A DNA stretch of 64,000 nt from Solirubrobacterales bacterium (GTDB lineage: Bacteria; Actinomycetota; Thermoleophilia; Solirubrobacterales; 70-9): NCBI GenBank assembly GCA_009691195.1, contig SHVA01000011.1, positions 1 through 64,000 on the forward strand, written 5' to 3'. Both the position numbers and the translations under genes were made by a program. Below are positions 1-64,000 of the stretch, piece by piece (positions within the stretch are counted from its first letter, which is position 1; each line of letters starts with the position of its first letter). Under the pieces are notes generated by a model. That model was not told the DNA's origin. It worked only from the letters and a program-made list of their open reading frames with translations, and ran no database searches.

Positions 1-563
1 CCGATCCAGGCGCTGGCGGCGCCGATGCGGCCACCGCGTCGCAGGTACTCGAGGGTGTCAACGGCGAAGAAGATCTTCATCGTCTCGCGGGCGTCCTGCG
101 CCCACTTGGCGGTTTCGGCGCCGCCCTTCGTCTCGGCAGCGTGTGCGGCCGCGAGGATGATCAACGCGAAGCCACCCGCGGCCGTGCGACTGTCCACCAC
201 GTGGATCCGCTCTCCGCCTCCGCCGTCGGCCGAGAGGCGCTCGCGCGCCTGGAGGGCGCTCTCGTAGGTGCCCGAGATCTGCGAGGAGAGGTGGACCGAG
301 ACGATCTCCTTGCCCTCGGCGAGCAGGGGCTCGTAGACCTCGAGGAAGTCTCCGACCGACGGCTGCGACGTGGTGATCGCCTCGCTGGCGCCCCGTAGTC
401 GCTCGTAGAACTCGTCGTAGTCGGTGATCTCGATCTCGCGCTCCTGGCTGCCCTCCAGCCCCACGTAGAGGCTGACCAGCTTGATGTCGTGCTTGTCGAT
501 CAGCTCCTGGGGGAGGTAGGAGGTGGTGTCGGCGACGACCGCGGTCTGGGAAGGGGAGCTCAC
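1..563 (-). CDS. DegV family fatty-acid-binding protein, C-terminus cut by window edge
   Basis: The reverse strand reads from a GTG at 563 into an open frame that runs off the window, giving about 187 of the roughly 280 residues usual for DegV proteins. Visible family motifs are VADTTSYLP near residue 10, TSQPSVGDF near residue 62, HLSSQISGTYES near residue 85, and LEYLRRGGRIG just before the edge. DegV/FakB proteins bind a fatty acid and, in Firmicutes, present it to the FakA kinase; whether that partner exists here cannot be seen. A -10-like TACAAC (reverse strand, 572-577) lies 8 nt before the GTG, so the start may be near-leaderless. The gene diverges from the epimerase at 597. Family identity is firm; physiological role is inferred. 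Confidence 0.88.
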   Translation of the reverse strand, partial: MSSPSQTAVVADTTSYLPQELIDKHDIKLVSLYVGLEGSQEREIEITDYDEFYERLRGASEAITTSQPSVGDFLEVYEPLLAEGKEIVSVHLSSQISGTYESALQARERLSADGGGGERIHVVDSRTAAGGFALIILAAAHAAETKGGAETAKWAQDARETMKIFFAVDTLEYLRRGGRIGAASAWI

Positions 564-584
564 GCGCCGCGGTTGTATCACGCC

Positions 585-590
585 TACCAT
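585..590 (+). promoter_or_regulatory. -10 box TACCAT, leaderless start of epimerase gene
   Basis: TACCAT ends exactly 6 nt before the ATG at 597. This is the recurrent TANNNT-N6-start arrangement of this window and predicts transcription beginning at or next to the start codon. No convincing -35 is visible. Confidence 0.55.
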
Positions 591-596
591 CCGGCC

Positions 597-1664
597 ATGG
601 CCACGACGCTCGTCACCGGCGGTACCGGATTCATCGGTTCCCACTTGGTTCGCGCCCTCGCGCGGCGTGGCGACGAGCTCCGGCTGCTGCTTCGCGAGCG
701 CAGCGACGCCTCGCCGCTGGAGGGAATCGAGTTCGAGCGCGTCGCCGGCGACATCGTCGACCGTGACTCGGTCGCCAGGGCGATGAAGGGCGTGGACCGC
801 GTCTTCCACGTCGCCGGCAGGACCTCGCTGCGCCGCTCCGCCCGCGAGCGGGTGTTCGAGGTCAACGTCGAGGGCACGCGCAACGTTCTGGAGGCGGCGC
901 TTCGCGCAGGAGCCGAGCGCGCGGTATTCACCTCCTCGACAGCCGCGATCGGCCCCGCCCAGCCGGGCGAGACCGCCGACGAGAACCAGCCCTACAGCGG
1001 CGGCCCACTGGGGATCCCCTACGTCGACTCCAAGCACGAGGGGGAGCTGGTCGCGACCCGGGTCGCGGCTCGCGGCCTGCCCGTGGTCATCGTCAACCCC
1101 TCCTTCGTGCTCGGCCCCGATGACCCGACGGGCACCTCCAACCAGCTCGTCACCAGGCTGCTCCGGCGGCGCATCCCGGCCTACGTCGATGGTGCCCTCA
1201 ACGTCGTGGACGTCCGCGACGTCGCCCAGGGCCATCTGCTGGCCGACGAGCGCGGCCACGAGGGAGAGCGCTACATCCTCGCCGGCAGGAACTTCACGCT
1301 CGGGCGTCTGTTCGCCGACCTGGCGCGGATCGGGGGTGTGCCGCCGCCCCCTCTTCGCCTCCCGGGCGCGCCCGCGGCGGCGGTGGTCGAGGCGCTCGAG
1401 AACGCCGGCCTGCCGATGCCGACGTCGGCCGATGAGGTCCTGTCCGGCACCCAGTGGTGGACCTACAGAGCCGACAAGGCCAAGCGGGAGCTCGGCTTTC
1501 AGCCGCGCCCCCACGAGGAGACCCTCGAGGACACCGTTCGCTGGCAGCTCGACCGCCTCGGCGACCGTGCCGGCGGCCACGAGATCTCTGACGCGGTGCT
1601 CCGGCTCACGGGCAGCGCCGCGCGCCTACCCTCGCGCATCCTCTCGCTCGGGGGCCGCGGTTGA
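597..1664 (+). CDS. NAD(P)-dependent epimerase/dehydratase (extended SDR, HpnA/DFR-like)
   Basis: This 355-residue extended short-chain dehydrogenase has the N-terminal Rossmann motif GGTGFIGSHL (residues 6-15) and the catalytic pair YVDSK (Tyr and Lys about residues 141-145). The overall layout resembles hopanoid-associated sugar epimerases (HpnA type) and dihydroflavonol-4-reductase-like enzymes, which act on NDP-sugars or on ketone/alcohol groups. The substrate cannot be read from the sequence. The ATG at 597 is preferred over in-frame upstream codons because the Rossmann strand begins right after it and a TACCAT box sits 6 nt upstream. The stop overlaps the next start as TTGA, which suggests coupled translation with the GST-like protein. 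No hopanoid genes are adjacent, so an HpnA role is only one possibility. Confidence 0.85.
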   Translation: MATTLVTGGTGFIGSHLVRALARRGDELRLLLRERSDASPLEGIEFERVAGDIVDRDSVARAMKGVDRVFHVAGRTSLRRSARERVFEVNVEGTRNVLEAALRAGAERAVFTSSTAAIGPAQPGETADENQPYSGGPLGIPYVDSKHEGELVATRVAARGLPVVIVNPSFVLGPDDPTGTSNQLVTRLLRRRIPAYVDGALNVVDVRDVAQGHLLADERGHEGERYILAGRNFTLGRLFADLARIGGVPPPPLRLPGAPAAAVVEALENAGLPMPTSADEVLSGTQWWTYRADKAKRELGFQPRPHEETLEDTVRWQLDRLGDRAGGHEISDAVLRLTGSAARLPSRILSLGGRG

Positions 1665-1957
1665 CCGATCGCCGGGTCCTCTACCGCTGCCGAACCCGCA
1701 CCAACCACCTCTGTCCCTGCGGAGCGGTGGAGCGCCGCCTGCGAAAGCTTGGGCTCGAGCACCGGGTTGAGCGGCTGCCCTACAAGCGCGCCCTGCGTCC
1801 CGAGATCCAGGAGCTCACCAGGCAGGATCGGCTGCCGGTTCTGGTCGATGGCGACGAGGTGATCCACGATTCACGGCGAATCCTGGAGTACCTCGATTGG
1901 GCGTACGGGGAGGACGATCTCGAGCCCGGTGAGGGCGGTGGCCCCGACCCGGCTTGA
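1661..1957 (+). CDS. Glutathione S-transferase N-terminal / glutaredoxin-like domain protein
   Basis: This 98-residue protein has a thioredoxin-fold N-terminal domain of the GST type. The motif LCPCGAVERRLRKLGL (around residues 17-32) carries a CPxC-type pair at the start of helix 1, RLPVLVDG (about 58-65) supplies the cis-Pro, and DSRRILEYLD (about 70-79) is the usual end of a GST N-domain. It lacks the helical C-terminal domain. The TTG start at 1661 overlaps the upstream TGA in a TTGA, an overlap type seen several times here. It is probably a small redox or thiol-binding protein. Actinobacteria generally lack glutathione, so a mycothiol or protein-thiol partner is more likely than glutathione; that is inference. 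Confidence 0.78.
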   Translation: MTDRRVLYRCRTRTNHLCPCGAVERRLRKLGLEHRVERLPYKRALRPEIQELTRQDRLPVLVDGDEVIHDSRRILEYLDWAYGEDDLEPGEGGGPDPA

Positions 1958-1981
1958 GCCAGGGGAGAGGTCCTATACAAT
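1954..1981 (+). promoter_or_regulatory. Promoter TTGAGC-N16-TACAAT for the A-type Fe-S carrier
   Basis: A -35 TTGAGC (1954-1959) and a -10 TACAAT (1976-1981) are separated by 16 nt and precede the ATG at 1990 by 8 nt (GTG 1987 by 5 nt). The expected transcription start falls on the start codon region, so the mRNA should be leaderless or nearly so. Confidence 0.6.
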
Positions 1982-1989
1982 GTGTAGTG

Positions 1990-2364
1990 ATGACTGACTC
2001 AGCTGAACCCATCAAGCTCACCGACAAGGCTGCGGCCAAGGTCCAGGAGCTGCTCGCGGGCCAGGAGGACGGCGACGAGCAGGCTTTGCGCGTCGCTGTT
2101 CGCGGCGGAGGCTGTTCAGGCTTCCAGTACGCGCTCGCCTTCGACAAGCCGCGCGAGGACGACCACCGCTTCACCAATCAGGGCGTCTCGGTGATCGTTG
2201 ACAAGACCAGCATGCAGTTCGTGCTCGGGTCGGAGGTCGATTGGGTCGATGGCCTTCAGGGCGCCGGCTTCGCGGTCAACAACCCGAACGTCGAAGCAGC
2301 CTGCGGCTGTGGCTCCTCCTTCCAGGTGAAGGAAGAGACCGCTGAGCAGGCCGCGGCCGTATAG
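1990..2364 (+). CDS. erpA: A-type iron-sulfur cluster carrier (ErpA/IscA family)
   Basis: This 124-residue protein belongs to the HesB/IscA/ErpA family, which hands Fe-S clusters to apo-enzymes. The three invariant cysteines are present in GGGCSGFQY (about residue 43) and in the C-terminal CGCGSSF (about residues 105-111), and NPNVEAACGCGSS is the family signature. Length is normal once translation starts at the ATG 1990; the upstream TTG at 1954 would add 12 residues that overlap the promoter. It is transcribed toward a convergent BolA-glutaredoxin pair, and the three together form an Fe-S maturation neighbourhood. ErpA versus IscA/SufA cannot be separated by eye; ErpA is the usual single actinobacterial form. 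Confidence 0.9.
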   Translation: MTDSAEPIKLTDKAAAKVQELLAGQEDGDEQALRVAVRGGGCSGFQYALAFDKPREDDHRFTNQGVSVIVDKTSMQFVLGSEVDWVDGLQGAGFAVNNPNVEAACGCGSSFQVKEETAEQAAAV

Positions 2365-2377
2365 CTGGCGGCCTGAC

Positions 2378-2782
2378 TCAGGTCTCGATCTGAAGCGGGC
2401 CCGACTGGTACGGCGCTTCCTGCTGCGCGCCGTCGGCCGCAGCGGGTGCCACGGGCTCGGGCTGGGGAACGCCGAGCATCTCGGCGAGCTCGCCTGAGTC
2501 GAACAGCTCCTCGACGATCTCGGCGCCGCCGACCAGCTCGCCGTTGACGTAGAGCTGGGGGAAGGTGTGCCAGTCGGCGATCTCGCCGGTCGCCCCACGA
2601 AGCGGGTCGAGTGCCGGCAGCACGTCGAGCGCCGCGTATTCGGCGCCGAGCTGGTCGAGCACTCCGACCACCCGCATCGAGAAGCCGCAGCGGGGCGCCT
2701 CGGGGGTGCCCTTCATGAACAGCAACACCGGATTCTCGGAGATCAGCTCCTGGACCCTGTCCTTGACCGTCGGTTCAGTCAT
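2378..2782 (-). CDS. grxD: Monothiol (CGFS) glutaredoxin
   Basis: This 134-residue protein has the diagnostic monothiol active site CGFS in the stretch PRCGFSMRVV (about residues 32-41), FPQLYVNGELVGG for cis-Pro and ligand binding, and the leader pattern of GrxD/Grx4 proteins (VLLFMKGTPEAPRCGFS). Such proteins coordinate a [2Fe-2S] cluster with a thiol cofactor and pair with BolA proteins. The bolA gene lies immediately upstream on the same strand (19-nt gap), matching that partnership. About 25 residues rich in Ala, Gln and Pro follow the fold. A TAGAAT box (reverse strand, 2791-2796) lies 8 nt before the ATG, so grxD may also have its own near-leaderless promoter. Confidence 0.92.
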   Translation of the reverse strand: MTEPTVKDRVQELISENPVLLFMKGTPEAPRCGFSMRVVGVLDQLGAEYAALDVLPALDPLRGATGEIADWHTFPQLYVNGELVGGAEIVEELFDSGELAEMLGVPQPEPVAPAAADGAQQEAPYQSGPLQIET

Positions 2783-2790
2783 CGCCTGGG

Positions 2791-2796
2791 ATTCTA
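2791..2796 (-). promoter_or_regulatory. -10-like TAGAAT before grxD
   Basis: TAGAAT on the reverse strand ends 8 nt before the grxD ATG at 2782 and lies in the 19-nt gap after bolA. It may give grxD a secondary promoter. The -35 would fall inside bolA and is not obvious. Confidence 0.35.
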
Positions 2797-2801
2797 GGGA
2801 A

Positions 2802-3026
2802 CTACTCGACCGTGATCGAGAGCGCGTGGATCGAGCCGTCGTCGAAGCGCTCCCTCACCGCCGACTTGACCAGGCGGTGCTGGTCGATCCGGGACAGCTC
2901 CGCGAACTGCGGTGCGCTGACGATGGCGCGGAGGTGATCGCCGCCCCCCTCGTCCACGACTTCCACCGAGGCTCCGGGAAGCGCCTCGGAGATCAGCCTC
3001 TCCACCTCTGCCAGCTCGATCGTCAC
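2802..3026 (-). CDS. BolA family protein
   Basis: This 74-residue protein has the BolA fold: an N-terminal helix (VERLISEALPGASVEVVDE), the conserved GGDHLRAIVSAPQF strand region, and SRIDQHRLVKSAVRERF with the conserved His about residue 54. BolA proteins partner with CGFS glutaredoxins in [2Fe-2S] cluster transfer. The GTG start at 3026 shares one base with the TAG of the upstream MMPL gene (TAGTG), implying coupled translation. The next gene downstream is the glutaredoxin. A longer N-terminal extension would have no homology and would run inside the MMPL gene, so it was rejected. Confidence 0.88.
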   Translation of the reverse strand: MTIELAEVERLISEALPGASVEVVDEGGGDHLRAIVSAPQFAELSRIDQHRLVKSAVRERFDDGSIHALSITVE

Positions 3027-5383
3027 TAGCGCGGCGCCGTGTCGTGGCTCAGAGTCTCGTCCCCCTCGACCCTGAGGTTGGGGAGGACGCGGTCGAGCCA
3101 CTTGGGCATGTACCAGTTGCGCTCCCCGAGCAGCTCCATGATCGCGGGCACGATCAGGAGCACCACGAAGGCGTCGATCGCGACGGAGACGGCGAGGCCG
3201 ACGCCGAACTGCTTCACGATCGGGTCCCCGTTGAGCACGAAGCTGAAGAAGACGGAGAACATGATCGTCGCGGCGGCGAAGACGACGTGCCCGGTCCGCG
3301 CCAGCCCGACGCTGACTGCCTCGCTGTTGCGCTCGCCCCCCTGGTGGAGCTCGGCGATCCTCAAGACCAGGAAGACCTGGTAGTCCATCGAGAGGCCGAA
3401 CAGGATGGCGAACATCATCAGCGGCACGTAGCTGACCACCGGCTCTGGCCCGTCGAGCCCGATCAGCTCGACCCCCCAGCCCTTCTGGAAGACCGCGGTA
3501 AGGATCCCGTAGGCCGCCACGATCGCGAGCAGGTTGAGCAGAGCCGACGTCAGCGGGATCACGACGGTACGGAAGACGATTGTCAGCAGCAGGCAGCTCA
3601 ACGCCACGACGATGAAGATCACCAGCGGCAGCTTCTCGCCGATCTTGTCGGCGAGGTCGATGTAGCCGGCCGTCGTGCCGCCGACGTAGGCGGTCATCCC
3701 CGTGCCCTTGGTCGAGTCGGGGATCGTCTCGTCGCGCAGGTGGTTGACCAGGTCCTGGGTGGCGAAGGCGGAGGGTGAGGTCTTGGGCGTGACCGCGAAC
3801 ACGGCGGCGTTCCCGCTCTTGTCGGTCTGGGCCTGGGAAACGGAGGCGACATCGTTCTGCTTGCCGATCTCGCTCTCGAGGCTCTGCAGCCTCGGGTCGC
3901 TCGCCGGAGTCTTGAGGTAGGCCTCCTGCTGGGTGGCCTCGTCCTGCTGTTGCTGCTGCTTGGCAGTGGGCTGGGGCGGCGGCTCCCCTGCGGCCGCGGC
4001 CTGCTGCTGTGCCTCCTCGGCCTGCTGCTGCTGGGCGGCCTGCTGCTGCTCGACCTGGTCGAGCTGCTTGGTGTCGGGCTTCGCCACCGGGTTGAGCTTG
4101 ACGGCGACCAGAAGGGGGCCGTTGACGCCGACGCCGAACCCCTTGGTGAGGGCGTCGTAGGCCTGGCGCTTGGTCGTGTCCTTCGGAAGCTGGCCGTCGT
4201 CGGGCGCCCCCAGCCTCAGGTCGAGCATCGGCAGCGCCAGCACGACGAGCACGACGATCCCCAGCAGGGAGGCGATCAGCGGGTGGGCGCGGAGCCGTCC
4301 CGCCAGCCGCGGGAACCCCTTCTTGGGGACGTCCTCCTTGGCACGAGCGAGGAACCTGAAGGCCGGGTGCTTGACGCGTTCTCCGAGCAGTCCGAGGATC
4401 GCGGGAAGCAGCGTGATCGCGGCCAGGACAGCCACGGCGACCACGATCGCGGTCGCGTAGCCGAGCGAGCGAACCAGCGGGATCCCGCTGAAGTAGAGGC
4501 AGAGCAGCGCCAGGATCACGGTGGTGCCCGCGAAGACCACGGCCGAGCCGGATGAGGACATCGAGCGAGGTATCGACTCCTCGGGCGGGATCCCCTTCTC
4601 GTTCATCAACAGCAGGTGCCGGCTGATGATGAACAGCGAGTAGTCGGTGCCCACCGCAAGCCCGAGCATGATCGCGAGGGTCGGCGCGATCGTCGGCACG
4701 TTGAAGGCGTGGCCCTCGAGGCCGACCACCGCCAGTCCGGCGATCAGAGCGACGACCGCCGTCGTCACCGGCAGCGGCGCGGCGGTGAAGGTCCGGAACG
4801 CGAACAGAAGGATGATCAGCGCGCCGACGATCCCGATGATCTCGCTCATCCGGGTGCTCGGCGAGGAGAGCTCCTGGCCCAGGTAGCTGCCGGCGGAGAC
4901 CTCGAGGCCGGCCGTGCTGCGTGCGGGCTCGGCCGCGTCGAGGACGCTGTTGGCTTGGGAGTCGTCGAGATCGCCGGAGGAGACGTCCAGCGCCACCGAG
5001 ATGTAGGCGATCTTGCCGTCCTTGGTGATGTCGGCAGCGCCCTGGGAGGAGTACGGGCTGAGGGCGTCCTGGACGTATTGGTTCTTCTTCAGCGACTTGT
5101 AGGTGTCCTCGACCACCTGCTTGTTCTTGCCCGAGGCCAGCGTCCCGGTCTTGGTCTCGATCACGATCGGGACGCTCCCGTTCGCCTGGTCGGGGAGGTC
5201 GTCGTCGAGCACGTTCTGGGCCTCGGTCGAGCCCGTGCCCGGCAGTGTGAGGTCGTTGTTGGTCGGCCGGCCCACGGAGTTGGCGATCACGACCAGGGCG
5301 ACGGCAAGGGCGATCCAGCCGATTACGATCGGGACCGCGCGCCGGACCGCGAACATGCCGAGCCTGTGAAGTGCTGCGCTCAT
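3026..5383 (-). CDS. MMPL/RND family transporter with Q-rich insert
   Basis: This 785-residue membrane protein shows the duplicated RND layout: TM1 (about 14-34), a large extracytoplasmic loop, TM2-6 (about 185-345), then TM7 (about 365-390), a second loop and TM8-12 (about 570-740). GLAVGTDYSLFI and FGLSMDYQVFLV are the paired Asp-containing TM4/TM10 motifs used for proton coupling in MMPL proteins. The second loop carries a Gln/Ala-rich, probably coiled-coil insertion (about residues 435-490). Substrate is unknown; family members export lipids or hydrophobic compounds. The ATG at 5383 is chosen because TM1 follows at the normal distance. It heads a unit with bolA and grxD and diverges from the GH15 gene. 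Confidence 0.9.
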   Translation of the reverse strand: MSAALHRLGMFAVRRAVPIVIGWIALAVALVVIANSVGRPTNNDLTLPGTGSTEAQNVLDDDLPDQANGSVPIVIETKTGTLASGKNKQVVEDTYKSLKKNQYVQDALSPYSSQGAADITKDGKIAYISVALDVSSGDLDDSQANSVLDAAEPARSTAGLEVSAGSYLGQELSSPSTRMSEIIGIVGALIILLFAFRTFTAAPLPVTTAVVALIAGLAVVGLEGHAFNVPTIAPTLAIMLGLAVGTDYSLFIISRHLLLMNEKGIPPEESIPRSMSSSGSAVVFAGTTVILALLCLYFSGIPLVRSLGYATAIVVAVAVLAAITLLPAILGLLGERVKHPAFRFLARAKEDVPKKGFPRLAGRLRAHPLIASLLGIVVLVVLALPMLDLRLGAPDDGQLPKDTTKRQAYDALTKGFGVGVNGPLLVAVKLNPVAKPDTKQLDQVEQQQAAQQQQAEEAQQQAAAAGEPPPQPTAKQQQQQDEATQQEAYLKTPASDPRLQSLESEIGKQNDVASVSQAQTDKSGNAAVFAVTPKTSPSAFATQDLVNHLRDETIPDSTKGTGMTAYVGGTTAGYIDLADKIGEKLPLVIFIVVALSCLLLTIVFRTVVIPLTSALLNLLAIVAAYGILTAVFQKGWGVELIGLDGPEPVVSYVPLMMFAILFGLSMDYQVFLVLRIAELHQGGERNSEAVSVGLARTGHVVFAAATIMFSVFFSFVLNGDPIVKQFGVGLAVSVAIDAFVVLLIVPAIMELLGERNWYMPKWLDRVLPNLRVEGDETLSHDTAPR

Positions 5384-5445
5384 CGCCTCATCCGCTCGGC
5401 ATCGTCTCACACGTTCCGCCGCTAATCCCGTAAGACTGCGCCTCG

Positions 5446-7302
5446 ATGCGAATCGAGGACTACGCGCTGATCGGTGATCTCCACACCGCCGCGCTCGTGG
5501 GGCGCGGTGGCTCGATCGACTGGCTCTGCCTGCCGCGCTTCGACTCACCGGCCTGCTTCACCGCCCTGCTCGGAACGCCTCGCCACGGCCGCTGGCTGAT
5601 CGAACCGGCGGGCGAGGTGACTGGGACCTCGCGCCGCTACCGCGACGGCGCCCTCGTGCTCGAGACCGACTTCGAGACGGCGGAGGGCAAGGCGCGGGTG
5701 GTCGACTTCATGGCGATCGAGACCGGTGGCCGAACCCTCGTGCGCCAGGTGGAGGGCATCAGCGGCAGAGTCCCCATGCAGATGGAGCTGGTGCTGCGCT
5801 TCGACTACGGCTCCGCGGCGCCGTGGGTACGCCACACCGACGACGGGATCATCGCCGTCGCCGGTCCCAACTCCGTCACGGTCTCCTCCCCGGTGGAGAT
5901 GGTCGGGAAGAACATGACGACCGTCTCCGAGTTCGCGGTGGAGAAGGGCGACCGGGTGCCGTTCACCCTGTCCTGGGACATCTCCTACGAGGAGGCCCGC
6001 AAGCCGATCGACCCGGGCAAGGCGCTGAAGCAGACCGAGGCCTGGTGGCGGGAGTGGTCCCAGCGCTGCACCTATGACGGGGAGTGGCGCGACGAGGTGC
6101 TGACCTCGCTGATGGTGCTGAAGGCGCTCATTTACCAGCCGAGCGGCGGGCTGGTCGCGGCCCCCACGGCCGCCCTGCCCGAGGAGCTCGGCGGCGAGCG
6201 CAACTGGGACTACCGCTACTGCTGGCTGCGGGACTCGGCGCTCACCGTCGAGGCGCTGATCGCCTGCGGCTACCTCGAGGAGGCGATGGCGTTCGGCGCC
6301 TGGATCCAGCGCGCGACGGCGGGCCATCCCGCTCAGGCCCACATCCTCTACGGGATCGGCGGCGAGCGCTCAATCCCCGAGATCGAGATTGACTGGCTGC
6401 CGGGCTACGAGGGCTCGAAGCCCGTCCGGATCGGCAACGCGGCCTCACGGCAGTTCCAGCTCGACGTCTACGGCGAGGTCCTCGACATGGCCCATCGCGG
6501 GCGCGAGCGCGTGGGCAAGGTGCACCCGGACAACTGGCGGCGCAACGTCGTCACGCTCGACTACCTGGAGGAGGTCTGGCGCGACCCCGACGAGGGCATC
6601 TGGGAGGTGCGCGGGCCGCGACAGCATTTCGTGCACTCGAAGATGATGGCCTGGGTCGCCTTCGACCGCGCCGTCACGGCGGTCGAGCATTACGGCGCCG
6701 AGGGCCCGCTGGAGCGCTGGAAGCGGACCGCCAAGCTGATCCACGACGACGTCTGCGAGCACGGCTACGACGCCGAGCGCAACGCCTTCACCCAGTTCTA
6801 CGGCTCGCAGGGGCTCGATGCCTGCCAGCTGCTGATGCCGGGGCTCGGCTTCCTTCCGGCCGATGACCCGCGCGTGATCGGAACCGTCGCCGCGATCGAG
6901 AAGGAGCTGATGAAGGGTGGCTTCGTCTACCGCTACTCGCAGGGCGCCGACTCGGTTGACGGCCTCGAGGGGACCGAGGGCGCCTTCCTGCCGTGCTCGT
7001 TCTGGATGGTCGACTGCCTGGCGATGATGGGCCGCGACGAGGACGCCCGCGAGCTGTTCGAGCGCCTGCTCGGCGTCTGCAACGACGTCGGGCTGCTGTC
7101 GGAGGAGTACGAGCCCGGTGAGGGGAGGCTGCTCGGCAACTTCCCCCAGGCCTTCAGCCACCTGGAGCTGATCAACAGCGCCTGGGCGGTGTCCGGCGCG
7201 AAGGGCGAAGAGGAGGGCGGCGAGGAGAAGCTCAGCCTGCGACGGCGTTTCCTGCGCCCGCCTTCGCTGCACCGACCATCTCTTCGACGCGACAGAACTT
7301 GA
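5446..7302 (+). CDS. Glycoside hydrolase family 15 protein (glucoamylase/trehalase-like)
   Basis: This 618-residue cytoplasmic protein starts with MRIEDYALIGDLHTAAL and GSIDWLCLPRFDSPACF, the hallmark beginning of actinobacterial GH15 enzymes. It continues with the (alpha/alpha)6-barrel motif NWDYRYCWLRDSALT (about residues 250-265). Characterised relatives hydrolyse trehalose or alpha-glucans; the substrate here is not determined. There is no signal peptide. The conserved family end is near SHLELINSAWAVSGA; after it comes a Glu-rich then Arg-rich tail of about 30 residues that overlaps the convergent reductase gene by 71 nt. The gene diverges from the MMPL gene across 62 nt. Confidence 0.9.
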   Translation: MRIEDYALIGDLHTAALVGRGGSIDWLCLPRFDSPACFTALLGTPRHGRWLIEPAGEVTGTSRRYRDGALVLETDFETAEGKARVVDFMAIETGGRTLVRQVEGISGRVPMQMELVLRFDYGSAAPWVRHTDDGIIAVAGPNSVTVSSPVEMVGKNMTTVSEFAVEKGDRVPFTLSWDISYEEARKPIDPGKALKQTEAWWREWSQRCTYDGEWRDEVLTSLMVLKALIYQPSGGLVAAPTAALPEELGGERNWDYRYCWLRDSALTVEALIACGYLEEAMAFGAWIQRATAGHPAQAHILYGIGGERSIPEIEIDWLPGYEGSKPVRIGNAASRQFQLDVYGEVLDMAHRGRERVGKVHPDNWRRNVVTLDYLEEVWRDPDEGIWEVRGPRQHFVHSKMMAWVAFDRAVTAVEHYGAEGPLERWKRTAKLIHDDVCEHGYDAERNAFTQFYGSQGLDACQLLMPGLGFLPADDPRVIGTVAAIEKELMKGGFVYRYSQGADSVDGLEGTEGAFLPCSFWMVDCLAMMGRDEDARELFERLLGVCNDVGLLSEEYEPGEGRLLGNFPQAFSHLELINSAWAVSGAKGEEEGGEEKLSLRRRFLRPPSLHRPSLRRDRT

Positions 7303-8653
7303 CCCGGGGCCGCCCCCGGGGCTCGCCGGCCGCCACCTCCGCCGCGTCGATCGCCTGCCAGCCGGTGAAGGTCACGTGGTCGGGCTTGCGCTCGATGAGC
7401 AGGGCCTCCAGCGAGCCGGCGTCGGCGCCCGCCTCCGGCGCCGGGAGCACCCCGTCGGCAAGGTCGGCGAGCAGGCTGTCAACCGTGTCCTGGGCGTCTT
7501 TCTTGTTGGTCCCGATGACCCCGGACGGCCCGCGCTTGATCCAGCCGACCGCGTAGAGCCCCGGCACCCGGGCGCCGCCGCCGCCATCGGTGACCCGCCC
7601 GTTGACGTTGGGGATCACGCCCCGGCTCTCGTCGAAGGGAACCCCCTCGAGCTGCTCGCCCCTGTAGCCGATCGAGCGCAGCACCAGGCCGCACTCGATC
7701 GTCTCGCGCTCCCCCGTGTCCACGGCGCGAACGGCGCCGCTCTGGTCGCGCTGGAGCTCGTTGCGGCCGATCACGATCCGCTCGACCCTGCCGTCTCCCT
7801 GGAGCTCGACCGGCGAGGAGAGAAAGCGCAGGACGACGCGTCGAGGCTTGCCCTCGGGCTCTCGCTCCGAGAAGCCGGTGAGGATCTCGACGTTGCGGCG
7901 GTTGGTCGGCTCTGCCTCCTCCTCCATGAAGGCCGCGCTGATCTCGTCCAGCTCCATCTCCTCAGGGTCGATCACGATGTCGGCCTCGGTCAGCTCGCCC
8001 AGCTCGCGCACCTCGGGGTTGGTGAAAGACGCCTGGGCGGGCCCGCGGCGGCCGAGCACGACGACCTCCCTGATCGAGCTGGCCGCCAGCGCCTCGATCG
8101 CGTGGTCGGCGGTGTCGGTGGCCTCCAGCTCCTCGCGGGGCAGCGCCAGCATCCGCGCCAGGTCGGCCGCGACGTTGCCGTTTCCGATCACGACGGCGGT
8201 CTCGCAGGAGAGGTCGAACTCGTGGTCGGCGAAGTCGGGGTGGGCGTTGTACCAGGCGACGAAGGCGGTCGCGGCATGGCTGCCCGACAGCTCCTCGCCG
8301 GGGATGCCGAGCTGGCGGTCCGTCGAGGTCCCGTGGGCGAAGATAACCGCGTGATAGCGGTCGGCGAGCTCGGCGGCGCTGACGTCGCGGCCGACCTCGA
8401 CGTTGCCGAAGAAGCGGAATCCCTCGCGTGCCGCGGTCTTCTCGTAGACGCGGGTGACCGACTTGATCTTGGGGTGGTCGGGGGCGACGCCGGCGCGTAC
8501 GAGGCCGTAGGGAGTCGGCAGCCGGTCGATCATGTCGACCTCCACCTTGGCGTCCTCGGACTTGAGCAGGTGCCCGGCCGTGTAGAAGCCCGCCGGACCG
8601 GAGCCGACGATCGCCACGCGAAGCGGGTTGTCCGAGGTTCCGATCTCAGCCAT
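7232..8653 (-). CDS. FAD-dependent ferredoxin-NADP(+) reductase (FprA / adrenodoxin reductase type)
   Basis: This 473-residue flavoprotein has an N-terminal FAD dinucleotide motif VAIVGSGPAGFYTAGHLL (about 13-30), PTPYGLVRAGVAPDH (about 46-60), an NADP motif VVIGNGNVAADLARML (about 155-170), and the C-terminal GWIKRGPSGVIGTNK typical of adrenodoxin-reductase-like FprA. It should pass electrons from NADPH to ferredoxins, for example for P450s or Fe-S assembly. The ATG at 8653 lies just before the FAD motif. A TACCCT box lies 11 nt upstream. The gene converges on the GH15 gene with a 71-nt tail overlap and diverges from a degraded desaturase gene. Confidence 0.92.
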   Translation of the reverse strand: MAEIGTSDNPLRVAIVGSGPAGFYTAGHLLKSEDAKVEVDMIDRLPTPYGLVRAGVAPDHPKIKSVTRVYEKTAAREGFRFFGNVEVGRDVSAAELADRYHAVIFAHGTSTDRQLGIPGEELSGSHAATAFVAWYNAHPDFADHEFDLSCETAVVIGNGNVAADLARMLALPREELEATDTADHAIEALAASSIREVVVLGRRGPAQASFTNPEVRELGELTEADIVIDPEEMELDEISAAFMEEEAEPTNRRNVEILTGFSEREPEGKPRRVVLRFLSSPVELQGDGRVERIVIGRNELQRDQSGAVRAVDTGERETIECGLVLRSIGYRGEQLEGVPFDESRGVIPNVNGRVTDGGGGARVPGLYAVGWIKRGPSGVIGTNKKDAQDTVDSLLADLADGVLPAPEAGADAGSLEALLIERKPDHVTFTGWQAIDAAEVAAGEPRGRPRVKFCRVEEMVGAAKAGAGNAVAG

Positions 8654-8696
8654 GGGAGCCGAAAAGGGTAGGGGATCGAAGATACGCTCCCGGCCA

Positions 8697-9345
8697 GTGG
8701 AAGCCGCCCGCCTGCCCGATCCGGCCGAGCCCGTTCCGGCGGTTGTCTGGCCCACCGTCGGCCTCTTCTTCGCCGCGATTGCGGTGTTTGCGGTTTCTCT
8801 CGCCACGCCTGGCTCAACGACTGGCTGGGCCGCGTCAGCGCGCCGCTGGTGGCGCCGCCTTTCATCTCCTACTCGGACTTCCGCTTCGTCCACGTGCAGC
8901 ACCATCGCTTCACCAACCACGACGAGACCCAGGACCCCGACGCCTACTCCTCCAACGGCTCGGCGTGGACCTGGCCCTTGCGTTGGGCGACGCAGGACAT
9001 CCGCTACTGGTTCTTCTACTTCCCCTGATCAGGACGAGGCCGCGAGGCGAACCTCGCGAGCCGGCTCAACATTCTCTTCCTCGGCTTCGCCTTCGACTTC
9101 CTTCCCCACCACGGGCTCGGCGCCACCCCCGAGCAGGACCGCTACCGGACCACCCGCAACAGGGTCGGCCTCGAGCGGCTGATGAGCCCGGTCCTGCTCT
9201 ACCAGAGCTACACCTCGTCCACCACCTGCACCCGCTGATCCCCTTCTGCCGCTACCTGCGCGTCTGGTGGCGCAACGAGGAGCGCTACATCGAGCACGAC
9301 ACGCCGCTCTCGACCTTCGCGGGCCACGAGCTGACCGTCGAGTAG
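8697..9345 (+). pseudogene. Degraded membrane desaturase / beta-carotene hydroxylase-like gene
   Basis: Several reading frames together spell a fatty-acid-desaturase-superfamily protein, but no single frame does. A GTG at 8697 opens a frame with one hydrophobic segment (about 8750-8795). The coding signal then shifts frame near 8800 (WLNDWLGRVSAPLVAP) and carries the His box HVQHHRFTNHDETQDPD (8896-8946). It ends in a TGA after FYFP near 9026, resumes in two other frames (LIRTRPRGE; NLASRLNILFLGF, then LPHHGL), and shifts again near 9213 into YHLVHHLHPLIPFCRY and a TAG at 9345. The first His box usual for the family (HDxxH type) is missing, and the stretch between the second box and the C-terminal half is shortened. 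Four or more frame breaks plus deletions indicate a pseudogene rather than one sequencing slip. Confidence 0.8.
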
Positions 9346-9363
9346 TACAGCCGCCGGCGCGGG

Positions 9364-10071
9364 CTAGTCGTCGAGGGAGCCTGTGAGGGCAGCGGTGGCC
9401 GCGGTCCCGTCGAGTGAGTCGAGGGCGCGCGGCAGTGACATCGCGACGCAGCTGAAGATCGGGATGTCGCGCTGCGTGTAGGCGCTGGACTCGGTTCCGC
9501 GCAGCTCCTGGACCAGGTCGAGGAAGTCGCCCGGCTCGTCGGCCTCGAAGGAGACGACGAACTCCTGGTCGTCGATGCCGAAGGAGTAGGCGGTGTTGAT
9601 CGAGATCTGGGGATAGCGGCGGCCGACCTCGATGTGGCTGGCCATGATCCGCCTGCGCTCCTCGAGCGGCAGCGCGTACCACTCGCGCTTCTTGTCGAGC
9701 GGGTAGACGAACAGGTACCGGCGATCCGAGACGCAGATCTCGCGCCGGACCCCCTCCTCGGAGTAGGGGGAGGGCTTGGTCATCGCCAGGTAGGAGTGTG
9801 GGACGTCGGCCCAGCGCGCCAGCCCGCTCTGCCCGAGCACGACATGGAAGGTGTGCAGGTCCTCGAGCACCGGGCTCTGGCTCAGGATCAGGAGGTCCGT
9901 GTCGCCCCGGGTCCCGACCGTTGAGTAGGCCCGCAGCGAGCGGTCCTCGGCGAAGTCCTCGCAGGCGGCGAGGAACTCGCGCTTGTCGCTGGCGCGCTGC
10001 TCGGGGTCCAGCCGCCTCCAGGCCGGATCGAGCTTGAAGAACGTGAACTTGACGAACGTGCGGTCGCTCAC
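9364..10071 (-). CDS. hemQ: Coproheme decarboxylase HemQ (chlorite-dismutase family)
   Basis: This 235-residue protein matches the HemQ/Cld family, which in Gram-positives performs the last step of the coproporphyrin-dependent heme pathway, two oxidative decarboxylations of coproheme to heme b. Recognisable blocks are FVKFTFFKLDPAWRRL (start), KKREWYALPLEERR (about residue 125-138) and MASHIEVGRRYP (about 140-151), which contains the proximal-His region, followed by SFGIDDQEFVVSFE. The GTG start at 10071 is 7 nt from a TAACCT box, so transcription is probably leaderless. No other heme gene is in view. It diverges from a glycosyltransferase gene over 101 nt. Confidence 0.9.
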   Translation of the reverse strand: MSDRTFVKFTFFKLDPAWRRLDPEQRASDKREFLAACEDFAEDRSLRAYSTVGTRGDTDLLILSQSPVLEDLHTFHVVLGQSGLARWADVPHSYLAMTKPSPYSEEGVRREICVSDRRYLFVYPLDKKREWYALPLEERRRIMASHIEVGRRYPQISINTAYSFGIDDQEFVVSFEADEPGDFLDLVQELRGTESSAYTQRDIPIFSCVAMSLPRALDSLDGTAATAALTGSLDD

Positions 10072-10078
10072 CGGATGG

Positions 10079-10084
10079 AGGTTA
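10079..10084 (-). promoter_or_regulatory. -10 box TAACCT, leaderless hemQ start
   Basis: On the reverse strand TAACCT ends 7 nt before the GTG at 10071, the standard leaderless spacing in this window. Confidence 0.5.
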
Positions 10085-10160
10085 CCCGCGGGAAACCGGT
10101 GGCCCGCCCCGGTGTCGGCGCGATTGTGACGCCCGTCCGATGTGGCGCTGGGCGACTCGG

Positions 10161-10166
10161 TACCAT
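10161..10166 (+). promoter_or_regulatory. -10 box TACCAT, leaderless glycosyltransferase start
   Basis: TACCAT ends 6 nt before the ATG at 10173. This decides against the in-frame codon at 10140, which would lie upstream of the predicted transcription start. Confidence 0.55.
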
Positions 10167-10172
10167 CGCGCG

Positions 10173-12512
10173 ATGCGCATAGCCCTTGTTTCGCCCTATT
10201 CCTGGACCTATCAGGGGGGCGTCAACAGGCACGTAGAGGCGCTTGCCGAGGAGCTGCTCGGTCGCGGTCACCACGTTCGCGTCATGGCGCCGTGGGATCC
10301 GCCCGACAACCTCAGCCGTCGTCTTCATCGTGCCACCCCCGAGGCCCGCGAGCGGCCTGATTACCTCCTGCCCCTGGGCCGGACGATCGGGTTCAACTCC
10401 AACGGCGCCGTCTCCAACCTCAGCCCCTCGCCGCTCGCGGTGATGCAGATGCGCGAGGAGCTCCGCAAGGGCGACTTCGACGTGGTCCACGTGCACGAGC
10501 CGGTTGCGCCGCTGATCGGCTGGGACGCGATGAGCTTCCGCGACACCCCCGTGGTCGGGACCTTCCACGCCTACGCCACCAAGCCGGTGCCCAACCACAT
10601 CGCCTCGCTCGGCGGCGCCCGCCGTAAGTTCAACCAGCTTTCGGCCCGCATCGCCGTCTCGGAGGCGGCCGCTTGGACCGGCAGGCGCTGGTTCGGCGGC
10701 TCCTACCGGATCATCCCCAACGGCGTTGACGTCGCCGAGGCCCCGGTCGGCCCCAAGTCGCGGGCCGACCACCTCAGGGTCCTGTTCGTCGGCCGCGCCG
10801 AGGAGCGCAAGGGCCTGCCGGTCCTGCTCGCCGCCTTCGGCGCCCTGGTCGGGCACGTGCCCTCCCGCCTGACGGTCGTCGGCGCCGAGCGCGGAGAGGT
10901 GGAGCGCTACCTCCCCGACCCGCGGCTCGCCTCCCGGATCGACACCCACGGCCGTGTCAGCGACGAGGATCTCTGGCGTCACCTCGGTGAGGCCGACGTG
11001 CTCTGCGCGCCCTCCCTCGGCGGAGAGAGCTTCGGGATGATCCTGATCGAGGCATTCGCCGCGGGCACGCCCGTGATCGCCTCCAACATCGGCGGCTACA
11101 GCGACGTCGTCACCGACGGCGTTGACGGCCTGCTGGTCCCACCCGCCGATCCCCAGCCCCTTGCCGAGGAGCTCCAGCGCGCCTGGCACGAGCCGGAGCG
11201 CCGCGCCGCGATGGGCATGGCCGGGCGCGAGAGCGCCCAGCGCTACGCCTGGCCGCGCGTCGCCGACCAGGTCACCGAGGTCTACGAGGAGGCCCGGGTC
11301 CCGACGCGTGCCCCGGCGACCAGGGCCCAGGCCATCGCCCGGACCGCCGGCGTGGTCCGATCCGACGGCGGCCCCAAGCTCCCGCCCCGCCGGCTGCCCT
11401 CGCTCGACCCCGCTCCCGCTCCCGCTCCCGCGACCGGAGGCCGCGGCCGGGCCGCGAGAAGGATCGCCATCGGCGTCGCCGGCATCCTCGGCGTCGGCCT
11501 CACCGTGCTCGCCGCCCGCAGGATCGGCGTCGACAAGGTCGCCGAGAACGTGATCCGCTCCGACGCCACATGGGTGCTGATCGCCTGCGCCCTGATGGTC
11601 GCCTCGCTCTTCTCCCGCGCAGCCTCGTGGATGGCGATCGCGCGCTCGGCCCTCCCGGGGCGCCAGATCCGCCGCCGCGACGTCACCTCGGCGACGATGA
11701 TCGGCGTGCTGATGTCGGCGACGCTGCCGGCGAGGCTGGGCGAGCCTGCCAGGGCGATGGTGCTCGCGCGCCGGATCGGCCGCATGCGCGAGACGTTCGC
11801 GGTGTTGATCGGGACCCTCGTCTCCCAGACCGTGCTCAACATCGTCGCGCTGGCGCTGCTCGGCGGGATCATCGTCACCAGCACCGACCTCTTCCACTCG
11901 AGCACCGAGAAGCTGTTCCTGTTCAGCGCCGCGCCGCTGCTGCTGCTCGTCGCCGTGCTGATGGCGCCGTCGCTGGTCCGCGCCAACGGCGAGGGCCGGA
12001 TCGCTCGCGTCGCCGCGACCGCTCGACGGGCGCTGAAGCAGGTACGCGCCGGCCTCGCCGTCTTCAAGGACCCCCGCCGCGGCAGCGCCGCGGCCTTTTT
12101 CCAGCTCTTCGCCTGGATGCTCCAGCTCCTCTCCTGCTTGGCGCTGTTCGCGGCCCTCGGGCTGGACCAGTCGGTCGGGATCGGCGCGGCGGCGGCGGTC
12201 CTGTTCGCGGTCAACGTCACCGCGGTCGTGCCGGCGACACCGTCGAACATCGGAATCTTCCAGCTGGCGGTGGTCAGCGTCCTCCACACTGGCTTTGGAA
12301 TCGGAGCCGCCGACGCGCTCGCCTACGGCGTCATCCTGCAGGCGGTCGAGATCGCGACCGCCGTCGGCCTCGGCCTGCCCGCCCTCGTCCGCGAGGGCGT
12401 CACCTGGTCGGACATGCGCCTGCGCGCCCTCTCGGCCTCGCCTGTCGAGCTCTCGCCGCGCCCGACCGAGCGCTCGCGCCGCCGCGAGGCCGCTCGCGAC
12501 TACGTCGCCTAG
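10173..12512 (+). CDS. GT4 glycosyltransferase fused to LPG-synthase-type (UPF0104) membrane domain
   Basis: This 779-residue protein joins two domains. Residues 1 to about 375 form a GT-B family 4 glycosyltransferase: MRIALVSPYSWTYQGGVNRH resembles PimA-type starts, VVHVHEPVAP and IIPNGVDV follow, and GGESFGMILIEAFAAG is the nucleotide-sugar-binding E-x7-E region (about 280-295). A Pro/Ala/Arg-rich linker (about 376-425) leads into about eight hydrophobic segments (about 428-735) of the lysylphosphatidylglycerol-synthase transmembrane/flippase-like family, with VVPATPSNIGIFQ as its best motif. PimA homologues mannosylate phosphatidylinositol. The fusion suggests synthesis of a glycolipid and its transfer or flipping by the same polypeptide, which is inference. 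It begins with a leaderless-type start and diverges from hemQ. Confidence 0.87.
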   Translation: MRIALVSPYSWTYQGGVNRHVEALAEELLGRGHHVRVMAPWDPPDNLSRRLHRATPEARERPDYLLPLGRTIGFNSNGAVSNLSPSPLAVMQMREELRKGDFDVVHVHEPVAPLIGWDAMSFRDTPVVGTFHAYATKPVPNHIASLGGARRKFNQLSARIAVSEAAAWTGRRWFGGSYRIIPNGVDVAEAPVGPKSRADHLRVLFVGRAEERKGLPVLLAAFGALVGHVPSRLTVVGAERGEVERYLPDPRLASRIDTHGRVSDEDLWRHLGEADVLCAPSLGGESFGMILIEAFAAGTPVIASNIGGYSDVVTDGVDGLLVPPADPQPLAEELQRAWHEPERRAAMGMAGRESAQRYAWPRVADQVTEVYEEARVPTRAPATRAQAIARTAGVVRSDGGPKLPPRRLPSLDPAPAPAPATGGRGRAARRIAIGVAGILGVGLTVLAARRIGVDKVAENVIRSDATWVLIACALMVASLFSRAASWMAIARSALPGRQIRRRDVTSATMIGVLMSATLPARLGEPARAMVLARRIGRMRETFAVLIGTLVSQTVLNIVALALLGGIIVTSTDLFHSSTEKLFLFSAAPLLLLVAVLMAPSLVRANGEGRIARVAATARRALKQVRAGLAVFKDPRRGSAAAFFQLFAWMLQLLSCLALFAALGLDQSVGIGAAAAVLFAVNVTAVVPATPSNIGIFQLAVVSVLHTGFGIGAADALAYGVILQAVEIATAVGLGLPALVREGVTWSDMRLRALSASPVELSPRPTERSRRREAARDYVA

Positions 12513-12578
12513 CGGTGGTCCGGACGATGAACGGCACCTGTACGACGGAATCGCCGGCGTCGGGTCGGGTCGGGGACA

Positions 12579-13748
12579 GTGAGGCGCCTCGGGTCGGCGT
12601 CGGCGCTCGCGGCCGTTGCGGTGGCCCTGCTCTGGGGCGCGGCCAGCGCGGACGCGGTGATCTATTGGGCCAGCTTCCAGGATCACGCCATCGGTCGTGC
12701 CAACAACGACGGCAGTGGCCTCGAGGAGGACTTCATCGCCACGGGCAATGGGCCCTTCGCGGTGGCGGCGAGCAGCTCCCATGTCTACTGGGCGAACGAG
12801 ACCGGAGACTCGATCGGCCGCGCCAACCTGGACGGCAGCGGGGTGGACAACAACTTCATCCCGGTCGACACCCCCAGCGGCGTTGCGGTCACCGGCTCCT
12901 TCATCTATTGGTCGAGCATCGGGAACAACTCGATCGGCAGGGCCAACCTGGACGGCTCAAGCCCGAACCAGAGCCTGGTCCCCGGCGTGGCGACTTCCTG
13001 CGGGGTCGCCACCGACAGCGGACATGTCTATTGGGCCAGCGACGATGGCACTCCCTCGCGGATCGGTCGAGCCTCGCTCAGCGGCTCCTCGCCGAGCTAC
13101 AGCTTCGTCACCATCCCGGGGGTCTCTTTTCCCTGTGGCGTAGCGGTCAACACCGCCAACATCTTCTGGGCGGACACCGGGATCTTCGGCGGAGGCACCG
13201 ACATCGGCCGCGCCAACACGAGCACGGGCATGGGCGCGGACGCGAGCATCATCGGCGACGCCGCAACCCCGTGCGGCGTCGCCGTCAACGGCTCGAAGCT
13301 CTATTGGGCGAACACGGGAACCAACACGATCGGCCGCGCGAACACCGACAGCACCGGGGTCGATCAGAGCTTCCTCGCCACCGGCGGGGATCAGACCTGC
13401 GGCGTCGCCGTGACCTCGCTGGCGCCGTCGGGCGACTTCACGGTCGGCAAGGCGAAGCTGAACAGGAAGAGGGGGACGGCCAAGCTCCCGGTCAAGGTGC
13501 CGGGCTCGGGCTCTCTCACCCTGGAGGGCAAGGGCGTCAGGGCCCTGCGTTTGCGAGGGGGCGCGGCCGGCGAAGCCAAGGCCGTAAACGGCGCCGGCAC
13601 CGTCAACCTGAAGCTGACCCCCAAGGGCGCGGCCAGCAAGCGGCTCGCCAAGCGAGGCAAGGCGAAGGTCAAGCTCACGATCACCTACACGCCGACCGGC
13701 GGCAGCCCGGTCCCACAGAGCAAGCTGGTCAAGCTCAGCAAGCGCTGA
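12579..13748 (+). CDS. Secreted six-bladed YWTD-type beta-propeller protein
   Basis: This 389-residue protein has an N-terminal signal peptide (RLGSASALAAVAVALLW..., cleavage near ADA, about residue 24). Six repeats of about 40 residues follow, each with a (V/I/L)YWA...IGRAN.DGSG pattern (about residues 27-285), enough for one LDL-receptor YWTD-like propeller. The last 100 residues form a Lys/Arg-rich beta module (KAKLNRKRGTAKLPVKVPG, then LKLTPKGAASKRLAKRGKAK) of a type common at the ends of secreted Solirubrobacterales proteins, probably cell-surface associated. The GTG at 12579 places the signal peptide at the N-terminus; an RBS-like GGGGA precedes it. The ligand is unknown. Confidence 0.75.
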   Translation: MRRLGSASALAAVAVALLWGAASADAVIYWASFQDHAIGRANNDGSGLEEDFIATGNGPFAVAASSSHVYWANETGDSIGRANLDGSGVDNNFIPVDTPSGVAVTGSFIYWSSIGNNSIGRANLDGSSPNQSLVPGVATSCGVATDSGHVYWASDDGTPSRIGRASLSGSSPSYSFVTIPGVSFPCGVAVNTANIFWADTGIFGGGTDIGRANTSTGMGADASIIGDAATPCGVAVNGSKLYWANTGTNTIGRANTDSTGVDQSFLATGGDQTCGVAVTSLAPSGDFTVGKAKLNRKRGTAKLPVKVPGSGSLTLEGKGVRALRLRGGAAGEAKAVNGAGTVNLKLTPKGAASKRLAKRGKAKVKLTITYTPTGGSPVPQSKLVKLSKR

Positions 13749-13778
13749 TTCGCGCCCCCCCCGCCGCGTCGGTCGAGG

Positions 13779-13795
13779 CCGGGGCCGGCCCCCGG
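13779..13795. terminator. GC hairpin between convergent genes
   Basis: CCGGGG and CCCCGG form a 6-bp stem with a 5-nt loop between the YWTD gene and metH, which converge. There is no T-run, as is common for actinobacterial hairpin terminators. It could serve both directions. Confidence 0.45.
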
Positions 13796-13812
13796 AGCAC
13801 GAGTGAGGACGC

Positions 13813-16800
13813 TCAGGCCTCGACCTCGGCGGGGTCCTCCTCCGGAGGCAGCTCGCCGCCGCGCTCGGTGCCGGCGATCACCTCGTCGGGTGAGGGGCCT
13901 TTGGGGATGAAGCCGGACTTCATCCCGAAGTAGACGGCTTGGGGGTGGTGGGCGATGATTGCCACCGTTGACTGCTCGGGCATCACGGCGTGGCCGTCGC
14001 TGAGGGTCATGCCGATCTGCTCCAGGCCCAGCAGGCGCCAGACCTTCTCGTGCTCGGACTGCTCGGGGCAGGCCGGGTAGCCCCAGGAGTAGCGGCGCCC
14101 CTGGCCGGGCTCGATCCCAAGCTCCCGGCGCGCCTCGGAGTGCAGCCACTCGGCCAGGCCTTCCGCCGTCTGCACGCCGAGGCCGTGGGTGTAGAGCTGC
14201 TCGGCGAACTCGCCGTCGCGCTCGAGGCGGGCCATCAGCTCGGTGACCTCGGGGCCGACCGTCACCCCTTGGAGCGCGACCACGTCGCGCTCCCCTGAGT
14301 CCATCGGGCGGTAGAAGTCTGCGAGGCAGATGCGGTCGCGCTTGGGCTGGCGGGGGAAGATGAGGCGCTCCAGCTCGCGCTCGGGGTCGGCCGGGTCGAA
14401 GACGACCAGCTCGTTGCCGTCGGCGGCGGCGGGGAAGTAGCCCAGCCGGGCGCGAGGATGAAGGTAGTCCTGCTCGCGCCACATCCGCTCGAGCCTCGGG
14501 GCGAAGCCCTCGTCGCCGTTGTGGCCCTCGACGATCCGGCGCCACTCCTCGCCCTTCTTGCCGCGGCCGCCCCAGTGGAGCTTGAAGAGCACGTGGCGGT
14601 CGAGGTGGGGGTACACCTCGTCGAGGTCCACGTCGATCTCGCGGGCGCCCCAGAAGGGGGGCTCGGGGACCTCCACATCGGTGCGCGCCCCCGAGCGGAC
14701 GCTGTTGTCGGTGGTTGGCGGGCCGTCATCCGGCTTCTCGCCCTTCTCACGCAGCGCCTTGGCCTCGCTGCGGAAGCGCTCGACCAGCGCCGCTCGCCTC
14801 TCGGCGTCGACCAGCTCGTCCATCGTGTCGAGGCCGACGAAGGCGTCCTTGCAGTAGAAGACGCCCGGCTCGTAGATCTCCTCGGAGTCCCTGCCGCCGG
14901 GGTAGAGGATGCGGCGGCCGAAGTCGCGGTTGATCGCGGCGCCGCCGATCAGCACCGGGAATGAGAGCTTTCGCTCGTGCAGCTCCTGGACGGCGGCCGG
15001 CATCTGCTTGGAGGTGGAGACGAGCAGCGCCGAGAGGCCGATCGCGTCGGCCTCCTCCTCGATCGCCGAGCTGATGATCGTCTCGAGCGGGACCTGCTTG
15101 CCGAGGTCGATGACCGTGTAGCCGTTGTTGGTGAGGATGGTGTTGACCAGCGACTTGCCGATGTCGTGGACGTCGCCGAAGACGGTCGCGATCACGATCT
15201 TGCCCTTGCTGTGGCCCTCGATCCGCTCCAGGTAGTTCTCGAGCCGGGCGACGGCCCGCTTCATCACCTCGGCCGACTGCAGCACGAAGGGGAGGATCAG
15301 CTCGCCTGCGCCGAACTTGTCGCCGACCTCCTTCATCGCCGGCAACAGCACGGTGTTCAGCGTCGGGACCGCGCCGATCTTCTCGACGCTGCGGTCGATC
15401 CAGTCCTCGATCCCGTCCTTCTTTCGGTGCAGGATCTGCCAGTGCAGCGCCTGCTCGGGCTCCATGCCCTCGGTGGGATCGCCGGCTTGCTCCTCAGCCG
15501 TCTCGCCCTTCTGCTCGAAGTGGGCGATGAACCTCTCGAGGGCATCATCGGAGCGGTTGAAGACGAGCTCGTCTGTGAGCTCGCGCTCGTTCTCGGAAAT
15601 CTCCGCGTAGGGGGTGATCTGGTTGGGGTTGACCATCGCCAGGTCGAGCCCCGCCTCGACGCAGTGGTGCAGGAAGACCGAGTTGAGGACCGCGCGGGCG
15701 CTCGGCGAGATCCCGAAGGAGACGTTGGAGACCCCCAGGGAGGTCTTCACATGCGGGATCTCGGCCTTGATCCGCCTGATCCCCTCGATCGTCTCGACCG
15801 CTGAGGGACGCCACTCCTGCTCGCCGGTGGTGAGGGTGAAGGTGAGCGCGTCGAAGATCAGCGACTCGGGGTCAAGGCCATGCTCCTCACAGCAGAGCTC
15901 GTGGATTCGCTTGGCGATCTCGAGCTTGCGCTCGGCGGTCTTGGCCATCCCGACCTCGTCGATGGTCAGCGCGATCAGCGCCGCTCCGTGTGCCCTCGCC
16001 AGCGGCGCCACGCGGTCGAGCTTGTCGCGGCCCGCCTCGAGGTTGACCGAGTTGACGACGGGCCGGCCGGGGATGTGCTCGAGCGCGGCCTCGATCACCT
16101 CCGGCTCGGTCGAGTCGATCTGGATCGGGGCCGGTTGGGTCAGCGAGACCCGCTCGACCACAGCGCTCATCTGCTCGTCCTCGTCCTCGCGCTCGGTCAG
16201 CGCGACGCAGACGTCGAGCAGGTGGGCGCCTCCGTCGACCTGGTCCTGGGCAACACCGGTCAGGCCGTCGTAGTCGTCGGCCAGCAGCAACTCCTTGGCC
16301 TTTCGCGACCCCTGCGAGTTGACCCGCTCGCCGACCAGGGTCGGCGCGGGCTCCTGGGCAAGCGGGGTGGCGGTGATCATCGAAGAGACCTGAATCGGGC
16401 CGGGGGAGGGACGCTCCCCGGGAGTGAGCCCCGCGATCCGCTCGCGGATCGCGGCGATATGTTCGGGAGTGGTGCCGCAGCAGCCGCCGACGATGCCGAC
16501 GCCGTGGCGCTCGACGAACTGGCCGAGGGCCTCGGCGAGCGGCTCGGGCTCGGTCGGGAAGATCGTTTCGCCGTCGGGCCCCTGGTGGGGGATCCCGGCG
16601 TTGGGGATGCAGTGCAGCGGCAGCGGCGAGTTCTCGCCGAGGTAGCGGATCGCGTCGCGCATGTCCTCGGGGCCGGTCGAGCAGTTGAGCCCGAGCACGT
16701 CGACCTCGAGCGCGGTCAGCGTCGTCATCAGCGCCGGGATGTCGGTGCCGAGCAGCATCGTCCCCGACTCGCGCAGGATGAACATGCTCGCCTGGATCGG

Positions 16801-17355
16801 GACGCTGCGGCCGATGCGCTTGAAGGCCTCGCGGGCGCCGAAGATTGCAGCCTTGGCCTCGAGGATGTCCTGCTGGGTCTCGATGATCAGGAGATCGGCG
16901 CCGCCCTGAATCAGGGCGCCGGCCTGCTCGTCGAAGACCTCGACCAGCCTGCCGAAGCTGATGTCGCCGAGGGTCGGGTCGTCGCTCGCCGGCAGGAACC
17001 CGGTGGGGCCGATCGAGCCGGCGACGAAGCGATCGGGCCCGGCCGCCTTGCGGGCGATCTCGGCGGCCCTGCGGTTGATCTCCAGCGTCTGCTCGCCGAT
17101 GCCCCACTCGTCGAGCTTGAGGCGGCTGCCCTGGAAGCTGTCGGTCTCCAGGACCTCGGCGCCCGCGTCGAGCATCGCCGTGTGCACGCCCTCGATCACG
17201 TCGGGGCGGTTGAGGATCAGCGCCTCGTGGCACTTGCCCTTGAGCCCGCCGTAGTCCTCGGGCCCGAGATCGAACTCCTCCAGGGTCGCGCCCATGCCGC
17301 CGTCGAAGAGGACGATGCGGTCGCGCGCCGCGGCCAGGAAATCACGTTCGGACAT
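13813..17355 (-). CDS. metH: Cobalamin-dependent methionine synthase MetH
   Basis: This 1180-residue enzyme methylates homocysteine using methyl-tetrahydrofolate through methylcobalamin. Domains in order: homocysteine methyltransferase (about 1-315; Zn ligands in GLNCSTGP near 223 and GGCCGT near 290), pterin-binding (about 335-600), cobalamin cap (about 630-720), B12-binding with the lower-ligand motif GDVHDIGKSLV (about 725-735), and the SAM-dependent activation domain (about 895-1150, with GYPACPEQSEHEKVW). All catalytic modules are present and length is normal. Start ATG 17355 is supported by the conserved IVLFDGGMGATLEEF close to the N-terminus; a TACCCT box lies 8 nt upstream. It diverges from metE across 53 nt, leaving no space for a B12 riboswitch. 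Confidence 0.95.
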   Translation of the reverse strand: MSERDFLAAARDRIVLFDGGMGATLEEFDLGPEDYGGLKGKCHEALILNRPDVIEGVHTAMLDAGAEVLETDSFQGSRLKLDEWGIGEQTLEINRRAAEIARKAAGPDRFVAGSIGPTGFLPASDDPTLGDISFGRLVEVFDEQAGALIQGGADLLIIETQQDILEAKAAIFGAREAFKRIGRSVPIQASMFILRESGTMLLGTDIPALMTTLTALEVDVLGLNCSTGPEDMRDAIRYLGENSPLPLHCIPNAGIPHQGPDGETIFPTEPEPLAEALGQFVERHGVGIVGGCCGTTPEHIAAIRERIAGLTPGERPSPGPIQVSSMITATPLAQEPAPTLVGERVNSQGSRKAKELLLADDYDGLTGVAQDQVDGGAHLLDVCVALTEREDEDEQMSAVVERVSLTQPAPIQIDSTEPEVIEAALEHIPGRPVVNSVNLEAGRDKLDRVAPLARAHGAALIALTIDEVGMAKTAERKLEIAKRIHELCCEEHGLDPESLIFDALTFTLTTGEQEWRPSAVETIEGIRRIKAEIPHVKTSLGVSNVSFGISPSARAVLNSVFLHHCVEAGLDLAMVNPNQITPYAEISENERELTDELVFNRSDDALERFIAHFEQKGETAEEQAGDPTEGMEPEQALHWQILHRKKDGIEDWIDRSVEKIGAVPTLNTVLLPAMKEVGDKFGAGELILPFVLQSAEVMKRAVARLENYLERIEGHSKGKIVIATVFGDVHDIGKSLVNTILTNNGYTVIDLGKQVPLETIISSAIEEEADAIGLSALLVSTSKQMPAAVQELHERKLSFPVLIGGAAINRDFGRRILYPGGRDSEEIYEPGVFYCKDAFVGLDTMDELVDAERRAALVERFRSEAKALREKGEKPDDGPPTTDNSVRSGARTDVEVPEPPFWGAREIDVDLDEVYPHLDRHVLFKLHWGGRGKKGEEWRRIVEGHNGDEGFAPRLERMWREQDYLHPRARLGYFPAAADGNELVVFDPADPERELERLIFPRQPKRDRICLADFYRPMDSGERDVVALQGVTVGPEVTELMARLERDGEFAEQLYTHGLGVQTAEGLAEWLHSEARRELGIEPGQGRRYSWGYPACPEQSEHEKVWRLLGLEQIGMTLSDGHAVMPEQSTVAIIAHHPQAVYFGMKSGFIPKGPSPDEVIAGTERGGELPPEEDPAEVEA

Positions 17356-17363
17356 GGCGATGG

Positions 17364-17369
17364 AGGGTA
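17364..17369 (-). promoter_or_regulatory. -10 box TACCCT before metH
   Basis: Reverse-strand TACCCT ends 8 nt before the metH ATG at 17355. It lies back to back with the metE -10 box inside a 53-nt spacer. Confidence 0.45.
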
Positions 17370-17396
17370 CCCAGGGCCCGGCTCGCGCCGCGCGGG

Positions 17397-17402
17397 TAGC
17401 CT
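17397..17402 (+). promoter_or_regulatory. -10 box TAGCCT, leaderless metE start
   Basis: TAGCCT ends exactly 6 nt before the metE ATG at 17409, predicting a leaderless mRNA. The same hexamer at the same spacing precedes the truncated ORF at 44719. Confidence 0.55.
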
Positions 17403-17408
17403 TGCTGC

Positions 17409-19733
17409 ATGGCCCTCTCCAACATCTCGGGCTTCCCCAGGATCGGCCGAGACCGGGAGCTCAAGTTCGCCACGGAAAGCTATTGGCGGGGCGAGAGCTC
17501 GGCCGATGAGCTTGCCTTTGCCGGCCGCGAGATCCGGCTCGCGAACTGGAAGCTGATGCAGGAGCGGGGGATCGACCTGATCCCCTCCAACGACTTCTCC
17601 TACTACGACCAGGTCCTCGACGCCGTCGCCCTCTTCGGCGCCGTTCCCGACCGATACGGCCACGAGGTGGGCGACGTGGGCCTCGACCTCTACTTCGCGA
17701 TGGCGCGCGGAAGGCAGGCTGACGGCGTTGACGTCACCGCGATGGAGATGACCAAGTGGTTCGACACCAACTACCACTACATCGTCCCCGAGCTCGGCCC
17801 CGACACGCGCTTCTCGCTGTCTGCGAGCAAGCCGTTCGACGAGCACGCCGAGGCGATGGAGGAGCTCGGGATCGACACGGTACCGGTGCTGATCGGGCCC
17901 GTCAGCTTCCTGCTCCTGGCCAAGCCCGCCGAAGGTGTCGATGAGGGCTTCGACCGCCTCTCGCTGCTGGAGCCGCTGCTCGAGGCCTACGGCGAGGTGC
18001 TCGAGCGCCTCGCCGAGCAGGGCGCCGACTGGGTGCAGCTCGACGAGCCCTGCTTCGTCGAGGACCGCTCCGAGCACGAGCTGGATGCGCTGCGCCTCGC
18101 CTACGAGGAGCTGGCCAGGGTGCGTGAGCGGACCCGGATCTGCGTCAAGACCTACTTCGACCACAGCGGAGACGCCTACGGCGTGCTCCGCAACCTCCCC
18201 GTCGAGGGCGTCGGGCTCGACTTCGTCCGGGGCCTTCACAACGTCGAGCTGATCGCCAAGCAGGGCGGCCTCGAGGACCGCTGGCTGTTCGCCGGCATCG
18301 TCGACGGCCGCAACGTCTGGATCAGCGACCTCGAGCACAGCCTCGATCTGCTCGAGGGGCTGAGCACGCGCACCTCCCAGCTCGTCGTCTCGAGCTCCTG
18401 CTCGCTCATGCACAGCCCGCTCGACCTCGACGCCGAGCCGGCGGGCGTGGACGCCGACCTCGACGACGAGATGCGCTCCTGGATGTCCTTCGCCGTGCAG
18501 AAGGTGGGGGAGGTGGCGACGCTGGCGCTGGGCCTCGCCGGCGGGCGCCCGGCGATAGCCGAGCAGCTCGACGCCAACGACCGCGCGCTCGAGGACCGGC
18601 GCAACTCGCACCGCACCGCCAACCCCGAGATCCGCTCGCGGGTCGCGGCGCTCAGCGATGACGACGCCCGCCGTGAGGGCGGGTTCGCGGCGCGGCGCGA
18701 CGCCCAGCGCGAGCGGCTCGGCCTGCCGCCCTTCCCCTCGACCACGATCGGCTCCTATCCCCAGACCGACGAGATCCGCGGTGCCCGCCGCCGCCTCCGC
18801 GAGGGTGAGATCGACCGGCCCGCCTACACGGGGCTGATGGAGGCCGAGATCGAGCGGGTCGTCCGCTTCCAGGAGGAGATCGGCCTCGACGTGCTCGTCC
18901 ACGGCGAGCCCGAGCGCAACGACATGGTCCAGTACTTCGGCGAGCAGATGGAGGGCTACGTCTTCACCGAGAGCGCCTGGGTGCAGTCCTACGGCTCTCG
19001 CTGCGTGCGGCCGCCGATCATCTTCGGCGACGTACGCCGGCCCTCGCAGATGACCGTCGAGTGGACCACCTACGCCCAGTCGCTGACCGAGCGGCCGATG
19101 AAGGGGATGCTCACCGGCCCGGTGACGATGCTGCAGTGGTCCTTCGTGCGCGACGACCAGCCGCGCGCCGAAACCTGCCGCCAGCTCGCCCTGGCGATTC
19201 GCGACGAGGTCATCGACCTCGAGGCCGCCGGGGTGCCGATCATCCAGGTCGACGAGCCGGCGATCCGCGAGGGGCTGCCGCTTCGCCGCGACCGCTGGGA
19301 GGAGTACCTGGGCTGGGCGGTGGAGTGCTTCCGGATCTCGACCTCGGGAGTCCGCGATGAGACCCAGGTCCAGACCCACATGTGTTACTCGGACTTCGGC
19401 GAGATCATGGAGCAGATCGTCGCCATGGACGCCGACGTGCTCCTGATCGAGGCCGCGCGCTCGCGGATGGAGTTGCTCCACGATTGGGAGCGCAGCGGCT
19501 ACGAGCGTGACATCGGCCCGGGCGTCTATGACATCCACTCACCGCGGGTCCCTACGGCCGAGGAGATGGTGGAGCTGCTTCGGGCGGCGGCGGAGGTCCT
19601 CGAGCCCGAGCAGATCTGGGTCAACCCCGACTGCGGCCTCAAGACCCGCGCCTGGCCCGAGACCGAGGCGGCGCTGCGGAACATGGTCAACGCGGCCAAG
19701 CAGGCCCGCAATGAACTCCTCCGGGCGGGCTGA
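17409..19733 (+). CDS. metE: Cobalamin-independent methionine synthase MetE
   Basis: This 774-residue enzyme transfers a methyl group from 5-methyl-THF-(Glu)n directly to homocysteine. The N-terminal half begins with NISGFPRIGRDRELKFA; the C-terminal catalytic half begins near FPSTTIGSYPQTDEIR (about residue 440). Zinc ligands are visible in THMCYSDFGEI (His and Cys about 657-659) and VNPDCGLKTR (Cys about 741). Length and motifs are normal, so the enzyme should be active. It is divergently paired with metH, giving the cell both B12-dependent and B12-free routes. There is no room upstream for a riboswitch, and the TAGCCT-N6-ATG arrangement predicts a leaderless transcript, so any B12 switch must be protein-based. 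Confidence 0.95.
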   Translation: MALSNISGFPRIGRDRELKFATESYWRGESSADELAFAGREIRLANWKLMQERGIDLIPSNDFSYYDQVLDAVALFGAVPDRYGHEVGDVGLDLYFAMARGRQADGVDVTAMEMTKWFDTNYHYIVPELGPDTRFSLSASKPFDEHAEAMEELGIDTVPVLIGPVSFLLLAKPAEGVDEGFDRLSLLEPLLEAYGEVLERLAEQGADWVQLDEPCFVEDRSEHELDALRLAYEELARVRERTRICVKTYFDHSGDAYGVLRNLPVEGVGLDFVRGLHNVELIAKQGGLEDRWLFAGIVDGRNVWISDLEHSLDLLEGLSTRTSQLVVSSSCSLMHSPLDLDAEPAGVDADLDDEMRSWMSFAVQKVGEVATLALGLAGGRPAIAEQLDANDRALEDRRNSHRTANPEIRSRVAALSDDDARREGGFAARRDAQRERLGLPPFPSTTIGSYPQTDEIRGARRRLREGEIDRPAYTGLMEAEIERVVRFQEEIGLDVLVHGEPERNDMVQYFGEQMEGYVFTESAWVQSYGSRCVRPPIIFGDVRRPSQMTVEWTTYAQSLTERPMKGMLTGPVTMLQWSFVRDDQPRAETCRQLALAIRDEVIDLEAAGVPIIQVDEPAIREGLPLRRDRWEEYLGWAVECFRISTSGVRDETQVQTHMCYSDFGEIMEQIVAMDADVLLIEAARSRMELLHDWERSGYERDIGPGVYDIHSPRVPTAEEMVELLRAAAEVLEPEQIWVNPDCGLKTRAWPETEAALRNMVNAAKQARNELLRAG

Positions 19734-19783
19734 GGCGGCGCCGAGCACGGTTCGAGGCGCCTTTCGCAAAGTGTTAGCGGGAC

Positions 19784-19812
19784 TTGAGCTTTTCTTGAGC
19801 AATCCCTAACAT
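19784..19812 (+). promoter_or_regulatory. Promoter TTGAGC-N17-TAACAT
   Basis: A -35 TTGAGC (19784-19789) and a -10 TAACAT (19807-19812) are 17 nt apart. A second TTGAGC lies at 19795-19800. Transcription should begin near 19819, about 97 nt ahead of the start codon at 19916. Confidence 0.6.
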
Positions 19813-19813
19813 A

Positions 19814-19915
19814 CTTTCCCTCGCGAGGAAAGGCTCAGATAGCTCGAGCGCTCTCGCTGTCATTAAGGAAACGATTCCCGCCGGGAGCCCCGGGCGGGAG
19901 AAACGGGGGGTCACG
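19814..19915 (+). other. Structured 5' leader of the 105-residue hypothetical protein
   Basis: Downstream of the promoter an almost perfect palindrome centred on CTCGCGAG (19814-19833) could be an operator or hairpin. A second potential hairpin pairs CCCGCC with GGCGGG near 19877-19898, and GGGGGG (19906-19911) may act as the RBS. This is unusual in a genome that favours leaderless starts. No known riboswitch consensus was recognised. Confidence 0.35.
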
Positions 19916-20233
19916 ATGGAAGCAGGCACGATTCAAGGAGTGAGCGTCGGCGGCCGCGAGCCGAAGGCGCTGCTGCTCAACGACGGGACCAGGCTCGCGC
20001 TCGAAGAGGACGGGTCCGGCGCCCAGCCGCGCTGGATGCGGGTCGGGGACGACGGAGCGGACGGCTCGATGTCGGTGGCCGAGGCAGTCAGCCTGGCCGG
20101 CGAGGAGCATGCCGACTACGTCCGGGTACGCACCCGCTCAGAGGCGGCCTGGCTGCGCGTGGTCGCCGAGTGGTTCGAGCAGCAGGCGGACGAGCTCGAG
20201 CAGAGCCTCGGGGCCGCCAACCGCGCCGGCTAG
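19916..20233 (+). CDS. Conserved-looking hypothetical protein, 105 aa
   Basis: This is a small, soluble, acidic protein with no signal peptide or TM segment. The first 60 residues look like a small beta-rich domain (QGVSVGGREPKALLLNDGTR). The last 40 form a helix ending in an amphipathic segment (AWLRVVAEWFEQQADELEQ). I do not recognise the family. The ATG at 19916 follows a G-rich RBS and a long leader with a recognisable promoter, which supports a real gene. It stands alone between metE and a convergent aldehyde dehydrogenase. Confidence 0.6.
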   Translation: MEAGTIQGVSVGGREPKALLLNDGTRLALEEDGSGAQPRWMRVGDDGADGSMSVAEAVSLAGEEHADYVRVRTRSEAAWLRVVAEWFEQQADELEQSLGAANRAG

Positions 20234-20266
20234 CAGCGGCGCACGGGCGTCATCAGGCTCGGGGCA

Positions 20267-20296
20267 ACGCGCTCCCGGGCCCCGCGGGGGGCGCGT
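20267..20296. terminator. Bidirectional hairpin between convergent genes
   Basis: ACGCGCTCCC pairs with GGGGGCGCGT in a 10-bp stem (one G-T pair) between the hypothetical gene ending at 20233 and the aldehyde dehydrogenase ending at 20302. There is no T-run. Confidence 0.55.
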
Positions 20297-20301
20297 GAGG
20301 G

Positions 20302-21864
20302 CTAGCGTCCCAGCCGGCGCTTGAGGCCGCGGGCGTTGAAGAAGGTGGTGACGCGCCTCAGCGTCCTGCGGCGCTTCTCGGTGTAGGGGAAGTAGATCGG
20401 CTCGCGCTTCTGGTTGAAGCGGTTGATCACCAGCGACTCGGGGCGGACGAATTTCTTGATCCCGTACTCGCCGTGGCGGAAGCCGATGCCCGAGTCCTTC
20501 CAGCCGCCCATCGGCACGTCCGAGGCGAGGAAGTTGATCAGCACGTCGTTGACGCAGGCCGCGCCGGCCTCGAGCCGGCGGGCGACCTCGGTCGCCTCGC
20601 GGGTCTTGCCGAAGACGTAGCCCGTGAGGCCGTGGCGGCTGTCGTTGGCCATCCGCACCGCCTCGTCGGCGTCGCGGACCTTGATCACGGCCACGACGGG
20701 GCCGAAGGTCTCCTCCTTCACCACCTCCATCGAGTGGTCGGCGTCGGCGATCACCGTCGGTGGGTACCAGTCGCCGGGCCCGGGCCCTCGCTCGCCGCCG
20801 GTGAGCACCCGGGCGCCGCGCTCGCGCGCGTCGGCGACGTGCTTCTCGACGAGGTCGATCTGCGGCGGGAAGGTCATCGCTCCCACCTCGGACCCGTACT
20901 CGGCACCGTCGATGCCCTGGCGCAGCGTCCCCACCTCGTCGGTGAGGCGCTGGACGAACTCGTCGTAGATCGGCTCCTCGACATAGAGGCGCTCGACCGA
21001 CATGCAGACCTGGCCTGAGTTCTGGAAGGCGCCCCAGGTGGCGGCGTTGACGCTGCGCTCCATGTCGGCGGAGCGCAGGACGATCATCGGATCGTTGCCG
21101 CCCAGCTCGAGGCTGACGGGCGTGAGCCGCTCGGCGGCCTGGGCCATCACCTTCCTGCCGGTGCGGTCCGAGCCCGTGAACTGGACGAAGTCGACCTGGT
21201 CCACCAGGGCGGAGCCGGTCTCACCGCGGCCGTTGACGATCTCGAAGACGTCGGGGCCGCCGATCTCCTCCTTCCAGGCCAAGAGGATGCGGCCCAGCGC
21301 CAGCGGAGTGATCTCCGAGGGCTTGATCACGACCGCGCAGCCGGCCATCAGCGCCGGGATCGCGTCGCCGATGGAGAGGATCAGCGGGAAGTTCCAGGGG
21401 CTGATGATGCCGGCGACGGGGAAGGGCCGGTACTGGACGCGCAGCTTCTTCACCTTCATCAGCGGCGAGTGGGCGGGAACCTTCTCGTCGCCGATGAAGC
21501 GCTTGGCCCGGCGCCCGTAGAAGTTGATCAGGTCGGTGAGGTAGACCATCTCGCCGGCCGCCTCGGCGCGGACCTTGCCGGTCTCGGCCTGCATCAGGTC
21601 GGCGATCTCATCGGAGTGGTCGAGCATCCAGTCGCGCAGCTTGTCGAGCCAGCGGCGGCGGCCTTTGAATCCGAGGGCCTCCCATGCGGGCTGGTTGGCC
21701 CGCACCCCGGCCACGACCTCCGCGACGCGCTCGGGGCCGTCGAGGGGCAGGGTCGCGATCACCGAGTCGTCGGCAGGGTTGACGACCTCAAAGCTCTCGC
21801 CGGGTGCCCCGGCGCCGTTGGTGGTCGGCGCGGCGTGGGTGCTGCTGGTCTGCGTTGTCGCCAT
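20302..21864 (-). CDS. NAD(P)-dependent aldehyde dehydrogenase (succinate-semialdehyde type)
   Basis: This 520-residue ALDH-superfamily enzyme oxidises aldehydes to acids. Key motifs are ISPWNFPLILSIGDAIPAL (about 150-168, with the catalytic-site Asn), VSLELGGND carrying the general-base Glu (about 255), and NSGQVCMS with the nucleophilic Cys (about 289). The C-terminal half carries KEETFGPVVAVIKV. The last 40 residues are a basic extension. The ATG at 21864 is preferred because GAGGGG lies 6 nt ahead of it; an ATG two codons upstream overlaps that site. Substrate is not determined. It diverges from amt over a 254-nt region. Confidence 0.88.
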   Translation of the reverse strand: MATTQTSSTHAAPTTNGAGAPGESFEVVNPADDSVIATLPLDGPERVAEVVAGVRANQPAWEALGFKGRRRWLDKLRDWMLDHSDEIADLMQAETGKVRAEAAGEMVYLTDLINFYGRRAKRFIGDEKVPAHSPLMKVKKLRVQYRPFPVAGIISPWNFPLILSIGDAIPALMAGCAVVIKPSEITPLALGRILLAWKEEIGGPDVFEIVNGRGETGSALVDQVDFVQFTGSDRTGRKVMAQAAERLTPVSLELGGNDPMIVLRSADMERSVNAATWGAFQNSGQVCMSVERLYVEEPIYDEFVQRLTDEVGTLRQGIDGAEYGSEVGAMTFPPQIDLVEKHVADARERGARVLTGGERGPGPGDWYPPTVIADADHSMEVVKEETFGPVVAVIKVRDADEAVRMANDSRHGLTGYVFGKTREATEVARRLEAGAACVNDVLINFLASDVPMGGWKDSGIGFRHGEYGIKKFVRPESLVINRFNQKREPIYFPYTEKRRRTLRRVTTFFNARGLKRRLGR

Positions 21865-21909
21865 CTTCATCCCCTCGCTCGGATCTTCGTGACTGACGGC
21901 ACTTTATCG

Positions 21910-21948
21910 CCCTGGCCAGCCGGCCAGTCCTCTCGCAGGAGGCCAGGG
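21910..21948. other. Inverted repeat between aldehyde dehydrogenase and amt genes
   Basis: CCCTGGCC (21910-21917) is repeated inverted as GGCCAGGG (21941-21948), with an inner TCCT/AGGA pair around 21928-21940. The 254-nt divergent region otherwise shows a weak -10 candidate TAACTT (22046-22051) for amt. No GlnR box (GTnAC-N6-GAAAC) was found. Confidence 0.35.
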
Positions 21949-22118
21949 CGGCTGCCGGGCTTGTGACCATTGCCACTCGACTTCTTGGAGAAAGGGCACT
22001 GCCGATTTCCGACACCGGTCCAAAGACCCCCGGGCCAGGCGTCCCTAACTTGGCATGCGATGGCAAATCGCGACCGCCGCGGGCACGTCCCGGGTGGGCA
22101 AGGAAAGGAAATCAGTCA

Positions 22119-23682
22119 ATGAAACGACGGCATCTGGGGGTGGTGCCGCTTGCCTTGGTGGCGCTCTTCGTGCTTCCCGGCATCGCGTCCGCCGACTCGC
22201 TGGAGGCGTCGGGGAACGGTGTCCTGCCTGACTCAGTCGCGATCAACACCCTCTGGGTGATCTTCGCCGGCGCTCTGGTCATGTTCATGCAGGCAGGGTT
22301 CATGCTCCTCGAGATCGGCTTCTCGCGGGGCAAGAACGCCGGCACCGTGGTCGTCGAAGATCCTCGTGAACTTCTCGATTGCGGCGATCGCGTTCTACGT
22401 CTGCGGGTTCGCCTTCGCCTTCGGCGCCAACGGCAGCATCGGCCCGTTCCACGACGTGATCGGAAACACGGGGTTCTTTCTGCAGGACTACGGCGACCCG
22501 ACCACGGCGTTCCCCGTCATGGGACTGTCCAACGCCACGGTGGAGTCGAAGTGGTTCTTCCAGTTCGCCTTCTGCGCCGTGTCGCTGGCGATCGTCTGGG
22601 GCGCGACGCTGGAGCGGATCAAGTTCGGCGTCTACATCATCTACTCGATCGTGTTCGCCTCGCTGATCTATCCGATCGGCGCCCACTGGGTGTTCGGCGG
22701 CGGCTGGCTGCAGCTGAACGTCGGCATGCAGGACTTCGCCGGCTCGACCGCGGTCCACCTGATCGGCGCCACCGGTGGGCTCGCCGCCCTGCTGTTGCTC
22801 GGCGCCCGCAGGGGCAAGTTCGGCGGTGACGGCAAGCCACGCGCCATACCGGGGCATTCGATGCCCCTGTTCGGGCTCGGTGTGGTGATCCTCTGGCTGG
22901 GCTGGTTCGGGTTCAACCCCGGATCGACCCTGGGCGCGCTCGACGGGCGCTTCCCTGAGGTGCTGGTGATAACCCAGCTGGCGGCAGCGGCCGGCGTATT
23001 GGCGGCGGCGATCACGAGCAAGGTCACTCAGAAGACGATCGACATCGGCATGGTCGGAAACGGCGCAATCGCTGCCCTGGTAGCGATCACCGCTCCTTCG
23101 GGCTACGTCGAGATCTGGGCCGCCCCGATCATCGGGGCGGTTGCCGGCGTGCTCGTCGTGTACGCCGTGCTGGCGATCGACAAGCTGATCGACGACCCGG
23201 TCGGAGCGCTTTCCGCGCACGGCCTGGCCGGTATCTGGGGCACCTTGTCGTGCGGCTTGTTCACCGCGCCTCGCCTGGCCGAGTACAACGCATTCGGAGT
23301 CACGACAGGCTCGGGGAAGAGCGAGCATTTCCTCGGCGGGTTCGTCTATGCGAGCGGCCTCTTGGGCAAGGGCGCCAACGACATCGGCGGCTCCCTCAAC
23401 ACCGAGGCCTTCAAGCAGCTCGGCGCGCAGGCGCTGGGCGTCTCCGTCGCCTTTGCGTTCGTGTTCGCGGCCAGCTTCGCGACCTTCTGGACGATCAAGA
23501 AGGTCTATGGGCTTCGCGTCGATGAGGGCGAGGAGGACGCCGGGCTGGACATCTCAGAGCATGGGATGTACGGCTATCCGGAGCAGTTCATCCCGCAGCC
23601 GGAGTACCCGGGTGCGGCGAGCGGACCGCTTCCGGCCGGCAGGCCGGCCATTGCAACCGCAACCGCCGACACCAAGGCGTAA
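22119..23682 (+). pseudogene. amt: Ammonium transporter Amt, apparent one-base frameshift near 22354
   Basis: The frame from ATG 22119 (RBS AAGGAAA upstream) encodes a signal segment, ASADSLEASG and TM1 with GFMLLEIGFSRGKNAGTVV, then diverges. Removing one base near 22354 restores V-A-K-I-L-V-NFSIAAIAF and the remaining transporter, which stays open to the TAA at 23682. The second frame alone could start at GTG 22366, but it would lack TM1. Downstream sequence carries Amt motifs such as DFAGSTAVHLIGATGGL (the DFAG region), the pore-His-bearing HSMPLFGLGVVILWLGWFGFNPGST, and TGGLAALLLLGARRGK. Amt conducts ammonium into the cell and is gated by PII, whose gene follows 12 nt later. The lesion may be genuine or an assembly error. 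Confidence 0.82.
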
Positions 23683-23694
23683 GGGGGTGAACAA

Positions 23695-24063
23695 ATGAAG
23701 AAGATCGAAGCGTTCATCCGCCACGAGGCGTTTGAGCCGATCAGGACCGAGCTGCTCGAGCAGGGATTTCCATCCCTATCGATCAGCGAGGTCAAGGGCT
23801 CCGGTCGCCAGAAGGGGGTGGTGGAGACCTACCGCGGCTCGACCCTGACGGTCAACGTTCGGCCGAAGCTCAAGATCGAGTGCGTCGTCGAAGACAAGGA
23901 CAAGGGTCTCGTCGTCGAGACGATCCTCAAGCATGCCCGCACGGGCGAGGTCGGCGACGGCAAGATCTTCGTCATCCCCGTCGAGGAGGCGATCCGGATC
24001 CGCACCGGGGAAGGCGGTGAGCCGGTTCTCCAGACCCACGAGGAGTCCGAGGGCCCCAAGTAG
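23695..24063 (+). CDS. PII nitrogen-regulatory protein lacking Tyr51
   Basis: This 122-residue PII protein binds ATP/ADP and 2-oxoglutarate and docks on Amt. It starts MKKIEAFIRHEAFEPIR and carries the T-loop GSGRQKGVVETYRG and the C-terminal signature VGDGKIFVIPVEEAIRIRTGE. Aligned by eye with E. coli GlnB, Tyr46 is kept (ETYRG), but the position of Tyr51, the nucleotidylylation site, is Leu (RGSTLTV). Covalent uridylylation or adenylylation at that site is therefore not possible. The ATG at 23695 follows GGGGGTGA, a strong RBS, 12 nt after amt, so the two form an operon. Confidence 0.93.
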   Translation: MKKIEAFIRHEAFEPIRTELLEQGFPSLSISEVKGSGRQKGVVETYRGSTLTVNVRPKLKIECVVEDKDKGLVVETILKHARTGEVGDGKIFVIPVEEAIRIRTGEGGEPVLQTHEESEGPK

Positions 24064-24088
24064 GCAGCAGAACCATCAGGCGCGTCAA

Positions 24089-24118
24089 GCGGCCGGGGGC
24101 GTCCTCGCCCCCGGCCGC
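24089..24118. terminator. Strong bidirectional hairpin, 13-bp stem
   Basis: GCGGCCGGGGGCG and its exact inverse complement flank a TCCT loop. It lies between the PII gene and the convergent propeller cluster and should terminate both. Confidence 0.8.
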
Positions 24119-24122
24119 GGCG

Positions 24123-25358
24123 CTAGCGGCGCTTGCGCTTGGCCACCAGGCGCCAGACCTGGCCCTTCTGGGAGAGGACGTAGACGTGGCCCGCCCGGTC
24201 CTCGGCGAAGGAGGTCAGGTAGGGGACCTCGAAGCGGAGCTTGCGCTGCTTGACGGCCTTGTTGGGCAGGGGGCGGAAGGAGAAGATCCGCCCCGTGCAG
24301 AAGTCGCCGAAGATGTAGCGGCCGATGATCTCGCGGCCGAAGATCCGCGAAAGGCTCGGGTCGCGGACGACGTAGCCGCCGGTGACCGAGCAGCCGGGCC
24401 CGTGGGGGTAGGCGAGGATCGGCTCGACCGTCCGCTTCTTGGGAACCCCGCCCCTGTAGGCGGCGAAGCCCTCGTAGGCCGACCAGCCGAAGTTGGCGCC
24501 GGCGCCGGCGCCGGGCGGGACGTAGTCGATCTCCTCGAAGCGGTCCTGCCCGACGTCGCCGATCGACAGCGCCCCCGTGGCGCGGTCGAAGGAGAAGCGC
24601 CAGGGGTTCCGCAGCCCGTAGGCGTAGATCTCGTCGAGCCCGCGGCGGCCGACGAAAGGGTTGTCCTTGGGGACGGTGTAGGGCCTGCGCCCGTGCTTGG
24701 CGGGATCGATCCGGAGGATCTTTCCGCGCGGGTTCTTCAGGTTCTGCGCCGAGTCAAAGGGGTCTCCCGAGGGCCCGCCGTCACCCGAGCCGACGTAGAG
24801 ATGGCCGTCCGGCCCAAAGACAAGCAGGCCCCCGTGGTGCTTGGGGGTGGGCTCGGGGATGATGAGCACGTTGCGGGCACTGCTTCCGCTGGCCCGCACC
24901 TCGCTCTTGGGGCTGCGGCGGTATTCCACCACCCGCAGGTCGTCGTGGTTGTCGGTGAAGGCGACGTAGAAGCGGCCGGATTCGGAGTAGTCGGGCGCGA
25001 AGGTGAGCGAGAGCAGGCCCTCCTCACCACCCTTGCCGTCGTCCTTGACCCGGTCGCGAATGTCGAGGAAGGGCTCGGGGAGCGTCCGCCCGCGCTCGAC
25101 TACCCGGACCTTGCCCGGCTTCTCCACGACGAAGAGGGCCTCACCCTGGGGCGGCTGGGTCAGGTGGACGGGTTGGTTGAAGTTCCCGATCTTCTCGAGG
25201 GCGAGGAACTTGGGCCCGAGGCGCTGCTCGTCGCGATGGGAGATGCCGATGATCGCGGTCACGGCGGCGAGGATCGCCGCGAGCGTCGTCTCGATCTGGC
25301 GGCGGGTGAAGATGGTTCGCATGGACGGGGCATGCCGCCGGCGGGGTCGCCGCGGCAC
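24123..25358 (-). CDS. PQQ-dependent sugar dehydrogenase-like beta-propeller (copy A)
   Basis: This 411-residue protein has a basic N-terminus, a hydrophobic segment (about 20-38) acting as signal peptide or anchor, and a GSDH/HHIP-type six-bladed propeller. Motifs: HHGGLLVFGPDGHLYVGSGD, GLRNPWRFSFDRATG, GANFGW, and the Cys pair in GCSVTGGYVVRD and FGDFCTG, probably a disulfide. The GTG at 25358 is chosen because TAACCT lies 7 nt before it; ATG 25322 is an alternative. It is the last of five consecutive paralogues, separated from copy B by 23 nt, and probably has its own promoter as well. Soluble relatives oxidise sugars with PQQ, but cofactor use is not shown here. Confidence 0.82.
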   Translation of the reverse strand: MPRRPRRRHAPSMRTIFTRRQIETTLAAILAAVTAIIGISHRDEQRLGPKFLALEKIGNFNQPVHLTQPPQGEALFVVEKPGKVRVVERGRTLPEPFLDIRDRVKDDGKGGEEGLLSLTFAPDYSESGRFYVAFTDNHDDLRVVEYRRSPKSEVRASGSSARNVLIIPEPTPKHHGGLLVFGPDGHLYVGSGDGGPSGDPFDSAQNLKNPRGKILRIDPAKHGRRPYTVPKDNPFVGRRGLDEIYAYGLRNPWRFSFDRATGALSIGDVGQDRFEEIDYVPPGAGAGANFGWSAYEGFAAYRGGVPKKRTVEPILAYPHGPGCSVTGGYVVRDPSLSRIFGREIIGRYIFGDFCTGRIFSFRPLPNKAVKQRKLRFEVPYLTSFAEDRAGHVYVLSQKGQVWRLVAKRKRR

Positions 25359-25365
25359 CCGCGGC

Positions 25366-25371
25366 AGGTTA
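25366..25371 (-). promoter_or_regulatory. -10 box TAACCT before propeller copy A
   Basis: Reverse-strand TAACCT ends 7 nt before the GTG at 25358, the same hexamer and spacing as hemQ. It suggests copy A is also transcribed independently of the upstream copies. Confidence 0.5.
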
Positions 25372-25381
25372 GTGCCTGCGC

Positions 25382-26569
25382 CTAGCGCTTCCCGGGAACG
25401 ACCCGGAAGACCGGGCCGCTGAGCGAGGTCGCATACAGGGCGCCGCCGCGGCCCTCTCCGAAGGAGCTGAGCGAGCCGACCCGCAGGCCCGTCCCGCGGT
25501 CGTGCTTGGCGCGGCCGAGCGCCGGCACGAAGCTGCGCAGCTTGCCGGTGCAGTAGTCGCCGTAGAGATAGCGTCCGCGCAGGCTCTTCAGCGAGCGGTC
25601 AGCGACGACGTAGCCGCCGATCACGGTGCACCCACGCGAGTGCGGGTAGGCGAGCACGGGCTGGTCGTGGCGCGATGGCGCCGGCGGGATCGCGCCGTCG
25701 TAGTGCGAGAAGCCCTCGAAGTCGTTCCAGCCGAAGTTTGCGCCCCTGGCGGCAGCGACCGTCTCGTAGTCAACCTCCTCGAAGGCGTCCTGACCGACGT
25801 CGCCGATCGCGATTCGGGGCCGGCTGGGCTTTGTAGTGAGGTCGAAGGAGAAGCGGAAGGGGTTGCGCAGCCCGATCGAGTAGATCTCGTCGCGGCCCGG
25901 GTCGCCGACGAAGGGGTTGCTCGCTGGGACCGTGTAGGGCCGGCCGCCGCTCTCCCGGGGGTCTATCCGGATCAGCTTGCCGAGCAGGTTGTCGGTCCTC
26001 TGGGCGCTGTTGTCGGCGTCGCCGGCGCCCCCGCCGTCGCCCGCCCCCGCGAACAGGTAGCCGCCCGGGCCGAACTGGAGCTGGCCGCCGTTGTGGTTGG
26101 ACTCGTCGGGGTGGGGGATCGTGATCACGACCCGGCGGGTCTTGCGCTTGGCACGGTTGGGATTGCCGGCCGAGCGGCGGAACTCGTCGATCTCGATGCT
26201 GCCCTCGTTGTTGACGAAGTAGGCGTAGAAGCGCCCCGAGCTGCCGTAGTCGGGCGGGAACGCGATCGAGAGCAGCCCCTGCTCGCCTCCGAAACGCACG
26301 AGCCGGCGGATGTCCAGGAAGGGCCTGCCGAGCCTTCGCCCCCTGAGGACGAGCCGCACCCGGCCCGCCTGCTCGACCACGAACAGCCCCCTGGAGCCAG
26401 GCGCGGAGTCCACGTAAACCGGGCTGCGGAAGCGGCCGATCGATTTCAGCGTTGCGCCGCCCTTGCCGTTGCCCGCTGCCACCGCGCTCGGGTCCCAGCG
26501 GCCGCCTGCGACCAGCAACACGGCGCCGGCGAACGCCAGGCAGGCTGCTGTTGTGCGGGCGCGCCTCAC
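25382..26569 (-). CDS. PQQ-dependent sugar dehydrogenase-like beta-propeller (copy B)
   Basis: This 395-residue secreted propeller starts at a GTG (26569) that overlaps the TGA of copy C as GTGA, so its translation is coupled. A signal peptide (VRRARTTAACLAFAGAVLL) precedes the propeller. Family motifs: NHNGGQLQFGPGGYLFAGAG with the His that in soluble glucose dehydrogenase is the catalytic base, GLRNPFRFSFDL with the conserved Arg, GANFGWNDFEG, and the paired cysteines in GCTVIGGYVVAD and YGDYCTG. A longer in-frame extension upstream lies inside copy C and was rejected. Confidence 0.83.
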   Translation of the reverse strand: MRRARTTAACLAFAGAVLLVAGGRWDPSAVAAGNGKGGATLKSIGRFRSPVYVDSAPGSRGLFVVEQAGRVRLVLRGRRLGRPFLDIRRLVRFGGEQGLLSIAFPPDYGSSGRFYAYFVNNEGSIEIDEFRRSAGNPNRAKRKTRRVVITIPHPDESNHNGGQLQFGPGGYLFAGAGDGGGAGDADNSAQRTDNLLGKLIRIDPRESGGRPYTVPASNPFVGDPGRDEIYSIGLRNPFRFSFDLTTKPSRPRIAIGDVGQDAFEEVDYETVAAARGANFGWNDFEGFSHYDGAIPPAPSRHDQPVLAYPHSRGCTVIGGYVVADRSLKSLRGRYLYGDYCTGKLRSFVPALGRAKHDRGTGLRVGSLSSFGEGRGGALYATSLSGPVFRVVPGKR

Positions 26570-27759
26570 TTGGGATCCAGGCGCCGGAGGCTGCCGTTCA
26601 GAGTGGTGAGCATCAACCTGCCCTTGGCGTCCTCGCCGAAGGACGAGACGCTCTGCAGGCTCCTCACCCCGAGCGGCCGATCGTCGCTGGCGCTGCCCTG
26701 GGAGGGGATCAGGCTCCGGATCTGGCCTGAGCAGAAGTCCGCGTACAGGTAGCGCCCCAAGAGCGAGGGAAGGCGCTTGTCGCGGGCCACGTAGCCGCCG
26801 CTGATCGCGCAGGTCCCGTGGTGCGGGTAAGCGAGGATCGGCGCCACGGCGCCCGGCGCCGCCAGATCGGGATCTATCAGCGCCTTGCCCTCGAAGCGCG
26901 GCCAGCCGAAGTTGGAGCCGCGGGCCTTGCCGCGCTTGCGGAAGTTGACCTCCTCGCGGGCGATCGGGGCGTCCGAGCCGACGTCGCCGATCGCGATCGC
27001 GCCCTTGAGGCGGTCGAAGCTGAAGCGCCACGGGTTGCGAAAGCCGAGCGCGTAGATCTCGTCGCGCCCCGGGCCCTGGGCGAAGGGATTGCCGGTCGGG
27101 ACGGTGTAGGGCTCGCTCCCGCGCCGGCGGGGATCGATCCGCAGGATCTTGCCCAGGAGGCTGTCGTGGCTCTGGGCCTGCTCGGACTCAGCGCCGTCGC
27201 CGACGCTCACGTAGAGGAGGCCGTCGGGGCCGAACTGGAGCGCTCCGGCGTTGTGGTTGGGGAAGTCGTCGCGGTGGGGGATCTCCAGCACCGCCCTCGG
27301 CTCGCCGATCGCGCGCAGCCCCTTGGGGTCGGTCCGGATCTCCGCCACCAGGTTGTCGGTGTCGAGTTGGTTGAAGTAGACGTAGGCGAGGTGGTTGCGC
27401 TCGAAGTGCGGGTGGAAGGCGATCGAGAGCAGACCCTGCTCGCTGTTGCCCGACTCGACCGAGTCGCTGATGTCGAATAGGGGCGTTTCCCGCGTGGCGC
27501 CGTCACGGATGACCAGGACGCGGCCTCCTCGCTCGACCACGTAGAGGTTGCGCCTCAGCGATGGAGCCGCCGCCACGTGGACCGGCTGGTCGAGCCCGGC
27601 GGCCAATTTCGTCAGCTTGACGCCGCCGGTGCCCGGCTTCTTGGCGCCGCCCTGCGTCTCACGGGCGGCGGCGGTCGCGGCGAGCGTCAGGGCGCAGCTG
27701 CCGAGCAGCACCGCGGCCGCGAGGACGGCGCGGCCCGCCCGGGGCTCGCGGGCCGTCAA
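26566..27759 (-). CDS. PQQ-dependent sugar dehydrogenase-like beta-propeller (copy C)
   Basis: This 397-residue propeller starts at TTG 27759, overlapping the TGA of copy D as TTGA. The signal peptide is LTAREPRAGRAVLAAAVLLG. Motifs: NHNAGALQFGPDGLLYVSVG, GFRNPWRFSFDRLKG, GSNFGWPRFEGKAL, and TCAISGGYVARD with YADFCSG. It differs from its neighbours at the otherwise conserved GDGG (GDGA here) and at GG after the His (NHNAG), so its ligand site may be altered. Function is inferred from family only. Confidence 0.82.
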   Translation of the reverse strand: MTAREPRAGRAVLAAAVLLGSCALTLAATAAARETQGGAKKPGTGGVKLTKLAAGLDQPVHVAAAPSLRRNLYVVERGGRVLVIRDGATRETPLFDISDSVESGNSEQGLLSIAFHPHFERNHLAYVYFNQLDTDNLVAEIRTDPKGLRAIGEPRAVLEIPHRDDFPNHNAGALQFGPDGLLYVSVGDGAESEQAQSHDSLLGKILRIDPRRRGSEPYTVPTGNPFAQGPGRDEIYALGFRNPWRFSFDRLKGAIAIGDVGSDAPIAREEVNFRKRGKARGSNFGWPRFEGKALIDPDLAAPGAVAPILAYPHHGTCAISGGYVARDKRLPSLLGRYLYADFCSGQIRSLIPSQGSASDDRPLGVRSLQSVSSFGEDAKGRLMLTTLNGSLRRLDPK

Positions 27760-28937
27760 GGCGCTGGATCGAGGCGGTAGAGGGGCCCCGCCAGCGAGGC
27801 GACGAAGATCCGCCCGCCCTTGCCCTGGCCGAAGGAGCCCGGCGAGTCGACGAAGGTCCCCGGCCCTACCTCCTGGTCGTTTACGGCGCCGCTCGCCTTC
27901 GGGATCAGCGAGCGCACGATGCCGTCGCAGAGGTCGCTGTAGACGTAGCGGCCGTAGAGGCTCTCGAGCCGCTTGTCGCGAACCACGTAGCCGCCGATGA
28001 TCGCGCATCGGGAACTGTGGTCGTAGTCGTGGATCGGGAGGATCGCGCCGGGTGCCGAGATGTCGCCGTCGCGCAGCAACGAGCCCTCAAAGCGCGGCCA
28101 GCCGAAGTTGGCGCCGCGCCCCTTGCCCCGCTTGCGGAAGTCGACCTCCTCACGCTGGCCCTCGCCGACGTCGCCGATCAGCAGCGCCCCGGTGAGGCGG
28201 TCGAAGGAGAAGCGGTAGGGGTTGCGCAGGCCCAGCGAGTAGACCTCGGCCCGTCCGGGCGCCGGCCCGGCGAAGGGGTTGGACCTCGGCGAGGTGTAGG
28301 GCTTGGAGCCGCCGCCCTTGCGCCGGCTCTTGCGCGGCTCGATCCGCAGGACCTTGCCGCGCAGGTTGTCGCGGTCCTGCGCCGCCTCGGGGGTGGAGCC
28401 GCCGTCTCCCGAGGCGATATAGAGCAGCCCGTCGGGCCCGAACTCGATCTGGCCGCCGTTGTGGTTCGCGGCGTCGTCGGGATGGGGGATCTCGATCACA
28501 TCGCGGATTGAGCCGGGCGCGACGACGGTGGGCTTCTTGGCGCTGCGACGCAGCTCGACGACGACATTGTCACCGTCGTTCTGGGTGTAGTAGGCATACA
28601 GCAGGCGGTTCCTGTCGTAGCCCGGATGGAAGGCGATCGAGAGCAGGCCGCGCTCGCCACCGTCGTCCACCAGGGAGCTGAGGTCGACGAACGGCCTCGC
28701 GAGCGTCTCGCCCTTCCGCATCACCATCACCCGGCCCTGCTTCTCGACCACGAACAGAAGCCCCTTCGCGCCCGGCGCGCTGGTTGCGAATATGGGCTGG
28801 TTGAAGTCGTCGAGCTCGGTCAGCGTGACGCCGTCGTCCCCGTCGCCGACGGGTGGCGTTCCGGCCGCCGGCACGGCGACGATCAGCGCGGTGAGCATCG
28901 TCAGGGGGAGCAGGAGTCTCTTCATCGCGGGGTTCAT
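27756..28937 (-). CDS. PQQ-dependent sugar dehydrogenase-like beta-propeller (copy D)
   Basis: This 393-residue propeller starts at ATG 28937, 7 nt after a strong GGAGGT, the only copy with a clear Shine-Dalgarno. The signal peptide is MKRLLLPLTMLTALIVAV with a cleavage site near AAGT. Motifs: NHNGGQIEFGPDGLLYIASG, GLRNPYRFSFDRLTG, GANFGWPRFEG, and RCAIIGGYVVRD with YSDLCDG. It carries a Lys/Arg-rich loop (EPRKSRRKGGGSKPY) absent from the others. Copy C overlaps its stop; copy E ends 30 nt upstream. Confidence 0.83.
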   Translation of the reverse strand: MNPAMKRLLLPLTMLTALIVAVPAAGTPPVGDGDDGVTLTELDDFNQPIFATSAPGAKGLLFVVEKQGRVMVMRKGETLARPFVDLSSLVDDGGERGLLSIAFHPGYDRNRLLYAYYTQNDGDNVVVELRRSAKKPTVVAPGSIRDVIEIPHPDDAANHNGGQIEFGPDGLLYIASGDGGSTPEAAQDRDNLRGKVLRIEPRKSRRKGGGSKPYTSPRSNPFAGPAPGRAEVYSLGLRNPYRFSFDRLTGALLIGDVGEGQREEVDFRKRGKGRGANFGWPRFEGSLLRDGDISAPGAILPIHDYDHSSRCAIIGGYVVRDKRLESLYGRYVYSDLCDGIVRSLIPKASGAVNDQEVGPGTFVDSPGSFGQGKGGRIFVASLAGPLYRLDPAP

Positions 28938-28967
28938 CAGGAACACCTCCGAGGTCGCATCGGATCG

Positions 28968-30170
28968 CTATCCCGGCACGATCCGGTAGACCGGGCCATC
29001 GAGCGAGGCAACATAGAGCCTGCCCCCGGCCCCCTCGCCGAAGGAGCTCAGCTGAGGCACCTCCAGCCCCAGCGCGTGCTCGCCCCCGGGGAGGCCGGGG
29101 ACGAAGCTGCGAAGCTCTCCAGAGCAGAAGTCGCCGTAGAGGTATCGGCCGTCAAGAGAGGTCAGCTCCGGGTCCCGGACCACATAGCCGCCGGTCACCG
29201 AGCAACCCTCCTCGTGCGAGTAGGCCAGGGCAGGCGCGATCGCGCCGGGCGCCGTCTGGTCCGGGTTGAAGCGCTGGTCGGCCTCGAGGGCCGACCAGCC
29301 GAAGTTGGCCCCCGCGGCCCTCGCCGTGGGCACGATGTCGATCTCCTCGAAATCACTCTGGCCGACGTCGCCGATCGCCAGGTCGCCAGTCCCGTGGTCA
29401 AAGCTGAAGCGCCAGGGGTTGCGCAGACCGTAGGCGTAGAGTTCGGGGCGGGCGCCCTTGCGGCCTGCGAACGGGTTGTCGCTCGGGACCGAGTAGGGGC
29501 GGCCGCCCGCCGCCCGGGGGTCGATTCGCAGGATCTTGCCGAGCAGGCTCGAGAGGTCCTGGGCGTTTCGCTCGGGGTCTCCGATCCCGCCACCGTCGCC
29601 CGTACCGATGTAGAGCAGGCCGTCGGGACCGAACTGGAGCAGCCCGCCGTTGTGGTTGGAGGCGAAGTCGTCCATCACGAGCACCTCTCGCTCGCTCGCC
29701 GGGTCGGCGCTCTCGCCCGCGGGAGCCTCGAACTCGGCCACCCGCTGGTTCTGGTCGGAGTCGGTGAAGTAGGCGTAGACGAGGCCCGACTCCTCGTGGT
29801 CGGGGGGGAAGGCGATCGAGAGCAGCCCCTGCTCGCCGCCGGCGGTCACCCGGTCGCTGATGTCGAGGAACGGCTCACTCAGCGTGCGGCCGTCGCGGAT
29901 GATTCGAACGGTGCCGCCCTGCTCGACCACGTACAGATCCTCGCTTCCCGGCCGCTGGGTGACGTAGAGAGGCGCCTCGAAGTCGCCCAGCTCCTGAAGC
30001 CTGACGCCACCCACGCCCGCGCCGGCCCCCTTGGCCGCTTTCGCGGGTCCAGCGGCCGTCCTCGCCACCGTCGCGGGCTCGTCTTCCCCTCCGCCGCATC
30101 CGGCGCCGAGCAGGGCCGCGCCGGCGCAGAGCGCGACGAGAGTCACCCTCCATGGCCGCAGATCCCTCAC
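28968..30170 (-). CDS. Lipoprotein PQQ-dependent sugar dehydrogenase-like beta-propeller (copy E)
   Basis: This 400-residue protein is the first of the five co-oriented propellers. Its N-terminus has a lipobox (ALLGAGC, Cys about residue 25), so the mature protein should be lipid-anchored to the outer face of the membrane, unlike its neighbours. Motifs: NHNGGLLQFGPDGLLYIGTG, GLRNPWRFSFDHGTG, GANFGW, and GCSVTGGYVVRD with YGDFCSG. The GTG at 30170 lies 8 nt after a TAGAGT box. Copy A is the closest relative by motif inspection. Confidence 0.84.
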   Translation of the reverse strand: MRDLRPWRVTLVALCAGAALLGAGCGGGEDEPATVARTAAGPAKAAKGAGAGVGGVRLQELGDFEAPLYVTQRPGSEDLYVVEQGGTVRIIRDGRTLSEPFLDISDRVTAGGEQGLLSIAFPPDHEESGLVYAYFTDSDQNQRVAEFEAPAGESADPASEREVLVMDDFASNHNGGLLQFGPDGLLYIGTGDGGGIGDPERNAQDLSSLLGKILRIDPRAAGGRPYSVPSDNPFAGRKGARPELYAYGLRNPWRFSFDHGTGDLAIGDVGQSDFEEIDIVPTARAAGANFGWSALEADQRFNPDQTAPGAIAPALAYSHEEGCSVTGGYVVRDPELTSLDGRYLYGDFCSGELRSFVPGLPGGEHALGLEVPQLSSFGEGAGGRLYVASLDGPVYRIVPG

Positions 30171-30178
30171 CGCTCAGA

Positions 30179-30184
30179 ACTCTA
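30179..30184 (-). promoter_or_regulatory. -10-like TAGAGT at head of propeller cluster
   Basis: Reverse-strand TAGAGT ends 8 nt before the GTG at 30170. It is the likely promoter of the E-D-C-B unit, although read-through from the lipoprotein gene 56 nt upstream is also possible. Confidence 0.4.
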
Positions 30185-30226
30185 GGGACCGGCCGGCGCC
30201 GGCCGGCAGCCACCGAGCAGCCTCAG

Positions 30227-31078
30227 CTACGGAGAGGGCGAGACCTCGGTCTGCTGCTCGGTGCCGCCCGCCTGGCCGAGCACGCTGGACTTCTTGATCG
30301 GCACGACCTCGCCGCTCTCGGTCACGCGGGTCTGCGGCGGGATGTCGCTGATCCGGACCACGAACTGTCTCTCGGGGACGCTGCCGTCGCCGGTCAGGGC
30401 CACCGCCTTGCCGGTGAGCCCGGCGGCAATGCGGTAGTTGACCGTGTAGTCGCCCGCCTGCACGGTGGTCAGGCTGAAGACGACCACGCGGGTGTCGCCG
30501 GCCTTTAGGGGGCCGAAGCTGTAGGTGTTCGTGAGCGCGGTGGCCGCGCCCGCCGACGCGCCCTTGCCCGCAAGCTTGGGGTAGCCGCTCTCGAGGACCC
30601 AGACGGGGCGGGAGGGAGTCGCAAGCCCGGCCTGCTGATCGACGATCGAGAAGGAGCCGCTGGCGGTTCCGCCGACCTCGGAGTCGTCATCGCCGGAGGT
30701 GGTGTCCTCGGTCGTTCCCGATTGCTCGTCGGGCGTGTCCTCGGAGGAGCTGGTGTCGACGTCATTGACGCCGGCGTCCTCTCCGGCCTCCGAGGCCGAG
30801 GCCTGGGGCTCGGTGAAGATGGTCATCGCCAGGTCCGGGATCGTCTCGTCGCCGGTGTTCTTGACGCCTAGGCGCAGCTCGGAGGTCTCGGCGATGTTCT
30901 GCCCGCTGGGGAACTCGGCGGTGACGATCTCGACCGGGAAATCGCCATCGGGTTCGTTCGCATCCTGGCTCTCCCCGCCACCGCAGGCGGCGATCCCCAA
31001 AACTAAAAGGGAAGCGAGGGTCGCTCCAAACAGGGCGCGCGCTCGCAGGAGAGGGTATGTGGAGCCGCACTCCTCCAA
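30227..31078 (-). CDS. Lipoprotein with acidic low-complexity linker
   Basis: This protein of about 283 residues has a signal peptide ending in the lipobox VLGIAAC, then a Gly/Glu-rich tether. A beta-sandwich-like segment (VEIVTAEFPSGQNIAETSEL, LRLGVKNTGDETIPDLAM) resembles CARDB/DUF11-type folds. An extremely acidic Ser/Thr/Asp/Glu linker (about residues 95-130) and a second beta-rich domain (FSLTTVQAGDYTVNYRIAAG) follow. The family is not recognised. The TTG start at 31078 is chosen because TATGTT lies 9 nt upstream and the signal peptide begins soon after; other starts are possible. Position and orientation make it a candidate surface partner of the propellers. Confidence 0.6.
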   Translation of the reverse strand: MEECGSTYPLLRARALFGATLASLLVLGIAACGGGESQDANEPDGDFPVEIVTAEFPSGQNIAETSELRLGVKNTGDETIPDLAMTIFTEPQASASEAGEDAGVNDVDTSSSEDTPDEQSGTTEDTTSGDDDSEVGGTASGSFSIVDQQAGLATPSRPVWVLESGYPKLAGKGASAGAATALTNTYSFGPLKAGDTRVVVFSLTTVQAGDYTVNYRIAAGLTGKAVALTGDGSVPERQFVVRISDIPPQTRVTESGEVVPIKKSSVLGQAGGTEQQTEVSPSP

Positions 31079-31226
31079 GGCGGGCGCAACATACACGACC
31101 CCGAAGCATCCCCGCAAGCGGCCTCCCCCCGCCGGCGGTTGTGCGGGCCCGTCGTGCGGGGCCGGTGGCGAGACGCTGGTCGATCAAATAACCTGTTCCG
31201 TGAGTCGCGTCACAGACGCCTGGCCC

Positions 31227-31247
31227 GACCGCCCATCCCGGGCGGTC
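31227..31247 (+). other. Perfect hairpin in leader of the MlaE/F operon
   Basis: GACCGCCC and GGGCGGTC form an 8-bp stem with a 5-nt loop, 3 nt upstream of the GGAGGAG RBS (31251-31257) of the first permease gene. It may influence translation or mark a leader structure. Confidence 0.4.
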
Positions 31248-31261
31248 CCTGGAGGAGATAG

Positions 31262-32068
31262 ATGGTCAGATCCGTAGCGGACAGGGCGTTCCTGCCGGCC
31301 AAGTCGCTTTTCGAGCAGGTCGGCGACATGATGATCCTGACCGCCAAGACGATCGTGTCGGCGGTCAAGCCCCCGTACCCCTACGGCGGTGAGTTCATCT
31401 CGCAGTTCCTGTTCGCGCTCCAGCTCTGCTGGTTCCCGATGATGATCTCGACCCTCGCCTTCGGCTTCGGCGCGCCGGGGCTGCAGGCGGCCAACTTCCT
31501 CTCGTTGTTCGGAGCGCTCGACCGCCTCGGGGGCTTCTTCATCCTCGCCTCGATCCGTGAGTTCGCACCCTTCGTCACCGCGGTCGTTGTCGCCGGCGTT
31601 GCCGGCACCGCGATCACCGCCGACCTCGGCGCAAGGAAGATCCGCGAGGAGCTCGACGCGCTCCAGGTTCTGGGCGTGGACCCGATCAAGAACCTCGTCG
31701 TGCCCCGCTTCCTGGCCCTGATGATCATCACCGGGCTGATGGACATCTACGCACTGATCTTCGGGATCATCGGCGGCATCGGCGCGGAGTTGCTCTACCA
31801 CGAGCCGCTCGGCGGCTTCTTCGCGACGCTCTTCAACAATGCATCCGTCGTCGACCTCTGGGGGTCGGTGCTGAAGACGACCCTGTTCGGGGCGATCATC
31901 GCAATCGTCTGCTCCTACAAGGGGATGACTGCGTCCGGAGGCGCCGAGGGCGTGGGCAGAGCCGTGAACGAAGCGGTGGTTATCGCCTTCATGGGCGTCT
32001 TCGCGTTCAACTACGTCTTCACCCAGACACTGCTCGCGACGCATCCTGATCTGCAGGTGATCAAGTAG
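31262..32068 (+). CDS. MlaE/YrbE family ABC permease (first copy)
   Basis: This 268-residue integral membrane protein of the MlaE (YrbE) family forms the membrane core of Mce/Mla lipid transporters. Characteristic blocks are LASIREFAPFVTAVVVAG, AGTAITADLGARKIREELDAL and LQVLGVDPIKNLVVPRF, the last carrying the EExDAL coupling helix. It has 5-6 hydrophobic segments. Start ATG 31262 follows a strong RBS GGAGGAG. It is followed without a gap by a second permease, matching the YrbEA/YrbEB pairing of actinobacterial mce loci. Confidence 0.92.
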   Translation: MVRSVADRAFLPAKSLFEQVGDMMILTAKTIVSAVKPPYPYGGEFISQFLFALQLCWFPMMISTLAFGFGAPGLQAANFLSLFGALDRLGGFFILASIREFAPFVTAVVVAGVAGTAITADLGARKIREELDALQVLGVDPIKNLVVPRFLALMIITGLMDIYALIFGIIGGIGAELLYHEPLGGFFATLFNNASVVDLWGSVLKTTLFGAIIAIVCSYKGMTASGGAEGVGRAVNEAVVIAFMGVFAFNYVFTQTLLATHPDLQVIK

Positions 32069-32868
32069 TGGGCGGCGGATGGCTCGCGGTCCCGCAGGGC
32101 TGGCTCAACTCGATCGGAGAGATCTTCGGGTTCTGCACCCGGGTCATGGGCCTGGTCTTCAGCGGGCGGGTTTTCCAGTTCTTCGGCGAGGCACTGCGCC
32201 AGACCGGCATCCTGATCCTCGGCTCGACCATCGTGATCTGGGGCCTTGTCTTCATCCTCGGTCTCCAGTGCGGAATCGAGGGCGCGTACTTCAACCGCTC
32301 GGTCGGCTCACCGTCATACGCGGGCGTCTTCGCCGCCTGGTGCGATCTGCGAGAGGTGGTGCCCTACGCGTTCGGCTACATGCTGGCGGCCAAGGTGGGC
32401 ACGGGAATCGTCGCCGAGATGGGCGCGATGCGGATCTCGGACGAGATCGACGCGCTCGAGGTGATGGGGGTGCCGCCGGTCACCTTCCTCGCGGCCACCC
32501 GCCTGCTGGCCGCCTGGATCGCATTCCCCTTCATGTACCTCGCCGCGGTCGGGATCGGCTTTTTCGCAAGCTGGCTGGCGGTCGTCGAGCAGATCGGCGA
32601 CGTTTCCTCCGGCGGCTACTTCCTGATCTTCTGGATGTTCCAGAATCCCCCCGACCTCTTATTCAGCCTGATCAAGGGCATGACGATGGCGACTGTCATC
32701 GTGCTGGTCGGCTGCTACTACGGCTACACGGCCGCGGGCGGTCCCGTGGGCGTCGGCACGGCGACTGCGAAGTCGATGGTGCTCAATATCGTCATGGTGC
32801 ACATGATCGGCATGATGGGCACGCTGGTCTTCTGGGGAGCTAATCCAAGAGCCCCAATAGGTGGCTAA
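32068..32868 (+). CDS. MlaE/YrbE family ABC permease (second copy)
   Basis: This 266-residue MlaE-type permease starts at GTG 32068, sharing one base with the TAG of the first copy (TAGTG). Motifs: KVGTGIVAEMGAMRISDEID, ALEVMGVPPVTFLAATRLLA and YYGYTAAGGPVGVGTATAKS. With the first copy it should form the heterodimeric membrane channel energised by the ATPase encoded 38 nt downstream. Confidence 0.92.
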   Translation: MGGGWLAVPQGWLNSIGEIFGFCTRVMGLVFSGRVFQFFGEALRQTGILILGSTIVIWGLVFILGLQCGIEGAYFNRSVGSPSYAGVFAAWCDLREVVPYAFGYMLAAKVGTGIVAEMGAMRISDEIDALEVMGVPPVTFLAATRLLAAWIAFPFMYLAAVGIGFFASWLAVVEQIGDVSSGGYFLIFWMFQNPPDLLFSLIKGMTMATVIVLVGCYYGYTAAGGPVGVGTATAKSMVLNIVMVHMIGMMGTLVFWGANPRAPIGG

Positions 32869-32906
32869 GGGCGGCAGGGCCGTCCGACCGAGAAAGGTGA
32901 GGCAAG

Positions 32907-33863
32907 TTGGCTGAGCGCAGGAGCAGTTCGAATAGATCGTCGTCCAAGAGCTCGAAGTCCACCAGCTCCCGCTCGAAGGCGAGCGGGCTGAAGTCGCAGG
33001 GCTTGGGCCAGGAGGACCTCTCGGGGCGCAACTACCTGATCCCCGGTGTGAACGCCCAGGACCCGGATCCCTACAAGTGGCATACCGGCGCCAAGCGCGA
33101 CCACGGCGGCGAGGATGCGATCGAGATCATCGACCTGGTCAAGCAGTTCGGCCGGACCCGGATCCTCAACGGCATCAACCTCGGCCTGCCCAACGACATG
33201 ATCTCGATGGTGCTCGGGCCGTCGGGGACCGGCAAGAGCGTGCTGATCAAGCACATCGTCGGGCTGCTCTATCCCGACGCCGGCGACGTGCTCGTCCATG
33301 GCGAGTCGATCCCGATGATGACCGACGACGAGCTGTTCGAGACGCGCAAGAAGTTCGGCCTGCTGTTCCAGGACGGCGCCCTGTTCGGCTCGATGAACGT
33401 CTACGACAACACCGCGTTCCCGCTCCGCCAGCACACCGACAAGGGCGAGGACGAGATCGAGAGCATCTGCATGCGCCGCCTTCGCGAGGTCGGGCTTGTG
33501 GAGGCGATGTACAAGATGCCCAACGAGCTCTCAGGGGGGATGCGCAAGCGCGCCGGGTTTGCCCGGGCGCTCGTGCTCGACCCGGCGATCGTCATGTTCG
33601 ATGAGCCCGATTCAGGACTCGACCCGGTCCGCACGGCGTTGCTGTGCGAGCTGATCCGCGAGATCCACGAGGAGAACGGCGGCTGTTACCTGGTGATCAG
33701 CCACGACCTCGGCACCGCGCGGCGGATCGCCGACTTCATCGCCGTCCTCTGGAAGGGGCGGATCGTGGAGAGCGGGCCGTCCCAGGAGCTGTTCGACTCA
33801 CGCAACCAATTCGTCAACCAGTTCCTCAACGCCGATGTGAAGGGCCCGCTCGCGATGGACTGA
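32907..33863 (+). CDS. MlaF/MceG-type ABC transporter ATPase
   Basis: This 318-residue ATPase has Walker A GPSGTGKSVLIK (about residues 105-116), the signature LSGGMRKRAGFARAL and Walker B IVMFDEPDSGLDP. The switch His lies in LVISHDLGTA. It carries an unusual 70-residue N-terminal extension rich in Ser, Lys and Arg. TTG start 32907 follows GGTGAGG, and no better start lies closer to the domain. In mycobacteria the equivalent MceG is encoded away from mce loci; here it sits with its permeases as in Gram-negative mla operons. Confidence 0.9.
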   Translation: MAERRSSSNRSSSKSSKSTSSRSKASGLKSQGLGQEDLSGRNYLIPGVNAQDPDPYKWHTGAKRDHGGEDAIEIIDLVKQFGRTRILNGINLGLPNDMISMVLGPSGTGKSVLIKHIVGLLYPDAGDVLVHGESIPMMTDDELFETRKKFGLLFQDGALFGSMNVYDNTAFPLRQHTDKGEDEIESICMRRLREVGLVEAMYKMPNELSGGMRKRAGFARALVLDPAIVMFDEPDSGLDPVRTALLCELIREIHEENGGCYLVISHDLGTARRIADFIAVLWKGRIVESGPSQELFDSRNQFVNQFLNADVKGPLAMD

Positions 33864-33869
33864 ACGGCC

Positions 33870-33875
33870 TAGTCT
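33870..33875 (+). promoter_or_regulatory. -10 box TAGTCT before MMPL gene
   Basis: TAGTCT ends 7 nt before the GTG at 33883. It suggests the MMPL transporter can be transcribed separately from the permease/ATPase genes as a leaderless mRNA. Confidence 0.5.
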
Positions 33876-33882
33876 CAGGGCC

Positions 33883-36567
33883 GTGAGGAGAGTCTTCGAG
33901 AGGGTTGCTGGGTTCGCCGTGAGGCGGCCCTGGGTGGTGATCGGGCTGGTGGTCGTGCTGGCCCTGGCCGGCGCCGTTGTTGGGCTGCGGTTGAAGAGTG
34001 ACGCCGGCACCGACACGCTCGTGGACGAGGACTCGCCGGCGTTCGAGGCGACCCAGAGCTTCCGCGACAAGTTCGGTGATGACGCCGCCGTGGTGCTGGT
34101 CCGCGAGGACCTGCGGCGGCTGCTGCTGACCAAGGACCTGCAGCCGCTGCTCGAGTTGGAGACCTGCCTCGCGGGTGGGACGCCGGTCGCGGCGACGTTG
34201 CCCCAGCAGGGCAAAGACCCTCTGCCCGAGGTCTGTGACCGGATCGCCAAGCTGGCCCCGAGCCGGGTGGTGTTCGGGCCGGCCACGTTCCTGTACCAGT
34301 CCGTGGCCCAGATCGGCCAGGTGCTCAGCGGCCAGATCCAGGGCGCCGTCGGCCAGGCTCAGCTCGCGGCTCGCGCCGCCCAGCGCCAGGCGGCGGCGCA
34401 GGGCCTCTCGGCGGCCGAGCAGAAGCAGGCCGGCGCCGCGGCGAGTCAGGCGGTGCTGCAGGGCTTCCAGGGCGATCTCTTCCGGACGGCGCTGGAGTAC
34501 AACCTGACCAGCGTCCCCCGGATCGACGACCCGGCCTTCGTCAGCCGCGTCGTCTTCGATACGACGCGGCCCCCCGGGACGCCCAAGGCGCGCTTCGCCT
34601 ACCTCTTCCCCAGCCAGAGCTCGGCCCTGGTCTCGATCAGGCTGCGCCCCGACCTCAGCGACGACGAGCGCCACGAGGCGCTCCAGCTCTTCCGGGAGGC
34701 GGCCGCGGACCCGCGCTTCGAGCTCTCCAGGGGCGACTACGTCGTCAGCGGCGCCCCCGCCGTCGTGGACGGCCTCTCGAGCGCCATCCGCTCGCAGCTG
34801 CTGCTGTTGCTGGGCGTCGCGATCGTGGCGATGGCGCTGGCCCTGGTGCTGGTGCTCGAGCCGCCGCTGCGACTGCTTCCCCTCGCGGTGGCGCTCGCCT
34901 CGACGGCGCTGCTGTTCGGCCTGGTCTCGCTGCTCGGCGGGTCGCTGACGATCGCGGCGATCGCGATGCTTCCCGTCCTGGTCGGGCTCGCGGTGGACTA
35001 CGCGATCCAGATCCAGGCAAGGTTCGCCGAGGCCCGCGCCGGCGGGCTGGCGCCGGGCCGCGCAGCGGTCAGCGGCGCGGGAGCCGGCGGGCCCGTGATC
35101 GGGACCGCCTGCCTGGCGACGATGGCCGGCTTCTCGGTCTTCCTGCTCTCGCCGAGCCCGCTGGTGCGCTCCTTCGGCCTCCTGCTCGTCGGAGGGATCG
35201 CGATCGCCCTGGTCGTGGCCCTGACGGCCGGATTGGCGGCGCTGGCGCTGTCTGCCTGGCGCGGGCCCGCGCCGACGCGGGCCGCGCCGCCCGCGGGCGC
35301 GCGGAGCGCCGGAGGACGTCTCTGGCGGCTGGGGAGCGCCGCGGTGGCGGTTGCCATCTCGGGGCCGCGCCGGGTGCTGCTGGCCGGACTGGTGCTCGCG
35401 GTCTGCGGCTGGATCGCGAGCGTGGGGACCAGGGTGGACACCGACCTTCGCGACCTGGGGCCACCCGACCTGCAGGAGATGAAGGACGTGCGGGCGCTCG
35501 AGGACGAGACAGGGATCTCCGGAGAGCTCAACGTGCTGGTTCAGACCGACGACCTCACCGACCCCGCGGTGATCAACTGGATGCGCTCCTTCCAGCAGCG
35601 GGTCCTGGAGCGAAACGGCTTCGGAGGTGGCAACCCCGACTGCCAGAAGGCCGACATCTGCCCGGCCGTGTCGCTCACCGACCTGTTCGCGGGAGCGGTC
35701 GGCGGCCAGACCCGACAGCGGGCGCGCTCGCTGCTGGAGTCGATACCGCCGTACTTCTCCCAGGCCGTGCTGAGCAGAGGGCCCAACGGTGAGATCGGCG
35801 ACACGGCCAACATCTCCTTCGGCATCCGCGTCCACCCGCTCGACCAGCAGCAGGACCTGATCGACGATGTGCGCTCGCAGATCGACCCGCCCGGCGCCAC
35901 CGGCCCGCCCGAGGGGACCACCGTCCGGGTCGCTGGACTGCCGGTGCTGGCGGCGGAGGCCAACAACGACCTCTCCCGGAGCCGCTGGTGGCTGCCTCCG
36001 GCCGGCCTGCTCGCCGTCGCCCTTGTCCTGATCGTCGTCTGGCGCTCGGTCCGCCGTGCGCTGATCCCGCTCGTCCCGGTGGTGCTGGCGACCGGTTGGT
36101 CGTCCCTCGTGGTCGCCGCCATGGGGATCCCGCTCAACCCGATGTCGGCGACCCTGGGGGCGCTGGTGATCGCGATCTCGACCGAGTTCAGCGTCCTGCT
36201 CGCGGCGCGCTATGAGAGCGAGCGGCGCTCGGGCGCCTCGGTCGGTGACTCTCTGCGGCTCACCTATGAGCGCACCGGCGCTGCCGTGGTCGCCTCGGGG
36301 GTCACCGTGATCGCGGGGTTCGCGGTCCTCGCCGCCGCGGGACTGCCGCTGCTCGACGACATCGGCCTGATCACGGTTGCGCCGATCCTGCGGGACTTCG
36401 GGCTGGTCACGGTGGTGGACCTCGCGGTCGCGCTCGCCGGGGTGCTCCTGGTGTTGCCGGCCACCCTCGTCTGGGCCGAGGAGGGCTTCCCCCTGCCGGC
36501 GCTTCGCGACCGGCGTCGCGCGCCGGCGGTCTCCAGGGCGGGACCGGTCGGCCCGGGGGCCCTCTAG
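33883..36567 (+). CDS. MMPL/RND family lipid-type transporter
   Basis: This 894-residue RND-superfamily protein has TM1 (about 16-36), a long extracytoplasmic domain with a Gln/Ala-rich helical stretch (about 146-202), TM2-6 (about 305-450), TM7 near 490, a second extracytoplasmic domain and TM8-12 (about 700-870). The layout resembles HpnN-type and MmpL exporters of hopanoids or complex lipids. LPVLVGLAVDYAIQIQARF contains the TM4 Asp expected for proton coupling, while the TM10 equivalent (ALVIAISTEFSVLLAARY) has Glu. It directly follows the MlaE/F genes and is 3 nt from a thioredoxin-fold gene, so all may serve one envelope-lipid system. Confidence 0.9.
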   Translation: MRRVFERVAGFAVRRPWVVIGLVVVLALAGAVVGLRLKSDAGTDTLVDEDSPAFEATQSFRDKFGDDAAVVLVREDLRRLLLTKDLQPLLELETCLAGGTPVAATLPQQGKDPLPEVCDRIAKLAPSRVVFGPATFLYQSVAQIGQVLSGQIQGAVGQAQLAARAAQRQAAAQGLSAAEQKQAGAAASQAVLQGFQGDLFRTALEYNLTSVPRIDDPAFVSRVVFDTTRPPGTPKARFAYLFPSQSSALVSIRLRPDLSDDERHEALQLFREAAADPRFELSRGDYVVSGAPAVVDGLSSAIRSQLLLLLGVAIVAMALALVLVLEPPLRLLPLAVALASTALLFGLVSLLGGSLTIAAIAMLPVLVGLAVDYAIQIQARFAEARAGGLAPGRAAVSGAGAGGPVIGTACLATMAGFSVFLLSPSPLVRSFGLLLVGGIAIALVVALTAGLAALALSAWRGPAPTRAAPPAGARSAGGRLWRLGSAAVAVAISGPRRVLLAGLVLAVCGWIASVGTRVDTDLRDLGPPDLQEMKDVRALEDETGISGELNVLVQTDDLTDPAVINWMRSFQQRVLERNGFGGGNPDCQKADICPAVSLTDLFAGAVGGQTRQRARSLLESIPPYFSQAVLSRGPNGEIGDTANISFGIRVHPLDQQQDLIDDVRSQIDPPGATGPPEGTTVRVAGLPVLAAEANNDLSRSRWWLPPAGLLAVALVLIVVWRSVRRALIPLVPVVLATGWSSLVVAAMGIPLNPMSATLGALVIAISTEFSVLLAARYESERRSGASVGDSLRLTYERTGAAVVASGVTVIAGFAVLAAAGLPLLDDIGLITVAPILRDFGLVTVVDLAVALAGVLLVLPATLVWAEEGFPLPALRDRRRAPAVSRAGPVGPGAL

Positions 36568-36570
36568 GGC

Positions 36571-37293
36571 ATGGCCGACGAGGGCCGGCCCCCCGACGGC
36601 AACGGCCGGCGGCCCGAGCGGGCCCGGTTTCGCCCCGGCACCATCTACTCGCTGATCGTGGGCCTCGTCTTCGTGGCGGTGGTGGCGGTCGCCGGCATCA
36701 ACCTGATCAGGACCGAGGACAGCGGCGTGCTCGGCGCCGGCGACCAGGGGGACCTTCCCCTCTCCCAGTTCGCGGTCCCCGACGCGCGTTCGGAGCTCAG
36801 TGGCGACGCCAACATCGCCCAGGACGACTGCGACACATCCACCGTTCCCTGTCCCGAGGCCTCGCGCCGCACGCCCGCATGCCGGGTCAGGCTGCCGGGC
36901 TCGATCGAGGTCTGCGACTTCTTCGACCGCCCCCTGGTCCTCTCGTTCTGGTTCACCCGCGGCGGCGACTGCGAGGCGCAGGAGGACGTCTTCGAGTCCG
37001 CCTACCGCCGATACCGCCCCAGGGTGAACTTCCTCGCGATCAACGTCCGGGATGACCGCAGCACGGTGCAGGACCTGATCTCCGAGAGGGGCTGGACTCA
37101 TCCGATCGGCCTCGACGCCGACGGCGCCCTCAGCAACCTCTACCGGGTCGGTGGATGCCCCACCTTCCTCTACGCCTATCCGGGGGGAATCCTCCAATCG
37201 ACGTCGATCGGCGAGCTCAGCCCCGCCCAGCTGGACCGGCGGGTGGACGACCTGCTCGCGGACTCGCGCCGCCGCGAGGCGCAAACGAGATGA
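36571..37293 (+). CDS. Membrane-anchored thioredoxin-fold protein lacking CxxC
   Basis: This 240-residue protein has one N-terminal TM helix (about 27-46) and an extracytoplasmic TlpA/AhpC-like thioredoxin fold (about 120-235). Where TlpA proteins have WCxxC, this one has FWFTRGGDCEAQ, leaving a single Cys. A further Cys precedes the cis-Pro (VGGCPTFLY). Four more cysteines (spacing 6, 9 and 10) lie between the TM helix and the fold. It is therefore unlikely to be an ordinary disulfide reductase and may be peroxiredoxin-like or structural. ATG 36571 is 3 nt after the MMPL stop, so it is probably co-transcribed. Confidence 0.75.
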   Translation: MADEGRPPDGNGRRPERARFRPGTIYSLIVGLVFVAVVAVAGINLIRTEDSGVLGAGDQGDLPLSQFAVPDARSELSGDANIAQDDCDTSTVPCPEASRRTPACRVRLPGSIEVCDFFDRPLVLSFWFTRGGDCEAQEDVFESAYRRYRPRVNFLAINVRDDRSTVQDLISERGWTHPIGLDADGALSNLYRVGGCPTFLYAYPGGILQSTSIGELSPAQLDRRVDDLLADSRRREAQTR

Positions 37294-37308
37294 CGAGATG
37301 AGGGACTG

Positions 37309-37962
37309 ATGGCCCTACCCGAGGAATGGGAGGCCGCTCCCGAGCCCGGCTGGGTCGCCCCGGTGCTGGCCGAGGAGTTCCCCGGCCTCGGGATCGCCTC
37401 CACGGTGGTCGCGTGCGGCAGCGGGCGGAGCCCCGCGGCGCTTCGCGAGCGGCTGCGGGAGCTGAGCAACCGCTTCCACGGCTCGCATGCGGTCATGCTG
37501 CGCCAGCGCCCGATCCCCTGGGCCTACCGGGTCTTCTTCCGTCACATCGGCCTCGATCCCGATCAGACCCGCACCCCGGTGGAGCAGGTGGCGCTCGACC
37601 GCATGCACGACGGCGGCTTCAAGAGCCGGGGTGTGCTCGAGGACGCGATCACGATCGCCACGATCGAGAGCGGCGTCGCGCTGACCGCGTTCGACGCCGA
37701 CATGCTCCAGGGAAGGCTGGGCCTGCGGCTCTTGGAGCCGGGGGAGCGCTTCGCCGGCCGCCGCTCGGCGATGCCGGAGGGCACGATCGCGATCGCCGAC
37801 GAGAGCCGGTCGCTGGCGATCCTGTTCGGGAAGATGGCGGAGGGGGTGGAGGTCGGACGCCGCACCAAGCGCACGGCGCTGGTCGCGATCGGCCTCAAGG
37901 GGGTGCCTGACATCGCGCTCGAGGAGGCCCTCTGGCTCGGCGCCAGCGCGATGAGGGCGTAG
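37309..37962 (+). CDS. B3/4 domain protein (PheT editing-domain-like)
   Basis: This 217-residue protein resembles stand-alone B3/B4 domain proteins (COG3382), related to the editing domain of phenylalanyl-tRNA synthetase beta subunit. Signature blocks are AYRVFFRHIGLDPDQTRTPV (about 66-85), the helix LEDAITIATIESGVALTAFD, and RRTKRTALVAIGLKGVPDI near the end. Some family members may deacylate mischarged tRNA or bind an amino acid; no specific role is shown. ATG 37309 follows GAGGG by 6 nt and lies 15 nt after the thioredoxin-like gene. Confidence 0.75.
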   Translation: MALPEEWEAAPEPGWVAPVLAEEFPGLGIASTVVACGSGRSPAALRERLRELSNRFHGSHAVMLRQRPIPWAYRVFFRHIGLDPDQTRTPVEQVALDRMHDGGFKSRGVLEDAITIATIESGVALTAFDADMLQGRLGLRLLEPGERFAGRRSAMPEGTIAIADESRSLAILFGKMAEGVEVGRRTKRTALVAIGLKGVPDIALEEALWLGASAMRA

Positions 37963-37998
37963 CGGCCTCCGGGGTTTCCGATCCACCCCGCACAGGGG

Positions 37999-38004
37999 TA
38001 TGAT
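37999..38004 (+). promoter_or_regulatory. -10 box TATGAT
   Basis: TATGAT lies 28 nt before the ATG at 38033. A weak TTTCCG lies 18 nt upstream of it. The ATG at 38000 is embedded in this box, so translation is assigned to 38033, which has GGAGGAAGGG in front of it. Confidence 0.55.
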
Positions 38005-38032
38005 CGTTTCTCAGCAGCGGAGGAAGGGAGTG

Positions 38033-38590
38033 ATGGCCGAGCTTCTCAGCGGAGACGAGCTTCCCGAGGTAATGGTCGTGCCTGAGGAGGCGCCGCTCGA
38101 GCTGCCGCCCGACTGGCAGCCGCCGTCAGTCGAGCATCTCGAGACCGAGTTCGTCGAGAACGACGACCTCGGCGCGCGTCGCGACCTCCGGATCCAGATC
38201 GCCCGCATGGAGGGCGAGCTCGGAGAGTTGTTCGGGTCGGCCTTTCCCCGCATGGGCATCGAGTTCGGCGTCGCCGCGCCGGGCGGGCCCAGGGTCCTGT
38301 CCGTGGACGAGCTGGAGCGGGTCAGGGACTCCCTCGCCGCGCGCCTGCAGGACGTTCGCGGCGAGCTTCACGACCGCACCCAGGTGGAGGAGTGCTACCG
38401 GGAGCGCCTCGAGCACCTGGTCGCCGAGCCCGGCGCCCACAGGTGGGTGCGCATATCCAACGAGGACATCGGCGAGCCGGGCTGCCGACACTGGCACTCA
38501 CGCCCACGCTGGGGGCCACTGGGCCTGCTGCTGAACTGGTGGCGGGTAAAGGTCTCATCCGGTTGCCCATTAGCCATGGGGCGGGGCTGA
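38033..38590 (+). CDS. Hypothetical protein with helical core and Cys/His/Trp-rich tail
   Basis: This 185-residue soluble acidic protein is not recognised. Residues 1-40 are Glu/Pro-rich, residues 45-135 are mostly charged helices (RIQIARMEGELGELF, LERVRDSLAARLQDVRGELH), and the end is distinctive: EPGCRHWHSRPRWGPLGLLL then NWWRVKVSSGCPLA. Two Cys and two His near the tail could bind metal or RNA. The TATGAT promoter, 28-nt leader and GGAGGAAGGG RBS strongly support a real, well-expressed gene. Confidence 0.6.
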   Translation: MAELLSGDELPEVMVVPEEAPLELPPDWQPPSVEHLETEFVENDDLGARRDLRIQIARMEGELGELFGSAFPRMGIEFGVAAPGGPRVLSVDELERVRDSLAARLQDVRGELHDRTQVEECYRERLEHLVAEPGAHRWVRISNEDIGEPGCRHWHSRPRWGPLGLLLNWWRVKVSSGCPLAMGRG

Positions 38591-38599
38591 GAGGCCCCG
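38582..38599. other. Hairpin over the stop codon of the hypothetical gene
   Basis: CGGGGC and GCCCCG form a 6-bp stem around the TGA at 38588-38590. It may be a weak terminator. There is no T-run, and the next gene starts only 31 nt downstream of the stop codon. Confidence 0.3.
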
Positions 38600-38621
38600 A
38601 CCCCGTCAGCTAGAGCAGAAG

Positions 38622-39125
38622 ATGGCCAACCGATCCTCGCGAAAGCGAAAGCGTCGGCGCCCGCGCGCCGCGCCGCCTCCGCCCGTCGCCGTCGCCTCCG
38701 ACGACCGCGCCCGCGCGGAGAAGAAGCGCGCCGCCGCCACGCAGGAGCGCCCCCAGCCCCCCTGGGGGACCTTCCCGCTGTCGGAGATCGTCGTGCTGAT
38801 CGGGATGGTCCTGCTGCTGGCTGGCTTCTTCATCCAGCCACCGCGCGGGCCGATCATGATCGGCGCCGGCCTCATCCTCGCCTCGCTCGCGGGCCTCGAG
38901 CTCGCGGTGCGCGAGCACCTCGCCGGATACCGCTCCCACAGCACCCTGCTCGCCGGTGCGGGGGGCGCGGCGGTCGTCGCCCTGCTGCTGGTCTTCGCCG
39001 GCGAGACGGTCCCCCCGGTCGCCGCGCTCGCCGCCGGCGTTCTGGTCTTCGCGCTCGCCGCCTGGGGCTGGGCGACCCTCTTTCGTCGCCGCTCGGGCGG
39101 AGCGCTGTTCAAGCTGCGCGGCTGA
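38622..39125 (+). CDS. Hypothetical membrane protein, four TM segments
   Basis: This 167-residue protein has a very basic N-terminus (KRKRRRPRAAPPPP) of about 50 residues and four hydrophobic segments (about 55-72, 80-96, 107-125 and 128-147). It ends with a short basic tail. The family is not recognised. It probably resides in the cytoplasmic membrane with the Arg/Lys-rich N-terminus inside. ATG 38622 is preceded by AGCAGAAG, a weak RBS. Confidence 0.55.
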   Translation: MANRSSRKRKRRRPRAAPPPPVAVASDDRARAEKKRAAATQERPQPPWGTFPLSEIVVLIGMVLLLAGFFIQPPRGPIMIGAGLILASLAGLELAVREHLAGYRSHSTLLAGAGGAAVVALLLVFAGETVPPVAALAAGVLVFALAAWGWATLFRRRSGGALFKLRG

Positions 39126-39132
39126 CCGCGCT

Positions 39133-39160
39133 GCGGGCCCGCCGTCCGTGGCGGACCCGC
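39133..39160. terminator. Bidirectional hairpin between convergent genes
   Basis: An 11-bp stem with one mismatch (39133-39143 with 39150-39160) and a 6-nt loop separates the membrane protein gene from the convergent mIHF gene. Confidence 0.6.
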
Positions 39161-39177
39161 CGAGGCAGTTCCCGTCT

Positions 39178-39555
39178 TTAGGCGGTCGCCGGGAGTGGCT
39201 GGGAGTTCTTGCGGGCGAGCGCGGTGGCCAGCAGCATCCGCTGGCGCTTGGTCAAGGTGCCGATCTTCTTGTTCTCACTCATGCTGAGCGCGGTGATGAA
39301 CTTGCGTGAGCGGGTGGTACCCCAGCGGCGCTGGCTGGCGAGCAGCTCGCCCACCGGCATGCTTTCGACCTCCCACGGACAATCGAGGATCACGTCGGCG
39401 GCGTTTCGGCTGCCGGCGGCAACGGTGCGCTTGAGGGCGGCTCGGGCCAGGCGAACCTCGTTGGCTCGGGCCAGGGCCTGCATGTGCTGCTGGTTGGCGC
39501 GGGGTGGAGCGATCGTGGAAGACGGCGCAGGGGCCATCGTGGATGCAGGGTGCAT
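39178..39555 (-). CDS. mihF: Actinobacterial integration host factor (mIHF) nucleoid protein
   Basis: This 125-residue protein has the mIHF core: a basic N-terminal helix (LARANEVRLARAALKR), DCPWEVESMPVGELLASQRR, the S13-like helix-two-turn-helix region (GTTRSRKFITALSMSENKKI) and TLTKRQRMLLATALA. It binds DNA non-specifically, bends or supports phage integration, and is essential in mycobacteria. GGAGGGAGAG immediately ahead of the ATG at 39555 fixes the start. Compared with typical mIHF, the GVG that usually precedes K-x-R is replaced by WGT. A consensus promoter lies about 130 nt upstream, giving a long leader. Confidence 0.82.
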   Translation of the reverse strand: MHPASTMAPAPSSTIAPPRANQQHMQALARANEVRLARAALKRTVAAGSRNAADVILDCPWEVESMPVGELLASQRRWGTTRSRKFITALSMSENKKIGTLTKRQRMLLATALARKNSQPLPATA

Positions 39556-39680
39556 CTCTCCCTCCAGGTGGTCGGTATTGACGTTCCGGTTGGCCGGCGG
39601 CCCGACGGCTTTTTTGAGCCGGGGAAGGGACGAGGTGACCATCAACTTCGTCCCCATTCTGCACCGGGAAGCGCTCGGCA
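39556..39680 (-). other. Long structured leader of mihF
   Basis: Between the promoter and the RBS lie about 125 nt that can form GGGACGA/TCGTCCC (7 bp) and CGGCT/AGCCG (5 bp, A-rich loop) hairpins on the reverse strand. No known riboswitch pattern was recognised. Leaders of this length are exceptional in this window. Confidence 0.4.
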
Positions 39681-39686
39681 GGGAGC

Positions 39687-39715
39687 AACCTACGAGAGCG
39701 TCGCGCCGGAGTCAA
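39687..39715 (-). promoter_or_regulatory. Consensus promoter TTGACT-N17-TAGGTT for mihF
   Basis: Reverse-strand -35 TTGACT (39710-39715) and -10 TAGGTT (39687-39692) are spaced by 17 nt. This is the best sigma-70-type match in the window and suits an abundant nucleoid protein. Confidence 0.7.
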
Positions 39716-39809
39716 CGCCCTGGATTTCGGCTCTGTCGCTAAGAGCAGCTATTTCGTTAAAGAGTTGTTTCCGGACCCCTCCGGCGTCCAGGCCGATTGG
39801 ACGCCCCGA

Positions 39810-41066
39810 TCAGGTCCGAGGGAGCTCGGGAAAGCGCTCGATCACCTCGGAGAAGATCTCCAGGGCGCGATCGAGGTGCTCCTTCTCGTGAGTCGCCATC
39901 AGGCTGGTCCGCAGCAGGGCGCCTCCGGGCGGAACGGCGGGGTGCAGGGCGACGTTGGTGTAGACGCCGGCCTCGAACAGCGCGCTCCAGAGCAGGACGG
40001 CCTGCCAATCCTCGCCCACGATCACCGGGACGACGGGCGTCGTGGTCTCGGTTCCGTCCTGGAGCTTGCCCGGCTCTACGACGGACAGCCCCAGCTCGCG
40101 GAACCCCCTGCGCAGGTAGCGGGCGTTGTCGAGCAGGCGGGCGAAAAGCTCGGGGCCGTCGCTGCGGATCACCCGCAGGGCCCCCAGGGCGGCGCCCGTG
40201 GCCGCCGGGACCGCGGAGGCGCTGAAGATGAACGACCGCGAGGAGATCCGCAGGTACTCGATCACCTCCTCCGATCCGGCGATGAAGCCGCCGCATGAGG
40301 CGAGGCTCTTGGAGAAGGTGCCCATCCGCAGGTCCACCTGGTCCTCGAGCCCGAACAGCTCGCAGGCGCCCGCCCCCCGCTCGCCAAGGACGCCGACGCC
40401 GTGGGCCTCGTCAACCATCAGCCTCGCGCCGTAGCTCTGGCAGAGCTCGACAATCGGCGGTAGGTCGCAGACGTCGCCCTCCATCGAGAAGACTCCGTCC
40501 ACTACCACCATCGTCGGGCTCTCGTCCTCTGCGGCGCGGGAGAGCATCGATTCGAGCTTGTCGGTGCGGTTGTGCCTGAAGGGGCGCAGCCGGGCGCCGG
40601 AGAGCTTGCAGCCGTCGAGGATCGAGGCGTGGTCGCCGGAGTCGCAGATGATCGTGTCGCCGGGCGCCAGCAGGGCGCTGATCGCCCCTAGGTTGGACTG
40701 GTAGCCGGTGGTGAAGACGATCGTGTCCTCGGTTTGCATCCATTCGGCGAGCTCGCGCTCGAGCTCGACGTGCAGTGGGGTGGTGCCATTCAGTAGGCGG
40801 GAGCCGGTGACGCCGGTGCCGTAGCGCTCGAGCGCGTCGCGGGCCGCCTGCTGCACCCGCTTGTCGGCGGTGAGCCCCAGGTAGTTGTTGGAGCCGAGCA
40901 TCACGGTCTCGCGGCCCTCCATCTCGACCACGGGGCCGGCCTGGGACTCGAGCAGCCGGAAGTACGGCAGCACGTCCTGCTCCTTGGCGGCCGCGAGCTG
41001 TTCGGCCCGCTCGTGCTTTCGGACCTTCTCGAAGACGTCTAGAGGCGTCGTGGTGCCCTCGGGCAT
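39810..41066 (-). CDS. PLP-dependent alpha-oxoamine synthase (serine palmitoyltransferase / KBL / BioF family)
   Basis: This 418-residue fold-type I PLP enzyme condenses an amino acid with an acyl-CoA or acyl-ACP. Motifs: MLGSNNYLGLTADKRV (about 52-67), RYGTGVTGSRLLNGTTPLHVE, DEAHGVGVLGERG (PLP Asp and His) and GTFSKSLASCGG with the Schiff-base Lys (about 258). YFRLLESQAGPVVEMEGRE before the core and GTGVTGSRLLNGT resemble serine palmitoyltransferase and KBL more than BioF. No biotin genes are adjacent. ATG 41066 is preferred; upstream sequence belongs to the intergenic spacer. It diverges from a YghO-like acyltransferase over 45 nt. Substrate is inferred only. Confidence 0.86.
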   Translation of the reverse strand: MPEGTTTPLDVFEKVRKHERAEQLAAAKEQDVLPYFRLLESQAGPVVEMEGRETVMLGSNNYLGLTADKRVQQAARDALERYGTGVTGSRLLNGTTPLHVELERELAEWMQTEDTIVFTTGYQSNLGAISALLAPGDTIICDSGDHASILDGCKLSGARLRPFRHNRTDKLESMLSRAAEDESPTMVVVDGVFSMEGDVCDLPPIVELCQSYGARLMVDEAHGVGVLGERGAGACELFGLEDQVDLRMGTFSKSLASCGGFIAGSEEVIEYLRISSRSFIFSASAVPAATGAALGALRVIRSDGPELFARLLDNARYLRRGFRELGLSVVEPGKLQDGTETTTPVVPVIVGEDWQAVLLWSALFEAGVYTNVALHPAVPPGGALLRTSLMATHEKEHLDRALEIFSEVIERFPELPRT

Positions 41067-41099
41067 GGCTGGGAGTGTGGCATTTAACGGGGGCGGCGG

Positions 41100-41105
41100 T
41101 AGGGT
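41100..41105 (+). promoter_or_regulatory. -10 box TAGGGT, leaderless acyltransferase start
   Basis: TAGGGT ends 6 nt before the ATG at 41112 within the 45-nt divergent spacer. Confidence 0.5.
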
Positions 41106-41111
41106 GCCGCG

Positions 41112-42278
41112 ATGCCCGACAGGCTCGAGATCAGGCCCGTGCGCGGCCGGGGGGAGCTGACCCGCTTCATCAAGCTGCCCTTCCGGCTGCACGAGGGAAC
41201 CCCCTGGGTGCCGCCGCTGATCCGCGATCGCCGCCAGTTCCTGGACCGCCGCAAGAACCCCTACTTCGAGCACGCCGAGGCCGAGTACTTCCTCGCCTGG
41301 CGCGGCGATCGCGTCGTCGGCCGCATCAGCGCCCAGATCGACAGCCGCTGGGACGAATACCAGGGCGGCAACGATGGCCAGTTCGGCTTCATCGACGCCG
41401 AGGACGACGCCGAGGTCTTCGACGCGCTGCTGGGAGCCGCCGAGTCATGGGTGCGCGAGCGGGGACGCGACCGCCTGCTCGGGCCGATGGACTTCACCAC
41501 CAACGACGAGCTGGGCCTCCTGATCGAGGGCTACGACCAGCGGCCGATGATTCTCGAGCCCTGGCATCCCCCCTACTACCGGGACCGGCTCGAGGCGGCG
41601 GGCTACGGCAAGCTCATCGACCTCCAGATGTGGTTCCTGCAGATGGGGGACCTCAAGCAGGGCCTGAGGTTCCACCCCGCCATCCACGAGTCCGCGATGA
41701 AGGTGGAGACCGAGCACGGGGTGACTGTCCGCAACATGCGAAAGCGCGACCTCGAGGCCGAGGTAACCCGCTTCATGGAGGTCTACAACTCGGCCTGGTC
41801 TGACAACCTCGGCTTCGTCCCGATCACCGAAGCGGAGATCGCCTTCCAGTCCAAGCACCTGAAGCCGATCCTCGACGAGCGCTGGACCTTCATCGCCGAG
41901 AAGGACGGCGAGACGATGGGGGCCGCGCTGACGCTCCCCGACATCAACCAGGTGCTGGCGAAGATGAACGGGCGGCTGCTCCCCTTCGGCTGGCTTCGCT
42001 TTCTGCTGGGCAAGCGGAAGATCGACAAGGTGCGGGTCTTCGCGCTCGGGGTCAAGCCCGAGTACCAGCACCTGGGGATCGCGGCCAACTTCTACATCAA
42101 GCATCTCGAGGCCTGTGACCCCGACGGGGTCATCTCCGGCGAGGAGGGCTGGATCCTGGAGACCAACGAGCCGATGAACCGGGCGATGGAGGGGATGGGG
42201 GGCACGGTCATCAAGCGCTACCGCGTCTATGAGAAGGCTCTCGGACCGGCCGGGGCCCCCGACGCCGTGGGGTCTTGA
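41112..42278 (+). CDS. GNAT-fold acyltransferase-like protein (YghO-like family)
   Basis: This 388-residue protein has an N-terminal GNAT-like region (LIRDRRQFLDRRKNPYF, AWRGDRVVGRISAQID about 60-75) and the family block GPMDFTTNDELGLLIEGYD followed by PPYYRDRLEAAGYGKLIDL. A second GNAT-like half carries the acetyl-CoA loop-like GVKPEYQHLGIAANF (about 316-330). The family includes E. coli YghO, and as I recall the Caulobacter bacterial ceramide synthase belongs to a similar acyltransferase group. Divergence from a serine palmitoyltransferase-like gene fits N-acylation of a long-chain base, but no acyl carrier protein or reductase is adjacent. Acyltransferase fold is fairly sure; role is speculative. 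Confidence 0.75.
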   Translation: MPDRLEIRPVRGRGELTRFIKLPFRLHEGTPWVPPLIRDRRQFLDRRKNPYFEHAEAEYFLAWRGDRVVGRISAQIDSRWDEYQGGNDGQFGFIDAEDDAEVFDALLGAAESWVRERGRDRLLGPMDFTTNDELGLLIEGYDQRPMILEPWHPPYYRDRLEAAGYGKLIDLQMWFLQMGDLKQGLRFHPAIHESAMKVETEHGVTVRNMRKRDLEAEVTRFMEVYNSAWSDNLGFVPITEAEIAFQSKHLKPILDERWTFIAEKDGETMGAALTLPDINQVLAKMNGRLLPFGWLRFLLGKRKIDKVRVFALGVKPEYQHLGIAANFYIKHLEACDPDGVISGEEGWILETNEPMNRAMEGMGGTVIKRYRVYEKALGPAGAPDAVGS

Positions 42279-42286
42279 GCCGCCCC

Positions 42287-42292
42287 TAAGAT
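42287..42292 (+). promoter_or_regulatory. -10 box TAAGAT
   Basis: TAAGAT ends 7 nt before the ATG at 42300, favouring that start over the ATG at 42291, which overlaps the box. Confidence 0.45.
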
Positions 42293-42299
42293 GCCCACG

Positions 42300-42587
42300 A
42301 TGGCTTCCGAGCTCCAGGCGGCAGAACCGGATCTGGTCGAGGCTGGCCCCGTCCGTCGGCTTCCCGAGAGCGCCGCCGGCCGCTCAATCGAGCCGTGGAG
42401 TGACGTCGGCACCGCCGCGCTCGCCGTGGCCGGCGGGGTCGTCGCGGGAGCCGCAACCGTCGCCGTGGTCAAGGCCGCAGCGCGAAGCGCTCGCCGCGCT
42501 CCGCGCCGCCGCATCGTCGGCAGGCGCAAGGAGAAGGTCGTGGCGAGCCGCTCCTTCCTGATCGACGTTCACCTCCTCGGCCGCTAG
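42300..42587 (+). CDS. Small hypothetical protein with one TM segment
   Basis: This 95-residue protein has an acidic N-terminus, one Ala/Val/Gly-rich hydrophobic segment (about residues 38-56) and a strongly basic stretch (RSARRAPRRRIVGRRKEK) after it. It ends in FLIDVHLLGR. The family is not recognised. The start is set by the TAAGAT box; an ATG at 42291 would add three residues. It lies 7 nt before the alkA-like gene and may be co-transcribed with it. Confidence 0.5.
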   Translation: MASELQAAEPDLVEAGPVRRLPESAAGRSIEPWSDVGTAALAVAGGVVAGAATVAVVKAAARSARRAPRRRIVGRRKEKVVASRSFLIDVHLLGR

Positions 42588-42594
42588 GGCAGCG

Positions 42595-43569
42595 GTGGCG
42601 GCGCCGGCCCGCGCGCCCGCTCCGGCTCGGCCACGGTGCTTGGAGATCGAGCTTCGCCCCCGCTGGCCGGTGATGCTCCCGGGCCGCGGTGGCGCCGACG
42701 GCGCCATGCGCGTCCGCGACGGGGTCGCCGAGCGGCTGCTGCACGTCGGCTCGAGCCCGGTCCGGGTTCTCGCCTGGCGCGGGCCGGGTGCCTCGGCTCG
42801 GCTGCGCGCCGAGGCGATCGCCCCCGGGCGGGTGGTGCATCCGGCGGCGGCCGGCGAGCCGGGCGAGGTGACCGAGGCCGCTGAAGAGGAGCTTGAGCTC
42901 GCGCTCGAGCGCTGGCGCTTTGCGCTCGCGCTCGATGACGACATGGGCGAGTTCTTCGCCGCATTCAAGTCCGACCCGCTGCTCGGACGCGTGATCCGCC
43001 GCCGGCCGTGGGCGCGCCCCCGGCGGCGCCCGTGGCCCTGGGAGGCCCTTGCCTGGGCGATAACCGAGCAGCTGATCGACGCGCCCAGGGCGAAGGCGAT
43101 CCAGCGGCGGATGATCAGGCGCTGGGCGCCCCGCGTTGACTCCCTCAAGGACGTCCCCAGCGCCGAGCTCGTCGCCGGCCGCGCCCCCGCGGAGCTGGTC
43201 GGGATGGACCTGAGCGAGGGACGCGCCCTGGCGATGATCCGCTGCGCCCGCGAGGTCAGCTCCGGGCGCGCCGACCTCGACGACCCAGGCTCCGACCAAC
43301 GGCTGCTCGCGATCCGCGAGATCGGTTCCTGGACGCTCCAGACCCTGGCCTACCAGGGCCGCGGCGATCCCGACGCCCTCGCCGCCGGCGACCTCGCCTT
43401 CATCAAGCTGGTCGGCCACCTCGCCAGGCTCGGCCGCCGAGCCACGGTCGAGGAGGTCGAGGAGTACTTCGCCCCCTACGCCCCCTTCCGCGGCCTCGCC
43501 GGCACCTTCGCCCTGGTCGGCTACCACAAGATGGTCGCCCAGGGCCCGCCTCTCAAGTACGCGGCGTAG
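42595..43569 (+). CDS. DNA-3-methyladenine glycosylase II (AlkA-like, HhH-GPD)
   Basis: This 324-residue protein excises alkylated bases. After an N-terminal AlkA-like domain, the HhH-GPD module has EALAWAITEQLIDAPRA, the helix-hairpin-helix IREIGSWTLQTLAYQG (about 240-255) and the catalytic Asp in LAAGDLAFIKLVG (about residue 266). PFRGLAGTFALVGYHK closes the fold. GTG 42595 is used; the N-terminus is Ala/Pro-rich and could start slightly later. No ada-type regulator is adjacent. Confidence 0.85.
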   Translation: MAAPARAPAPARPRCLEIELRPRWPVMLPGRGGADGAMRVRDGVAERLLHVGSSPVRVLAWRGPGASARLRAEAIAPGRVVHPAAAGEPGEVTEAAEEELELALERWRFALALDDDMGEFFAAFKSDPLLGRVIRRRPWARPRRRPWPWEALAWAITEQLIDAPRAKAIQRRMIRRWAPRVDSLKDVPSAELVAGRAPAELVGMDLSEGRALAMIRCAREVSSGRADLDDPGSDQRLLAIREIGSWTLQTLAYQGRGDPDALAAGDLAFIKLVGHLARLGRRATVEEVEEYFAPYAPFRGLAGTFALVGYHKMVAQGPPLKYAA

Positions 43570-43812
43570 CTCGCCGCTTTCATGGACAGCGGCTGTCCCG
43601 TCGCCGGCTCGATGCAGATAAGGCGCCCCGTGTCACCGGCGTCGACGAGGAGGCCATAGAGACATGAGCATTGCTCCAAGCCCGCGACCGGAGAGGGGCT
43701 CTGACCAGAACCACCGATCTATTCGACAGACGGTCCTTCTTCATAGAGGCGAGGAGCGCTGGCGGGGAAGTAGCTGTTTGACGGCGCTGCGGTTGGTTGG
43801 GAGGATCAACCG
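43570..43812. other. 243-nt region without a convincing gene
   Basis: Open frames exist on both strands, for example from an ATG at 43664 that runs into the next gene in another frame, but none shows a recognisable protein. A GGGAGG RBS for the following gene lies at 43799-43804. The region marks the start of a patch with less typical codon use. Confidence 0.4.
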
Positions 43813-44214
43813 ATGCGCACGTTGCGGAGGGGCGCTTGGCCCTGGTTTGCCGCTGGTCTGCTCGTGCTCGTCGTGTCGTTCTGGGCGACATCCGAAGTCG
43901 ACGACCGTTATCTCCGCGACGGGTCAGGAGTCCCCCTGACCGCCTATGCAGTCGTCGCCCTGAGTTGCCTCGTTGCCGGGTGGCTGGTGGGACGATGGCC
44001 GGTACTGGTGCTCGCCGCAATCCCGGGGCTCGTTTCGCTGCTTTTCGGATACGCGGACGTGCCAGACGTCGATGACGCCGGCTTCTATTTCGCTTACCGG
44101 GTTTCCAAGCACTCCCTGATCTTCACGCCGGCGTTCGCCGCGATGATCGGGCTGGGCGTCGCACTGAGCCGACTCCGCACCTGGTTCACGCGTCGCGTCG
44201 CGCCCACCGCTTAG
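43813..44214 (+). CDS. Hypothetical membrane protein, 133 aa
   Basis: This protein has four hydrophobic segments (about 11-27, 43-60, 65-80 and 99-118) and short polar loops (DDRYLRDGSG, DVPDVDDAGFYFAYRVSK). ATG 43813 follows GGGAGG by 8 nt. The family is not recognised. Codon use is somewhat less GC-biased than in neighbouring genes, so recent acquisition is possible. Confidence 0.5.
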   Translation: MRTLRRGAWPWFAAGLLVLVVSFWATSEVDDRYLRDGSGVPLTAYAVVALSCLVAGWLVGRWPVLVLAAIPGLVSLLFGYADVPDVDDAGFYFAYRVSKHSLIFTPAFAAMIGLGVALSRLRTWFTRRVAPTA

Positions 44215-44255
44215 GTCGAGCAATGCTCATTCGCGGTGCGCTACCTTCGCGGACT

Positions 44256-44666
44256 ATGGCCGAGCAGGTCAAGCTTGATTGGTCTCGCGCGACGTTGAGC
44301 GGCCGAGATCTGCCTGTTCCCTTCACGGTGAATCCGCCGGGGCGGTGGAGTTCGGCCTTCGAAGACACCGTCGAGCGCAGGTGGTCTCCGGCGTTCGAAG
44401 CTGTCGTTGAGCGCATGGGCGACGCGCCCACGCCGCTTGACCTGTCGGTCGCGGGCCACGTTGGGACACTCATCCTCGGAGTCGGCGAGACCGAGCTGCA
44501 TGTCCTCGACGTTGAACCGGGATATGCCGACGAAACCAGGCTGGGGCCATGGCTTGCGGAGAAGCTCGCACTTACGGATGAGCTCCACTCCGACGAGGCA
44601 CGGCTAGTGGAAAGCGCCTTGCAGGAGGCACTCGACCAGGCAAAGGAAGACCGCGGTCCCGAGTAG
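44256..44666 (+). CDS. Hypothetical protein, 136 aa
   Basis: This soluble, acidic protein contains LDWSRATLSGRDLPVPFTV near its start, a central VAGHVGTLILGVGETELHVL beta region and a C-terminal helix (DEARLVESALQEALDQAKED). The family is not recognised. ATG 44256 is preferred over ATG 44223 because TACCTT lies 8 nt upstream of it. It follows the membrane protein gene by 41 nt and shares its atypical codon use. Confidence 0.5.
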   Translation: MAEQVKLDWSRATLSGRDLPVPFTVNPPGRWSSAFEDTVERRWSPAFEAVVERMGDAPTPLDLSVAGHVGTLILGVGETELHVLDVEPGYADETRLGPWLAEKLALTDELHSDEARLVESALQEALDQAKEDRGPE

Positions 44667-44706
44667 CTGCTTTGGAGGAGAAGCGACGGCTCGGTAAGGG
44701 GGTGAC

Positions 44707-44712
44707 TAGCCT
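44707..44712 (+). promoter_or_regulatory. -10 box TAGCCT before a truncated ORF
   Basis: TAGCCT ends 6 nt before the ATG at 44719, identical in sequence and spacing to the metE promoter box. Confidence 0.45.
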
Positions 44713-44718
44713 GCCGAT

Positions 44719-44781
44719 ATGACGGCCGCCAAGTTCACGCTTCGCGTCGATGTGGCCCTAGCGGAGGATCTCGACCAGTAG
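44719..44781 (+). pseudogene. 20-codon remnant of a leaderless gene start
   Basis: An ATG at the exact leaderless spacing after TAGCCT opens a short frame (TAAKFTLRVDVALAEDLDQ) that ends at 44781 after overlapping the 3' end of the convergent membrane protein gene. The peptide reads like the first strand of a larger domain. I interpret it as the 5' stub of a gene whose remainder was lost. It could also be a functional short peptide or chance. Confidence 0.35.
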
Positions 44782-45252
44782 GACCCAGGCGTTGGCGACC
44801 GCGCCGGTGATCGCGAAGATGATTCCGGCGGCGATCCAGTAGAGGCCGCCGCCCGCATCGGCCATCAGGCTGGCGCCGCCGATGACCAGGGGCAGCGTCC
44901 CGGTGAGGACCACTGCCTGGTGCGGGATGTACCAGGAGAGGCGCTCGCCGCCCTCCGGCTGCCCCCGCTTCAAGAGGACCTGGAGCGCCGTGGCGAAGGC
45001 CAGCCCCACGACCAGGAGCTCGGCCCCGAGTGCGACCTGGCCCTGACCGGGGATCAGGCCGATGATCGAGACGAGCAGCACGCTGAGCAGCAGCAGCGGC
45101 GTCTGTAGCGCACGCTCCGGGAGCCCCGGGAACTTGAGGATCCTCTCGATGTTGATCGAGACGACGACGAAGACGGCGCCCGTGAGCGCCGCTGACGCGC
45201 CGGCGCTCGCCACGAACAGGTCGCTCCACTCGGGGGCGTTGTAGGCCGTCAT
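44758..45252 (-). CDS. Hypothetical membrane protein in the thiamine-precursor transporter operon
   Basis: This 164-residue protein has five hydrophobic segments (about 15-35, 48-70, 73-90, 105-122 and 133-158) and starts MTAYNAPEWSDLFVASAG. The family is not recognised. Its ATG overlaps the TGA of the substrate-binding protein (ATGA), so it is the last cistron of the TPP-riboswitch operon and may aid transport. It ends over the truncated ORF on the other strand. Confidence 0.65.
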   Translation of the reverse strand: MTAYNAPEWSDLFVASAGASAALTGAVFVVVSINIERILKFPGLPERALQTPLLLLSVLLVSIIGLIPGQGQVALGAELLVVGLAFATALQVLLKRGQPEGGERLSWYIPHQAVVLTGTLPLVIGGASLMADAGGGLYWIAAGIIFAITGAVANAWVLLVEILR

Positions 45253-46259
45253 GGCTGGGGGAGCAGGTCGTTGGTGAGCACCTCGTCCATCGGCGGGATG
45301 GCGTCTATCAGGCCGTGATCGGCCATCCAGCCGGCGAAGCGCTCCCACTCGTCAGGATTCATGCGGCCGAAGCCGTCCTTGCTCGCCGCGAGGAGGGGGA
45401 GGGTGGCGTTGATCTCGGCCGCGGTGGTCTCGCGGTCGAGGGCCTGGCCGTGGTCGAGGATGGTGCTGGTCGCCTGGTGGGGGTCCTTGACGGCGTCGCG
45501 CGTGCCCTTGGCCAGCGCCTCGAGGAAGAGGCGGATCGACTCGGGGTCGTCCTCGACCCGGGAGCGGTCGGCCACGACCACCAGCTCGTCGTACGTCGGG
45601 ACGCCGAACTGGTCCACGGGAACGACGCTGGGGTCGTCTCCGCGCAGCTCGAGCTCGACGCCCTCGACGTTACGAAAGCCGCCGAGGATCGCGTCGGCCT
45701 GGCCCCCCAGGAGGGCCGGGAGCAGGTTGAAGCCGACGTTGACCTCCTCGACGTCGGAGAGCGAGAGGCCGGCCTGGGTCAGGATCGTCTCGAGGAAGTC
45801 CTGCTGGTAGGGGATGCCGGCGGTGGCGATCGTCTTGCCGGCGAGGTCGGCCGGCTCGGCGATGGCGGCGTCGGGCAGCGAGATCAGCGAGGTCAGCGGC
45901 TCGTCCACGAGCGCCGCCACCGAGATCACGTCCAGGCCCTGCTGGCGGGCGAGGAAGACCTCGGGCTCGTAGGAGATCGCGACGTCGGCCTGCCCCGCCG
46001 CGACCTGCTTGATCGGCGCCGAGGGATCGCCGGGGACCCGGGGCACCACGTCGAGGCCGGCCTGCTCGAAGTAGCCGTGGTCCAGCGCGGTGTAGACGCC
46101 GGCGTGATCGGGGTTTACGTAGAAGTCCAGGGCGAGGTTGAAGCGCTGGGGTGGGGTTGGGCCCGCGGGCTCCTGCTTCTCGCCGCAGGCCGTCAGGGCG
46201 AGGGCACACAGCGCCAGCGCGGCGGCGCACCTGGACGCTGAGCGGGTTCCGGCGCTCAT
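45249..46259 (-). CDS. thiY: ABC transporter substrate-binding lipoprotein, ThiY-like (thiamine precursor)
   Basis: This 336-residue lipoprotein (lipobox LALTAC, Cys about 24) belongs to the NMT1/THI5-like family. Motifs: LALDFYVNPDHAGVYTALDH (as in THI5/ThiY proteins), YFEQAGLDVV, GQADVAISYEPEVFLARQQG and DEPLTSLISLPDAAI. ThiY captures formylaminopyrimidine or hydroxymethylpyrimidine. The TPP riboswitch upstream of the operon makes a thiamine-precursor role much more likely than sulfonate or nitrate. The stop overlaps the next start; the ATG overlaps the permease stop (ATGA). Confidence 0.88.
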   Translation of the reverse strand: MSAGTRSASRCAAALALCALALTACGEKQEPAGPTPPQRFNLALDFYVNPDHAGVYTALDHGYFEQAGLDVVPRVPGDPSAPIKQVAAGQADVAISYEPEVFLARQQGLDVISVAALVDEPLTSLISLPDAAIAEPADLAGKTIATAGIPYQQDFLETILTQAGLSLSDVEEVNVGFNLLPALLGGQADAILGGFRNVEGVELELRGDDPSVVPVDQFGVPTYDELVVVADRSRVEDDPESIRLFLEALAKGTRDAVKDPHQATSTILDHGQALDRETTAAEINATLPLLAASKDGFGRMNPDEWERFAGWMADHGLIDAIPPMDEVLTNDLLPQP

Positions 46260-47043
46260 GAGCGCCGCGGCTCCGCCCCGGGCCGCCAGGTGACGATCCG
46301 GCGCTCGGCGAGGGCGATCAGGGAGAAGAGGGCGATCGCCATCACCGAGAGCACGAAGATGGCGGCGAACATCCTCGCGGTCAGGAGCTGCCCCGACGCC
46401 ACCAGGATCACCTGCCCGAGGCCGCCGTTCTCGGCGCTCGAGCCCGCCCACTCGCCGAAGACCGCCCCGATCACCGCGACGGCGACGGCGATCTTGGCGC
46501 CGCTGAAGGCGAAGGGAAGCGCCGTCGGCAGCTCGGCGCGGCCGAGCATCTGGCGGCGGTCGGCTCCCAGCGTGCGCATCATCTTCAAGAGGTCGGGATC
46601 CACCGAGCGCAGGCCGTCGAGCGTATTGACGGTGATCGGGAAGAAGCAGATCAGCGCGATGATCGCCAGCTTGGGGCCGATGTCGAAGCCGAACCAGACC
46701 ACCAGGATCGGCGCGATCACGATCAGCGGCACCGTCTGGGAGCCGACCAGCAGCGGGTACACGGAGCGGCGCAGCGTCTCTGACAGGTGCAGCGCGATCG
46801 CGAACCCGACTCCGATCACCACGGCGCAGAGGAACCCGAGCACGACCTCCCGGAAGGTCACCCAGGCGTTGTCGGCGAGAAGCTGGCGGTCCTCCCAGAG
46901 CGCCGCGGCGATGTCGGTGGGCGCGGGGATCAGGAAGTCGCGGATGCCGAGCAGGTCAGAGAGCACGTGCCACTGCGCGGACAGCTCCCAGGTGCAGAGC
47001 AAGCCGAGAAGGACCGCCGCAGCGGGTAGCCAGGCGCGGGCCC

Positions 47044-47047
<4 letters not shown>
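46256..47047 (-). CDS. thiX: ABC transporter permease, ThiX-like
   Basis: This 263-residue BPD-type permease has about six TM segments. The cytoplasmic EAA loop reads MMRTLGADRRQMLGRAELPT, followed by ALPFAFSGAKIAVAVAVIGA. The N-terminal half has FLIPAPTDIAAALWEDR, usual for the SsuC/TauC/ThiX group. Its start overlaps the ATPase stop by 4 nt and its stop overlaps thiY by 4 nt, so the three are translationally coupled. Assignment to thiamine precursors rests on the riboswitch and on ThiY. Confidence 0.87.
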
Positions 47048-47877
<830 letters not shown>

Positions 47878-47978
47878 GCTCCCTCCGCGCGCATTACCGC
47901 ACAGGTTCTAAGGGTCAGCGGAGGGTGGGATGTTCCGCTATCTCAGCCCGCTTGCCCGCGAGCCCCCCTGTTTGACGG
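47878..47978 (-). ncRNA. TPP (THI-box) riboswitch
   Basis: Reading the reverse strand: a G6 run and the P3 hairpin GCTCGC/GCGGGC lead into the invariant CTGAGA (reverse complement at 47941-47946). An additional 6-bp stem AGCGGA/TCCGCT follows, then GACCCTTAGAACCTG (around 47902-47916), a short P4/P5 arm with GGTAATGC, and CGGAGGGA (to 47880). These are the conserved elements of the thiamine pyrophosphate aptamer. The terminal GGAGGGAG is also the Shine-Dalgarno of thiZ, so TPP binding should block translation directly. A TAGACT -10 box (47985-47990) sets the 5' end near 47978. Confidence 0.93.
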
Positions 47979-47984
47979 TCAGGG

Positions 47985-47990
47985 AGTCTA
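47985..47990 (-). promoter_or_regulatory. -10 box TAGACT of the TPP-riboswitch operon
   Basis: TAGACT on the reverse strand lies about 6-7 nt before the expected 5' end of the riboswitch RNA. No clear -35. Confidence 0.45.
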
Positions 47991-48018
47991 ACCCGCAAGC
48001 GTGGATACTACGGCGGAG

Positions 48019-48667
48019 ATGAGTCGCGACGACGCAGGGGTGGAGCGGCGGCCCGGGGGGGGAGGAGCGCCGCAGCGAGCGCGGGTTCGACTACACCCGC
48101 ACCGTCGCCCTCAGCGACGGTATCTTCGCGATCGCGCTGACGCTGCTGGTGCTGAACCTCGACCCGCCCGACTACAGCAGCGACTTCTGGGGGGAGATCG
48201 GCGACATCGCGCCGGCGCTCTTCACCTACGCCCTCAGCTTCATCGTGCTCGGACCGCTGTGGATCCACCACCACGCCTTCTTTCGCGACGTCCGCCGCAT
48301 CGACACCCGCCTGACGATGCTCAACCTCGCCTACCTGGGCTTCGTCGCCTTCGTCCCTTATCCCACGGGGTTGATCGGCGACCACGGCCAGGAGGCGGCC
48401 CCCACCGTCATCTACGCGTTCACGATCGGGATGACGACGCTGCTGGCGCTGCTGCTGCGGGTCTACGCCGACCGCAACGACCTGCTCGAGCCCGGCTCCG
48501 GCCAGGCTCCGGCCCTGAGCGCCGTGCTGGTGCCGATGGTCTTCTTCGCCTCGATCCCGCTCGCCTTCATCAACGCCGAGCTCGCCAAGTACTTCTGGCT
48601 GACGCTGATCTTCGTGGGGCGGATCCGCGACGGGAGCGCCTCGGAGAGCTCCGGCGCGGCCGACTAG
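48019..48667 (+). pseudogene. TMEM175-family potassium channel, frame broken in a G8 tract
   Basis: The frame from ATG 48019 (or GTG 48001) reads MSRDDAGVERRPG up to eight consecutive G at 48055-48062. Only a switch to the next frame, equal to losing one G, yields EERRSERGFDYTRTVALSDG and the TM1 motif ALSDGIFAIALTLLVL that defines TMEM175/DUF1211 channels. That second frame stays open to the TAG at 48667 and contains the remaining TMs (LWIHHHAFFRDV between them). It has no start codon before TM1; its first is GTG 48149. The gene is therefore frameshifted as given: a sequencing slip, inactivation, or phase-variable tract. Its stop shares CTAG with the convergent PucR gene. Confidence 0.75.
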
Positions 48668-49851
48668 CCGGCTTCCGCGCCGCCGGCCCGCAGCGCCAGG
48701 TTGAGCTCGAGGCGGGCGCCGGGATCGTCGAGCGCGTCGCCGAGCAGCTCCCGAAGGCGCGCGAGGCGATAGCGCGCCGTCTGCGGATGCACCTGCATCG
48801 CCTGGGCCATCGCCACGGCGTTGCCCCAGTGCGTCACGTAGGCCAGCGCCGTCTCCGCCATCCGCTCGCGGGCCCTCGGGGTCAGCTCCTGCAGTGCCCC
48901 CAGGCGGCGCTCGGCGATCAGCTCGATCAGTCGCGGGTTGTCGAGCACCAGCAGCTGGGCGAGATGATCCTCGGCGCGGATCGGGCCCGAGGCGGCGTCG
49001 GGGGAGGGGGCTGCCACCCTCAGCCCCAGCCTCGCCAGCGACCACGAGCGCGCAAGTCGTCCCCGATCCCCGGCGGGCCCGATCGCGGCATGGGCCTTGC
49101 CGACGGCGCCGGCGAGCTCTCGCTCGCGTCCGGGGCCGGCTGGGTCGGGGAGGATGATGCAGCCGATCCCGCCGATGCTCGCCGCCAGTGGGTCGGTGCC
49201 GAGGCGGCGTTCGATCCGGCCCAGGTCCTCATCGGCGCAGGCGAGGGCGGCGGCGCTGCGGGGCAGCTTCCAGCCCGCCGCCTCGGATGCCACGCGCAGC
49301 TCGCCATCCTCGGCGGGCCGGTCGCCCACCAGCAGGCCGAGCAGCTCGCGGCGACGCCGCTGGCGCTCGCCCTCGAGCTCGGAGCGAGCCTGGGCATAGC
49401 CCTCGGCCGAATCTGCCGATAGCTCGTCGATGTAGGCGAAGACGGACTCGGCCAGCAGGCTGAGCGTCTCGGCGTCGAGCTCGGCGCGGCGGGCCGCGAG
49501 GGCGATCTGGCGCCAAGCGACGCGGGCGCCGACGCGGTAGGCGGCGAGGAGGGCGTCGAGCGTTCGCCCCTCCCGCAGCTCGCCCCGCCCGAGCGCAACG
49601 TAGACGCCCCGCCCGCTGTCCCTGCCGGCGTCGGGGTGTCGGATCAGCTGCACGAACTGGCGCAGGGCCTCTGCGACGCCGGTTCGCACCGCCGTGCCGA
49701 AAGCGCCCTCCAGCGGCCGCGCGTACTCGGGCACCTCGCGGCCGATCGCCTCGAGGGTCTCCCTGGTGATCGTGGGCAGCGCCGGCTCGATCGCGTCCGC
49801 CACCTCCCCGGGCAGCCCGCGCCAGGGCTCAATCTGTGAAGGAACTATCAC
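48664..49851 (-). CDS. PucR family transcriptional regulator
   Basis: This 395-residue regulator has a central GGDEF-like/sensor region and the C-terminal PucR helix-turn-helix (ALAYVTHWGNAVAMAQAMQV, then HPQTARYRLARLRELLG). The N-terminal half carries helical RsbRD-like sequence (ALGRGELREGRTLDALLAAY). The GTG start at 49851 lies 7 nt from TATTGT, so a leaderless mRNA is likely. It diverges from a fatty acid desaturase gene over 77 nt of unusually AT-rich DNA, making that gene the prime candidate target. Effector unknown. Confidence 0.86.
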   Translation of the reverse strand: MIVPSQIEPWRGLPGEVADAIEPALPTITRETLEAIGREVPEYARPLEGAFGTAVRTGVAEALRQFVQLIRHPDAGRDSGRGVYVALGRGELREGRTLDALLAAYRVGARVAWRQIALAARRAELDAETLSLLAESVFAYIDELSADSAEGYAQARSELEGERQRRRRELLGLLVGDRPAEDGELRVASEAAGWKLPRSAAALACADEDLGRIERRLGTDPLAASIGGIGCIILPDPAGPGRERELAGAVGKAHAAIGPAGDRGRLARSWSLARLGLRVAAPSPDAASGPIRAEDHLAQLLVLDNPRLIELIAERRLGALQELTPRARERMAETALAYVTHWGNAVAMAQAMQVHPQTARYRLARLRELLGDALDDPGARLELNLALRAGGAEAG

Positions 49852-49858
49852 CTAGATG

Positions 49859-49864
49859 ACAATA
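49859..49864 (-). promoter_or_regulatory. -10 box TATTGT, leaderless pucR-type gene
   Basis: Reverse-strand TATTGT ends 7 nt before the GTG at 49851. Confidence 0.5.
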
Positions 49865-49916
49865 ACAGCGGGATAGAAAGTGGTATTTCGCAGTAGTTAT
49901 CGGCCAGGTGCGCAGA

Positions 49917-49922
49917 TACCGT
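49917..49922 (+). promoter_or_regulatory. -10 box TACCGT, leaderless desaturase start
   Basis: TACCGT ends 6 nt before the ATG at 49929. It excludes an in-frame start at 49908, which lies upstream of the box. The surrounding AT-rich 49852-49916 stretch, with CTATCA/GGATAG half-sites, is a likely operator zone. Confidence 0.5.
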
Positions 49923-49928
49923 CCCACC

Positions 49929-50837
49929 ATGAAAAAAATGACAAAAACAGAGAAAATCGTCAACCTCGGGGCGGTCGTCGTCCCCTTCGCAGCGGCCCTC
50001 GTAGCCATCCCCCTGCTCTGGAACCGGCTGGTGGGGCCCTCCGATCTGATCGTGTTCGGCGTCATGTACGTGCTGACGGCCTTCGGGATCACGGTCGGCT
50101 TCCACCGCATGCTCACCCACCGCTCCTTCCAGACCTCCAAGCCGGTCGAGTACGCGTTCGCGACCTTCGGCTCGATGGCGGTCCAGGGCCCGGTCAACAG
50201 CTGGGTCGCCGACCACCGCAAGCACCACGCCCACACCGACAAGGAGGGCGACCCCCACAGCCCCCACGTCGGCCACGAGGACGGCGTTCGCGGCGTGCTC
50301 GCCGGGCTCTGGCACGCCCACGTCGGCTGGCTGCTGGCCGAGCAGGGCCGTGCCGATTGGAAGCGCTACGCGCCCGACCTCTACGAGGACCGGGGTATGC
50401 GTTTCATCAGCCGCCACTTCGTCGCACTGGTGGCGCTGAGCCTGCTGCTGCCGGCGGCGCTCGGCTTCGCGCTGACGGGGACGCTTCTCGGCGCGGCGAC
50501 CGGCCTGCTCTGGGGCGGGCTCGTCCGGATCTTCCTCGTCCACCACGTCACCTGGAGCGTCAACTCTGTCTGCCACTTCCTCGGCAGCCGCCGCTTCAAC
50601 ACCGACGATGAATCCACCAACGTCTTCTGGCTCGCCCTGCCCTCGCTCGGCGAGTCCTGGCACCACAACCACCACGCCTTCCCGCGCTCGGCCACCCACG
50701 GCCTGCGGCGCTGGGAGCTGGACCCCTCGGCGGTCGTGATCGCCGGCATGGAGAAGCTCGGCATCGCCCGCAACGTCGTCCGGATTGCGCCGGAGCGTCA
50801 GGCCGCCCGGGCCGCGGAGGTCGCCGACGCCGCTTAG
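49929..50837 (+). CDS. Acyl-lipid/acyl-CoA Delta9-type fatty acid desaturase
   Basis: This 302-residue membrane di-iron desaturase has the three His boxes HRMLTHR (about 58-64), HRKHH (about 95-99) and HHNHH (about 240-244). It has four main TM segments. It introduces a double bond into saturated acyl chains to adjust membrane fluidity. The first codons are strikingly A-rich (MKKMTKTEKIV), unlike the rest of the gene. The start at 49929 is set by the TACCGT box. The divergent PucR-type regulator probably controls it. The stop overlaps that of the downstream convergent methyltransferase frame. Confidence 0.92.
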   Translation: MKKMTKTEKIVNLGAVVVPFAAALVAIPLLWNRLVGPSDLIVFGVMYVLTAFGITVGFHRMLTHRSFQTSKPVEYAFATFGSMAVQGPVNSWVADHRKHHAHTDKEGDPHSPHVGHEDGVRGVLAGLWHAHVGWLLAEQGRADWKRYAPDLYEDRGMRFISRHFVALVALSLLLPAALGFALTGTLLGAATGLLWGGLVRIFLVHHVTWSVNSVCHFLGSRRFNTDDESTNVFWLALPSLGESWHHNHHAFPRSATHGLRRWELDPSAVVIAGMEKLGIARNVVRIAPERQAARAAEVADAA

Positions 50838-50959
50838 CGGCCGCCGGCCGGGTGGCGCAGCTGGACCATCAGGCCCTGGCGCAGGGACGAGGGGAGCACA
50901 CCTCGGGTGACGCGGTAGAAGTGCGGCCAGAACCCACGGCCGCCGAAGTAGCTGTCGCG
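50834..50959 (-). other. In-frame continuation of the methyltransferase after an internal TGA
   Basis: Past the TGA at 50960-50962 the same frame stays open for about 41 codons to a TAA at 50834. It encodes RDSYFGGRGFWPHFYRVTRG and then LPSSLRQGLMVQLRHP, a plausible methyltransferase C-terminus. A Trp codon (TGG) would fit at the TGA. The TAA overlaps the desaturase stop, as at other convergent gene ends here. Confidence 0.6.
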
Positions 50960-51610
50960 TCACGCCTCGGTCGTCACCAGACCCGCCGCTGACGCCTCCT
51001 GCTCCAGCTCCGCCCGGGTGTACTCGCGGAAGTGGCCGGGGTTCTTCCGGTTCTCCCGGATCCGGTGGTAGGGGTTGCGGCCGGCGAGCATCATGGCCCG
51101 CCTGTGGGCGGCGACCGCGTTGGGCGTCTGGACGAGGATCACGCCTTCCGCGGCGAGCCAGCTCGCCGCGCATACCAGCACCTTGGCCGGCGCCGTGTAC
51201 AGGTGCTCGATCACCTCGGCGAAGACGATCAGCGGGAAGGCGTCGAGTCGGGGCCATGCCTCGGCGTCGGCGGCATCGTTGAGGTCGAACTCGACGTGAC
51301 GCTCGCCCGGGCGGGCGCTGGAGACGGCGGAGGGCTCGAGCCCGAGCGTGGCCACCTCGGCGTCGGGATAGCGGTCGCGAAGCAGCTGGGTCTGGAAGGA
51401 CGGCCCGATGTCGAGCAGCCGCAGCCCCCGGCCCTCCTGGGGGAAGCCGAGCTCGCGGCGGACAGCGTCGACGCGGTCGAGCAGGTACCGGTAGCGCGGC
51501 GCGTGGGTCGCCAGGTAGATGCGCTCCTCGCCTTCGAGGGGGAGCGAGTCGAAGCGGGCGGCTATCTCGTCGTCGGTGATCAGGGCTGCGCGGTGCGAGC
51601 GTCCGCACAT
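50960..51610 (-). CDS. Class I SAM-dependent methyltransferase, interrupted by TGA
   Basis: The intact part (216 residues) has the SAM-binding motif LLDIGPSFQTQLL (about 65-77), the acidic end of strand 2 (LGLEPSAV), FDLNDAADAEAWPRLDAFPL and VFAEVIEHLYTAP, the usual motif-II region of class I methyltransferases. ATG 51610 is used. The frame ends in a TGA at 50960-50962 in front of sequence that still looks coding, so the protein is probably about 41 residues short. Substrate unknown. It lies 27 nt downstream of the VWA gene. Confidence 0.75.
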   Translation of the reverse strand: MCGRSHRAALITDDEIAARFDSLPLEGEERIYLATHAPRYRYLLDRVDAVRRELGFPQEGRGLRLLDIGPSFQTQLLRDRYPDAEVATLGLEPSAVSSARPGERHVEFDLNDAADAEAWPRLDAFPLIVFAEVIEHLYTAPAKVLVCAASWLAAEGVILVQTPNAVAAHRRAMMLAGRNPYHRIRENRKNPGHFREYTRAELEQEASAAGLVTTEA

Positions 51611-51637
51611 CTTTTCGCGGCCCGCTCGTCGCGGGGC

Positions 51638-52999
51638 TTAATTGGCGGACGCTCCTCGCGCGCCGCTCGCTATGACGTTGACGAAGTTCTCCAGGTGCTT
51701 GGTCGTCCAGCACTCGAACGCTCCGTCGCAGTAGGGCTCGTAGGCCGACATCACCGAGTCGCCGTAGTTCCAGTAGAGCTTCGGCTCGGGGTTGAGCCAG
51801 AAGGTTCGGCCCGCGTGCTCGGCGATCCGCCCGAACTCGGCGGCGTGGGGCTCGCGGCCGTTGGTCCGGGCGTCGCCCAGGACGATCACGGTCGAGCGCG
51901 GCCCCAGGTCCTCGGCGATCTCATCGCCGAACTCGAGCCAGACGCGGCCGTAGTCGGTGTAGCCGGAGACGTCGGCGACGCCGCCCTCCGAGGAGATCCG
52001 CTCGGCGATCTTGCGGAAGTCGCGCTCGTGCTCGAAGACGTCGGTGACCTCGCTGATCCGCTCGATGAAGACGAAGCTGCGGAGCTTGCGGAAGGAGTCG
52101 TGAAGCGCGTGCAGGACCGAGAGGAAGAAGACGCTCGCCGAGCTGACCGAGGTCGAGACGTCGCAGAGCACGTAGATCTCCGGGCGCCTGGGACGCCGGG
52201 GGCGATGCTTGAGCCGCAGCGGCACGCCCCCCGTCTCCAGCGAGGCGCGCATCGTGCGGCGTATGTCCACCACGGGGCTGCGCTGGCGGCCCCTGACCTC
52301 GTGGCCGAGCGTGGCGATTCGGCGCTTGAGCTGGGCGACGGCCCGGTGGACCGTGGCGAGGTCCTGGGCGGGGCTGGTCGGGAGCGCCCGGTCGAGCTCC
52401 GCCAGCGGCCGCGACGGAGGCAGCTTGCCGGTGCGCTCGATCGTGGCCCGCTCGAGCTCTCGGCGGAGGTGCTGCTCGAACTCGCGCACCGCGGCGCGAT
52501 CGAGGTCGGCGCCGCCGGCACCGTCCCCGCGCCCGCCCTGAAGGCCCAGGTTTCGCCGGATCCGCTGGACGTCCACGCCGATAACGCCCGAGCGCTCGCC
52601 GCGGCGCCCAAAGGCGCTTATCGCGAGCCGGGCGAGGTCGCGCATCTCGCCGTCGTTGCCGGCGGTGATCGCCTGGCGGACCGCCTCGCGGAGCTGATCG
52701 AGGTCGAGCCGGTTGCCACCGTCGAAGCGCTGCTCGGAGATCCCCTGCTCGAGCGCCTCCGCCTCGGCGGCGCGGAAGAAGTGGCGGTCGAAGAGCAGCT
52801 CGAAGATCCGGCGGTCCTCCTGCGACTTGGCGACGGTCGCTGCCACGGCCTCGCGGAAGTCACGCGGGTCGGTCCAGACGACCTCGTCCAGCGCCTCGAA
52901 GCAGTCGAGGATCTCCGAGGTCCCCACCGCGACGCCCTCGGAGCGGAGCTCCTCGAAGAAGGAGAGGAGACTCGCCGCGGTCCCCGACCGCTCGTTCAT
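51638..52999 (-). CDS. CoxE-like VWA domain protein
   Basis: This 453-residue protein has a helical N-terminal region, a Gly-rich linker, and a C-terminal von Willebrand A domain with the MIDAS motif DVSTSVSSAS (about residues 272-281). VIVLGDARTNGREP and FWLNPEPKLYWNYGDSVM come later. CoxE/YehP-type VWA proteins work with MoxR AAA+ ATPases as metal-insertion or maturation chaperones. The MoxR gene lies directly upstream with 7 nt between them. No CO dehydrogenase gene is adjacent, so the client is unknown. Confidence 0.85.
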   Translation of the reverse strand: MNERSGTAASLLSFFEELRSEGVAVGTSEILDCFEALDEVVWTDPRDFREAVAATVAKSQEDRRIFELLFDRHFFRAAEAEALEQGISEQRFDGGNRLDLDQLREAVRQAITAGNDGEMRDLARLAISAFGRRGERSGVIGVDVQRIRRNLGLQGGRGDGAGGADLDRAAVREFEQHLRRELERATIERTGKLPPSRPLAELDRALPTSPAQDLATVHRAVAQLKRRIATLGHEVRGRQRSPVVDIRRTMRASLETGGVPLRLKHRPRRPRRPEIYVLCDVSTSVSSASVFFLSVLHALHDSFRKLRSFVFIERISEVTDVFEHERDFRKIAERISSEGGVADVSGYTDYGRVWLEFGDEIAEDLGPRSTVIVLGDARTNGREPHAAEFGRIAEHAGRTFWLNPEPKLYWNYGDSVMSAYEPYCDGAFECWTTKHLENFVNVIASGARGASAN

Positions 53000-53006
53000 C
53001 GCCCGC

Positions 53007-53930
53007 TCAGGCCCCGGCGCCGGGCAGGCCGGTGACGCCCTCCTCGCTCCCCGCGGAGAGCTTGACCGTCACCCGCTCGGAGACCAGGTCGATGTCGGAG
53101 CGGTGCTTGACGATGATGCTCATCGAGTCCTCGAACGTCTTGCGGTCGATGTCCTCGGCGCCGATCAGGAGCAGCGTCCGCGCCCAGTCGATCGACTCGG
53201 CGATCGACGGGGGCTTCTTGAGGTCGAGCTGGCGGACCATCTGGACGATCTCCACCAGCCGGCGCGCGAGCGTCTCGTCGAGCTCGGGGGTGTGGAGGCG
53301 GACGATCTGCAGCTCCCGCTCGATCTCGGGATAGTCGAGCCAGAGGTAGAGGCAGCGCCGCTTCAGCGCCTCGGTCAGCTCGCGCGAGTTGTTCGAGGTC
53401 AGCAGCACGAGCGGGTGGGTCTTGGCCTCGATCCTGCCCAGCTCGGGGATCGAGATCTGGAAGTCCGAGAGGACCTCGAGCAGCATCGCCTCGAACTCCT
53501 GGTCGGTCTTGTCGATCTCGTCGATCAGCAGCACCACCGGCTCGGGTGAGCTGATCGCCTCCAGCAGCGGGCGGGTGAGCAGGAACTCCTCGCTGAAGAT
53601 GTCGCCACGCGCTCCGGCCCAGCCCGCCTCCGCCTCGTCGGCGGTCTCGGCCTGGATCCGCAGGAGCTGCTTGCGGTAGTTCCATTCGTACAGCGCCTTG
53701 GCCTCGTCGAGGCCCTCGTAGCACTGGAGCCTGATCAGGTCGCGGCCGGTCGACCGCGAGAGCGCCTTCGCGAGCTCGGTCTTGCCCACTCCAGCGGGCC
53801 CCTCGACCAGGATCGGCTTGCCCAGGCGCTGGGCGAGGAAGGAGACGAGCGCCGCGGATTCGTCGGCGAGGTACCCGACCTCGCCGAGACCGTCGCGGAC
53901 CTCGGTGACTGAGCTGGGTGATTCCGGCAT
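53007..53930 (-). CDS. MoxR-type AAA+ ATPase
   Basis: This 307-residue AAA+ protein has Walker A EGPAGVGKTELAKAL (about 42-56), Walker B VVLLIDEIDKTD (about 130-141), sensor-1 LVLLTSNNSREL and a sensor-2 Arg region (FEDSMSIIVKHR). It matches CoxD/MoxR proteins that act with VWA partners. ATG 53930 is preferred over the TTG two codons upstream. It precedes and pairs with the VWA gene in one operon and diverges from a small membrane protein gene. Confidence 0.87.
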   Translation of the reverse strand: MPESPSSVTEVRDGLGEVGYLADESAALVSFLAQRLGKPILVEGPAGVGKTELAKALSRSTGRDLIRLQCYEGLDEAKALYEWNYRKQLLRIQAETADEAEAGWAGARGDIFSEEFLLTRPLLEAISSPEPVVLLIDEIDKTDQEFEAMLLEVLSDFQISIPELGRIEAKTHPLVLLTSNNSRELTEALKRRCLYLWLDYPEIERELQIVRLHTPELDETLARRLVEIVQMVRQLDLKKPPSIAESIDWARTLLLIGAEDIDRKTFEDSMSIIVKHRSDIDLVSERVTVKLSAGSEEGVTGLPGAGA

Positions 53931-53953
53931 CGGCAAAAAGGGATGATAGGTAA

Positions 53954-54184
53954 GTGTTCTTGCCGATCGCCGACCTCCTGCCGCACTCGATCGGCCCCTA
54001 CCTGGCGATGATGATCCTCGGGTTCGTGCTCGGGACGGGCGGTCACCTGTACAAGTCCAAGACCGTGGTTGCGATCGGGATCGGGCTGATCTTCCTGGCG
54101 ACGCTGCTGTTGCCGCTCGCCGTGATCGCGACCGAGGATGAGCCTCCCTCCAACCCCAGCATCTACGCGCCGGGCACGCGCTGA
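53954..54184 (+). CDS. Small hypothetical membrane protein, 76 aa
   Basis: Two hydrophobic segments (about 14-32 and 38-58) flank a short basic loop (HLYKSK), and the tail is Pro/Ser-rich. The GTG at 53954 starts just before LPIADLLPHSIGPYLAM. The family is not recognised. It lies 12 nt before the PPK2 gene, so co-transcription is likely. Confidence 0.55.
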   Translation: MFLPIADLLPHSIGPYLAMMILGFVLGTGGHLYKSKTVVAIGIGLIFLATLLLPLAVIATEDEPPSNPSIYAPGTR

Positions 54185-54196
54185 GAGGATGGTGTC

Positions 54197-54979
54197 GTGG
54201 GCCGGCTTGACGAACTCGATCTGAGCAAGAAGCTCAGCCGCAAGGAGGAGCGCCTGGGGCTCGAGCGCGCCTGGGCCCGCCTGTCGCAGCTGCGGCTGAC
54301 GCTCGGGGGACAGATCGGTGAGCGCAAGCTGGGTCCGCCTGTGTGCGTGGTCTTCGAGGGCTGGGACGCGTCGGGCAAGGGGGGCGCGATCAAGCGCCTG
54401 GTCGCCCAGATCGATCCCCGCCACGTTCGCGTGGTCCAGTTCGCTGCGCCGACCTCCGACGAGAAGCGCCACCATCTCCTCTGGCGGTTCTGGCCCGTGC
54501 TGCCCGGGTGGGGCGGCATGGCTGTGCTCGACCGCTCCTGGTACGGCCGCGTCCTGGTGGAGAGGGTGGAGGGGTTCGCCACGCGGGAGCAGTGGATTCG
54601 CGCCTATGACGAGATCAACGGCTTCGAGAGGACCCTCGCTGACGAGGGGATGATCCTCGTCAAGCTCTGGCTGCACATCTCAAACGAGGAGCAGTTGAAG
54701 CGCTTCGAGCGCCGCAAGAAGAATCCGCTCAAGAGCTGGAAGCTCACCGACGAGGACTGGCGCAACCGCGAGAAGCGCCCCCAGTACGCCGAGGCCGTCG
54801 AGGACATGTTCGCCAGGACCGACCAGGAGCCGCATGCGCGCTGGCACCTGATCGCCGCTGACTCCAAGCGCCTCGCCCGGGTCGCGGTGATCGAGGCCGC
54901 GATCGAGGAGATCGAGGCCGGCATGCTGCGCCACGGTCTCGAGCCGCCCGAGCCCGAGGCGATGCCGGAGGACGACTAG
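54197..54979 (+). CDS. ppk2: Polyphosphate kinase 2 family protein
   Basis: This 260-residue PPK2 uses polyphosphate to phosphorylate nucleotides. Key elements are Walker A EGWDASGKGGAIKRL (about 53-67), Walker B LDRSWYGRVLVERVEG (about 112-127) and the lid-region FERRKKNPLKSWKLT. This length is typical of single-domain PPK2. Nucleotide preference (AMP, ADP or GDP) cannot be read. GTG 54197 follows GAGAGGA. Two nt separate it from the next gene. Confidence 0.9.
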   Translation: MGRLDELDLSKKLSRKEERLGLERAWARLSQLRLTLGGQIGERKLGPPVCVVFEGWDASGKGGAIKRLVAQIDPRHVRVVQFAAPTSDEKRHHLLWRFWPVLPGWGGMAVLDRSWYGRVLVERVEGFATREQWIRAYDEINGFERTLADEGMILVKLWLHISNEEQLKRFERRKKNPLKSWKLTDEDWRNREKRPQYAEAVEDMFARTDQEPHARWHLIAADSKRLARVAVIEAAIEEIEAGMLRHGLEPPEPEAMPEDD

Positions 54980-54981
54980 GC

Positions 54982-55461
54982 GTGGATGGCCGGGTCAGGA
55001 TCGCCGCCGCCGCCGATGCGCCCGAGGTGGCGCGGCTGCTCAACGACTTCCGGATCCACCTGGACAAGCAGCGGCCGGGCGTAGAGGAGATCCTCGCGAG
55101 CGTCCAGCGGATCCTCTCCGAGGACTCCGGCGAGTTCCTGCTCGCCGGGGAGGACGGCGGCCCGCCGGCCGGGGTCTGCCAGCTGCGATACCGCTGGAGC
55201 GTCTGGACCTCATCGGAGGACTGCTGGCTGGAGGACCTGTTCGTCAGCGAGCAGCAGCGGGGCGGCGGGCTGGGCGAGGCGCTCGTCGAGGCCGCCATCG
55301 AGCGGGCGGCCGCCCGGGGCTGCCGGCGCGTCGAGCTCGACGTCTACGAGCACGACGAGGCCCCGCGCTCGCTGTACCGGAAGCTCGGCTTCAGCGCCGA
55401 CTCCAAGGGCCGTGAGCGCAGCCTGCTGCTCGGCCTCGACCCCGCCCGGCCGGGCGCCTAG
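54982..55461 (+). CDS. GNAT family N-acetyltransferase
   Basis: This 159-residue GNAT protein has the acetyl-CoA loop LFVSEQQRGGGLGEALVEAA (about 88-107) and the C-terminal VYEHDEAPRSLYRKLGFS (about 123-140). The acceptor is unknown. GTG 54982 lies 2 nt after the PPK2 stop. Its TAG shares CTAG with the stop of the convergent membrane protein gene. Confidence 0.87.
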   Translation: MDGRVRIAAAADAPEVARLLNDFRIHLDKQRPGVEEILASVQRILSEDSGEFLLAGEDGGPPAGVCQLRYRWSVWTSSEDCWLEDLFVSEQQRGGGLGEALVEAAIERAAARGCRRVELDVYEHDEAPRSLYRKLGFSADSKGRERSLLLGLDPARPGA

Positions 55462-55964
55462 GGCGCGGCGTCGGCCCTTCGGCCGACCCCCCGCGACATC
55501 ATCCCCGCGATCACGATCGCCAGCGCGCCCCCCAGCGCCACGAAGATCCCGTAGCGCAGCCGGTAGGGGTCGTCCGGATAGGGGATCCCGCTGAGCACGA
55601 ACTCCGGGCGGTAGATCATCCGAAAGCCGACGATCAGCGCCGCCCAGCAACCTCCGGCGCTCAGCAGCCCCCACTCGGCGAGCGGGCGCGGCGGGCTGTA
55701 GCCGCCGCCGAGCTGCATCGCAAGGAACAGCGTCGCGATCGCGGCGAGGACCAGCGCCCCCTCCGCCCAGCCGAACGCGCTGAGGCCGGTGAGCACCAGG
55801 TCGGCCGAGCCCGGCGCCCCGTACCAGGGCAGCAGCAAGCTTCCCACGATCACCGCGACGCCGACCGCGGCCAGCCGCTCGGGCCCGCGGAGGCCGCGCA
55901 GGTCCCGCGCAGCCTCGGCGAACAGCCCGCTCAGGCGGTGCCGCTCAGAGTGGTTCGCGGCCAC
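55458..55964 (-). CDS. Hypothetical membrane protein, last gene of EVE/DUF2203 operon
   Basis: This 168-residue protein has a basic, amphipathic N-terminus (about 30 residues) and four hydrophobic segments (about 32-47, 57-82, 98-112 and 137-154). SLLLPWYGAPGSADLVLTGL resembles small membrane proteins common in Solirubrobacterales genomes. GTG 55964 lies inside the end of the DUF2203 gene (20-nt overlap), so it is translationally linked to it. Confidence 0.6.
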   Translation of the reverse strand: MAANHSERHRLSGLFAEAARDLRGLRGPERLAAVGVAVIVGSLLLPWYGAPGSADLVLTGLSAFGWAEGALVLAAIATLFLAMQLGGGYSPPRPLAEWGLLSAGGCWAALIVGFRMIYRPEFVLSGIPYPDDPYRLRYGIFVALGGALAIVIAGMMSRGVGRRADAAP

Positions 55965-56340
55965 TGAAGCCCGACTCGAGCTCGTGCCAGTTGGCGACCT
56001 CGTCCTCGCCGAGCTCCCAGCAGAGATAGACCTCGCGGCCGTCGCGCAGGGCGGGGAAGTCGATCAGGCCGCGGTCGATGTCGCGAAGGACGATCCCGGC
56101 CTCCTCCAGCGCCACCAGCAGCCTCCGCACCTCGAGGAAGGCGCCGCCGACCTGGTGTCCCGGATCGCCGCCCCCGTTGCTCGGCGCGGCCTCCGACAGG
56201 GCCTCGTGGGCCTCGGAGTCGGTGAGCTCCTCCTTGGCCTCGCGAAGCTGGTCCAGCAGCGGCTTCAGCGTCTCGAGCATCGCGTTCGCCTCCTTGGGGG
56301 AGAAGTGGCGATCGTGGACGCTGCCCTCCAACCCGCTCAA
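55945..56340 (-). CDS. DUF2203 family protein
   Basis: This 131-residue protein matches DUF2203: the start DRHFSPKEANAMLETLKPLL, a charged helix (LREAKEELTDSEAHEAL), and the C-terminal GIVLRDIDRGLIDFPALRDG with YLCWELGEDEVANWHEL. The TTG at 56340 overlaps the EVE gene stop as TTGA and is preferred over a second TTG (56331) and the ATG at 56281, which would remove the conserved first helix. Function unknown. Confidence 0.78.
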   Translation of the reverse strand: MSGLEGSVHDRHFSPKEANAMLETLKPLLDQLREAKEELTDSEAHEALSEAAPSNGGGDPGHQVGGAFLEVRRLLVALEEAGIVLRDIDRGLIDFPALRDGREVYLCWELGEDEVANWHELESGFSGREPL

Positions 56341-56822
56341 CTCGAGGCTGTCCGGGTGTGGGCGCCGAGCTCGGAGCGCAACAGCTCGGCGTCGGCCTCG
56401 CCGATGATCCGCAGTTGCCCCTGGAAGGCGAGGTGCCAGTGCTCGATCGGCCACTTGGCGACGTGCTCGAGCCGGTCCACCAACTCCTCGGCGGGGACGA
56501 ACTCCTCCTCGGCAAGCACCCTGACCGGCTCGCCGTGGACCCGCCAGGGGTAGGGCTCGCGCTTGGCCGACTTCGGGGCGCGTGCCTTCTTCCCCGGCCA
56601 GATTCGCTCGCGATCTTCGAACATCTCCGAGGTCACGCGCGCGATGCCGCCGAAGGCCTTGACCACGGTGACGTAGAAGATGATCTCGTCGCCGGGCTCC
56701 ATCTCCTGGGCCTGGTTGCGCCGCCGCTCCTTGAACCCGATCGGGTTGAAGCCGCGCTCGACGTTGATCCGGAAGTTCTCCAGGGACCCCGTCAGGATCC
56801 ACGTCTTGCCCGGCTCAGCCAT
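56337..56822 (-). CDS. EVE domain protein
   Basis: This 161-residue protein has an EVE/PUA-like fold: KTWILTGSLENFRINVERG, PGDEIIFYVTVVKAFGGIAR (about 42-61) and a C-terminal LAFQGQLRIIGEADAELL. EVE domains bind modified bases in DNA or RNA. It opens a three-gene unit (EVE, DUF2203, membrane protein). ATG 56822 lies 6 nt after TAGACT, whose TAG is also the stop codon of the upstream FG-GAP gene, so a leaderless mRNA is predicted. Confidence 0.8.
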   Translation of the reverse strand: MAEPGKTWILTGSLENFRINVERGFNPIGFKERRRNQAQEMEPGDEIIFYVTVVKAFGGIARVTSEMFEDRERIWPGKKARAPKSAKREPYPWRVHGEPVRVLAEEEFVPAEELVDRLEHVAKWPIEHWHLAFQGQLRIIGEADAELLRSELGAHTRTASS

Positions 56823-56828
56823 GGCCGA

Positions 56829-56834
56829 AGTCTA
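56829..56834 (-). promoter_or_regulatory. -10 box TAGACT overlapping the FG-GAP stop codon
   Basis: Reverse-strand TAGACT begins with the TAG stop (56834-56832) of the upstream gene and ends 6 nt before the EVE ATG. Confidence 0.5.
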
Positions 56835-57938
56835 TTTGCGGCCGAGCAGGATCTTGAGGTTGGCGGACCCGTAGCCCGGCACGGCGAGATCGAGGTGCTT
56901 GTCTCCGTTGAAACTGCCCTTGGCGACCGAGTACGCATCCGAGCCGTTGGCGGCGGGGAAGTTGAGGGCGGGCTTGAAGTCACCGTTGCCCTTGCCCCGC
57001 AGCAGGTCGACGGAGCCATCGGAGTCGTCGGTCGCGACCAGGTCGAGCTTGCGATCTCGGTTGAAGTCGCCGGTGGCCATGATGTAGGCACAGGAGCCCG
57101 CCTCGTGCGGGACCGGGGCGGCGAAGCGCCCGTTGCCCTTGCCGCGCAGGAAGTAGATGTTCCCGATGCCGCAGCCTGCGGCGATGAGGTCCAGGCGGCC
57201 GTCGCGGTTGAAGTCGCCCGCCGCCAGACCGTAGCCTCCGCCCGCGGAGCTGGCGCTGTGCAGGGCCGGCTTGAAGGTGCCGTTGCTCCTACCACGCAGC
57301 AGGTTGACGAAGCCGTCCTGGGAGAGCGTCGCCAGGTCCGCTCGCCCGTCGCCGTCGAAGTCACGCACCTGCAATCCCTCGGGCATGGTGCCCGCGGGGT
57401 AGCCCACCGGGGCCTTGAACTTGGCGCCCTTCTTGCCGAGCAGGACGGAGACGTTGTCGTCGAGCTCGTTGGTCGCGGCCAGGTCGGTGAAGCGGTCCCC
57501 GTTGAAATTGCCCTTTCCGAGGAACACGGTGTCGTCTCCGGTCGGCTGGAACCTGGGCGGCTCGAAGCGGCCGTTGCCCTTGCCGATCAGGATCGACACG
57601 CCTCCGCCGAGCTCGTCCTCCGCGACGGCGAGGTCCTGATGGCCGTCGTGGTTGAAGTCGGCCGGGACGAGGCTGAACGGGTAGTCGCCGGCCGCCGACG
57701 TGCGCGCCGCCCTGAACGTTCCGTTCCCTCGCCCGAGCAGCACCGAGACGCTTTGGCCCTCCTGGTTGCCGACGGCGACGTCCTGGTGGCCGTCCCCGTT
57801 GAAGTCGGCCACGGCGATGGCATAGGGGTCGCCCTCGACCTCGTAGGAGGCAGGCGCCGAGAAGTCGATCGCCATCGCGCCGGCGGCCGTGGCGAGCAGC
57901 GCGGCCGCCGCGATCAGGACTGTCCCCCACGAGCGCAT
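56832..57938 (-). CDS. Secreted FG-GAP/VCBS seven-bladed beta-propeller
   Basis: This 368-residue protein has a signal peptide (SWGTVLIAAAALLATAAG, cleavage near AMA). Seven FG-GAP repeats of about 47 residues follow, each with a calcium-binding loop such as ADFNGDGHQDVAV, ADFNHDGHQDLAV, RDFDGDGRADLAT and GDFNRDGRLDLIA. Together they should close an integrin-alpha-like propeller. No catalytic or anchoring domain is attached, so it is probably an extracellular binding protein. ATG 57938 lies 7 nt after TACCGT. Confidence 0.85.
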   Translation of the reverse strand: MRSWGTVLIAAAALLATAAGAMAIDFSAPASYEVEGDPYAIAVADFNGDGHQDVAVGNQEGQSVSVLLGRGNGTFRAARTSAAGDYPFSLVPADFNHDGHQDLAVAEDELGGGVSILIGKGNGRFEPPRFQPTGDDTVFLGKGNFNGDRFTDLAATNELDDNVSVLLGKKGAKFKAPVGYPAGTMPEGLQVRDFDGDGRADLATLSQDGFVNLLRGRSNGTFKPALHSASSAGGGYGLAAGDFNRDGRLDLIAAGCGIGNIYFLRGKGNGRFAAPVPHEAGSCAYIMATGDFNRDRKLDLVATDDSDGSVDLLRGKGNGDFKPALNFPAANGSDAYSVAKGSFNGDKHLDLAVPGYGSANLKILLGRK

Positions 57939-57945
57939 CGAGCCT

Positions 57946-57951
57946 ACGGTA
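57946..57951 (-). promoter_or_regulatory. -10 box TACCGT, leaderless FG-GAP gene
   Basis: Reverse-strand TACCGT ends 7 nt before the ATG at 57938, in the 36-nt gap after the cyclase gene. Confidence 0.5.
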
Positions 57952-57974
57952 ACGCGTGAGAGCCCCGCAGGCCC

Positions 57975-60900
57975 TCAGGCGACGGGCTCGTGTGCCCTGC
58001 GGGCCAGGCCCGGGACGCCGAGCCGCTCGTACTCAGCTGCCGCCTCGGCCAGCAGCCGCTGGGCGGCGTCGGGGTCGGACTCGGCCAGCAGCCGCCCCTG
58101 GACCAGCGCGCAGCGGGCCGCGTCGAGCGGACGTCCGAGCTCGGCCCAGAGCCCGCGCGCCCGCGTCAGCTCCGCGGCGACCGTCTCGGGGTCCTCCGCG
58201 GCCGTCCCCGCCGCCTCGGCGGTGGCGGCCGGGCCGATCGGGTAGTGAAGGCGCTCGGCTAGCTGCGACGCCTCCTCGGCGGCGGCCTGCTCGCCGCGGC
58301 CGGCGAGGCGGAGTACCTCGGCGCGCGCGGCGATCGCCTCCACGGACTGGGCGATCAGGCCGGCCCGCTCGCAGATGTCGAGCGCCCGTGACAATTCGGT
58401 CTCGGCCGCCACGTAGTTGCCGCTGTCGCGCAGGACGGTCGCGAGCCAGAACAGCGCCGAGAAGGCGATCTCGGAGCGGCCGACCTGCTCGCCGTGCTCG
58501 TAGGCGCTCGTGCAGGCCTCGGTGGCCTCGTCCCAGTCGCCGTCTCGCCAGGCCAGGATCCCCTGGACCACATAGGGGAAGCAGAGCTTTCCGCGCAGTC
58601 CCTCGCGCCTGACCAGCGAGGAGCTCGCCTCCGCCGCGCTCTCGACCTCAGGCCAGTCGGCGCGGTGGACGGCGAGCTGCCCGAGCGACGCGTGCAGCTC
58701 GACCTGGGAGGGGAGGTCGCCCACCTCCTGGGCGAGGGCGAGGGCGTCCCGGTAGGCCTCGGCGGCGCCCTCGTAGTCCGCCTCGGACACCTCGAGGTGG
58801 TAGCCGAGGCTCAGCAGTGCCCGGACGGCCTCGCCGCGGTCGGACTCGCGCGCAAGCGCAACCGAGCGCTCGAGGTTCTCGCGGGCCTTCTCGGAGTCGC
58901 CGATGCGCCCGAAGATCCCGTGCGCGCGGCTCGCGGCTCGGGCCTCGCCCAGCCGCTCGGCCAGCCGCAGCGCCTTCTCGGAGGCATAGATCGCGAGCAT
59001 GTTGTCGCCGGTGTGCATGTAGAGCGAGGCGGCCTCCTCGTAGAGCCGCACCAGCTCGATCCGGGGCTCGCCGTCCTTGAGCAGGTCGATCCCGCGCTGG
59101 TAGTTGTCGATCGAGGCCTTGCGCTCGCCCTTATGCCAGAGCCCCGCGCCGATCTTGCGGTGGAGGTCGGCGACCCGGAAAAGCTCCTCCTGCTCGCGGT
59201 GATATTCGAGGCAGCGCTCCCAGACGCCGACGGCCGCGTCAACGCGGCCCATCCGCAGCGCCACGTCGCCCCGCTTCTCGCCGATCCGCGCGCGATCGGC
59301 GTCGCTGATCGAGTCGGAGATCTCGAGTGCGGCGGTGTAGCGGTCGAAGGCCTCCGCGTTGGAGTAGAGCGCCGCGCCCGCGTCTCCGGCCGACTCGAGC
59401 AGCTCAACGGCTCGCTGCTGGAGCTCCCCCAGCGTCTTCGCGTTCATGCCGGCCTCGGCTCCCAGCGCGGCTCCGCGCGCGTAGTGCTCGGCGACCAGCC
59501 CCACCACCGCCTCGGAGCGCCCGCCCGCCCGCTCCTCGATGAAGTCGGCGACGTCAACGTGCTTCTGGGCGCGCACCGCCTTCGGCAGCATCCCGTAGGC
59601 GACGTCCCGGATCAGCACGTGCTTGAAGGCGTACTCGCGCTCGCCCGCCAGGCGGCTTCCGGGGCTCGGAACCAGCAGGTCCTTCTCCTGGAGGGCGACG
59701 AGCGCGCTCGCCAGGTCGATCCCCTCCTCCTCCGCGGTCGGCTCCAGCGAGCCCTCCCAGAAGCTCTGGCCGACCACCGACGCGTGCTGGAGCAGGCGGC
59801 GCTCCTGCAGGTCGAGCGAGTCGAGCCGCGCCGCGAGCAGCGACTGCACCGTCTGCGGGAGGGTCTCGGCCTCGGCGGTCTCCTCCTCCAGCAGGCGGTT
59901 GACCATCTCCTCGGCGAACAGCGGATTGCCCCCGGAGCGCTCAGCGACCCTGGGCGCGAGGTCGTCGCGCCCGTCGCCCCCGCGCTCGAGCAGCACCCCG
60001 ACGAGCTCCAGCACCTCGCCCTCGGTCAGTGGTTCGAGCGAGATCGTGGTCGCGTTGCGGCGCCCGCCGCCCCAGGCCGGCCGCTGCTCCAGCAGCTCGT
60101 CGCGGGCGAGGCAGACCAGCAGCAGCGGACCGCGCACCCAGCGCGCGAGGTGGTCGATCAGGTCGAGCACGCCCTCGTCCGCCCAGTGGATGTCCTCGAA
60201 GGCGAGCACCAGGGGGCGCCGGTTGGAGATCGCCTCGATGCAGGCGCGGACGGCGCTGAAGAGCGCCTCGCGCATTCGCTGCGGGTCGTCGGACTCGGGG
60301 GCCGGGGCGTCCTCGGGCGGCTCCAGGCCGAGCGGGATCGCAATCAGCGCGGCGCTCCGCTCCGCCGCCTCGGGCTCGCCGAGCTCGCCCATCAGGGCCT
60401 CGACGCCCTGGCTCAGCTTCTCCCAGGCTGCCTCCGGCGGGTCGGTGTCGAGGATCTCGAACTCCTCGCGAATCACCTCGCCAAGGGCCCAGTAGGCGAT
60501 CCCGGATCCGTACGGCGGGCAGCGGCCGATCCGGATCGCCGGCTTCAGCTCGGACTCGGCGAGCTTGCTGGTCAGCTCGCGCAGAAGCCGCGACTTGCCG
60601 ACGCCGGCCTGCCCGAGGACCGTGACGAGGTAGGGGCGGCCCTCGCGCTCAACCCTGTCCACGAGCGAGACGAGCATCTCGGCCTCCTCGCCGCGGCCGA
60701 TCAGCGGCGTCTCGGTCCGGGTGCTGCGGCGAGCCGCCTGCGCCAGCGCCCGGTTCGCCTCCCAGGCCGGTACCGGCTCCTGCTTGCCCTTGAGGCTGAG
60801 CGGCTCGAGCCGCTGGTAGTCGATCGCCTCGCGGCTGGCCAGATAGGTGGAGTCGCCGACGGTCACCGTTCCGGGTCTGCCGGCGGCCTGCAGTCGCGCT

Positions 60901-61511
60901 GCCACGTTGACCACGTCGCCCATCACGGTGTAGCGGTCGCCGACCGCGCCCGCCATCACCTCTCCGGAGTTGATGCCGACCCGCAGTGAGAAGGAGACCC
61001 CGTCGGCGGCGTCGGCCTCGCGCTCGATCTCGGCCATCGCGGTCTGCATCGCCAGGCCGGCCCTGACGGCGCGCTCGGGGTCGTCCTCGTGGGCGACCGG
61101 GGCGCCGAACACGCCCATCACGTTGTCGCCGATGAACTTGTCGACGCTTCCTCCGAAGCGCTCGACCTCGGCGGCCAGCCGCCTGAGGGTGCGGTCGATC
61201 AGCGCCTTGACCGCCTCGGGGTCCATGCGCTCGGCCGCCGCGGTATATCCCGAGAGGTCGGCGAAAAGGACGGTGGCCTGGCGGCGCTCCTCGGGCGGGG
61301 ACTCGGGCTCGGTCTTCGCCGGCGGCGCCGCGGCTGCCGGCTCGCCCTCCTCAAGCGCGGTGCCGCAGTCGATGCAGAAGCGGGCGCCGGGCTGGGGCGT
61401 GGCACCGCAGCCGGCGCATCGGCTCGGCATCGAGCTGCCGCAGGACATGCAGAAGCGGGCGCCCTCGGGACTCTCGGCGCCGCAGGACGGGCAGCTGACG
61501 CCGCCGGCCAT
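57975..61511 (-). CDS. Class III adenylate/guanylate cyclase with zinc ribbons, AAA ATPase and TPR domains
   Basis: This 1178-residue multidomain protein has two zinc ribbons (CPSCGAES...CMSCG and CAGCGATP...CIDCG, residues 7-50) and a class III cyclase domain (about 75-245). Metal Asps lie in LFADLSGYTAAAE and FIGDNVMGVFGAP, and the transition-state Asn and Arg in GDVVNVAARLQ. An AAA/NACHT-like ATPase follows (Walker A VLGQAGVGKSRLLRELTS near 300, Walker B VLAFEDIHWADEG near 440), then about 500 residues of TPR-like helices. Catalytic residues are intact. The layout is typical of soluble actinobacterial cyclases and signal-integrating ATPases. ATG 61511 begins just before the first zinc ribbon. 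Confidence 0.9.
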   Translation of the reverse strand: MAGGVSCPSCGAESPEGARFCMSCGSSMPSRCAGCGATPQPGARFCIDCGTALEEGEPAAAAPPAKTEPESPPEERRQATVLFADLSGYTAAAERMDPEAVKALIDRTLRRLAAEVERFGGSVDKFIGDNVMGVFGAPVAHEDDPERAVRAGLAMQTAMAEIEREADAADGVSFSLRVGINSGEVMAGAVGDRYTVMGDVVNVAARLQAAGRPGTVTVGDSTYLASREAIDYQRLEPLSLKGKQEPVPAWEANRALAQAARRSTRTETPLIGRGEEAEMLVSLVDRVEREGRPYLVTVLGQAGVGKSRLLRELTSKLAESELKPAIRIGRCPPYGSGIAYWALGEVIREEFEILDTDPPEAAWEKLSQGVEALMGELGEPEAAERSAALIAIPLGLEPPEDAPAPESDDPQRMREALFSAVRACIEAISNRRPLVLAFEDIHWADEGVLDLIDHLARWVRGPLLLVCLARDELLEQRPAWGGGRRNATTISLEPLTEGEVLELVGVLLERGGDGRDDLAPRVAERSGGNPLFAEEMVNRLLEEETAEAETLPQTVQSLLAARLDSLDLQERRLLQHASVVGQSFWEGSLEPTAEEEGIDLASALVALQEKDLLVPSPGSRLAGEREYAFKHVLIRDVAYGMLPKAVRAQKHVDVADFIEERAGGRSEAVVGLVAEHYARGAALGAEAGMNAKTLGELQQRAVELLESAGDAGAALYSNAEAFDRYTAALEISDSISDADRARIGEKRGDVALRMGRVDAAVGVWERCLEYHREQEELFRVADLHRKIGAGLWHKGERKASIDNYQRGIDLLKDGEPRIELVRLYEEAASLYMHTGDNMLAIYASEKALRLAERLGEARAASRAHGIFGRIGDSEKARENLERSVALARESDRGEAVRALLSLGYHLEVSEADYEGAAEAYRDALALAQEVGDLPSQVELHASLGQLAVHRADWPEVESAAEASSSLVRREGLRGKLCFPYVVQGILAWRDGDWDEATEACTSAYEHGEQVGRSEIAFSALFWLATVLRDSGNYVAAETELSRALDICERAGLIAQSVEAIAARAEVLRLAGRGEQAAAEEASQLAERLHYPIGPAATAEAAGTAAEDPETVAAELTRARGLWAELGRPLDAARCALVQGRLLAESDPDAAQRLLAEAAAEYERLGVPGLARRAHEPVA

Positions 61512-61624
61512 GGATGTTGAACGATACGCGAGCGGCTCGGAGACCGGGGACGGCGGGGCTGCGCTGGCGCTACGCTTGCGCATCTCGTCGGGCCTTCCGC
61601 GGCCCCCGTTCCTAAGGAGGAATC

Positions 61625-62710
61625 TTGCACCGGATCCGGACCCCGCTGATCGCTTCGTTCGCGCTTCTAATCTGTGCCGGCCTCGTCGCCTGTGGCGGCG
61701 GCGGAGGTGGGGGCGGTGACGAAGACCCGCAGCAGGTCCTCGACCAGACCTTCAACAACGATCAGCAGGTCTCCAGCGGGTCCTTCGACCTCGGGCTCAA
61801 GGTGGACATCGAAGGCGGCACTGACCCGGGCAGCCTCGACGCCAGCCTCGGCGGCCCCTTCCAGAGCGAGAAGGGCGGCGTGCCGAAGTTCGACCTGAAC
61901 GCAGACTTCAGCTTCGACAGCGACAACCGCAACGTCGACTTCACCGGCGGCGCCACCTCTACCGGCGACGCGGCCTTCATCGACTACAAGGACACCGAGT
62001 ACGAGCTTCCCGCGCAGCTCTTCGACACCTTCGAGCAGCGCTACGTCCAGATCCAGCGCCAGAGCGATCAGCAGGCCGGCAACGACTCCAGCCCGCTGAA
62101 GGCGCTCGGCATCGATCCCAGCACCTGGCTCAAGGACGTCTCCAACGAGGGCGACGAGGAGGTTGACGGCGCCGACACGATTCACGTCCACGGTGAGGCG
62201 GACGTGCCCGAGCTCGTCGCGGACCTGCGCAAGGCGGCCGAGAAGACCGGCCAGGCCCAGCAGATAGACCCGGCGCAGCTCTCCGCCTTGGAGGACATCG
62301 TCAAGTCGGCCGAGTTCGACATCTACAGCGGCACCGACGACCACATCCTCCGGCGCCTCGACGCCAACCTCGAGCTCGTGCCCCCGTCGGTCGTCCCCGG
62401 CGCGCCCGACTCGGTCAAGGTCGAGCTCAGCCTCAACATCAGCGATGTCAACGAGGACCAGACGATCGAGGAGCCCTCAGACGCGAAGTCGCTGAACGAG
62501 CTGTTCAGCGAGCTCGGCGTCAGCAGTGACCAGATCCAGGGCGCCCTCGGCGGCGCCGGCGCCGGCGCCGGCTCCGGCTCACCGCAGGCCGGGGGCTCGC
62601 CGAGTGGTCCCGCCAGCGACGAAGTCCAGGGCTACCTCGACTGCCTCCAGGGGGCTCAGGGCAGCGAGGCCGTCCAGGACTGCGCGGAGCAGTACGGGAT
62701 CGGCCAGTAG
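61625..62710 (+). CDS. LppX/LolA-like lipoprotein
   Basis: This 361-residue lipoprotein has the lipobox LVAC (Cys about 20) followed by Gly8, then a beta-rich body (DFSFDSDNRNVDFTGGATS, DAAFIDYKDTEYELPAQLFD) resembling the LppX/LprG or LolA-type half-barrel. It has a Gly/Ser-rich C-terminal linker and a small Cys-containing tail (DCLQGAQGSEAVQDCAEQYG). LppX-type proteins carry lipids across the envelope. TTG 61625 follows a perfect AAGGAGG. It lies 2 nt before the antiporter gene and diverges from the cyclase gene over 113 nt. Confidence 0.7.
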   Translation: MHRIRTPLIASFALLICAGLVACGGGGGGGGDEDPQQVLDQTFNNDQQVSSGSFDLGLKVDIEGGTDPGSLDASLGGPFQSEKGGVPKFDLNADFSFDSDNRNVDFTGGATSTGDAAFIDYKDTEYELPAQLFDTFEQRYVQIQRQSDQQAGNDSSPLKALGIDPSTWLKDVSNEGDEEVDGADTIHVHGEADVPELVADLRKAAEKTGQAQQIDPAQLSALEDIVKSAEFDIYSGTDDHILRRLDANLELVPPSVVPGAPDSVKVELSLNISDVNEDQTIEEPSDAKSLNELFSELGVSSDQIQGALGGAGAGAGSGSPQAGGSPSGPASDEVQGYLDCLQGAQGSEAVQDCAEQYGIGQ

Positions 62711-62712
62711 TA

Positions 62713-63852
62713 GTGGCCGCGGCGCCGCAGGGCTTCTCCCGGGGTTGGGGGTTCTTTCGCTCACCCCAGGGCTGGCCGTATCTGCTGGTGCCGCTGATCC
62801 CGGTTGCGATCGCGCTCGAGCTCGTCCACGCCTCCGCGGCTCTAGTCTTCTTCGCGGCCGCGCTGGGCGTGATCCCGACGGCGGCGCTGATGGGTCGCGC
62901 GACGGAGGAGGTTGCGTCGAAGTCCGGCCCCGGCATCGGTGGCCTTCTCAACGTCACCTTCGGCAACGCGCCGGAGCTGATCATCGCCCTGTTCGCCCTC
63001 AACGCCGGCCTCCAGGAGGTCGTCAAGGCATCGCTGATCGGCTCGATCCTGGGGAACGTCCTGCTGGTGCTGGGAGCCGCCATGGTCGCCGGCGGGCTCA
63101 CCGGGGGCCGTAAGACCCAGAGCTTCGACCGCACCGCCGCCAGCATCCAGTCGCTGATGCTGCTGCTGGCGGTCGGCGCGATGGTGCTGCCCGCGGTCTT
63201 CGAGCTGGTCGAGGGCAAGGGGCTTCCGGGCGTCAATCAGGAACGGGTCGCCTATGACAGCACCGTCGAGCACCTCTCGCTCGCCGTCGCCGCGGTCCTG
63301 ATCGTCACCTACGTGCTGGGGCTCCTGTTCAGCCTCAAGACCCACCGCGACCTCTTCAATCCCGACTACGGCGAGCACGAGGACAGCTGGGGCTGGTCGG
63401 TGCGCCGCTCGGTGATCGCGCTGGCGATCGCCGGCGTCGCGGTCGGCGTCATGTCGGAGATCCTCGTCGGCTCGATCGAGGCCGCCTCGGAATCGGTCGG
63501 GCTCAGCCCCTTCTTCATCGGAGTGATCGTGGTCGCGATCGTAGGCAACGCCGCCGAGCACTGGGTGGCGGTGCTGGTGGCGATGAAGGACAAGATGGAC
63601 CTCTCGGTCAACATCGCGATCGGCTCCAGCGCGCAGATCGCGCTCTTCGTCACCCCGGTCCTGGTGCTGACGTCGTTCGTGCTCGGCCCGGGGCCGATGC
63701 CGCTGGTCTTCAACGGCTTCGAGCTGGCGGGTGTGATCCTGGCGGTGATGGTCGCCCACCAGGTCACCAGTGAGGGGGAGTCGAACTGGTTCGAGGGCGT
63801 GCAGCTGCTGGCGCTCTACACGATCCTCGGCATCGCCTTCTACTTCGCCTGA
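62713..63852 (+). CDS. Calcium/proton antiporter (CAX family)
   Basis: This 379-residue CaCA-superfamily exchanger has 11 or so TM segments. The two alpha repeats are visible as NVTFGNAPELIIALFALNAG (about 79-98) and IVGNAAEHWVAVLVAMKDK (about 276-294), with the Glu residues that bind Ca2+. It expels calcium in exchange for protons. GTG 62713 lies 2 nt after the lipoprotein stop, so the two are co-transcribed. A second antiporter-like gene follows after 14 nt. Confidence 0.92.
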   Translation: MAAAPQGFSRGWGFFRSPQGWPYLLVPLIPVAIALELVHASAALVFFAAALGVIPTAALMGRATEEVASKSGPGIGGLLNVTFGNAPELIIALFALNAGLQEVVKASLIGSILGNVLLVLGAAMVAGGLTGGRKTQSFDRTAASIQSLMLLLAVGAMVLPAVFELVEGKGLPGVNQERVAYDSTVEHLSLAVAAVLIVTYVLGLLFSLKTHRDLFNPDYGEHEDSWGWSVRRSVIALAIAGVAVGVMSEILVGSIEAASESVGLSPFFIGVIVVAIVGNAAEHWVAVLVAMKDKMDLSVNIAIGSSAQIALFVTPVLVLTSFVLGPGPMPLVFNGFELAGVILAVMVAHQVTSEGESNWFEGVQLLALYTILGIAFYFA

Positions 63853-63866
63853 GGAGACGCTCCCGG

Positions 63867-64000
63867 ATGGAGGACCTCATCTATCTGATCGCCAGCTTCG
63901 CCGTGATCCTGGCGGGGGCCCTCCTGTTCACCAACGCGATCGAGTGGATCGGGCACAAGCTCGGCCTGGGGGAGGGCGCCGTCGGCAGCCTGCTCGCCGC
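63867..64000 (+). CDS. Sodium/calcium exchanger-like membrane protein, C-terminus cut by window edge
   Basis: Only 44 residues are present: a first TM segment (LIYLIASFAVILAGALLFTN) and AIEWIGHKLGLGEGAVGSLL. This matches the first helices of YrbG/CaCA-type Na+/Ca2+ exchangers, which have the small-residue GxxLxVxxAxxIAxxLGxSExxIG pattern. ATG 63867 lies 14 nt after the CAX stop. Identification is limited by length. Confidence 0.65.
   Translation, partial: MEDLIYLIASFAVILAGALLFTNAIEWIGHKLGLGEGAVGSLLA

Follow-up and report, generated by a model that had tools for sequence, protein, structure and literature searches.

Organization of the locus

The window, the whole stretch of 64,000 nucleotides analysed here, lies on C8, one of the 60 contigs of a draft genome of 2.3 Mb with a completeness of 92.65%. 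As seen in Table 1, it carries a gene in which a GT4 glycosyltransferase is joined to an LPG_synthase_TM (PF03706, UPF0104) membrane domain, referred to below as the fusion. The original prediction had placed both domains in one frame, and the ORF check agrees, since the gene is a single open frame without internal stops. The earliest in-frame start is an ATG at 10140, which would give 790 aa; however, in an alignment of homologues the conserved start MRIALVSPYS maps to 10173. The G+C content by codon position of the plus frame (0.72/0.53/0.93) is typical of a coding frame. Three Pfam families, Glycos_transf_1, Glyco_trans_1_4, and Glyco_transf_4, match inside residues 15-353, and PF03706 matches residues 435-732, all above the curated cut-offs. 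The PF03706 match (E 4e-30) scores 105.7 bits against a cut-off of 33.4 and covers profile positions 5-300 of 302. Two further PF03706 genes are found in the same genome, on contigs C25 and C21. A long antisense ORF overlaps the fusion gene; antisense ORFs were set aside as the gene because all homology evidence lies on the plus frame.

The structure of the 779 residues was predicted with a mean pLDDT of 80.3 and a pTM of 0.65, and at this pTM the placing of the two domains relative to each other is unsure. The linker between them had been described as Pro/Ala-rich, which is true in part; it also keeps a conserved stretch.

Table 1. Features of the fusion locus and its upstream flank
Feature	Position	Strand	Details
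Chlorite-dismutase-family gene	9364..10071	-	Recurs beside the fusion locus
Short gap between the chlorite-dismutase-family gene and the fusion	10072..10172		Many relatives have a ~650-aa ALP-like/multi-TM gene here
CDS of the GT4-LPG_synthase_TM fusion	10173..12512	+	779 aa plus stop
PimA-like GT4 (GT-B) domain	10173..11306	+	Residues 1-378, predicted cytosolic; Pfam, phmmer to 4n9w/2gej, model
Linker	11307..11444	+	Residues 379-424, conserved RLPSLDP stretch; model of low confidence at 410-423
PF03706 LPG_synthase_TM / UPF0104 membrane domain	11445..12509	+	Pfam match to residues 435-732 (11475-12368)
First broken hairpin (predicted)	11673..11777	+	Helices 501-517 and 523-535, around the conserved PARLGE motif
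Second broken hairpin (predicted)	12180..12296	+	Helices 670-683 and 692-708, contains Gln697
Gln723...Glu726	12339..12350	+	On the last long helix; Arg...Tyr positions of YbhN

In the window genome, the fusion is directly abutted by the chlorite-dismutase-family gene, which we take to be HemQ-type. It shares 60% identity with its counterpart at L033, a relative's locus where another gene sits between the two. The intervening gene, upstream of the fusion and on the same strand, encodes a protein of about 650 aa with an ALP-like N-terminal domain and a multi-TM half. It was found upstream in at least 35 of the best 80 named loci from 574 relatives, some of the others being too short-flanked. 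As an obligate partner this gene was rejected: it was not found in the window genome (G000) and was found in 38 of the 63 genomes sampled from the order, three of which are f4 genomes without the fusion. Its ALP-like half gave a fold match to phosphoglycerate mutase (Z 14.6), and His is lacking from its columns that are invariant or nearly so. A weak match to O-antigen ligase, in 1 of 27 members, was below threshold (E 0.16) and was not counted as a finding. The fold lists gave no fold for the multi-TM half, which they barely tested, the matches having been taken by the ALP-like half.

Distribution of the fusion

A profile (A1) built from 24 fusions was used to scan 200 genomes of the class with completeness of at least 85, with matches sorted by E-value and five candidates scored per genome. 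It can be seen that the architecture is nearly fixed in one order. A stop-free fusion in one frame was found in 54 of the 63 sampled genomes of the window's order, nearly full length in 53 of them and matching residues 23-766 in G206; the fusions that make up A1 are 50-75% identical to the window protein. The halves are separated merely by contig ends in G007, G025, G128, and G175. In G187, a profile search of the locus found the glycosyltransferase present and the membrane half absent, and the fusion was not found with profile A1 in four other genomes of the order, G002 and three f4 genomes. None of the 137 genomes in the rest of the class was fused among the matches listed. The best match there reached 374.5 bits over positions 1-381, compared to at least 894 bits for the 54 fusions. 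Likewise, no fusion was seen in the 144 genomes outside the order in a sample of 149 genomes of the phylum, which overlaps the class sample.

Genomes outside the phylum were covered solely via the best 80 loci of a named-genome scan (574 relatives). The genomes with the fusion in these loci belong to Solirubrobacter, Conexibacter, Paraconexibacter, Patulibacter, Svornostia, and many Solirubrobacterales MAGs, with the complete Paraconexibacter antarcticus chromosome, Solirubrobacter soli, and Patulibacter minatonensis as named examples. The draft state of the window genome could suggest that the junction is an artefact of assembly or reading frame. However, the same one-frame architecture recurs in 54 of 63 genomes, six of which are single-contig assemblies (G026, G028, G109, G152, G165, and G190), and in named isolates. 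This refutes an assembly artefact, and there is practically no chance that the junction arose from an error of assembly or frame.

Split gene pairs in related families

Thirty-six loci of PimA-like glycosyltransferases with their flanks, from sister families of the class, were picked from A1 matches and searched with profiles derived from the fusion. In family f7, a separate PF03706 gene adjoins the glycosyltransferase gene on the same strand in 14 of 15 loci; the exception is L179, without a PF03706 gene, and the PF03706 gene of L071 reads in two frames. All 5 loci of family f9 have a separate same-strand PF03706 neighbour, and in family f5 a same-strand pair was found in 3 of 4 loci, with the membrane gene 0.8-0.9 kb upstream of the glycosyltransferase. 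The fourth f5 locus, L068, has a contig edge on the side where the membrane gene would be. The pair of L057 was confirmed by Pfam. No LPGS (PF03706) gene lies beside the glycosyltransferase in the 5 loci of family f6 (the contig of L064 ends just downstream), the 5 loci of family f8, or 2 further f6 loci (L191 and L192) in which the glycosyltransferase is fused to PHP. Outside the class, this neighbour was absent from all 5 loci of f23 and from all 15 loci L158-L172. The state of f6, f8, and f23 indicates that a PimA-like glycosyltransferase can work without an LPGS partner, which was counted against the proposed making and moving of a glycolipid. In the f6 locus L176, the glycosyltransferase instead adjoins a glycerol-3-phosphate-acyltransferase-like gene and a second GT4.

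Therefore, separate PimA-like and UPF0104 neighbours do exist in relatives, in f7, f9, and f5 and not in f6 and f8. The original prediction of a physical coupling is sustained by the fusion in one order and by the pairs in three sister families, whereas f6 and f8 have no such pair. Genome evidence shows this coupling, and a functional link between the glycosyltransferase and the membrane domain is the firmest conclusion of this analysis. The two-gene pair is presumably ancestral to the fusion. The fusion is thus real and not unprecedented, because related bacteria often keep its halves as neighbouring genes.

Profile matches supplied another 11 loci, whose PF03706 genes belong to this branch or to one close to it. 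In 3 of them, the PF03706 gene has a glycosyltransferase as its immediate same-strand neighbour, GT4 in L203 and L204 and GT2 in L200, the latter a GT2-LPGS gene pair from the same order as the fusion. In L196 the glycosyltransferase is one ORF away, L197 has it on the opposite strand, and none was found beside the PF03706 gene in L194, L195, L198, L199, L201, and L202. A same-strand neighbouring glycosyltransferase was not seen in 7 of the 11 loci, which was counted against the reading, set out below, that the fusion both makes and moves a glycolipid.

The glycosyltransferase half and PimA

PimA, the GDP-mannose-dependent phosphatidylinositol alpha-mannosyltransferase, has the closest solved sequence (phmmer E 6.4e-56 for 4n9w and 7.5e-56 for 2gej), followed by 6kih at 1e-24. 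The best fold match of the model is also PimA (2gej; Z 40.2, rmsd 2.5, 348 residues aligned), over residues 1-378, and the two share the GT4/GT-B fold. A PimA-like GT4 half had been predicted and is borne out by sequence and predicted fold. The plain label PimA is another matter, as residue and gene-context tests speak against it. In a tree of 73 glycosyltransferases, those of the fused group (17 fused and that of G187) form one clade with support 100, and M. smegmatis PimA groups with six pgsA-linked proteins with support 99; the deep order of this tree does not settle the sister lineage of the fused clade. The short pgsA-linked rows L165 and L168 were excluded from the tree and the residue counts.

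Mapping on 2gej shows that every one of the 48 fusions retains Gly16, Asn63, His118, Lys202, and Glu274. Gly16, His118, Arg196, Lys202, and Glu274 of PimA, which we take to be donor and catalytic residues, are all present in the window protein, and across the fusions these positions are largely kept. The position of Arg196, presumably a donor-phosphate residue, is Arg in 25 of 48 fusions and Gln in 23, a split that was counted against the reading of a glycolipid maker and mover. A difference is seen at Arg68, assumed here to be an acceptor-side residue: PimA has Arg, whereas Asn takes its place in 47 of 48 fusions, among them the window protein. Asn is also found in 17 of 20 LPGS-adjacent glycosyltransferases and in 5 of 5 from f23, compared to one of 13 pgsA-linked PimA-like proteins, 9 of which keep Arg. 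Since the f23 enzymes have no LPGS neighbour, Asn at this position does not strictly track the membrane partner.

The gene context differs as well. PimA stands alone, whereas the fusion carries a membrane domain. Its relatives from outside the class have a pgsA-like gene nearby in 15 of 15 loci L158-L172 (in L164 the match is weak, partial, and 3.8 kb away); in contrast, no pgsA-type gene occurs among the ten proteins around the fusion. On contig C37 of the window genome, INO1 and a pgsA-like gene lie side by side with another PimA-like glycosyltransferase, one fused to a PHP domain.

These observations bear on the possibility that the fusion is this order's PimA, which would mannosylate phosphatidylinositol and flip the resulting phosphatidylinositol mannoside with its membrane half. 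PimA is by far the best match, the genome has both INO1 and a pgsA-like gene, and the f23 enzymes show that Asn replaces Arg68 in the absence of an LPGS gene too. Also, the PHP-linked enzyme is itself divergent (end branch of 2.43 in the tree), and fewer residues of PimA are retained in the 3 rows of PHP-linked copies. However, it is this different enzyme, and not the fusion, that adjoins pgsA and INO1, and the contrast at Arg68 between fusions and pgsA-linked proteins, together with the lack of a pgsA-type gene around the fusion, makes a role as the order's PimA quite unlikely. Filing the fusion as PimA is not supported. More likely than the plain PimA reaction is an acceptor that is a non-phosphatidylinositol lipid, or phosphatidylinositol bound differently.

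The membrane half, MprF and YbhN

The helices of the model are predicted at residues 423-451, 465-493, 501-517/523-535, 538-570, 578-601, 634-661, 670-683/692-708, and 712-741, in the order long-long-broken hairpin-long-long-long-broken hairpin-long. Eight transmembrane segments had been proposed, a number that holds in MprF counting, the model having six long helices and two broken hairpins. The same order of helices and broken hairpins is described for Subdomain 1 of MprF (PMC8131360), and the likeness is one between a predicted layout and that description. Structure prediction therefore gives a PimA-like fold in the first half and a two-broken-hairpin layout in the second. MprF also has an aminoacyl-lipid synthase domain and a Subdomain 2, whereas the fusion has no such synthase (DUF2156) domain by Pfam and no room for Subdomain 2. 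Lys and Arg number 35 in the 154 residues of loops taken as inside and 2 in the 44 residues taken as outside. This count assumes a cytosolic N-terminal side and re-entrant hairpins and is a consistency check only, because the sides were set with the sequence in view. The predicted topology is consistent with a glycosyltransferase domain and a C-terminus in the cytosol.

The likeness to MprF and to stand-alone PF03706/UPF0104 proteins such as YbhN (the PplT domain) lies in the PF03706 match. When the membrane half is aligned with YbhN of E. coli and both PF03706 paralogues of the window genome, the Glu/Arg/Tyr positions of the YbhN core are Gln697/Gln723/Glu726 in the fusion. All 28 fused proteins in the alignment have Gln/Gln/Glu, as do all 12 adjacent proteins included (22 adjacent genes were found). 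The paralogues have Asp/Arg/Ala (C25) and Gln/Gln/Ile (C21), and two members of f5 pairs have Gln/Gln/Gln; the Gln/Gln pair alone is therefore not peculiar to the fusion branch. The YbhN residues fit the salt bridge and the YRxxY motif of the MprF core (PMC8131360), a mapping that goes through YbhN, with MprF itself unaligned. According to PMC11980842, MprF is a lipid scramblase in vitro, and mutating its core Glu-Arg pair does not abolish this scrambling. A Gln/Gln/Glu core is thus compatible with transport. The replacement of the YbhN Glu/Arg pair by two Gln residues, with Glu726 nearby, was nevertheless entered against a role in making and moving a glycolipid.

The membrane-half profile found no PDB chain at E <= 1, and the single-sequence match to YbhN was weak (probability 4.4, E 0.0094). 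No MprF chain stood in the fold lists of the full-length model; these lists were filled by GT-B chains from the glycosyltransferase domain and therefore say nothing about the membrane fold. An LPGS grouping of 28 fused proteins, 14 adjacent proteins of f7 and f9, and the G187 paralogue against 5 others was not rejected (p-AU 0.73), which does not amount to proof of a clade; adj_L059, adjf5_L184, and YbhN were left out of this test. The LPGS tree has several long branches, and its base is not resolved. The relation to lipid-flipping proteins that had been claimed stands as far as membership of the PF03706 family is concerned, whereas flipping itself is presumed from the family and the YbhN/MprF core pair is replaced.

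Proposed function

The glycosyltransferase half probably glycosylates a membrane lipid, and the PF03706 half, to judge by its sequence family, probably moves lipids across the membrane. Taken together, it seems somewhat probable that the fusion is a two-domain machine that makes and moves a glycolipid, a lipid glycosyltransferase joined to an MprF-like lipid translocase. For catalysis, donor, acceptor lipid, and translocation, we infer the following scheme. The cytosolic GT4 domain would transfer a sugar from a nucleotide sugar, likely GDP-mannose by closeness to PimA, onto the head group of a lipid of the inner leaflet. The PF03706 domain, with two broken hairpins as in MprF, would then let the product reach the outer leaflet, either through flipping or through scrambling made selective by proximity, as has been proposed for MprF (PMC11980842). 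Covalent attachment would raise the local substrate concentration for the membrane domain.

The membrane domain could instead move no lipid, and serve to anchor the glycosyltransferase and present the lipid acceptor to its active site. PimA is a peripheral enzyme at the membrane (PMC12041525), and the cytosolic lipid site of MprF may pass lipid to a soluble domain (PMC11980842). The replaced charged core pair of YbhN and the loss of the membrane half in G187 point in the same direction, and the glycosyltransferase of G187 was also counted against the combined making and moving of a glycolipid. However, the predicted two-hairpin architecture, with motifs invariant across 48 fusions, exceeds the needs of an anchor. 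Moreover, the partner in f7, f9, and f5 is a separate protein and, not being in the same chain as the glycosyltransferase, cannot be a covalent anchor. An anchoring role is accordingly judged unlikely.

It is very improbable that the acceptor is a polyprenyl phosphate or a lipid-linked sugar and that the fusion serves a surface glycan or protein glycosylation. Such a role would resemble that of AglD of Haloferax volcanii, also a fusion of a glycosyltransferase with a UPF0104 domain (PMC5898192); the GT2-LPGS pair of L200 comes from the same order, and the upstream multi-TM protein of many relatives might be a glycan enzyme. Nevertheless, the glycosyltransferase here is a PimA-like GT4 and not a GT2, and neither the window genome nor 24 others among the 63 of the order yielded the upstream gene.

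Within the favoured reading of a glycolipid-making and -moving protein, a more specific and rather doubtful version may be considered. The fusion might be a "glyco-MprF", a single-chain glycolipid synthase-translocase derived from an operonic pair that fused within one class. It would represent a distinct PF03706 branch whose core Glu/Arg changed to Gln/Gln with a nearby Glu, tuned to a neutral glycosylated head group, and would supply a surface glycolipid not yet described.

Relation to known fusions

AglD is a GT2 enzyme, and by Pfam the fusion has no GT2 catalytic domain, all of its glycosyltransferase domains being GT4-type. AglD also belongs to the archaeal N-glycosylation pathway, whereas the fusion is bacterial and of the PimA kind. 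The likeness of the two lies in an N-terminal glycosyltransferase followed by a C-terminal UPF0104 domain, for which a flippase role was proposed in 2015 (PMC5898192). The transport domain of MprF is stated to be 'often fused to ... glycosyltransferases' in PMC11980842, citing the PplT preprint of Hauser et al. 2022, and these glycosyltransferase-PplT fusions show the same kind of domain joining. Therefore, the kind of fusion was already known from AglD and from the fusions cited there. No description of a PimA-like GT4-PF03706 protein was found in the open-access literature searched. This analysis adds the version with a PimA-like GT4, which is nearly fixed in one order and split in three sister families, together with its Gln/Gln/Glu core.

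The route of bacterial glycophospholipids across the membrane is often unknown, and the flippase for mycobacterial phosphatidylinositol mannosides was still called unknown in a 2025 paper (PMC12041525). A natural fusion together with an unfused pair in sister families provides a clean genetic handle. The natural fusion implies that the membrane half should take as its substrate what the glycosyltransferase half produces. An orthologous mycobacterial flippase is not directly handed over by the fusion, and this orthology argument was rejected, because the glycosyltransferase-linked LPGS branch (profile A4) exceeds 100 bits in 1 of 135 genomes outside the class. Profile A4 was run on the 149 genomes of the phylum with the 14 best first-look candidates scored per genome, so that a remote copy could be missed. 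Genomes of f30, f35, f39, and f43, in which a PimA-like glycosyltransferase lies beside pgsA at the loci retrieved, are absent from the 25 genomes matched by A4. The single match above 100 bits outside the class was found in G234, at 121.9 bits.

The protein family encoded upstream of the fusion

As seen in the table, two members of the family whose genes are located upstream of the fusion in many fusion-bearing relatives are displayed. The family set A3 (27 sequences) represents a conserved family of about 650 aa, in which a degenerate ALP-superfamily domain is followed by a multi-TM half carrying an RF(F/Y)GIGNELE motif. No match over the cut-off was obtained with Pfam for this family. The protein is possibly a pseudo-enzyme with some membrane function. 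Additionally, a family match of 118 bits was found in a distant genome outside the class (f23, L153), where it adjoins a PimA-like GT on the opposite strand.

Coordinates of the features described
Feature	Sequence	Positions	Strand
ALP-like/multi-TM family member	L033	4970-6961	
ALP-like/multi-TM family member	L048	5083-6987	
Linker of the fusion	window	11307-11444	+
pgsA-like gene, INO1 and GT4-PHP fusion in a row	L029 (window genome G000, contig C37)	5435-9388	
PimA-like GT cluster of the sister families	L176	4188-6034	
MetH (cobalamin-dependent methionine synthase) and MetE (cobalamin-independent)	window	13813-19733	-, +

Linker and atypical loci

Across the order, the linker of the fusion retains a conserved PADG...RLPSLDP stretch, which is more than a plain spacer would need. 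In one genome (G020, contig C14, locus L052), an ALP-like gene, a PimA-like GT without the membrane half, a second ALP-like gene and the full fusion lie in tandem; because a stretch of unknown bases occurs close to where the first GT begins, this arrangement is possibly an assembly fault. A PimA-like GT of the fused clade in G187 (L055) also lacks the membrane half and is followed by another gene, the membrane domain having likely been lost secondarily. The fusion is also present, at 54% identity, in a MAG record titled Bifidobacterium breve (L142), a title that is probably a mislabel.

Other PimA-like GTs and neighboring genes

Among the PimA-like GTs with a separate PF03706 gene alongside (loci L057-L190), 13 of 20 carry Arg at the position of PimA Glu282, the second Glu of the EX7E motif. 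On contig C37 of the window genome, a GT4 fused to a PHP domain lines up with INO1 and a pgsA-like gene. Such a GT4-PHP fusion is also encoded in two genomes of sister family f6 (L191, L192), at a distance of 1.4 kb from a pgsA-like gene. At f6/f8 loci (L176, L180), a PimA-like GT is clustered with a glycerol-3-phosphate-acyltransferase-like (PlsY-type) gene, supported by Pfam in L176 only, and with a second GT4 beginning TNDFPPRIGG, a motif of PimB'. In the window, MetH and MetE are neighboring divergent genes separated by 53 bp.

What the first reader, a model, noticed from the sequence alone, without database searches (positions are those of the whole stretch)
24123..30170. Five consecutive paralogous PQQ-sugar-dehydrogenase-like propellers
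Five genes of 393-411 codons on one strand, with 4-nt overlaps (E-D gap 30 nt, D/C and C/B overlapping, B-A 23 nt), each encode an exported GSDH/HHIP-type propeller. All keep the paired cysteines around GGYV and the Asp/Cys before the strand end, and GLRNP with its Arg. They vary at the substrate side: copy C has NHNAG and GDGA, copy A HHGG, copy D a basic loop. One copy (E) is lipid-anchored while the others have cleavable signals or an anchor. Keeping five divergent copies in one operon suggests specialised substrates or a multi-subunit surface assembly, not a recent amplification.
Basis: partly seen in the sequence, partly recalled or inferred. Interest (0 to 1): 0.75.

Follow-up and report, generated by a model that had tools for sequence, protein, structure and literature searches.

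The report
Five-gene operon of surface propeller proteins
A bacterium of the order Solirubrobacterales carries five old, different copies of one exported ring-shaped protein in a single operon; related genomes keep one to four copies at the same place, and the proteins look like sugar-oxidising enzymes that have lost the usual grip on the cofactor PQQ.

Summary
The five genes are real. All are full-length PF07995 (GSDH) propellers on the minus strand (24123-30170), exported, 44-54% identical, with 4-nt overlaps D/C and C/B. They are not a recent amplification: forcing the five into one clade is rejected (p 2e-64). Position is heritable. Copy E belongs to a 'first gene' clade, A to a 'last gene' clade, and B, C and D to a 'middle' clade; only C and D are sisters. 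Relatives in the family hold 1-4 copies at the same site, behind an order-wide lipoprotein divergent from an Mce operon. Five is the maximum among 50 family genomes. Loci inspected from other families of the order have no propeller there. The first propeller is lipid-anchored in 39 of 42 loci, later ones in about 6 of 39, and two relatives fuse copies 2 and 3: hints of one anchored member plus secreted partners. 'PQQ dehydrogenase' needs qualifying. Catalytic His-Asp-Arg-Asn is kept, but the Arg-x-Arg that holds PQQ carboxylates in canonical Asd/sGDH is absent (found in 1 of 144 homologues), a coupled cysteine pair lies at the corresponding rim, the nearest solved structures are HHIP, and pqqD/pqqE were not found. 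Most likely a surface oxidoreductase set of HHIP-type propellers; cofactor and substrates unproven.

The parts
28968..30170 (-). Propeller E, first of five; lipoprotein signal (LLGAGC), GSDH/HHIP-type six-bladed propeller; member of the 'first gene' clade
   Evidence: PF07995 E=4e-39; AF2 pLDDT 90, top PDB folds HHIP and Asd; tree
27756..28946 (-). Propeller D; Sec signal; basic loop RKSRRKGGGSKPY; sister of C
26566..27759 (-). Propeller C; TTG start overlapping the D stop (TTGA); NHNAG and GDGA variants; sister of D
25382..26569 (-). Propeller B; GTG start overlapping the C stop (GTGA); orthologue of the middle gene of G008/G016
24123..25358 (-). Propeller A, last of five; N-terminal anchor; KHHGG motif and SRIFGREIIGR insertion shared by the A clade
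30227..31117 (-). Probable first gene of the transcription unit: order-wide lipoprotein with Ig/CARDB-like beta sandwich (true start probably downstream of 31088); belongs to the Mce neighbourhood rather than to the propellers
31088..31096 (-). GTGTATGTT: conserved extended -10-like element upstream of the lipoprotein-propeller genes (consensus GTGGTATGTT in an alignment of 39 sequences)
31262..33863 (+). Divergent Mce-type ABC importer genes (two MlaE permeases, ATPase) that flank the site throughout the family; context, not part of the operon
20302..21870 (-). Aldehyde dehydrogenase marking the downstream border of the propeller site in most family genomes; AmtB-PII (22366-24063, +) lies between it and A in this genome; context, not part of the operon

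Best explanation
Shown: the locus is a run of five co-directional, overlapping or closely spaced genes for exported six-bladed propellers of the HHIP-like branch of PF07995, at a site kept across the family with 1-5 copies. Head, middle and tail copies descend from different ancient paralogues. The head copy is nearly always lipid-anchored, and every intact copy keeps the catalytic His-Asp-Arg-Asn. Inferred: these are cell-surface oxidoreductases of the aldose/alcohol dehydrogenase type. The His acts as base and the Arg/Asn bind a quinone-like cofactor, possibly scavenged PQQ held by a different, disulfide-braced rim. The lipid-anchored E holds the set at the membrane while A-D have diverged in substrate or partner. 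The identity part is about 0.95 likely, the enzymatic reading about 0.5, and a physical mixed assembly about 0.3.
For: PF07995 over the cut-off for all five. AF2 model pLDDT 90 with TM-score up to about 0.8 (target length) to PQQ-dependent Asd and about 0.65-0.7 to HHIP. H-D-R-N kept in 141 of 144 homologues across phyla; in CcPDH the equivalent His363, Arg430 and Asn431 lie at the O4/O5 side of PQQ (PMC6881789), whereas human HHIP has GLHDP there. Cys pair both present in 120, both absent in 21, discordant in 1. Lipobox at the first propeller 39/42 against 6/39 at later ones. Collinear orthologous clades and rejection of a five-copy clade. In-frame fusion of copies 2 and 3 in two relatives. 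Same site throughout the family.
Against: The canonical PQQ-carboxylate Arg-x-Arg is absent (the pattern matched 1 of 144 rows, against all six clear Asd proteins of the order). pqqD and pqqE were not found. No cytochrome or other electron acceptor was identified among the annotated neighbours. The Pfam match stops before the C-terminal part of the profile. Tandem paralogues can fuse by simple stop loss. Some family genomes carry no propeller at the site (G060, G063), so it is dispensable.
Confidence: 0.5

Rival explanations
1. Non-catalytic binding scaffold: like animal HHIP, the propellers have lost cofactor binding and act as surface binding proteins (glycan, lipid or protein ligands), five copies giving five specificities.
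For: Nearest solved structures by sequence and fold are HHIP; the C-terminal SFGED..G motif aligns with HHIP GFGED, not with Asd RxRxV; PQQ carboxylate residues absent; pqqD/pqqE not found.
Against: Catalytic His, Asp, Arg and Asn are invariant in nearly all 144 homologues, while HHIP itself has lost Arg/Asn.
Confidence: 0.3
2. Canonical PQQ-dependent aldose dehydrogenases using scavenged PQQ, specialised for five sugars.
For: Fold match to Asd and H-D-R-N kept; such enzymes can occur in organisms without PQQ synthesis (PMC4133262 abstract).
Against: Arg-x-Arg lost in the C-terminal part and the Lys377-equivalent position occupied by Cys; all are far below the TIGR03606 cut-off (24-48 bits against 434).
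Confidence: 0.15
3. Copy number is largely neutral turnover at a tandem locus: duplication and loss with little functional specialisation. This concerns the number of copies and can be true together with any of the functional readings.
For: Copy number varies from 0 to 5 among relatives; broken copies in G003.
Against: Collinear orthologues with fixed positions, conserved clade-specific motifs (A clade [KQ]HH[GS]G), intact active-site residues and position-dependent lipid anchoring.
Confidence: 0.15

Closest known systems
Human hedgehog-interacting protein (HHIP) propeller, PDB 2wg3/3ho5/7pgm
   Same: Best sequence and fold match; shares the GGxV and FGED..G signatures of the C-terminal blades
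   Different: HHIP has GLHDP where the bacterial proteins have GLRNP, and carries extra domains; it binds Hedgehog ligands and is not known as an enzyme (general knowledge)
Soluble aldose sugar dehydrogenase Asd (E. coli 2g8s, S. coelicolor 3das, P. aerophilum 3a9g)
   Same: Six-bladed propeller, catalytic His, Asp, Arg-Asn
   Different: Asd proteins of the same order have the C-terminal Arg-x-Arg; the window proteins lack it and have a Cys pair at the corresponding rim
AA12 pyranose dehydrogenase (Coprinopsis cinerea CcPDH)
   Same: Keeps His/Arg/Asn while altering part of the PQQ-carboxylate contacts (PMC6881789), so changed contacts are compatible with PQQ use
   Different: CcPDH keeps an Arg (Arg621) shared with bacterial enzymes; none seen at the corresponding place in the window proteins
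Tandem GSDH-like genes in other bacteria (e.g. Meiothermus contig L064, Solirubrobacter L065/L070, Coriobacteriales L071)
   Same: Two or more GSDH-like genes side by side
   Different: Fewer copies of this type; L064 alternates divergent subtypes

Membership tests
PF07995 (GSDH) superfamily | Score over Pfam gathering cut-off (25 bits) | tested here: met
   100-135 bits for all five
PF07995 (GSDH) superfamily | Six-bladed beta-propeller fold | tested here: met
   AF2 model of E, pLDDT 90; PDB matches HHIP, Asd, sGDH; the other four inferred from about 50% identity
PQQ-dependent aldose/glucose dehydrogenase (Asd/sGDH) | Catalytic His144, Asp163, Arg228-Asn229 | tested here: met
   H-D-R-N in all five and in 141/144 homologues
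PQQ-dependent aldose/glucose dehydrogenase (Asd/sGDH) | C-terminal Arg406-x-Arg408 binding PQQ carboxylates | tested here: not met
   Absent in all five and in 143/144 homologues; present in all six clear Asd proteins of the order
PQQ-dependent aldose/glucose dehydrogenase (Asd/sGDH) | PQQ synthesis genes in the genome (supporting, not required) | tested here: not met
   pqqD absent, pqqE only radical-SAM background as in all controls; the pqqC search was uninformative because no control rang; genome 93% complete
PQQ-dependent aldose/glucose dehydrogenase (Asd/sGDH) | PQQ/Ca2+-dependent dehydrogenase activity | not testable with these tools
   needs purified protein
NCBIfam TIGR03606 glucose/sorbosone PQQ dehydrogenase subfamily | Score over 434.55 bits | tested here: not met
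   24-48 bits
HHIP/HIPL-like propellers | Best sequence and fold match to HHIP rather than to Asd | tested here: met
   profile E 1e-46 for HHIP against 2e-29 for the best Asd-like entry; Foldseek ranks 1-14 are HHIP
Multi-subunit surface assembly | Physical association of the five products | not testable with these tools
   only indirect: one lipid-anchored head, fusions of copies 2 and 3

The most novel reading that the evidence does not exclude
A family-specific cell-surface complex in which one lipid-anchored and several secreted HHIP-type propellers, all with a quinoprotein-like catalytic centre but a disulfide-braced, non-canonical cofactor rim, form a hetero-oligomeric oxidoreductase with five different active sites.
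Probability: 0.15. Interest if true: 0.75.

Novelty: new variant of a known kind. Interest (0 to 1): 0.42.

Why it matters
It gives a clean natural series (0 to 5 copies at one conserved site) for asking what bacterial HHIP-type 'PQQ dehydrogenases' do. It also shows that many proteins annotated as PQQ-dependent sugar dehydrogenases lack the residues that hold PQQ carboxylates while keeping the catalytic centre, which makes that annotation a testable question.

Tried and rejected
Recent amplification or assembly artefact: rejected (44-54% identity; five-copy clade rejected). Lipoprotein 30227 as a dedicated partner of the propellers: rejected, because it occurs in 100 of 121 genomes of the order, and in the nine loci inspected from other families it is divergent from the Mce genes with no propeller beside it. 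Aldehyde dehydrogenase as a pathway partner: not supported; it also follows the lipoprotein in G060/G063 without propellers and is missing beside the propellers of G001 and G020. pqqC search: void, no control rang. A literature search joining PQQ-dependent sugar dehydrogenase and Thermoleophilia found nothing, and only one held paper joins HHIP, propeller, PQQ and glucose dehydrogenase. The first active-site column table was off by one column and was redone.

Full report
Observation. The five genes are present at the stated coordinates, on the minus strand, each a full-length PF07995 protein. Refined starts give E 28968-30170, D 27756-28946, C 26566-27759, B 25382-26569 and A 24123-25358. D/C overlap as TTGA and C/B as GTGA. 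Paralogue identities are 44-54%, so these are not near-identical copies. A sixth homologue lies on another contig (C12) and lacks both conserved cysteines.

Site and copy number. In the family, the propellers sit directly behind a fast-evolving lipoprotein (window 30227-31117) that is divergent from an Mce-type permease operon. On the far side, most genomes have an aldehyde dehydrogenase and then the methionine synthase MetH; in a few (G001, G020) MetH follows without the aldehyde dehydrogenase, and in G050 the aldehyde dehydrogenase lies between lipoprotein and propeller. An AmtB-PII pair at the downstream border is shared with G016 and G006. Among 50 family genomes, 45 have a match at E <= 1e-40; the largest tandem cluster per genome is 1 copy in 17, 2 in 17, 3 in 9, 4 in one (G042) and 5 only in the window genome. 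These are lower bounds, because many assemblies are fragmented. In the nine loci inspected from three other families of the order, the lipoprotein is divergent from the Mce genes but no propeller is beside it, so propellers at this site appear specific to the family. Two family genomes (G060, G063) have lipoprotein and aldehyde dehydrogenase with no propeller between them; small ORFs, some of helix-turn-helix type by eye, sit there.

Phylogeny. In a careful tree of 55 domains, E falls in a clade of first-position genes (98/85), A in a clade of last-position genes (100/100), and B, C and D in a clade of middle or single genes (99/96). B is sister to the middle gene of G008/G016 (100/99), and C and D are sisters (100/97). 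Forcing the five into one clade costs 239 log-likelihood units (AU p 2e-64). The larger quick tree gives the same groups. The operon therefore grew by old, nested duplications in which head and tail stayed in place, with C/D as the pair found only here (about 54% identity, still not recent).

Anchoring. With a relaxed lipobox rule (proline allowed), 39 of 42 first propellers match against 6 of 39 later ones (Fisher p 3e-13); with the strict PS51257-like rule it is 29/42 against 6/39 (p 1.4e-6). Rows are related, so the p-values overstate independence. Several of the six later matches, including window C, have the Cys inside a continuing hydrophobic stretch and are doubtful. Genes of the middle/B clade carry a lipobox where they are the first or only propeller and mostly lack it where they are internal, so position rather than lineage predicts anchoring. 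In G001 and G005 copies 2 and 3 are fused in frame, with short linkers and no internal signal peptide, while the same copies are separate in G012/G020.

Active site. Profile alignment of 144 homologues with Asd-type proteins from the same order (hhalign probability 100%, E 5e-50) maps sGDH His144, Asp163 and Arg228-Asn229 to H173, D192 and R250-N251 of E. They are intact in 141 of 144 rows, including all five window copies. The sGDH Arg406-x-Arg408 motif is present in all six clear Asd proteins of the order but matched in one of 144 rows (its column table was off by one and was replaced, but the motif counts do not depend on it). The assignment of sGDH residue numbers to these motifs rests on general knowledge of sGDH and on PMC6881789. 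The position of sGDH Lys377 is C349, and C323 lies in the strand aligned with the Thr348 region (my reading). The two cysteines are both present in 120 rows, both absent in 21 and discordant in one, as expected of a disulfide. The closest solved structures are HHIP by sequence profile and by fold, then Asd. HHIP itself has GLHDP in place of GLRNP. In CcPDH the homologous His363, Arg430 and Asn431 lie at the quinone side of PQQ, and the carboxylate contacts differ from sGDH (PMC6881789), so loss of one carboxylate clamp does not exclude PQQ.

Cofactor supply. pqqD was not found, and the only pqqE match is a sub-threshold radical-SAM hit of the kind seen in all controls. The pqqC search was uninformative. 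PQQ, if used, would have to be taken up.

Mechanism. Best reading: exported, partly lipid-anchored, quinoprotein-like oxidoreductases with a modified cofactor rim, the five copies diverged in substrate or partner. Fold, export signals, active-site retention and history are shown; cofactor, substrate, electron acceptor and assembly are inferred. The strongest rival is a non-catalytic HHIP-like binding role.

Verdict. Interest is moderate: a well-defined family-specific elaboration of a known fold, with a useful caution for PQQ-dehydrogenase annotation.

Noticed in passing
window 13813-17355 (-) and 17409-19733 (+): Cobalamin-dependent (MetH) and cobalamin-independent (MetE) methionine synthases lie back to back, 53 nt apart; a B12-responsive switch between them was not looked for.
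   Followed up: no
window 31088-31096 (-): A conserved extended -10-like element (GTGGTATGTT) upstream of the lipoprotein-propeller genes in an alignment of 39 sequences; a second conserved block lies near the Mce side.
   Followed up: partly
window 30227-31117 (-): Order-wide lipoprotein with Ig/CARDB-like fold, no Pfam match, divergent from the Mce genes in the loci inspected; a candidate Mce-linked lipoprotein.
   Followed up: partly
L088:6528-9107 and L115:3-1814: Natural in-frame fusions of two propellers (about 860 aa in G001; a partial one at a contig start in G005).
   Followed up: partly
L102:6573-10237 and L103:7632-8867: Propeller copies broken by frameshifts or split across frames in G003 and G024; decay or assembly error not resolved.
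   Followed up: no
L064:2028-7284: A Meiothermus contig with four adjacent GSDH-like genes alternating two divergent subtypes.
   Followed up: no
L012 and L013 (CAMCVN010000036.1, CAMDBT010000032.1): Records titled Bifidobacterium breve carry Solirubrobacter-like sequence; the titles look mislabelled.
   Followed up: no
L170:7982-9090 and L171:7935-8991: In G063 and G060 the propeller site holds small helix-turn-helix-like ORFs instead of propellers.
   Followed up: partly
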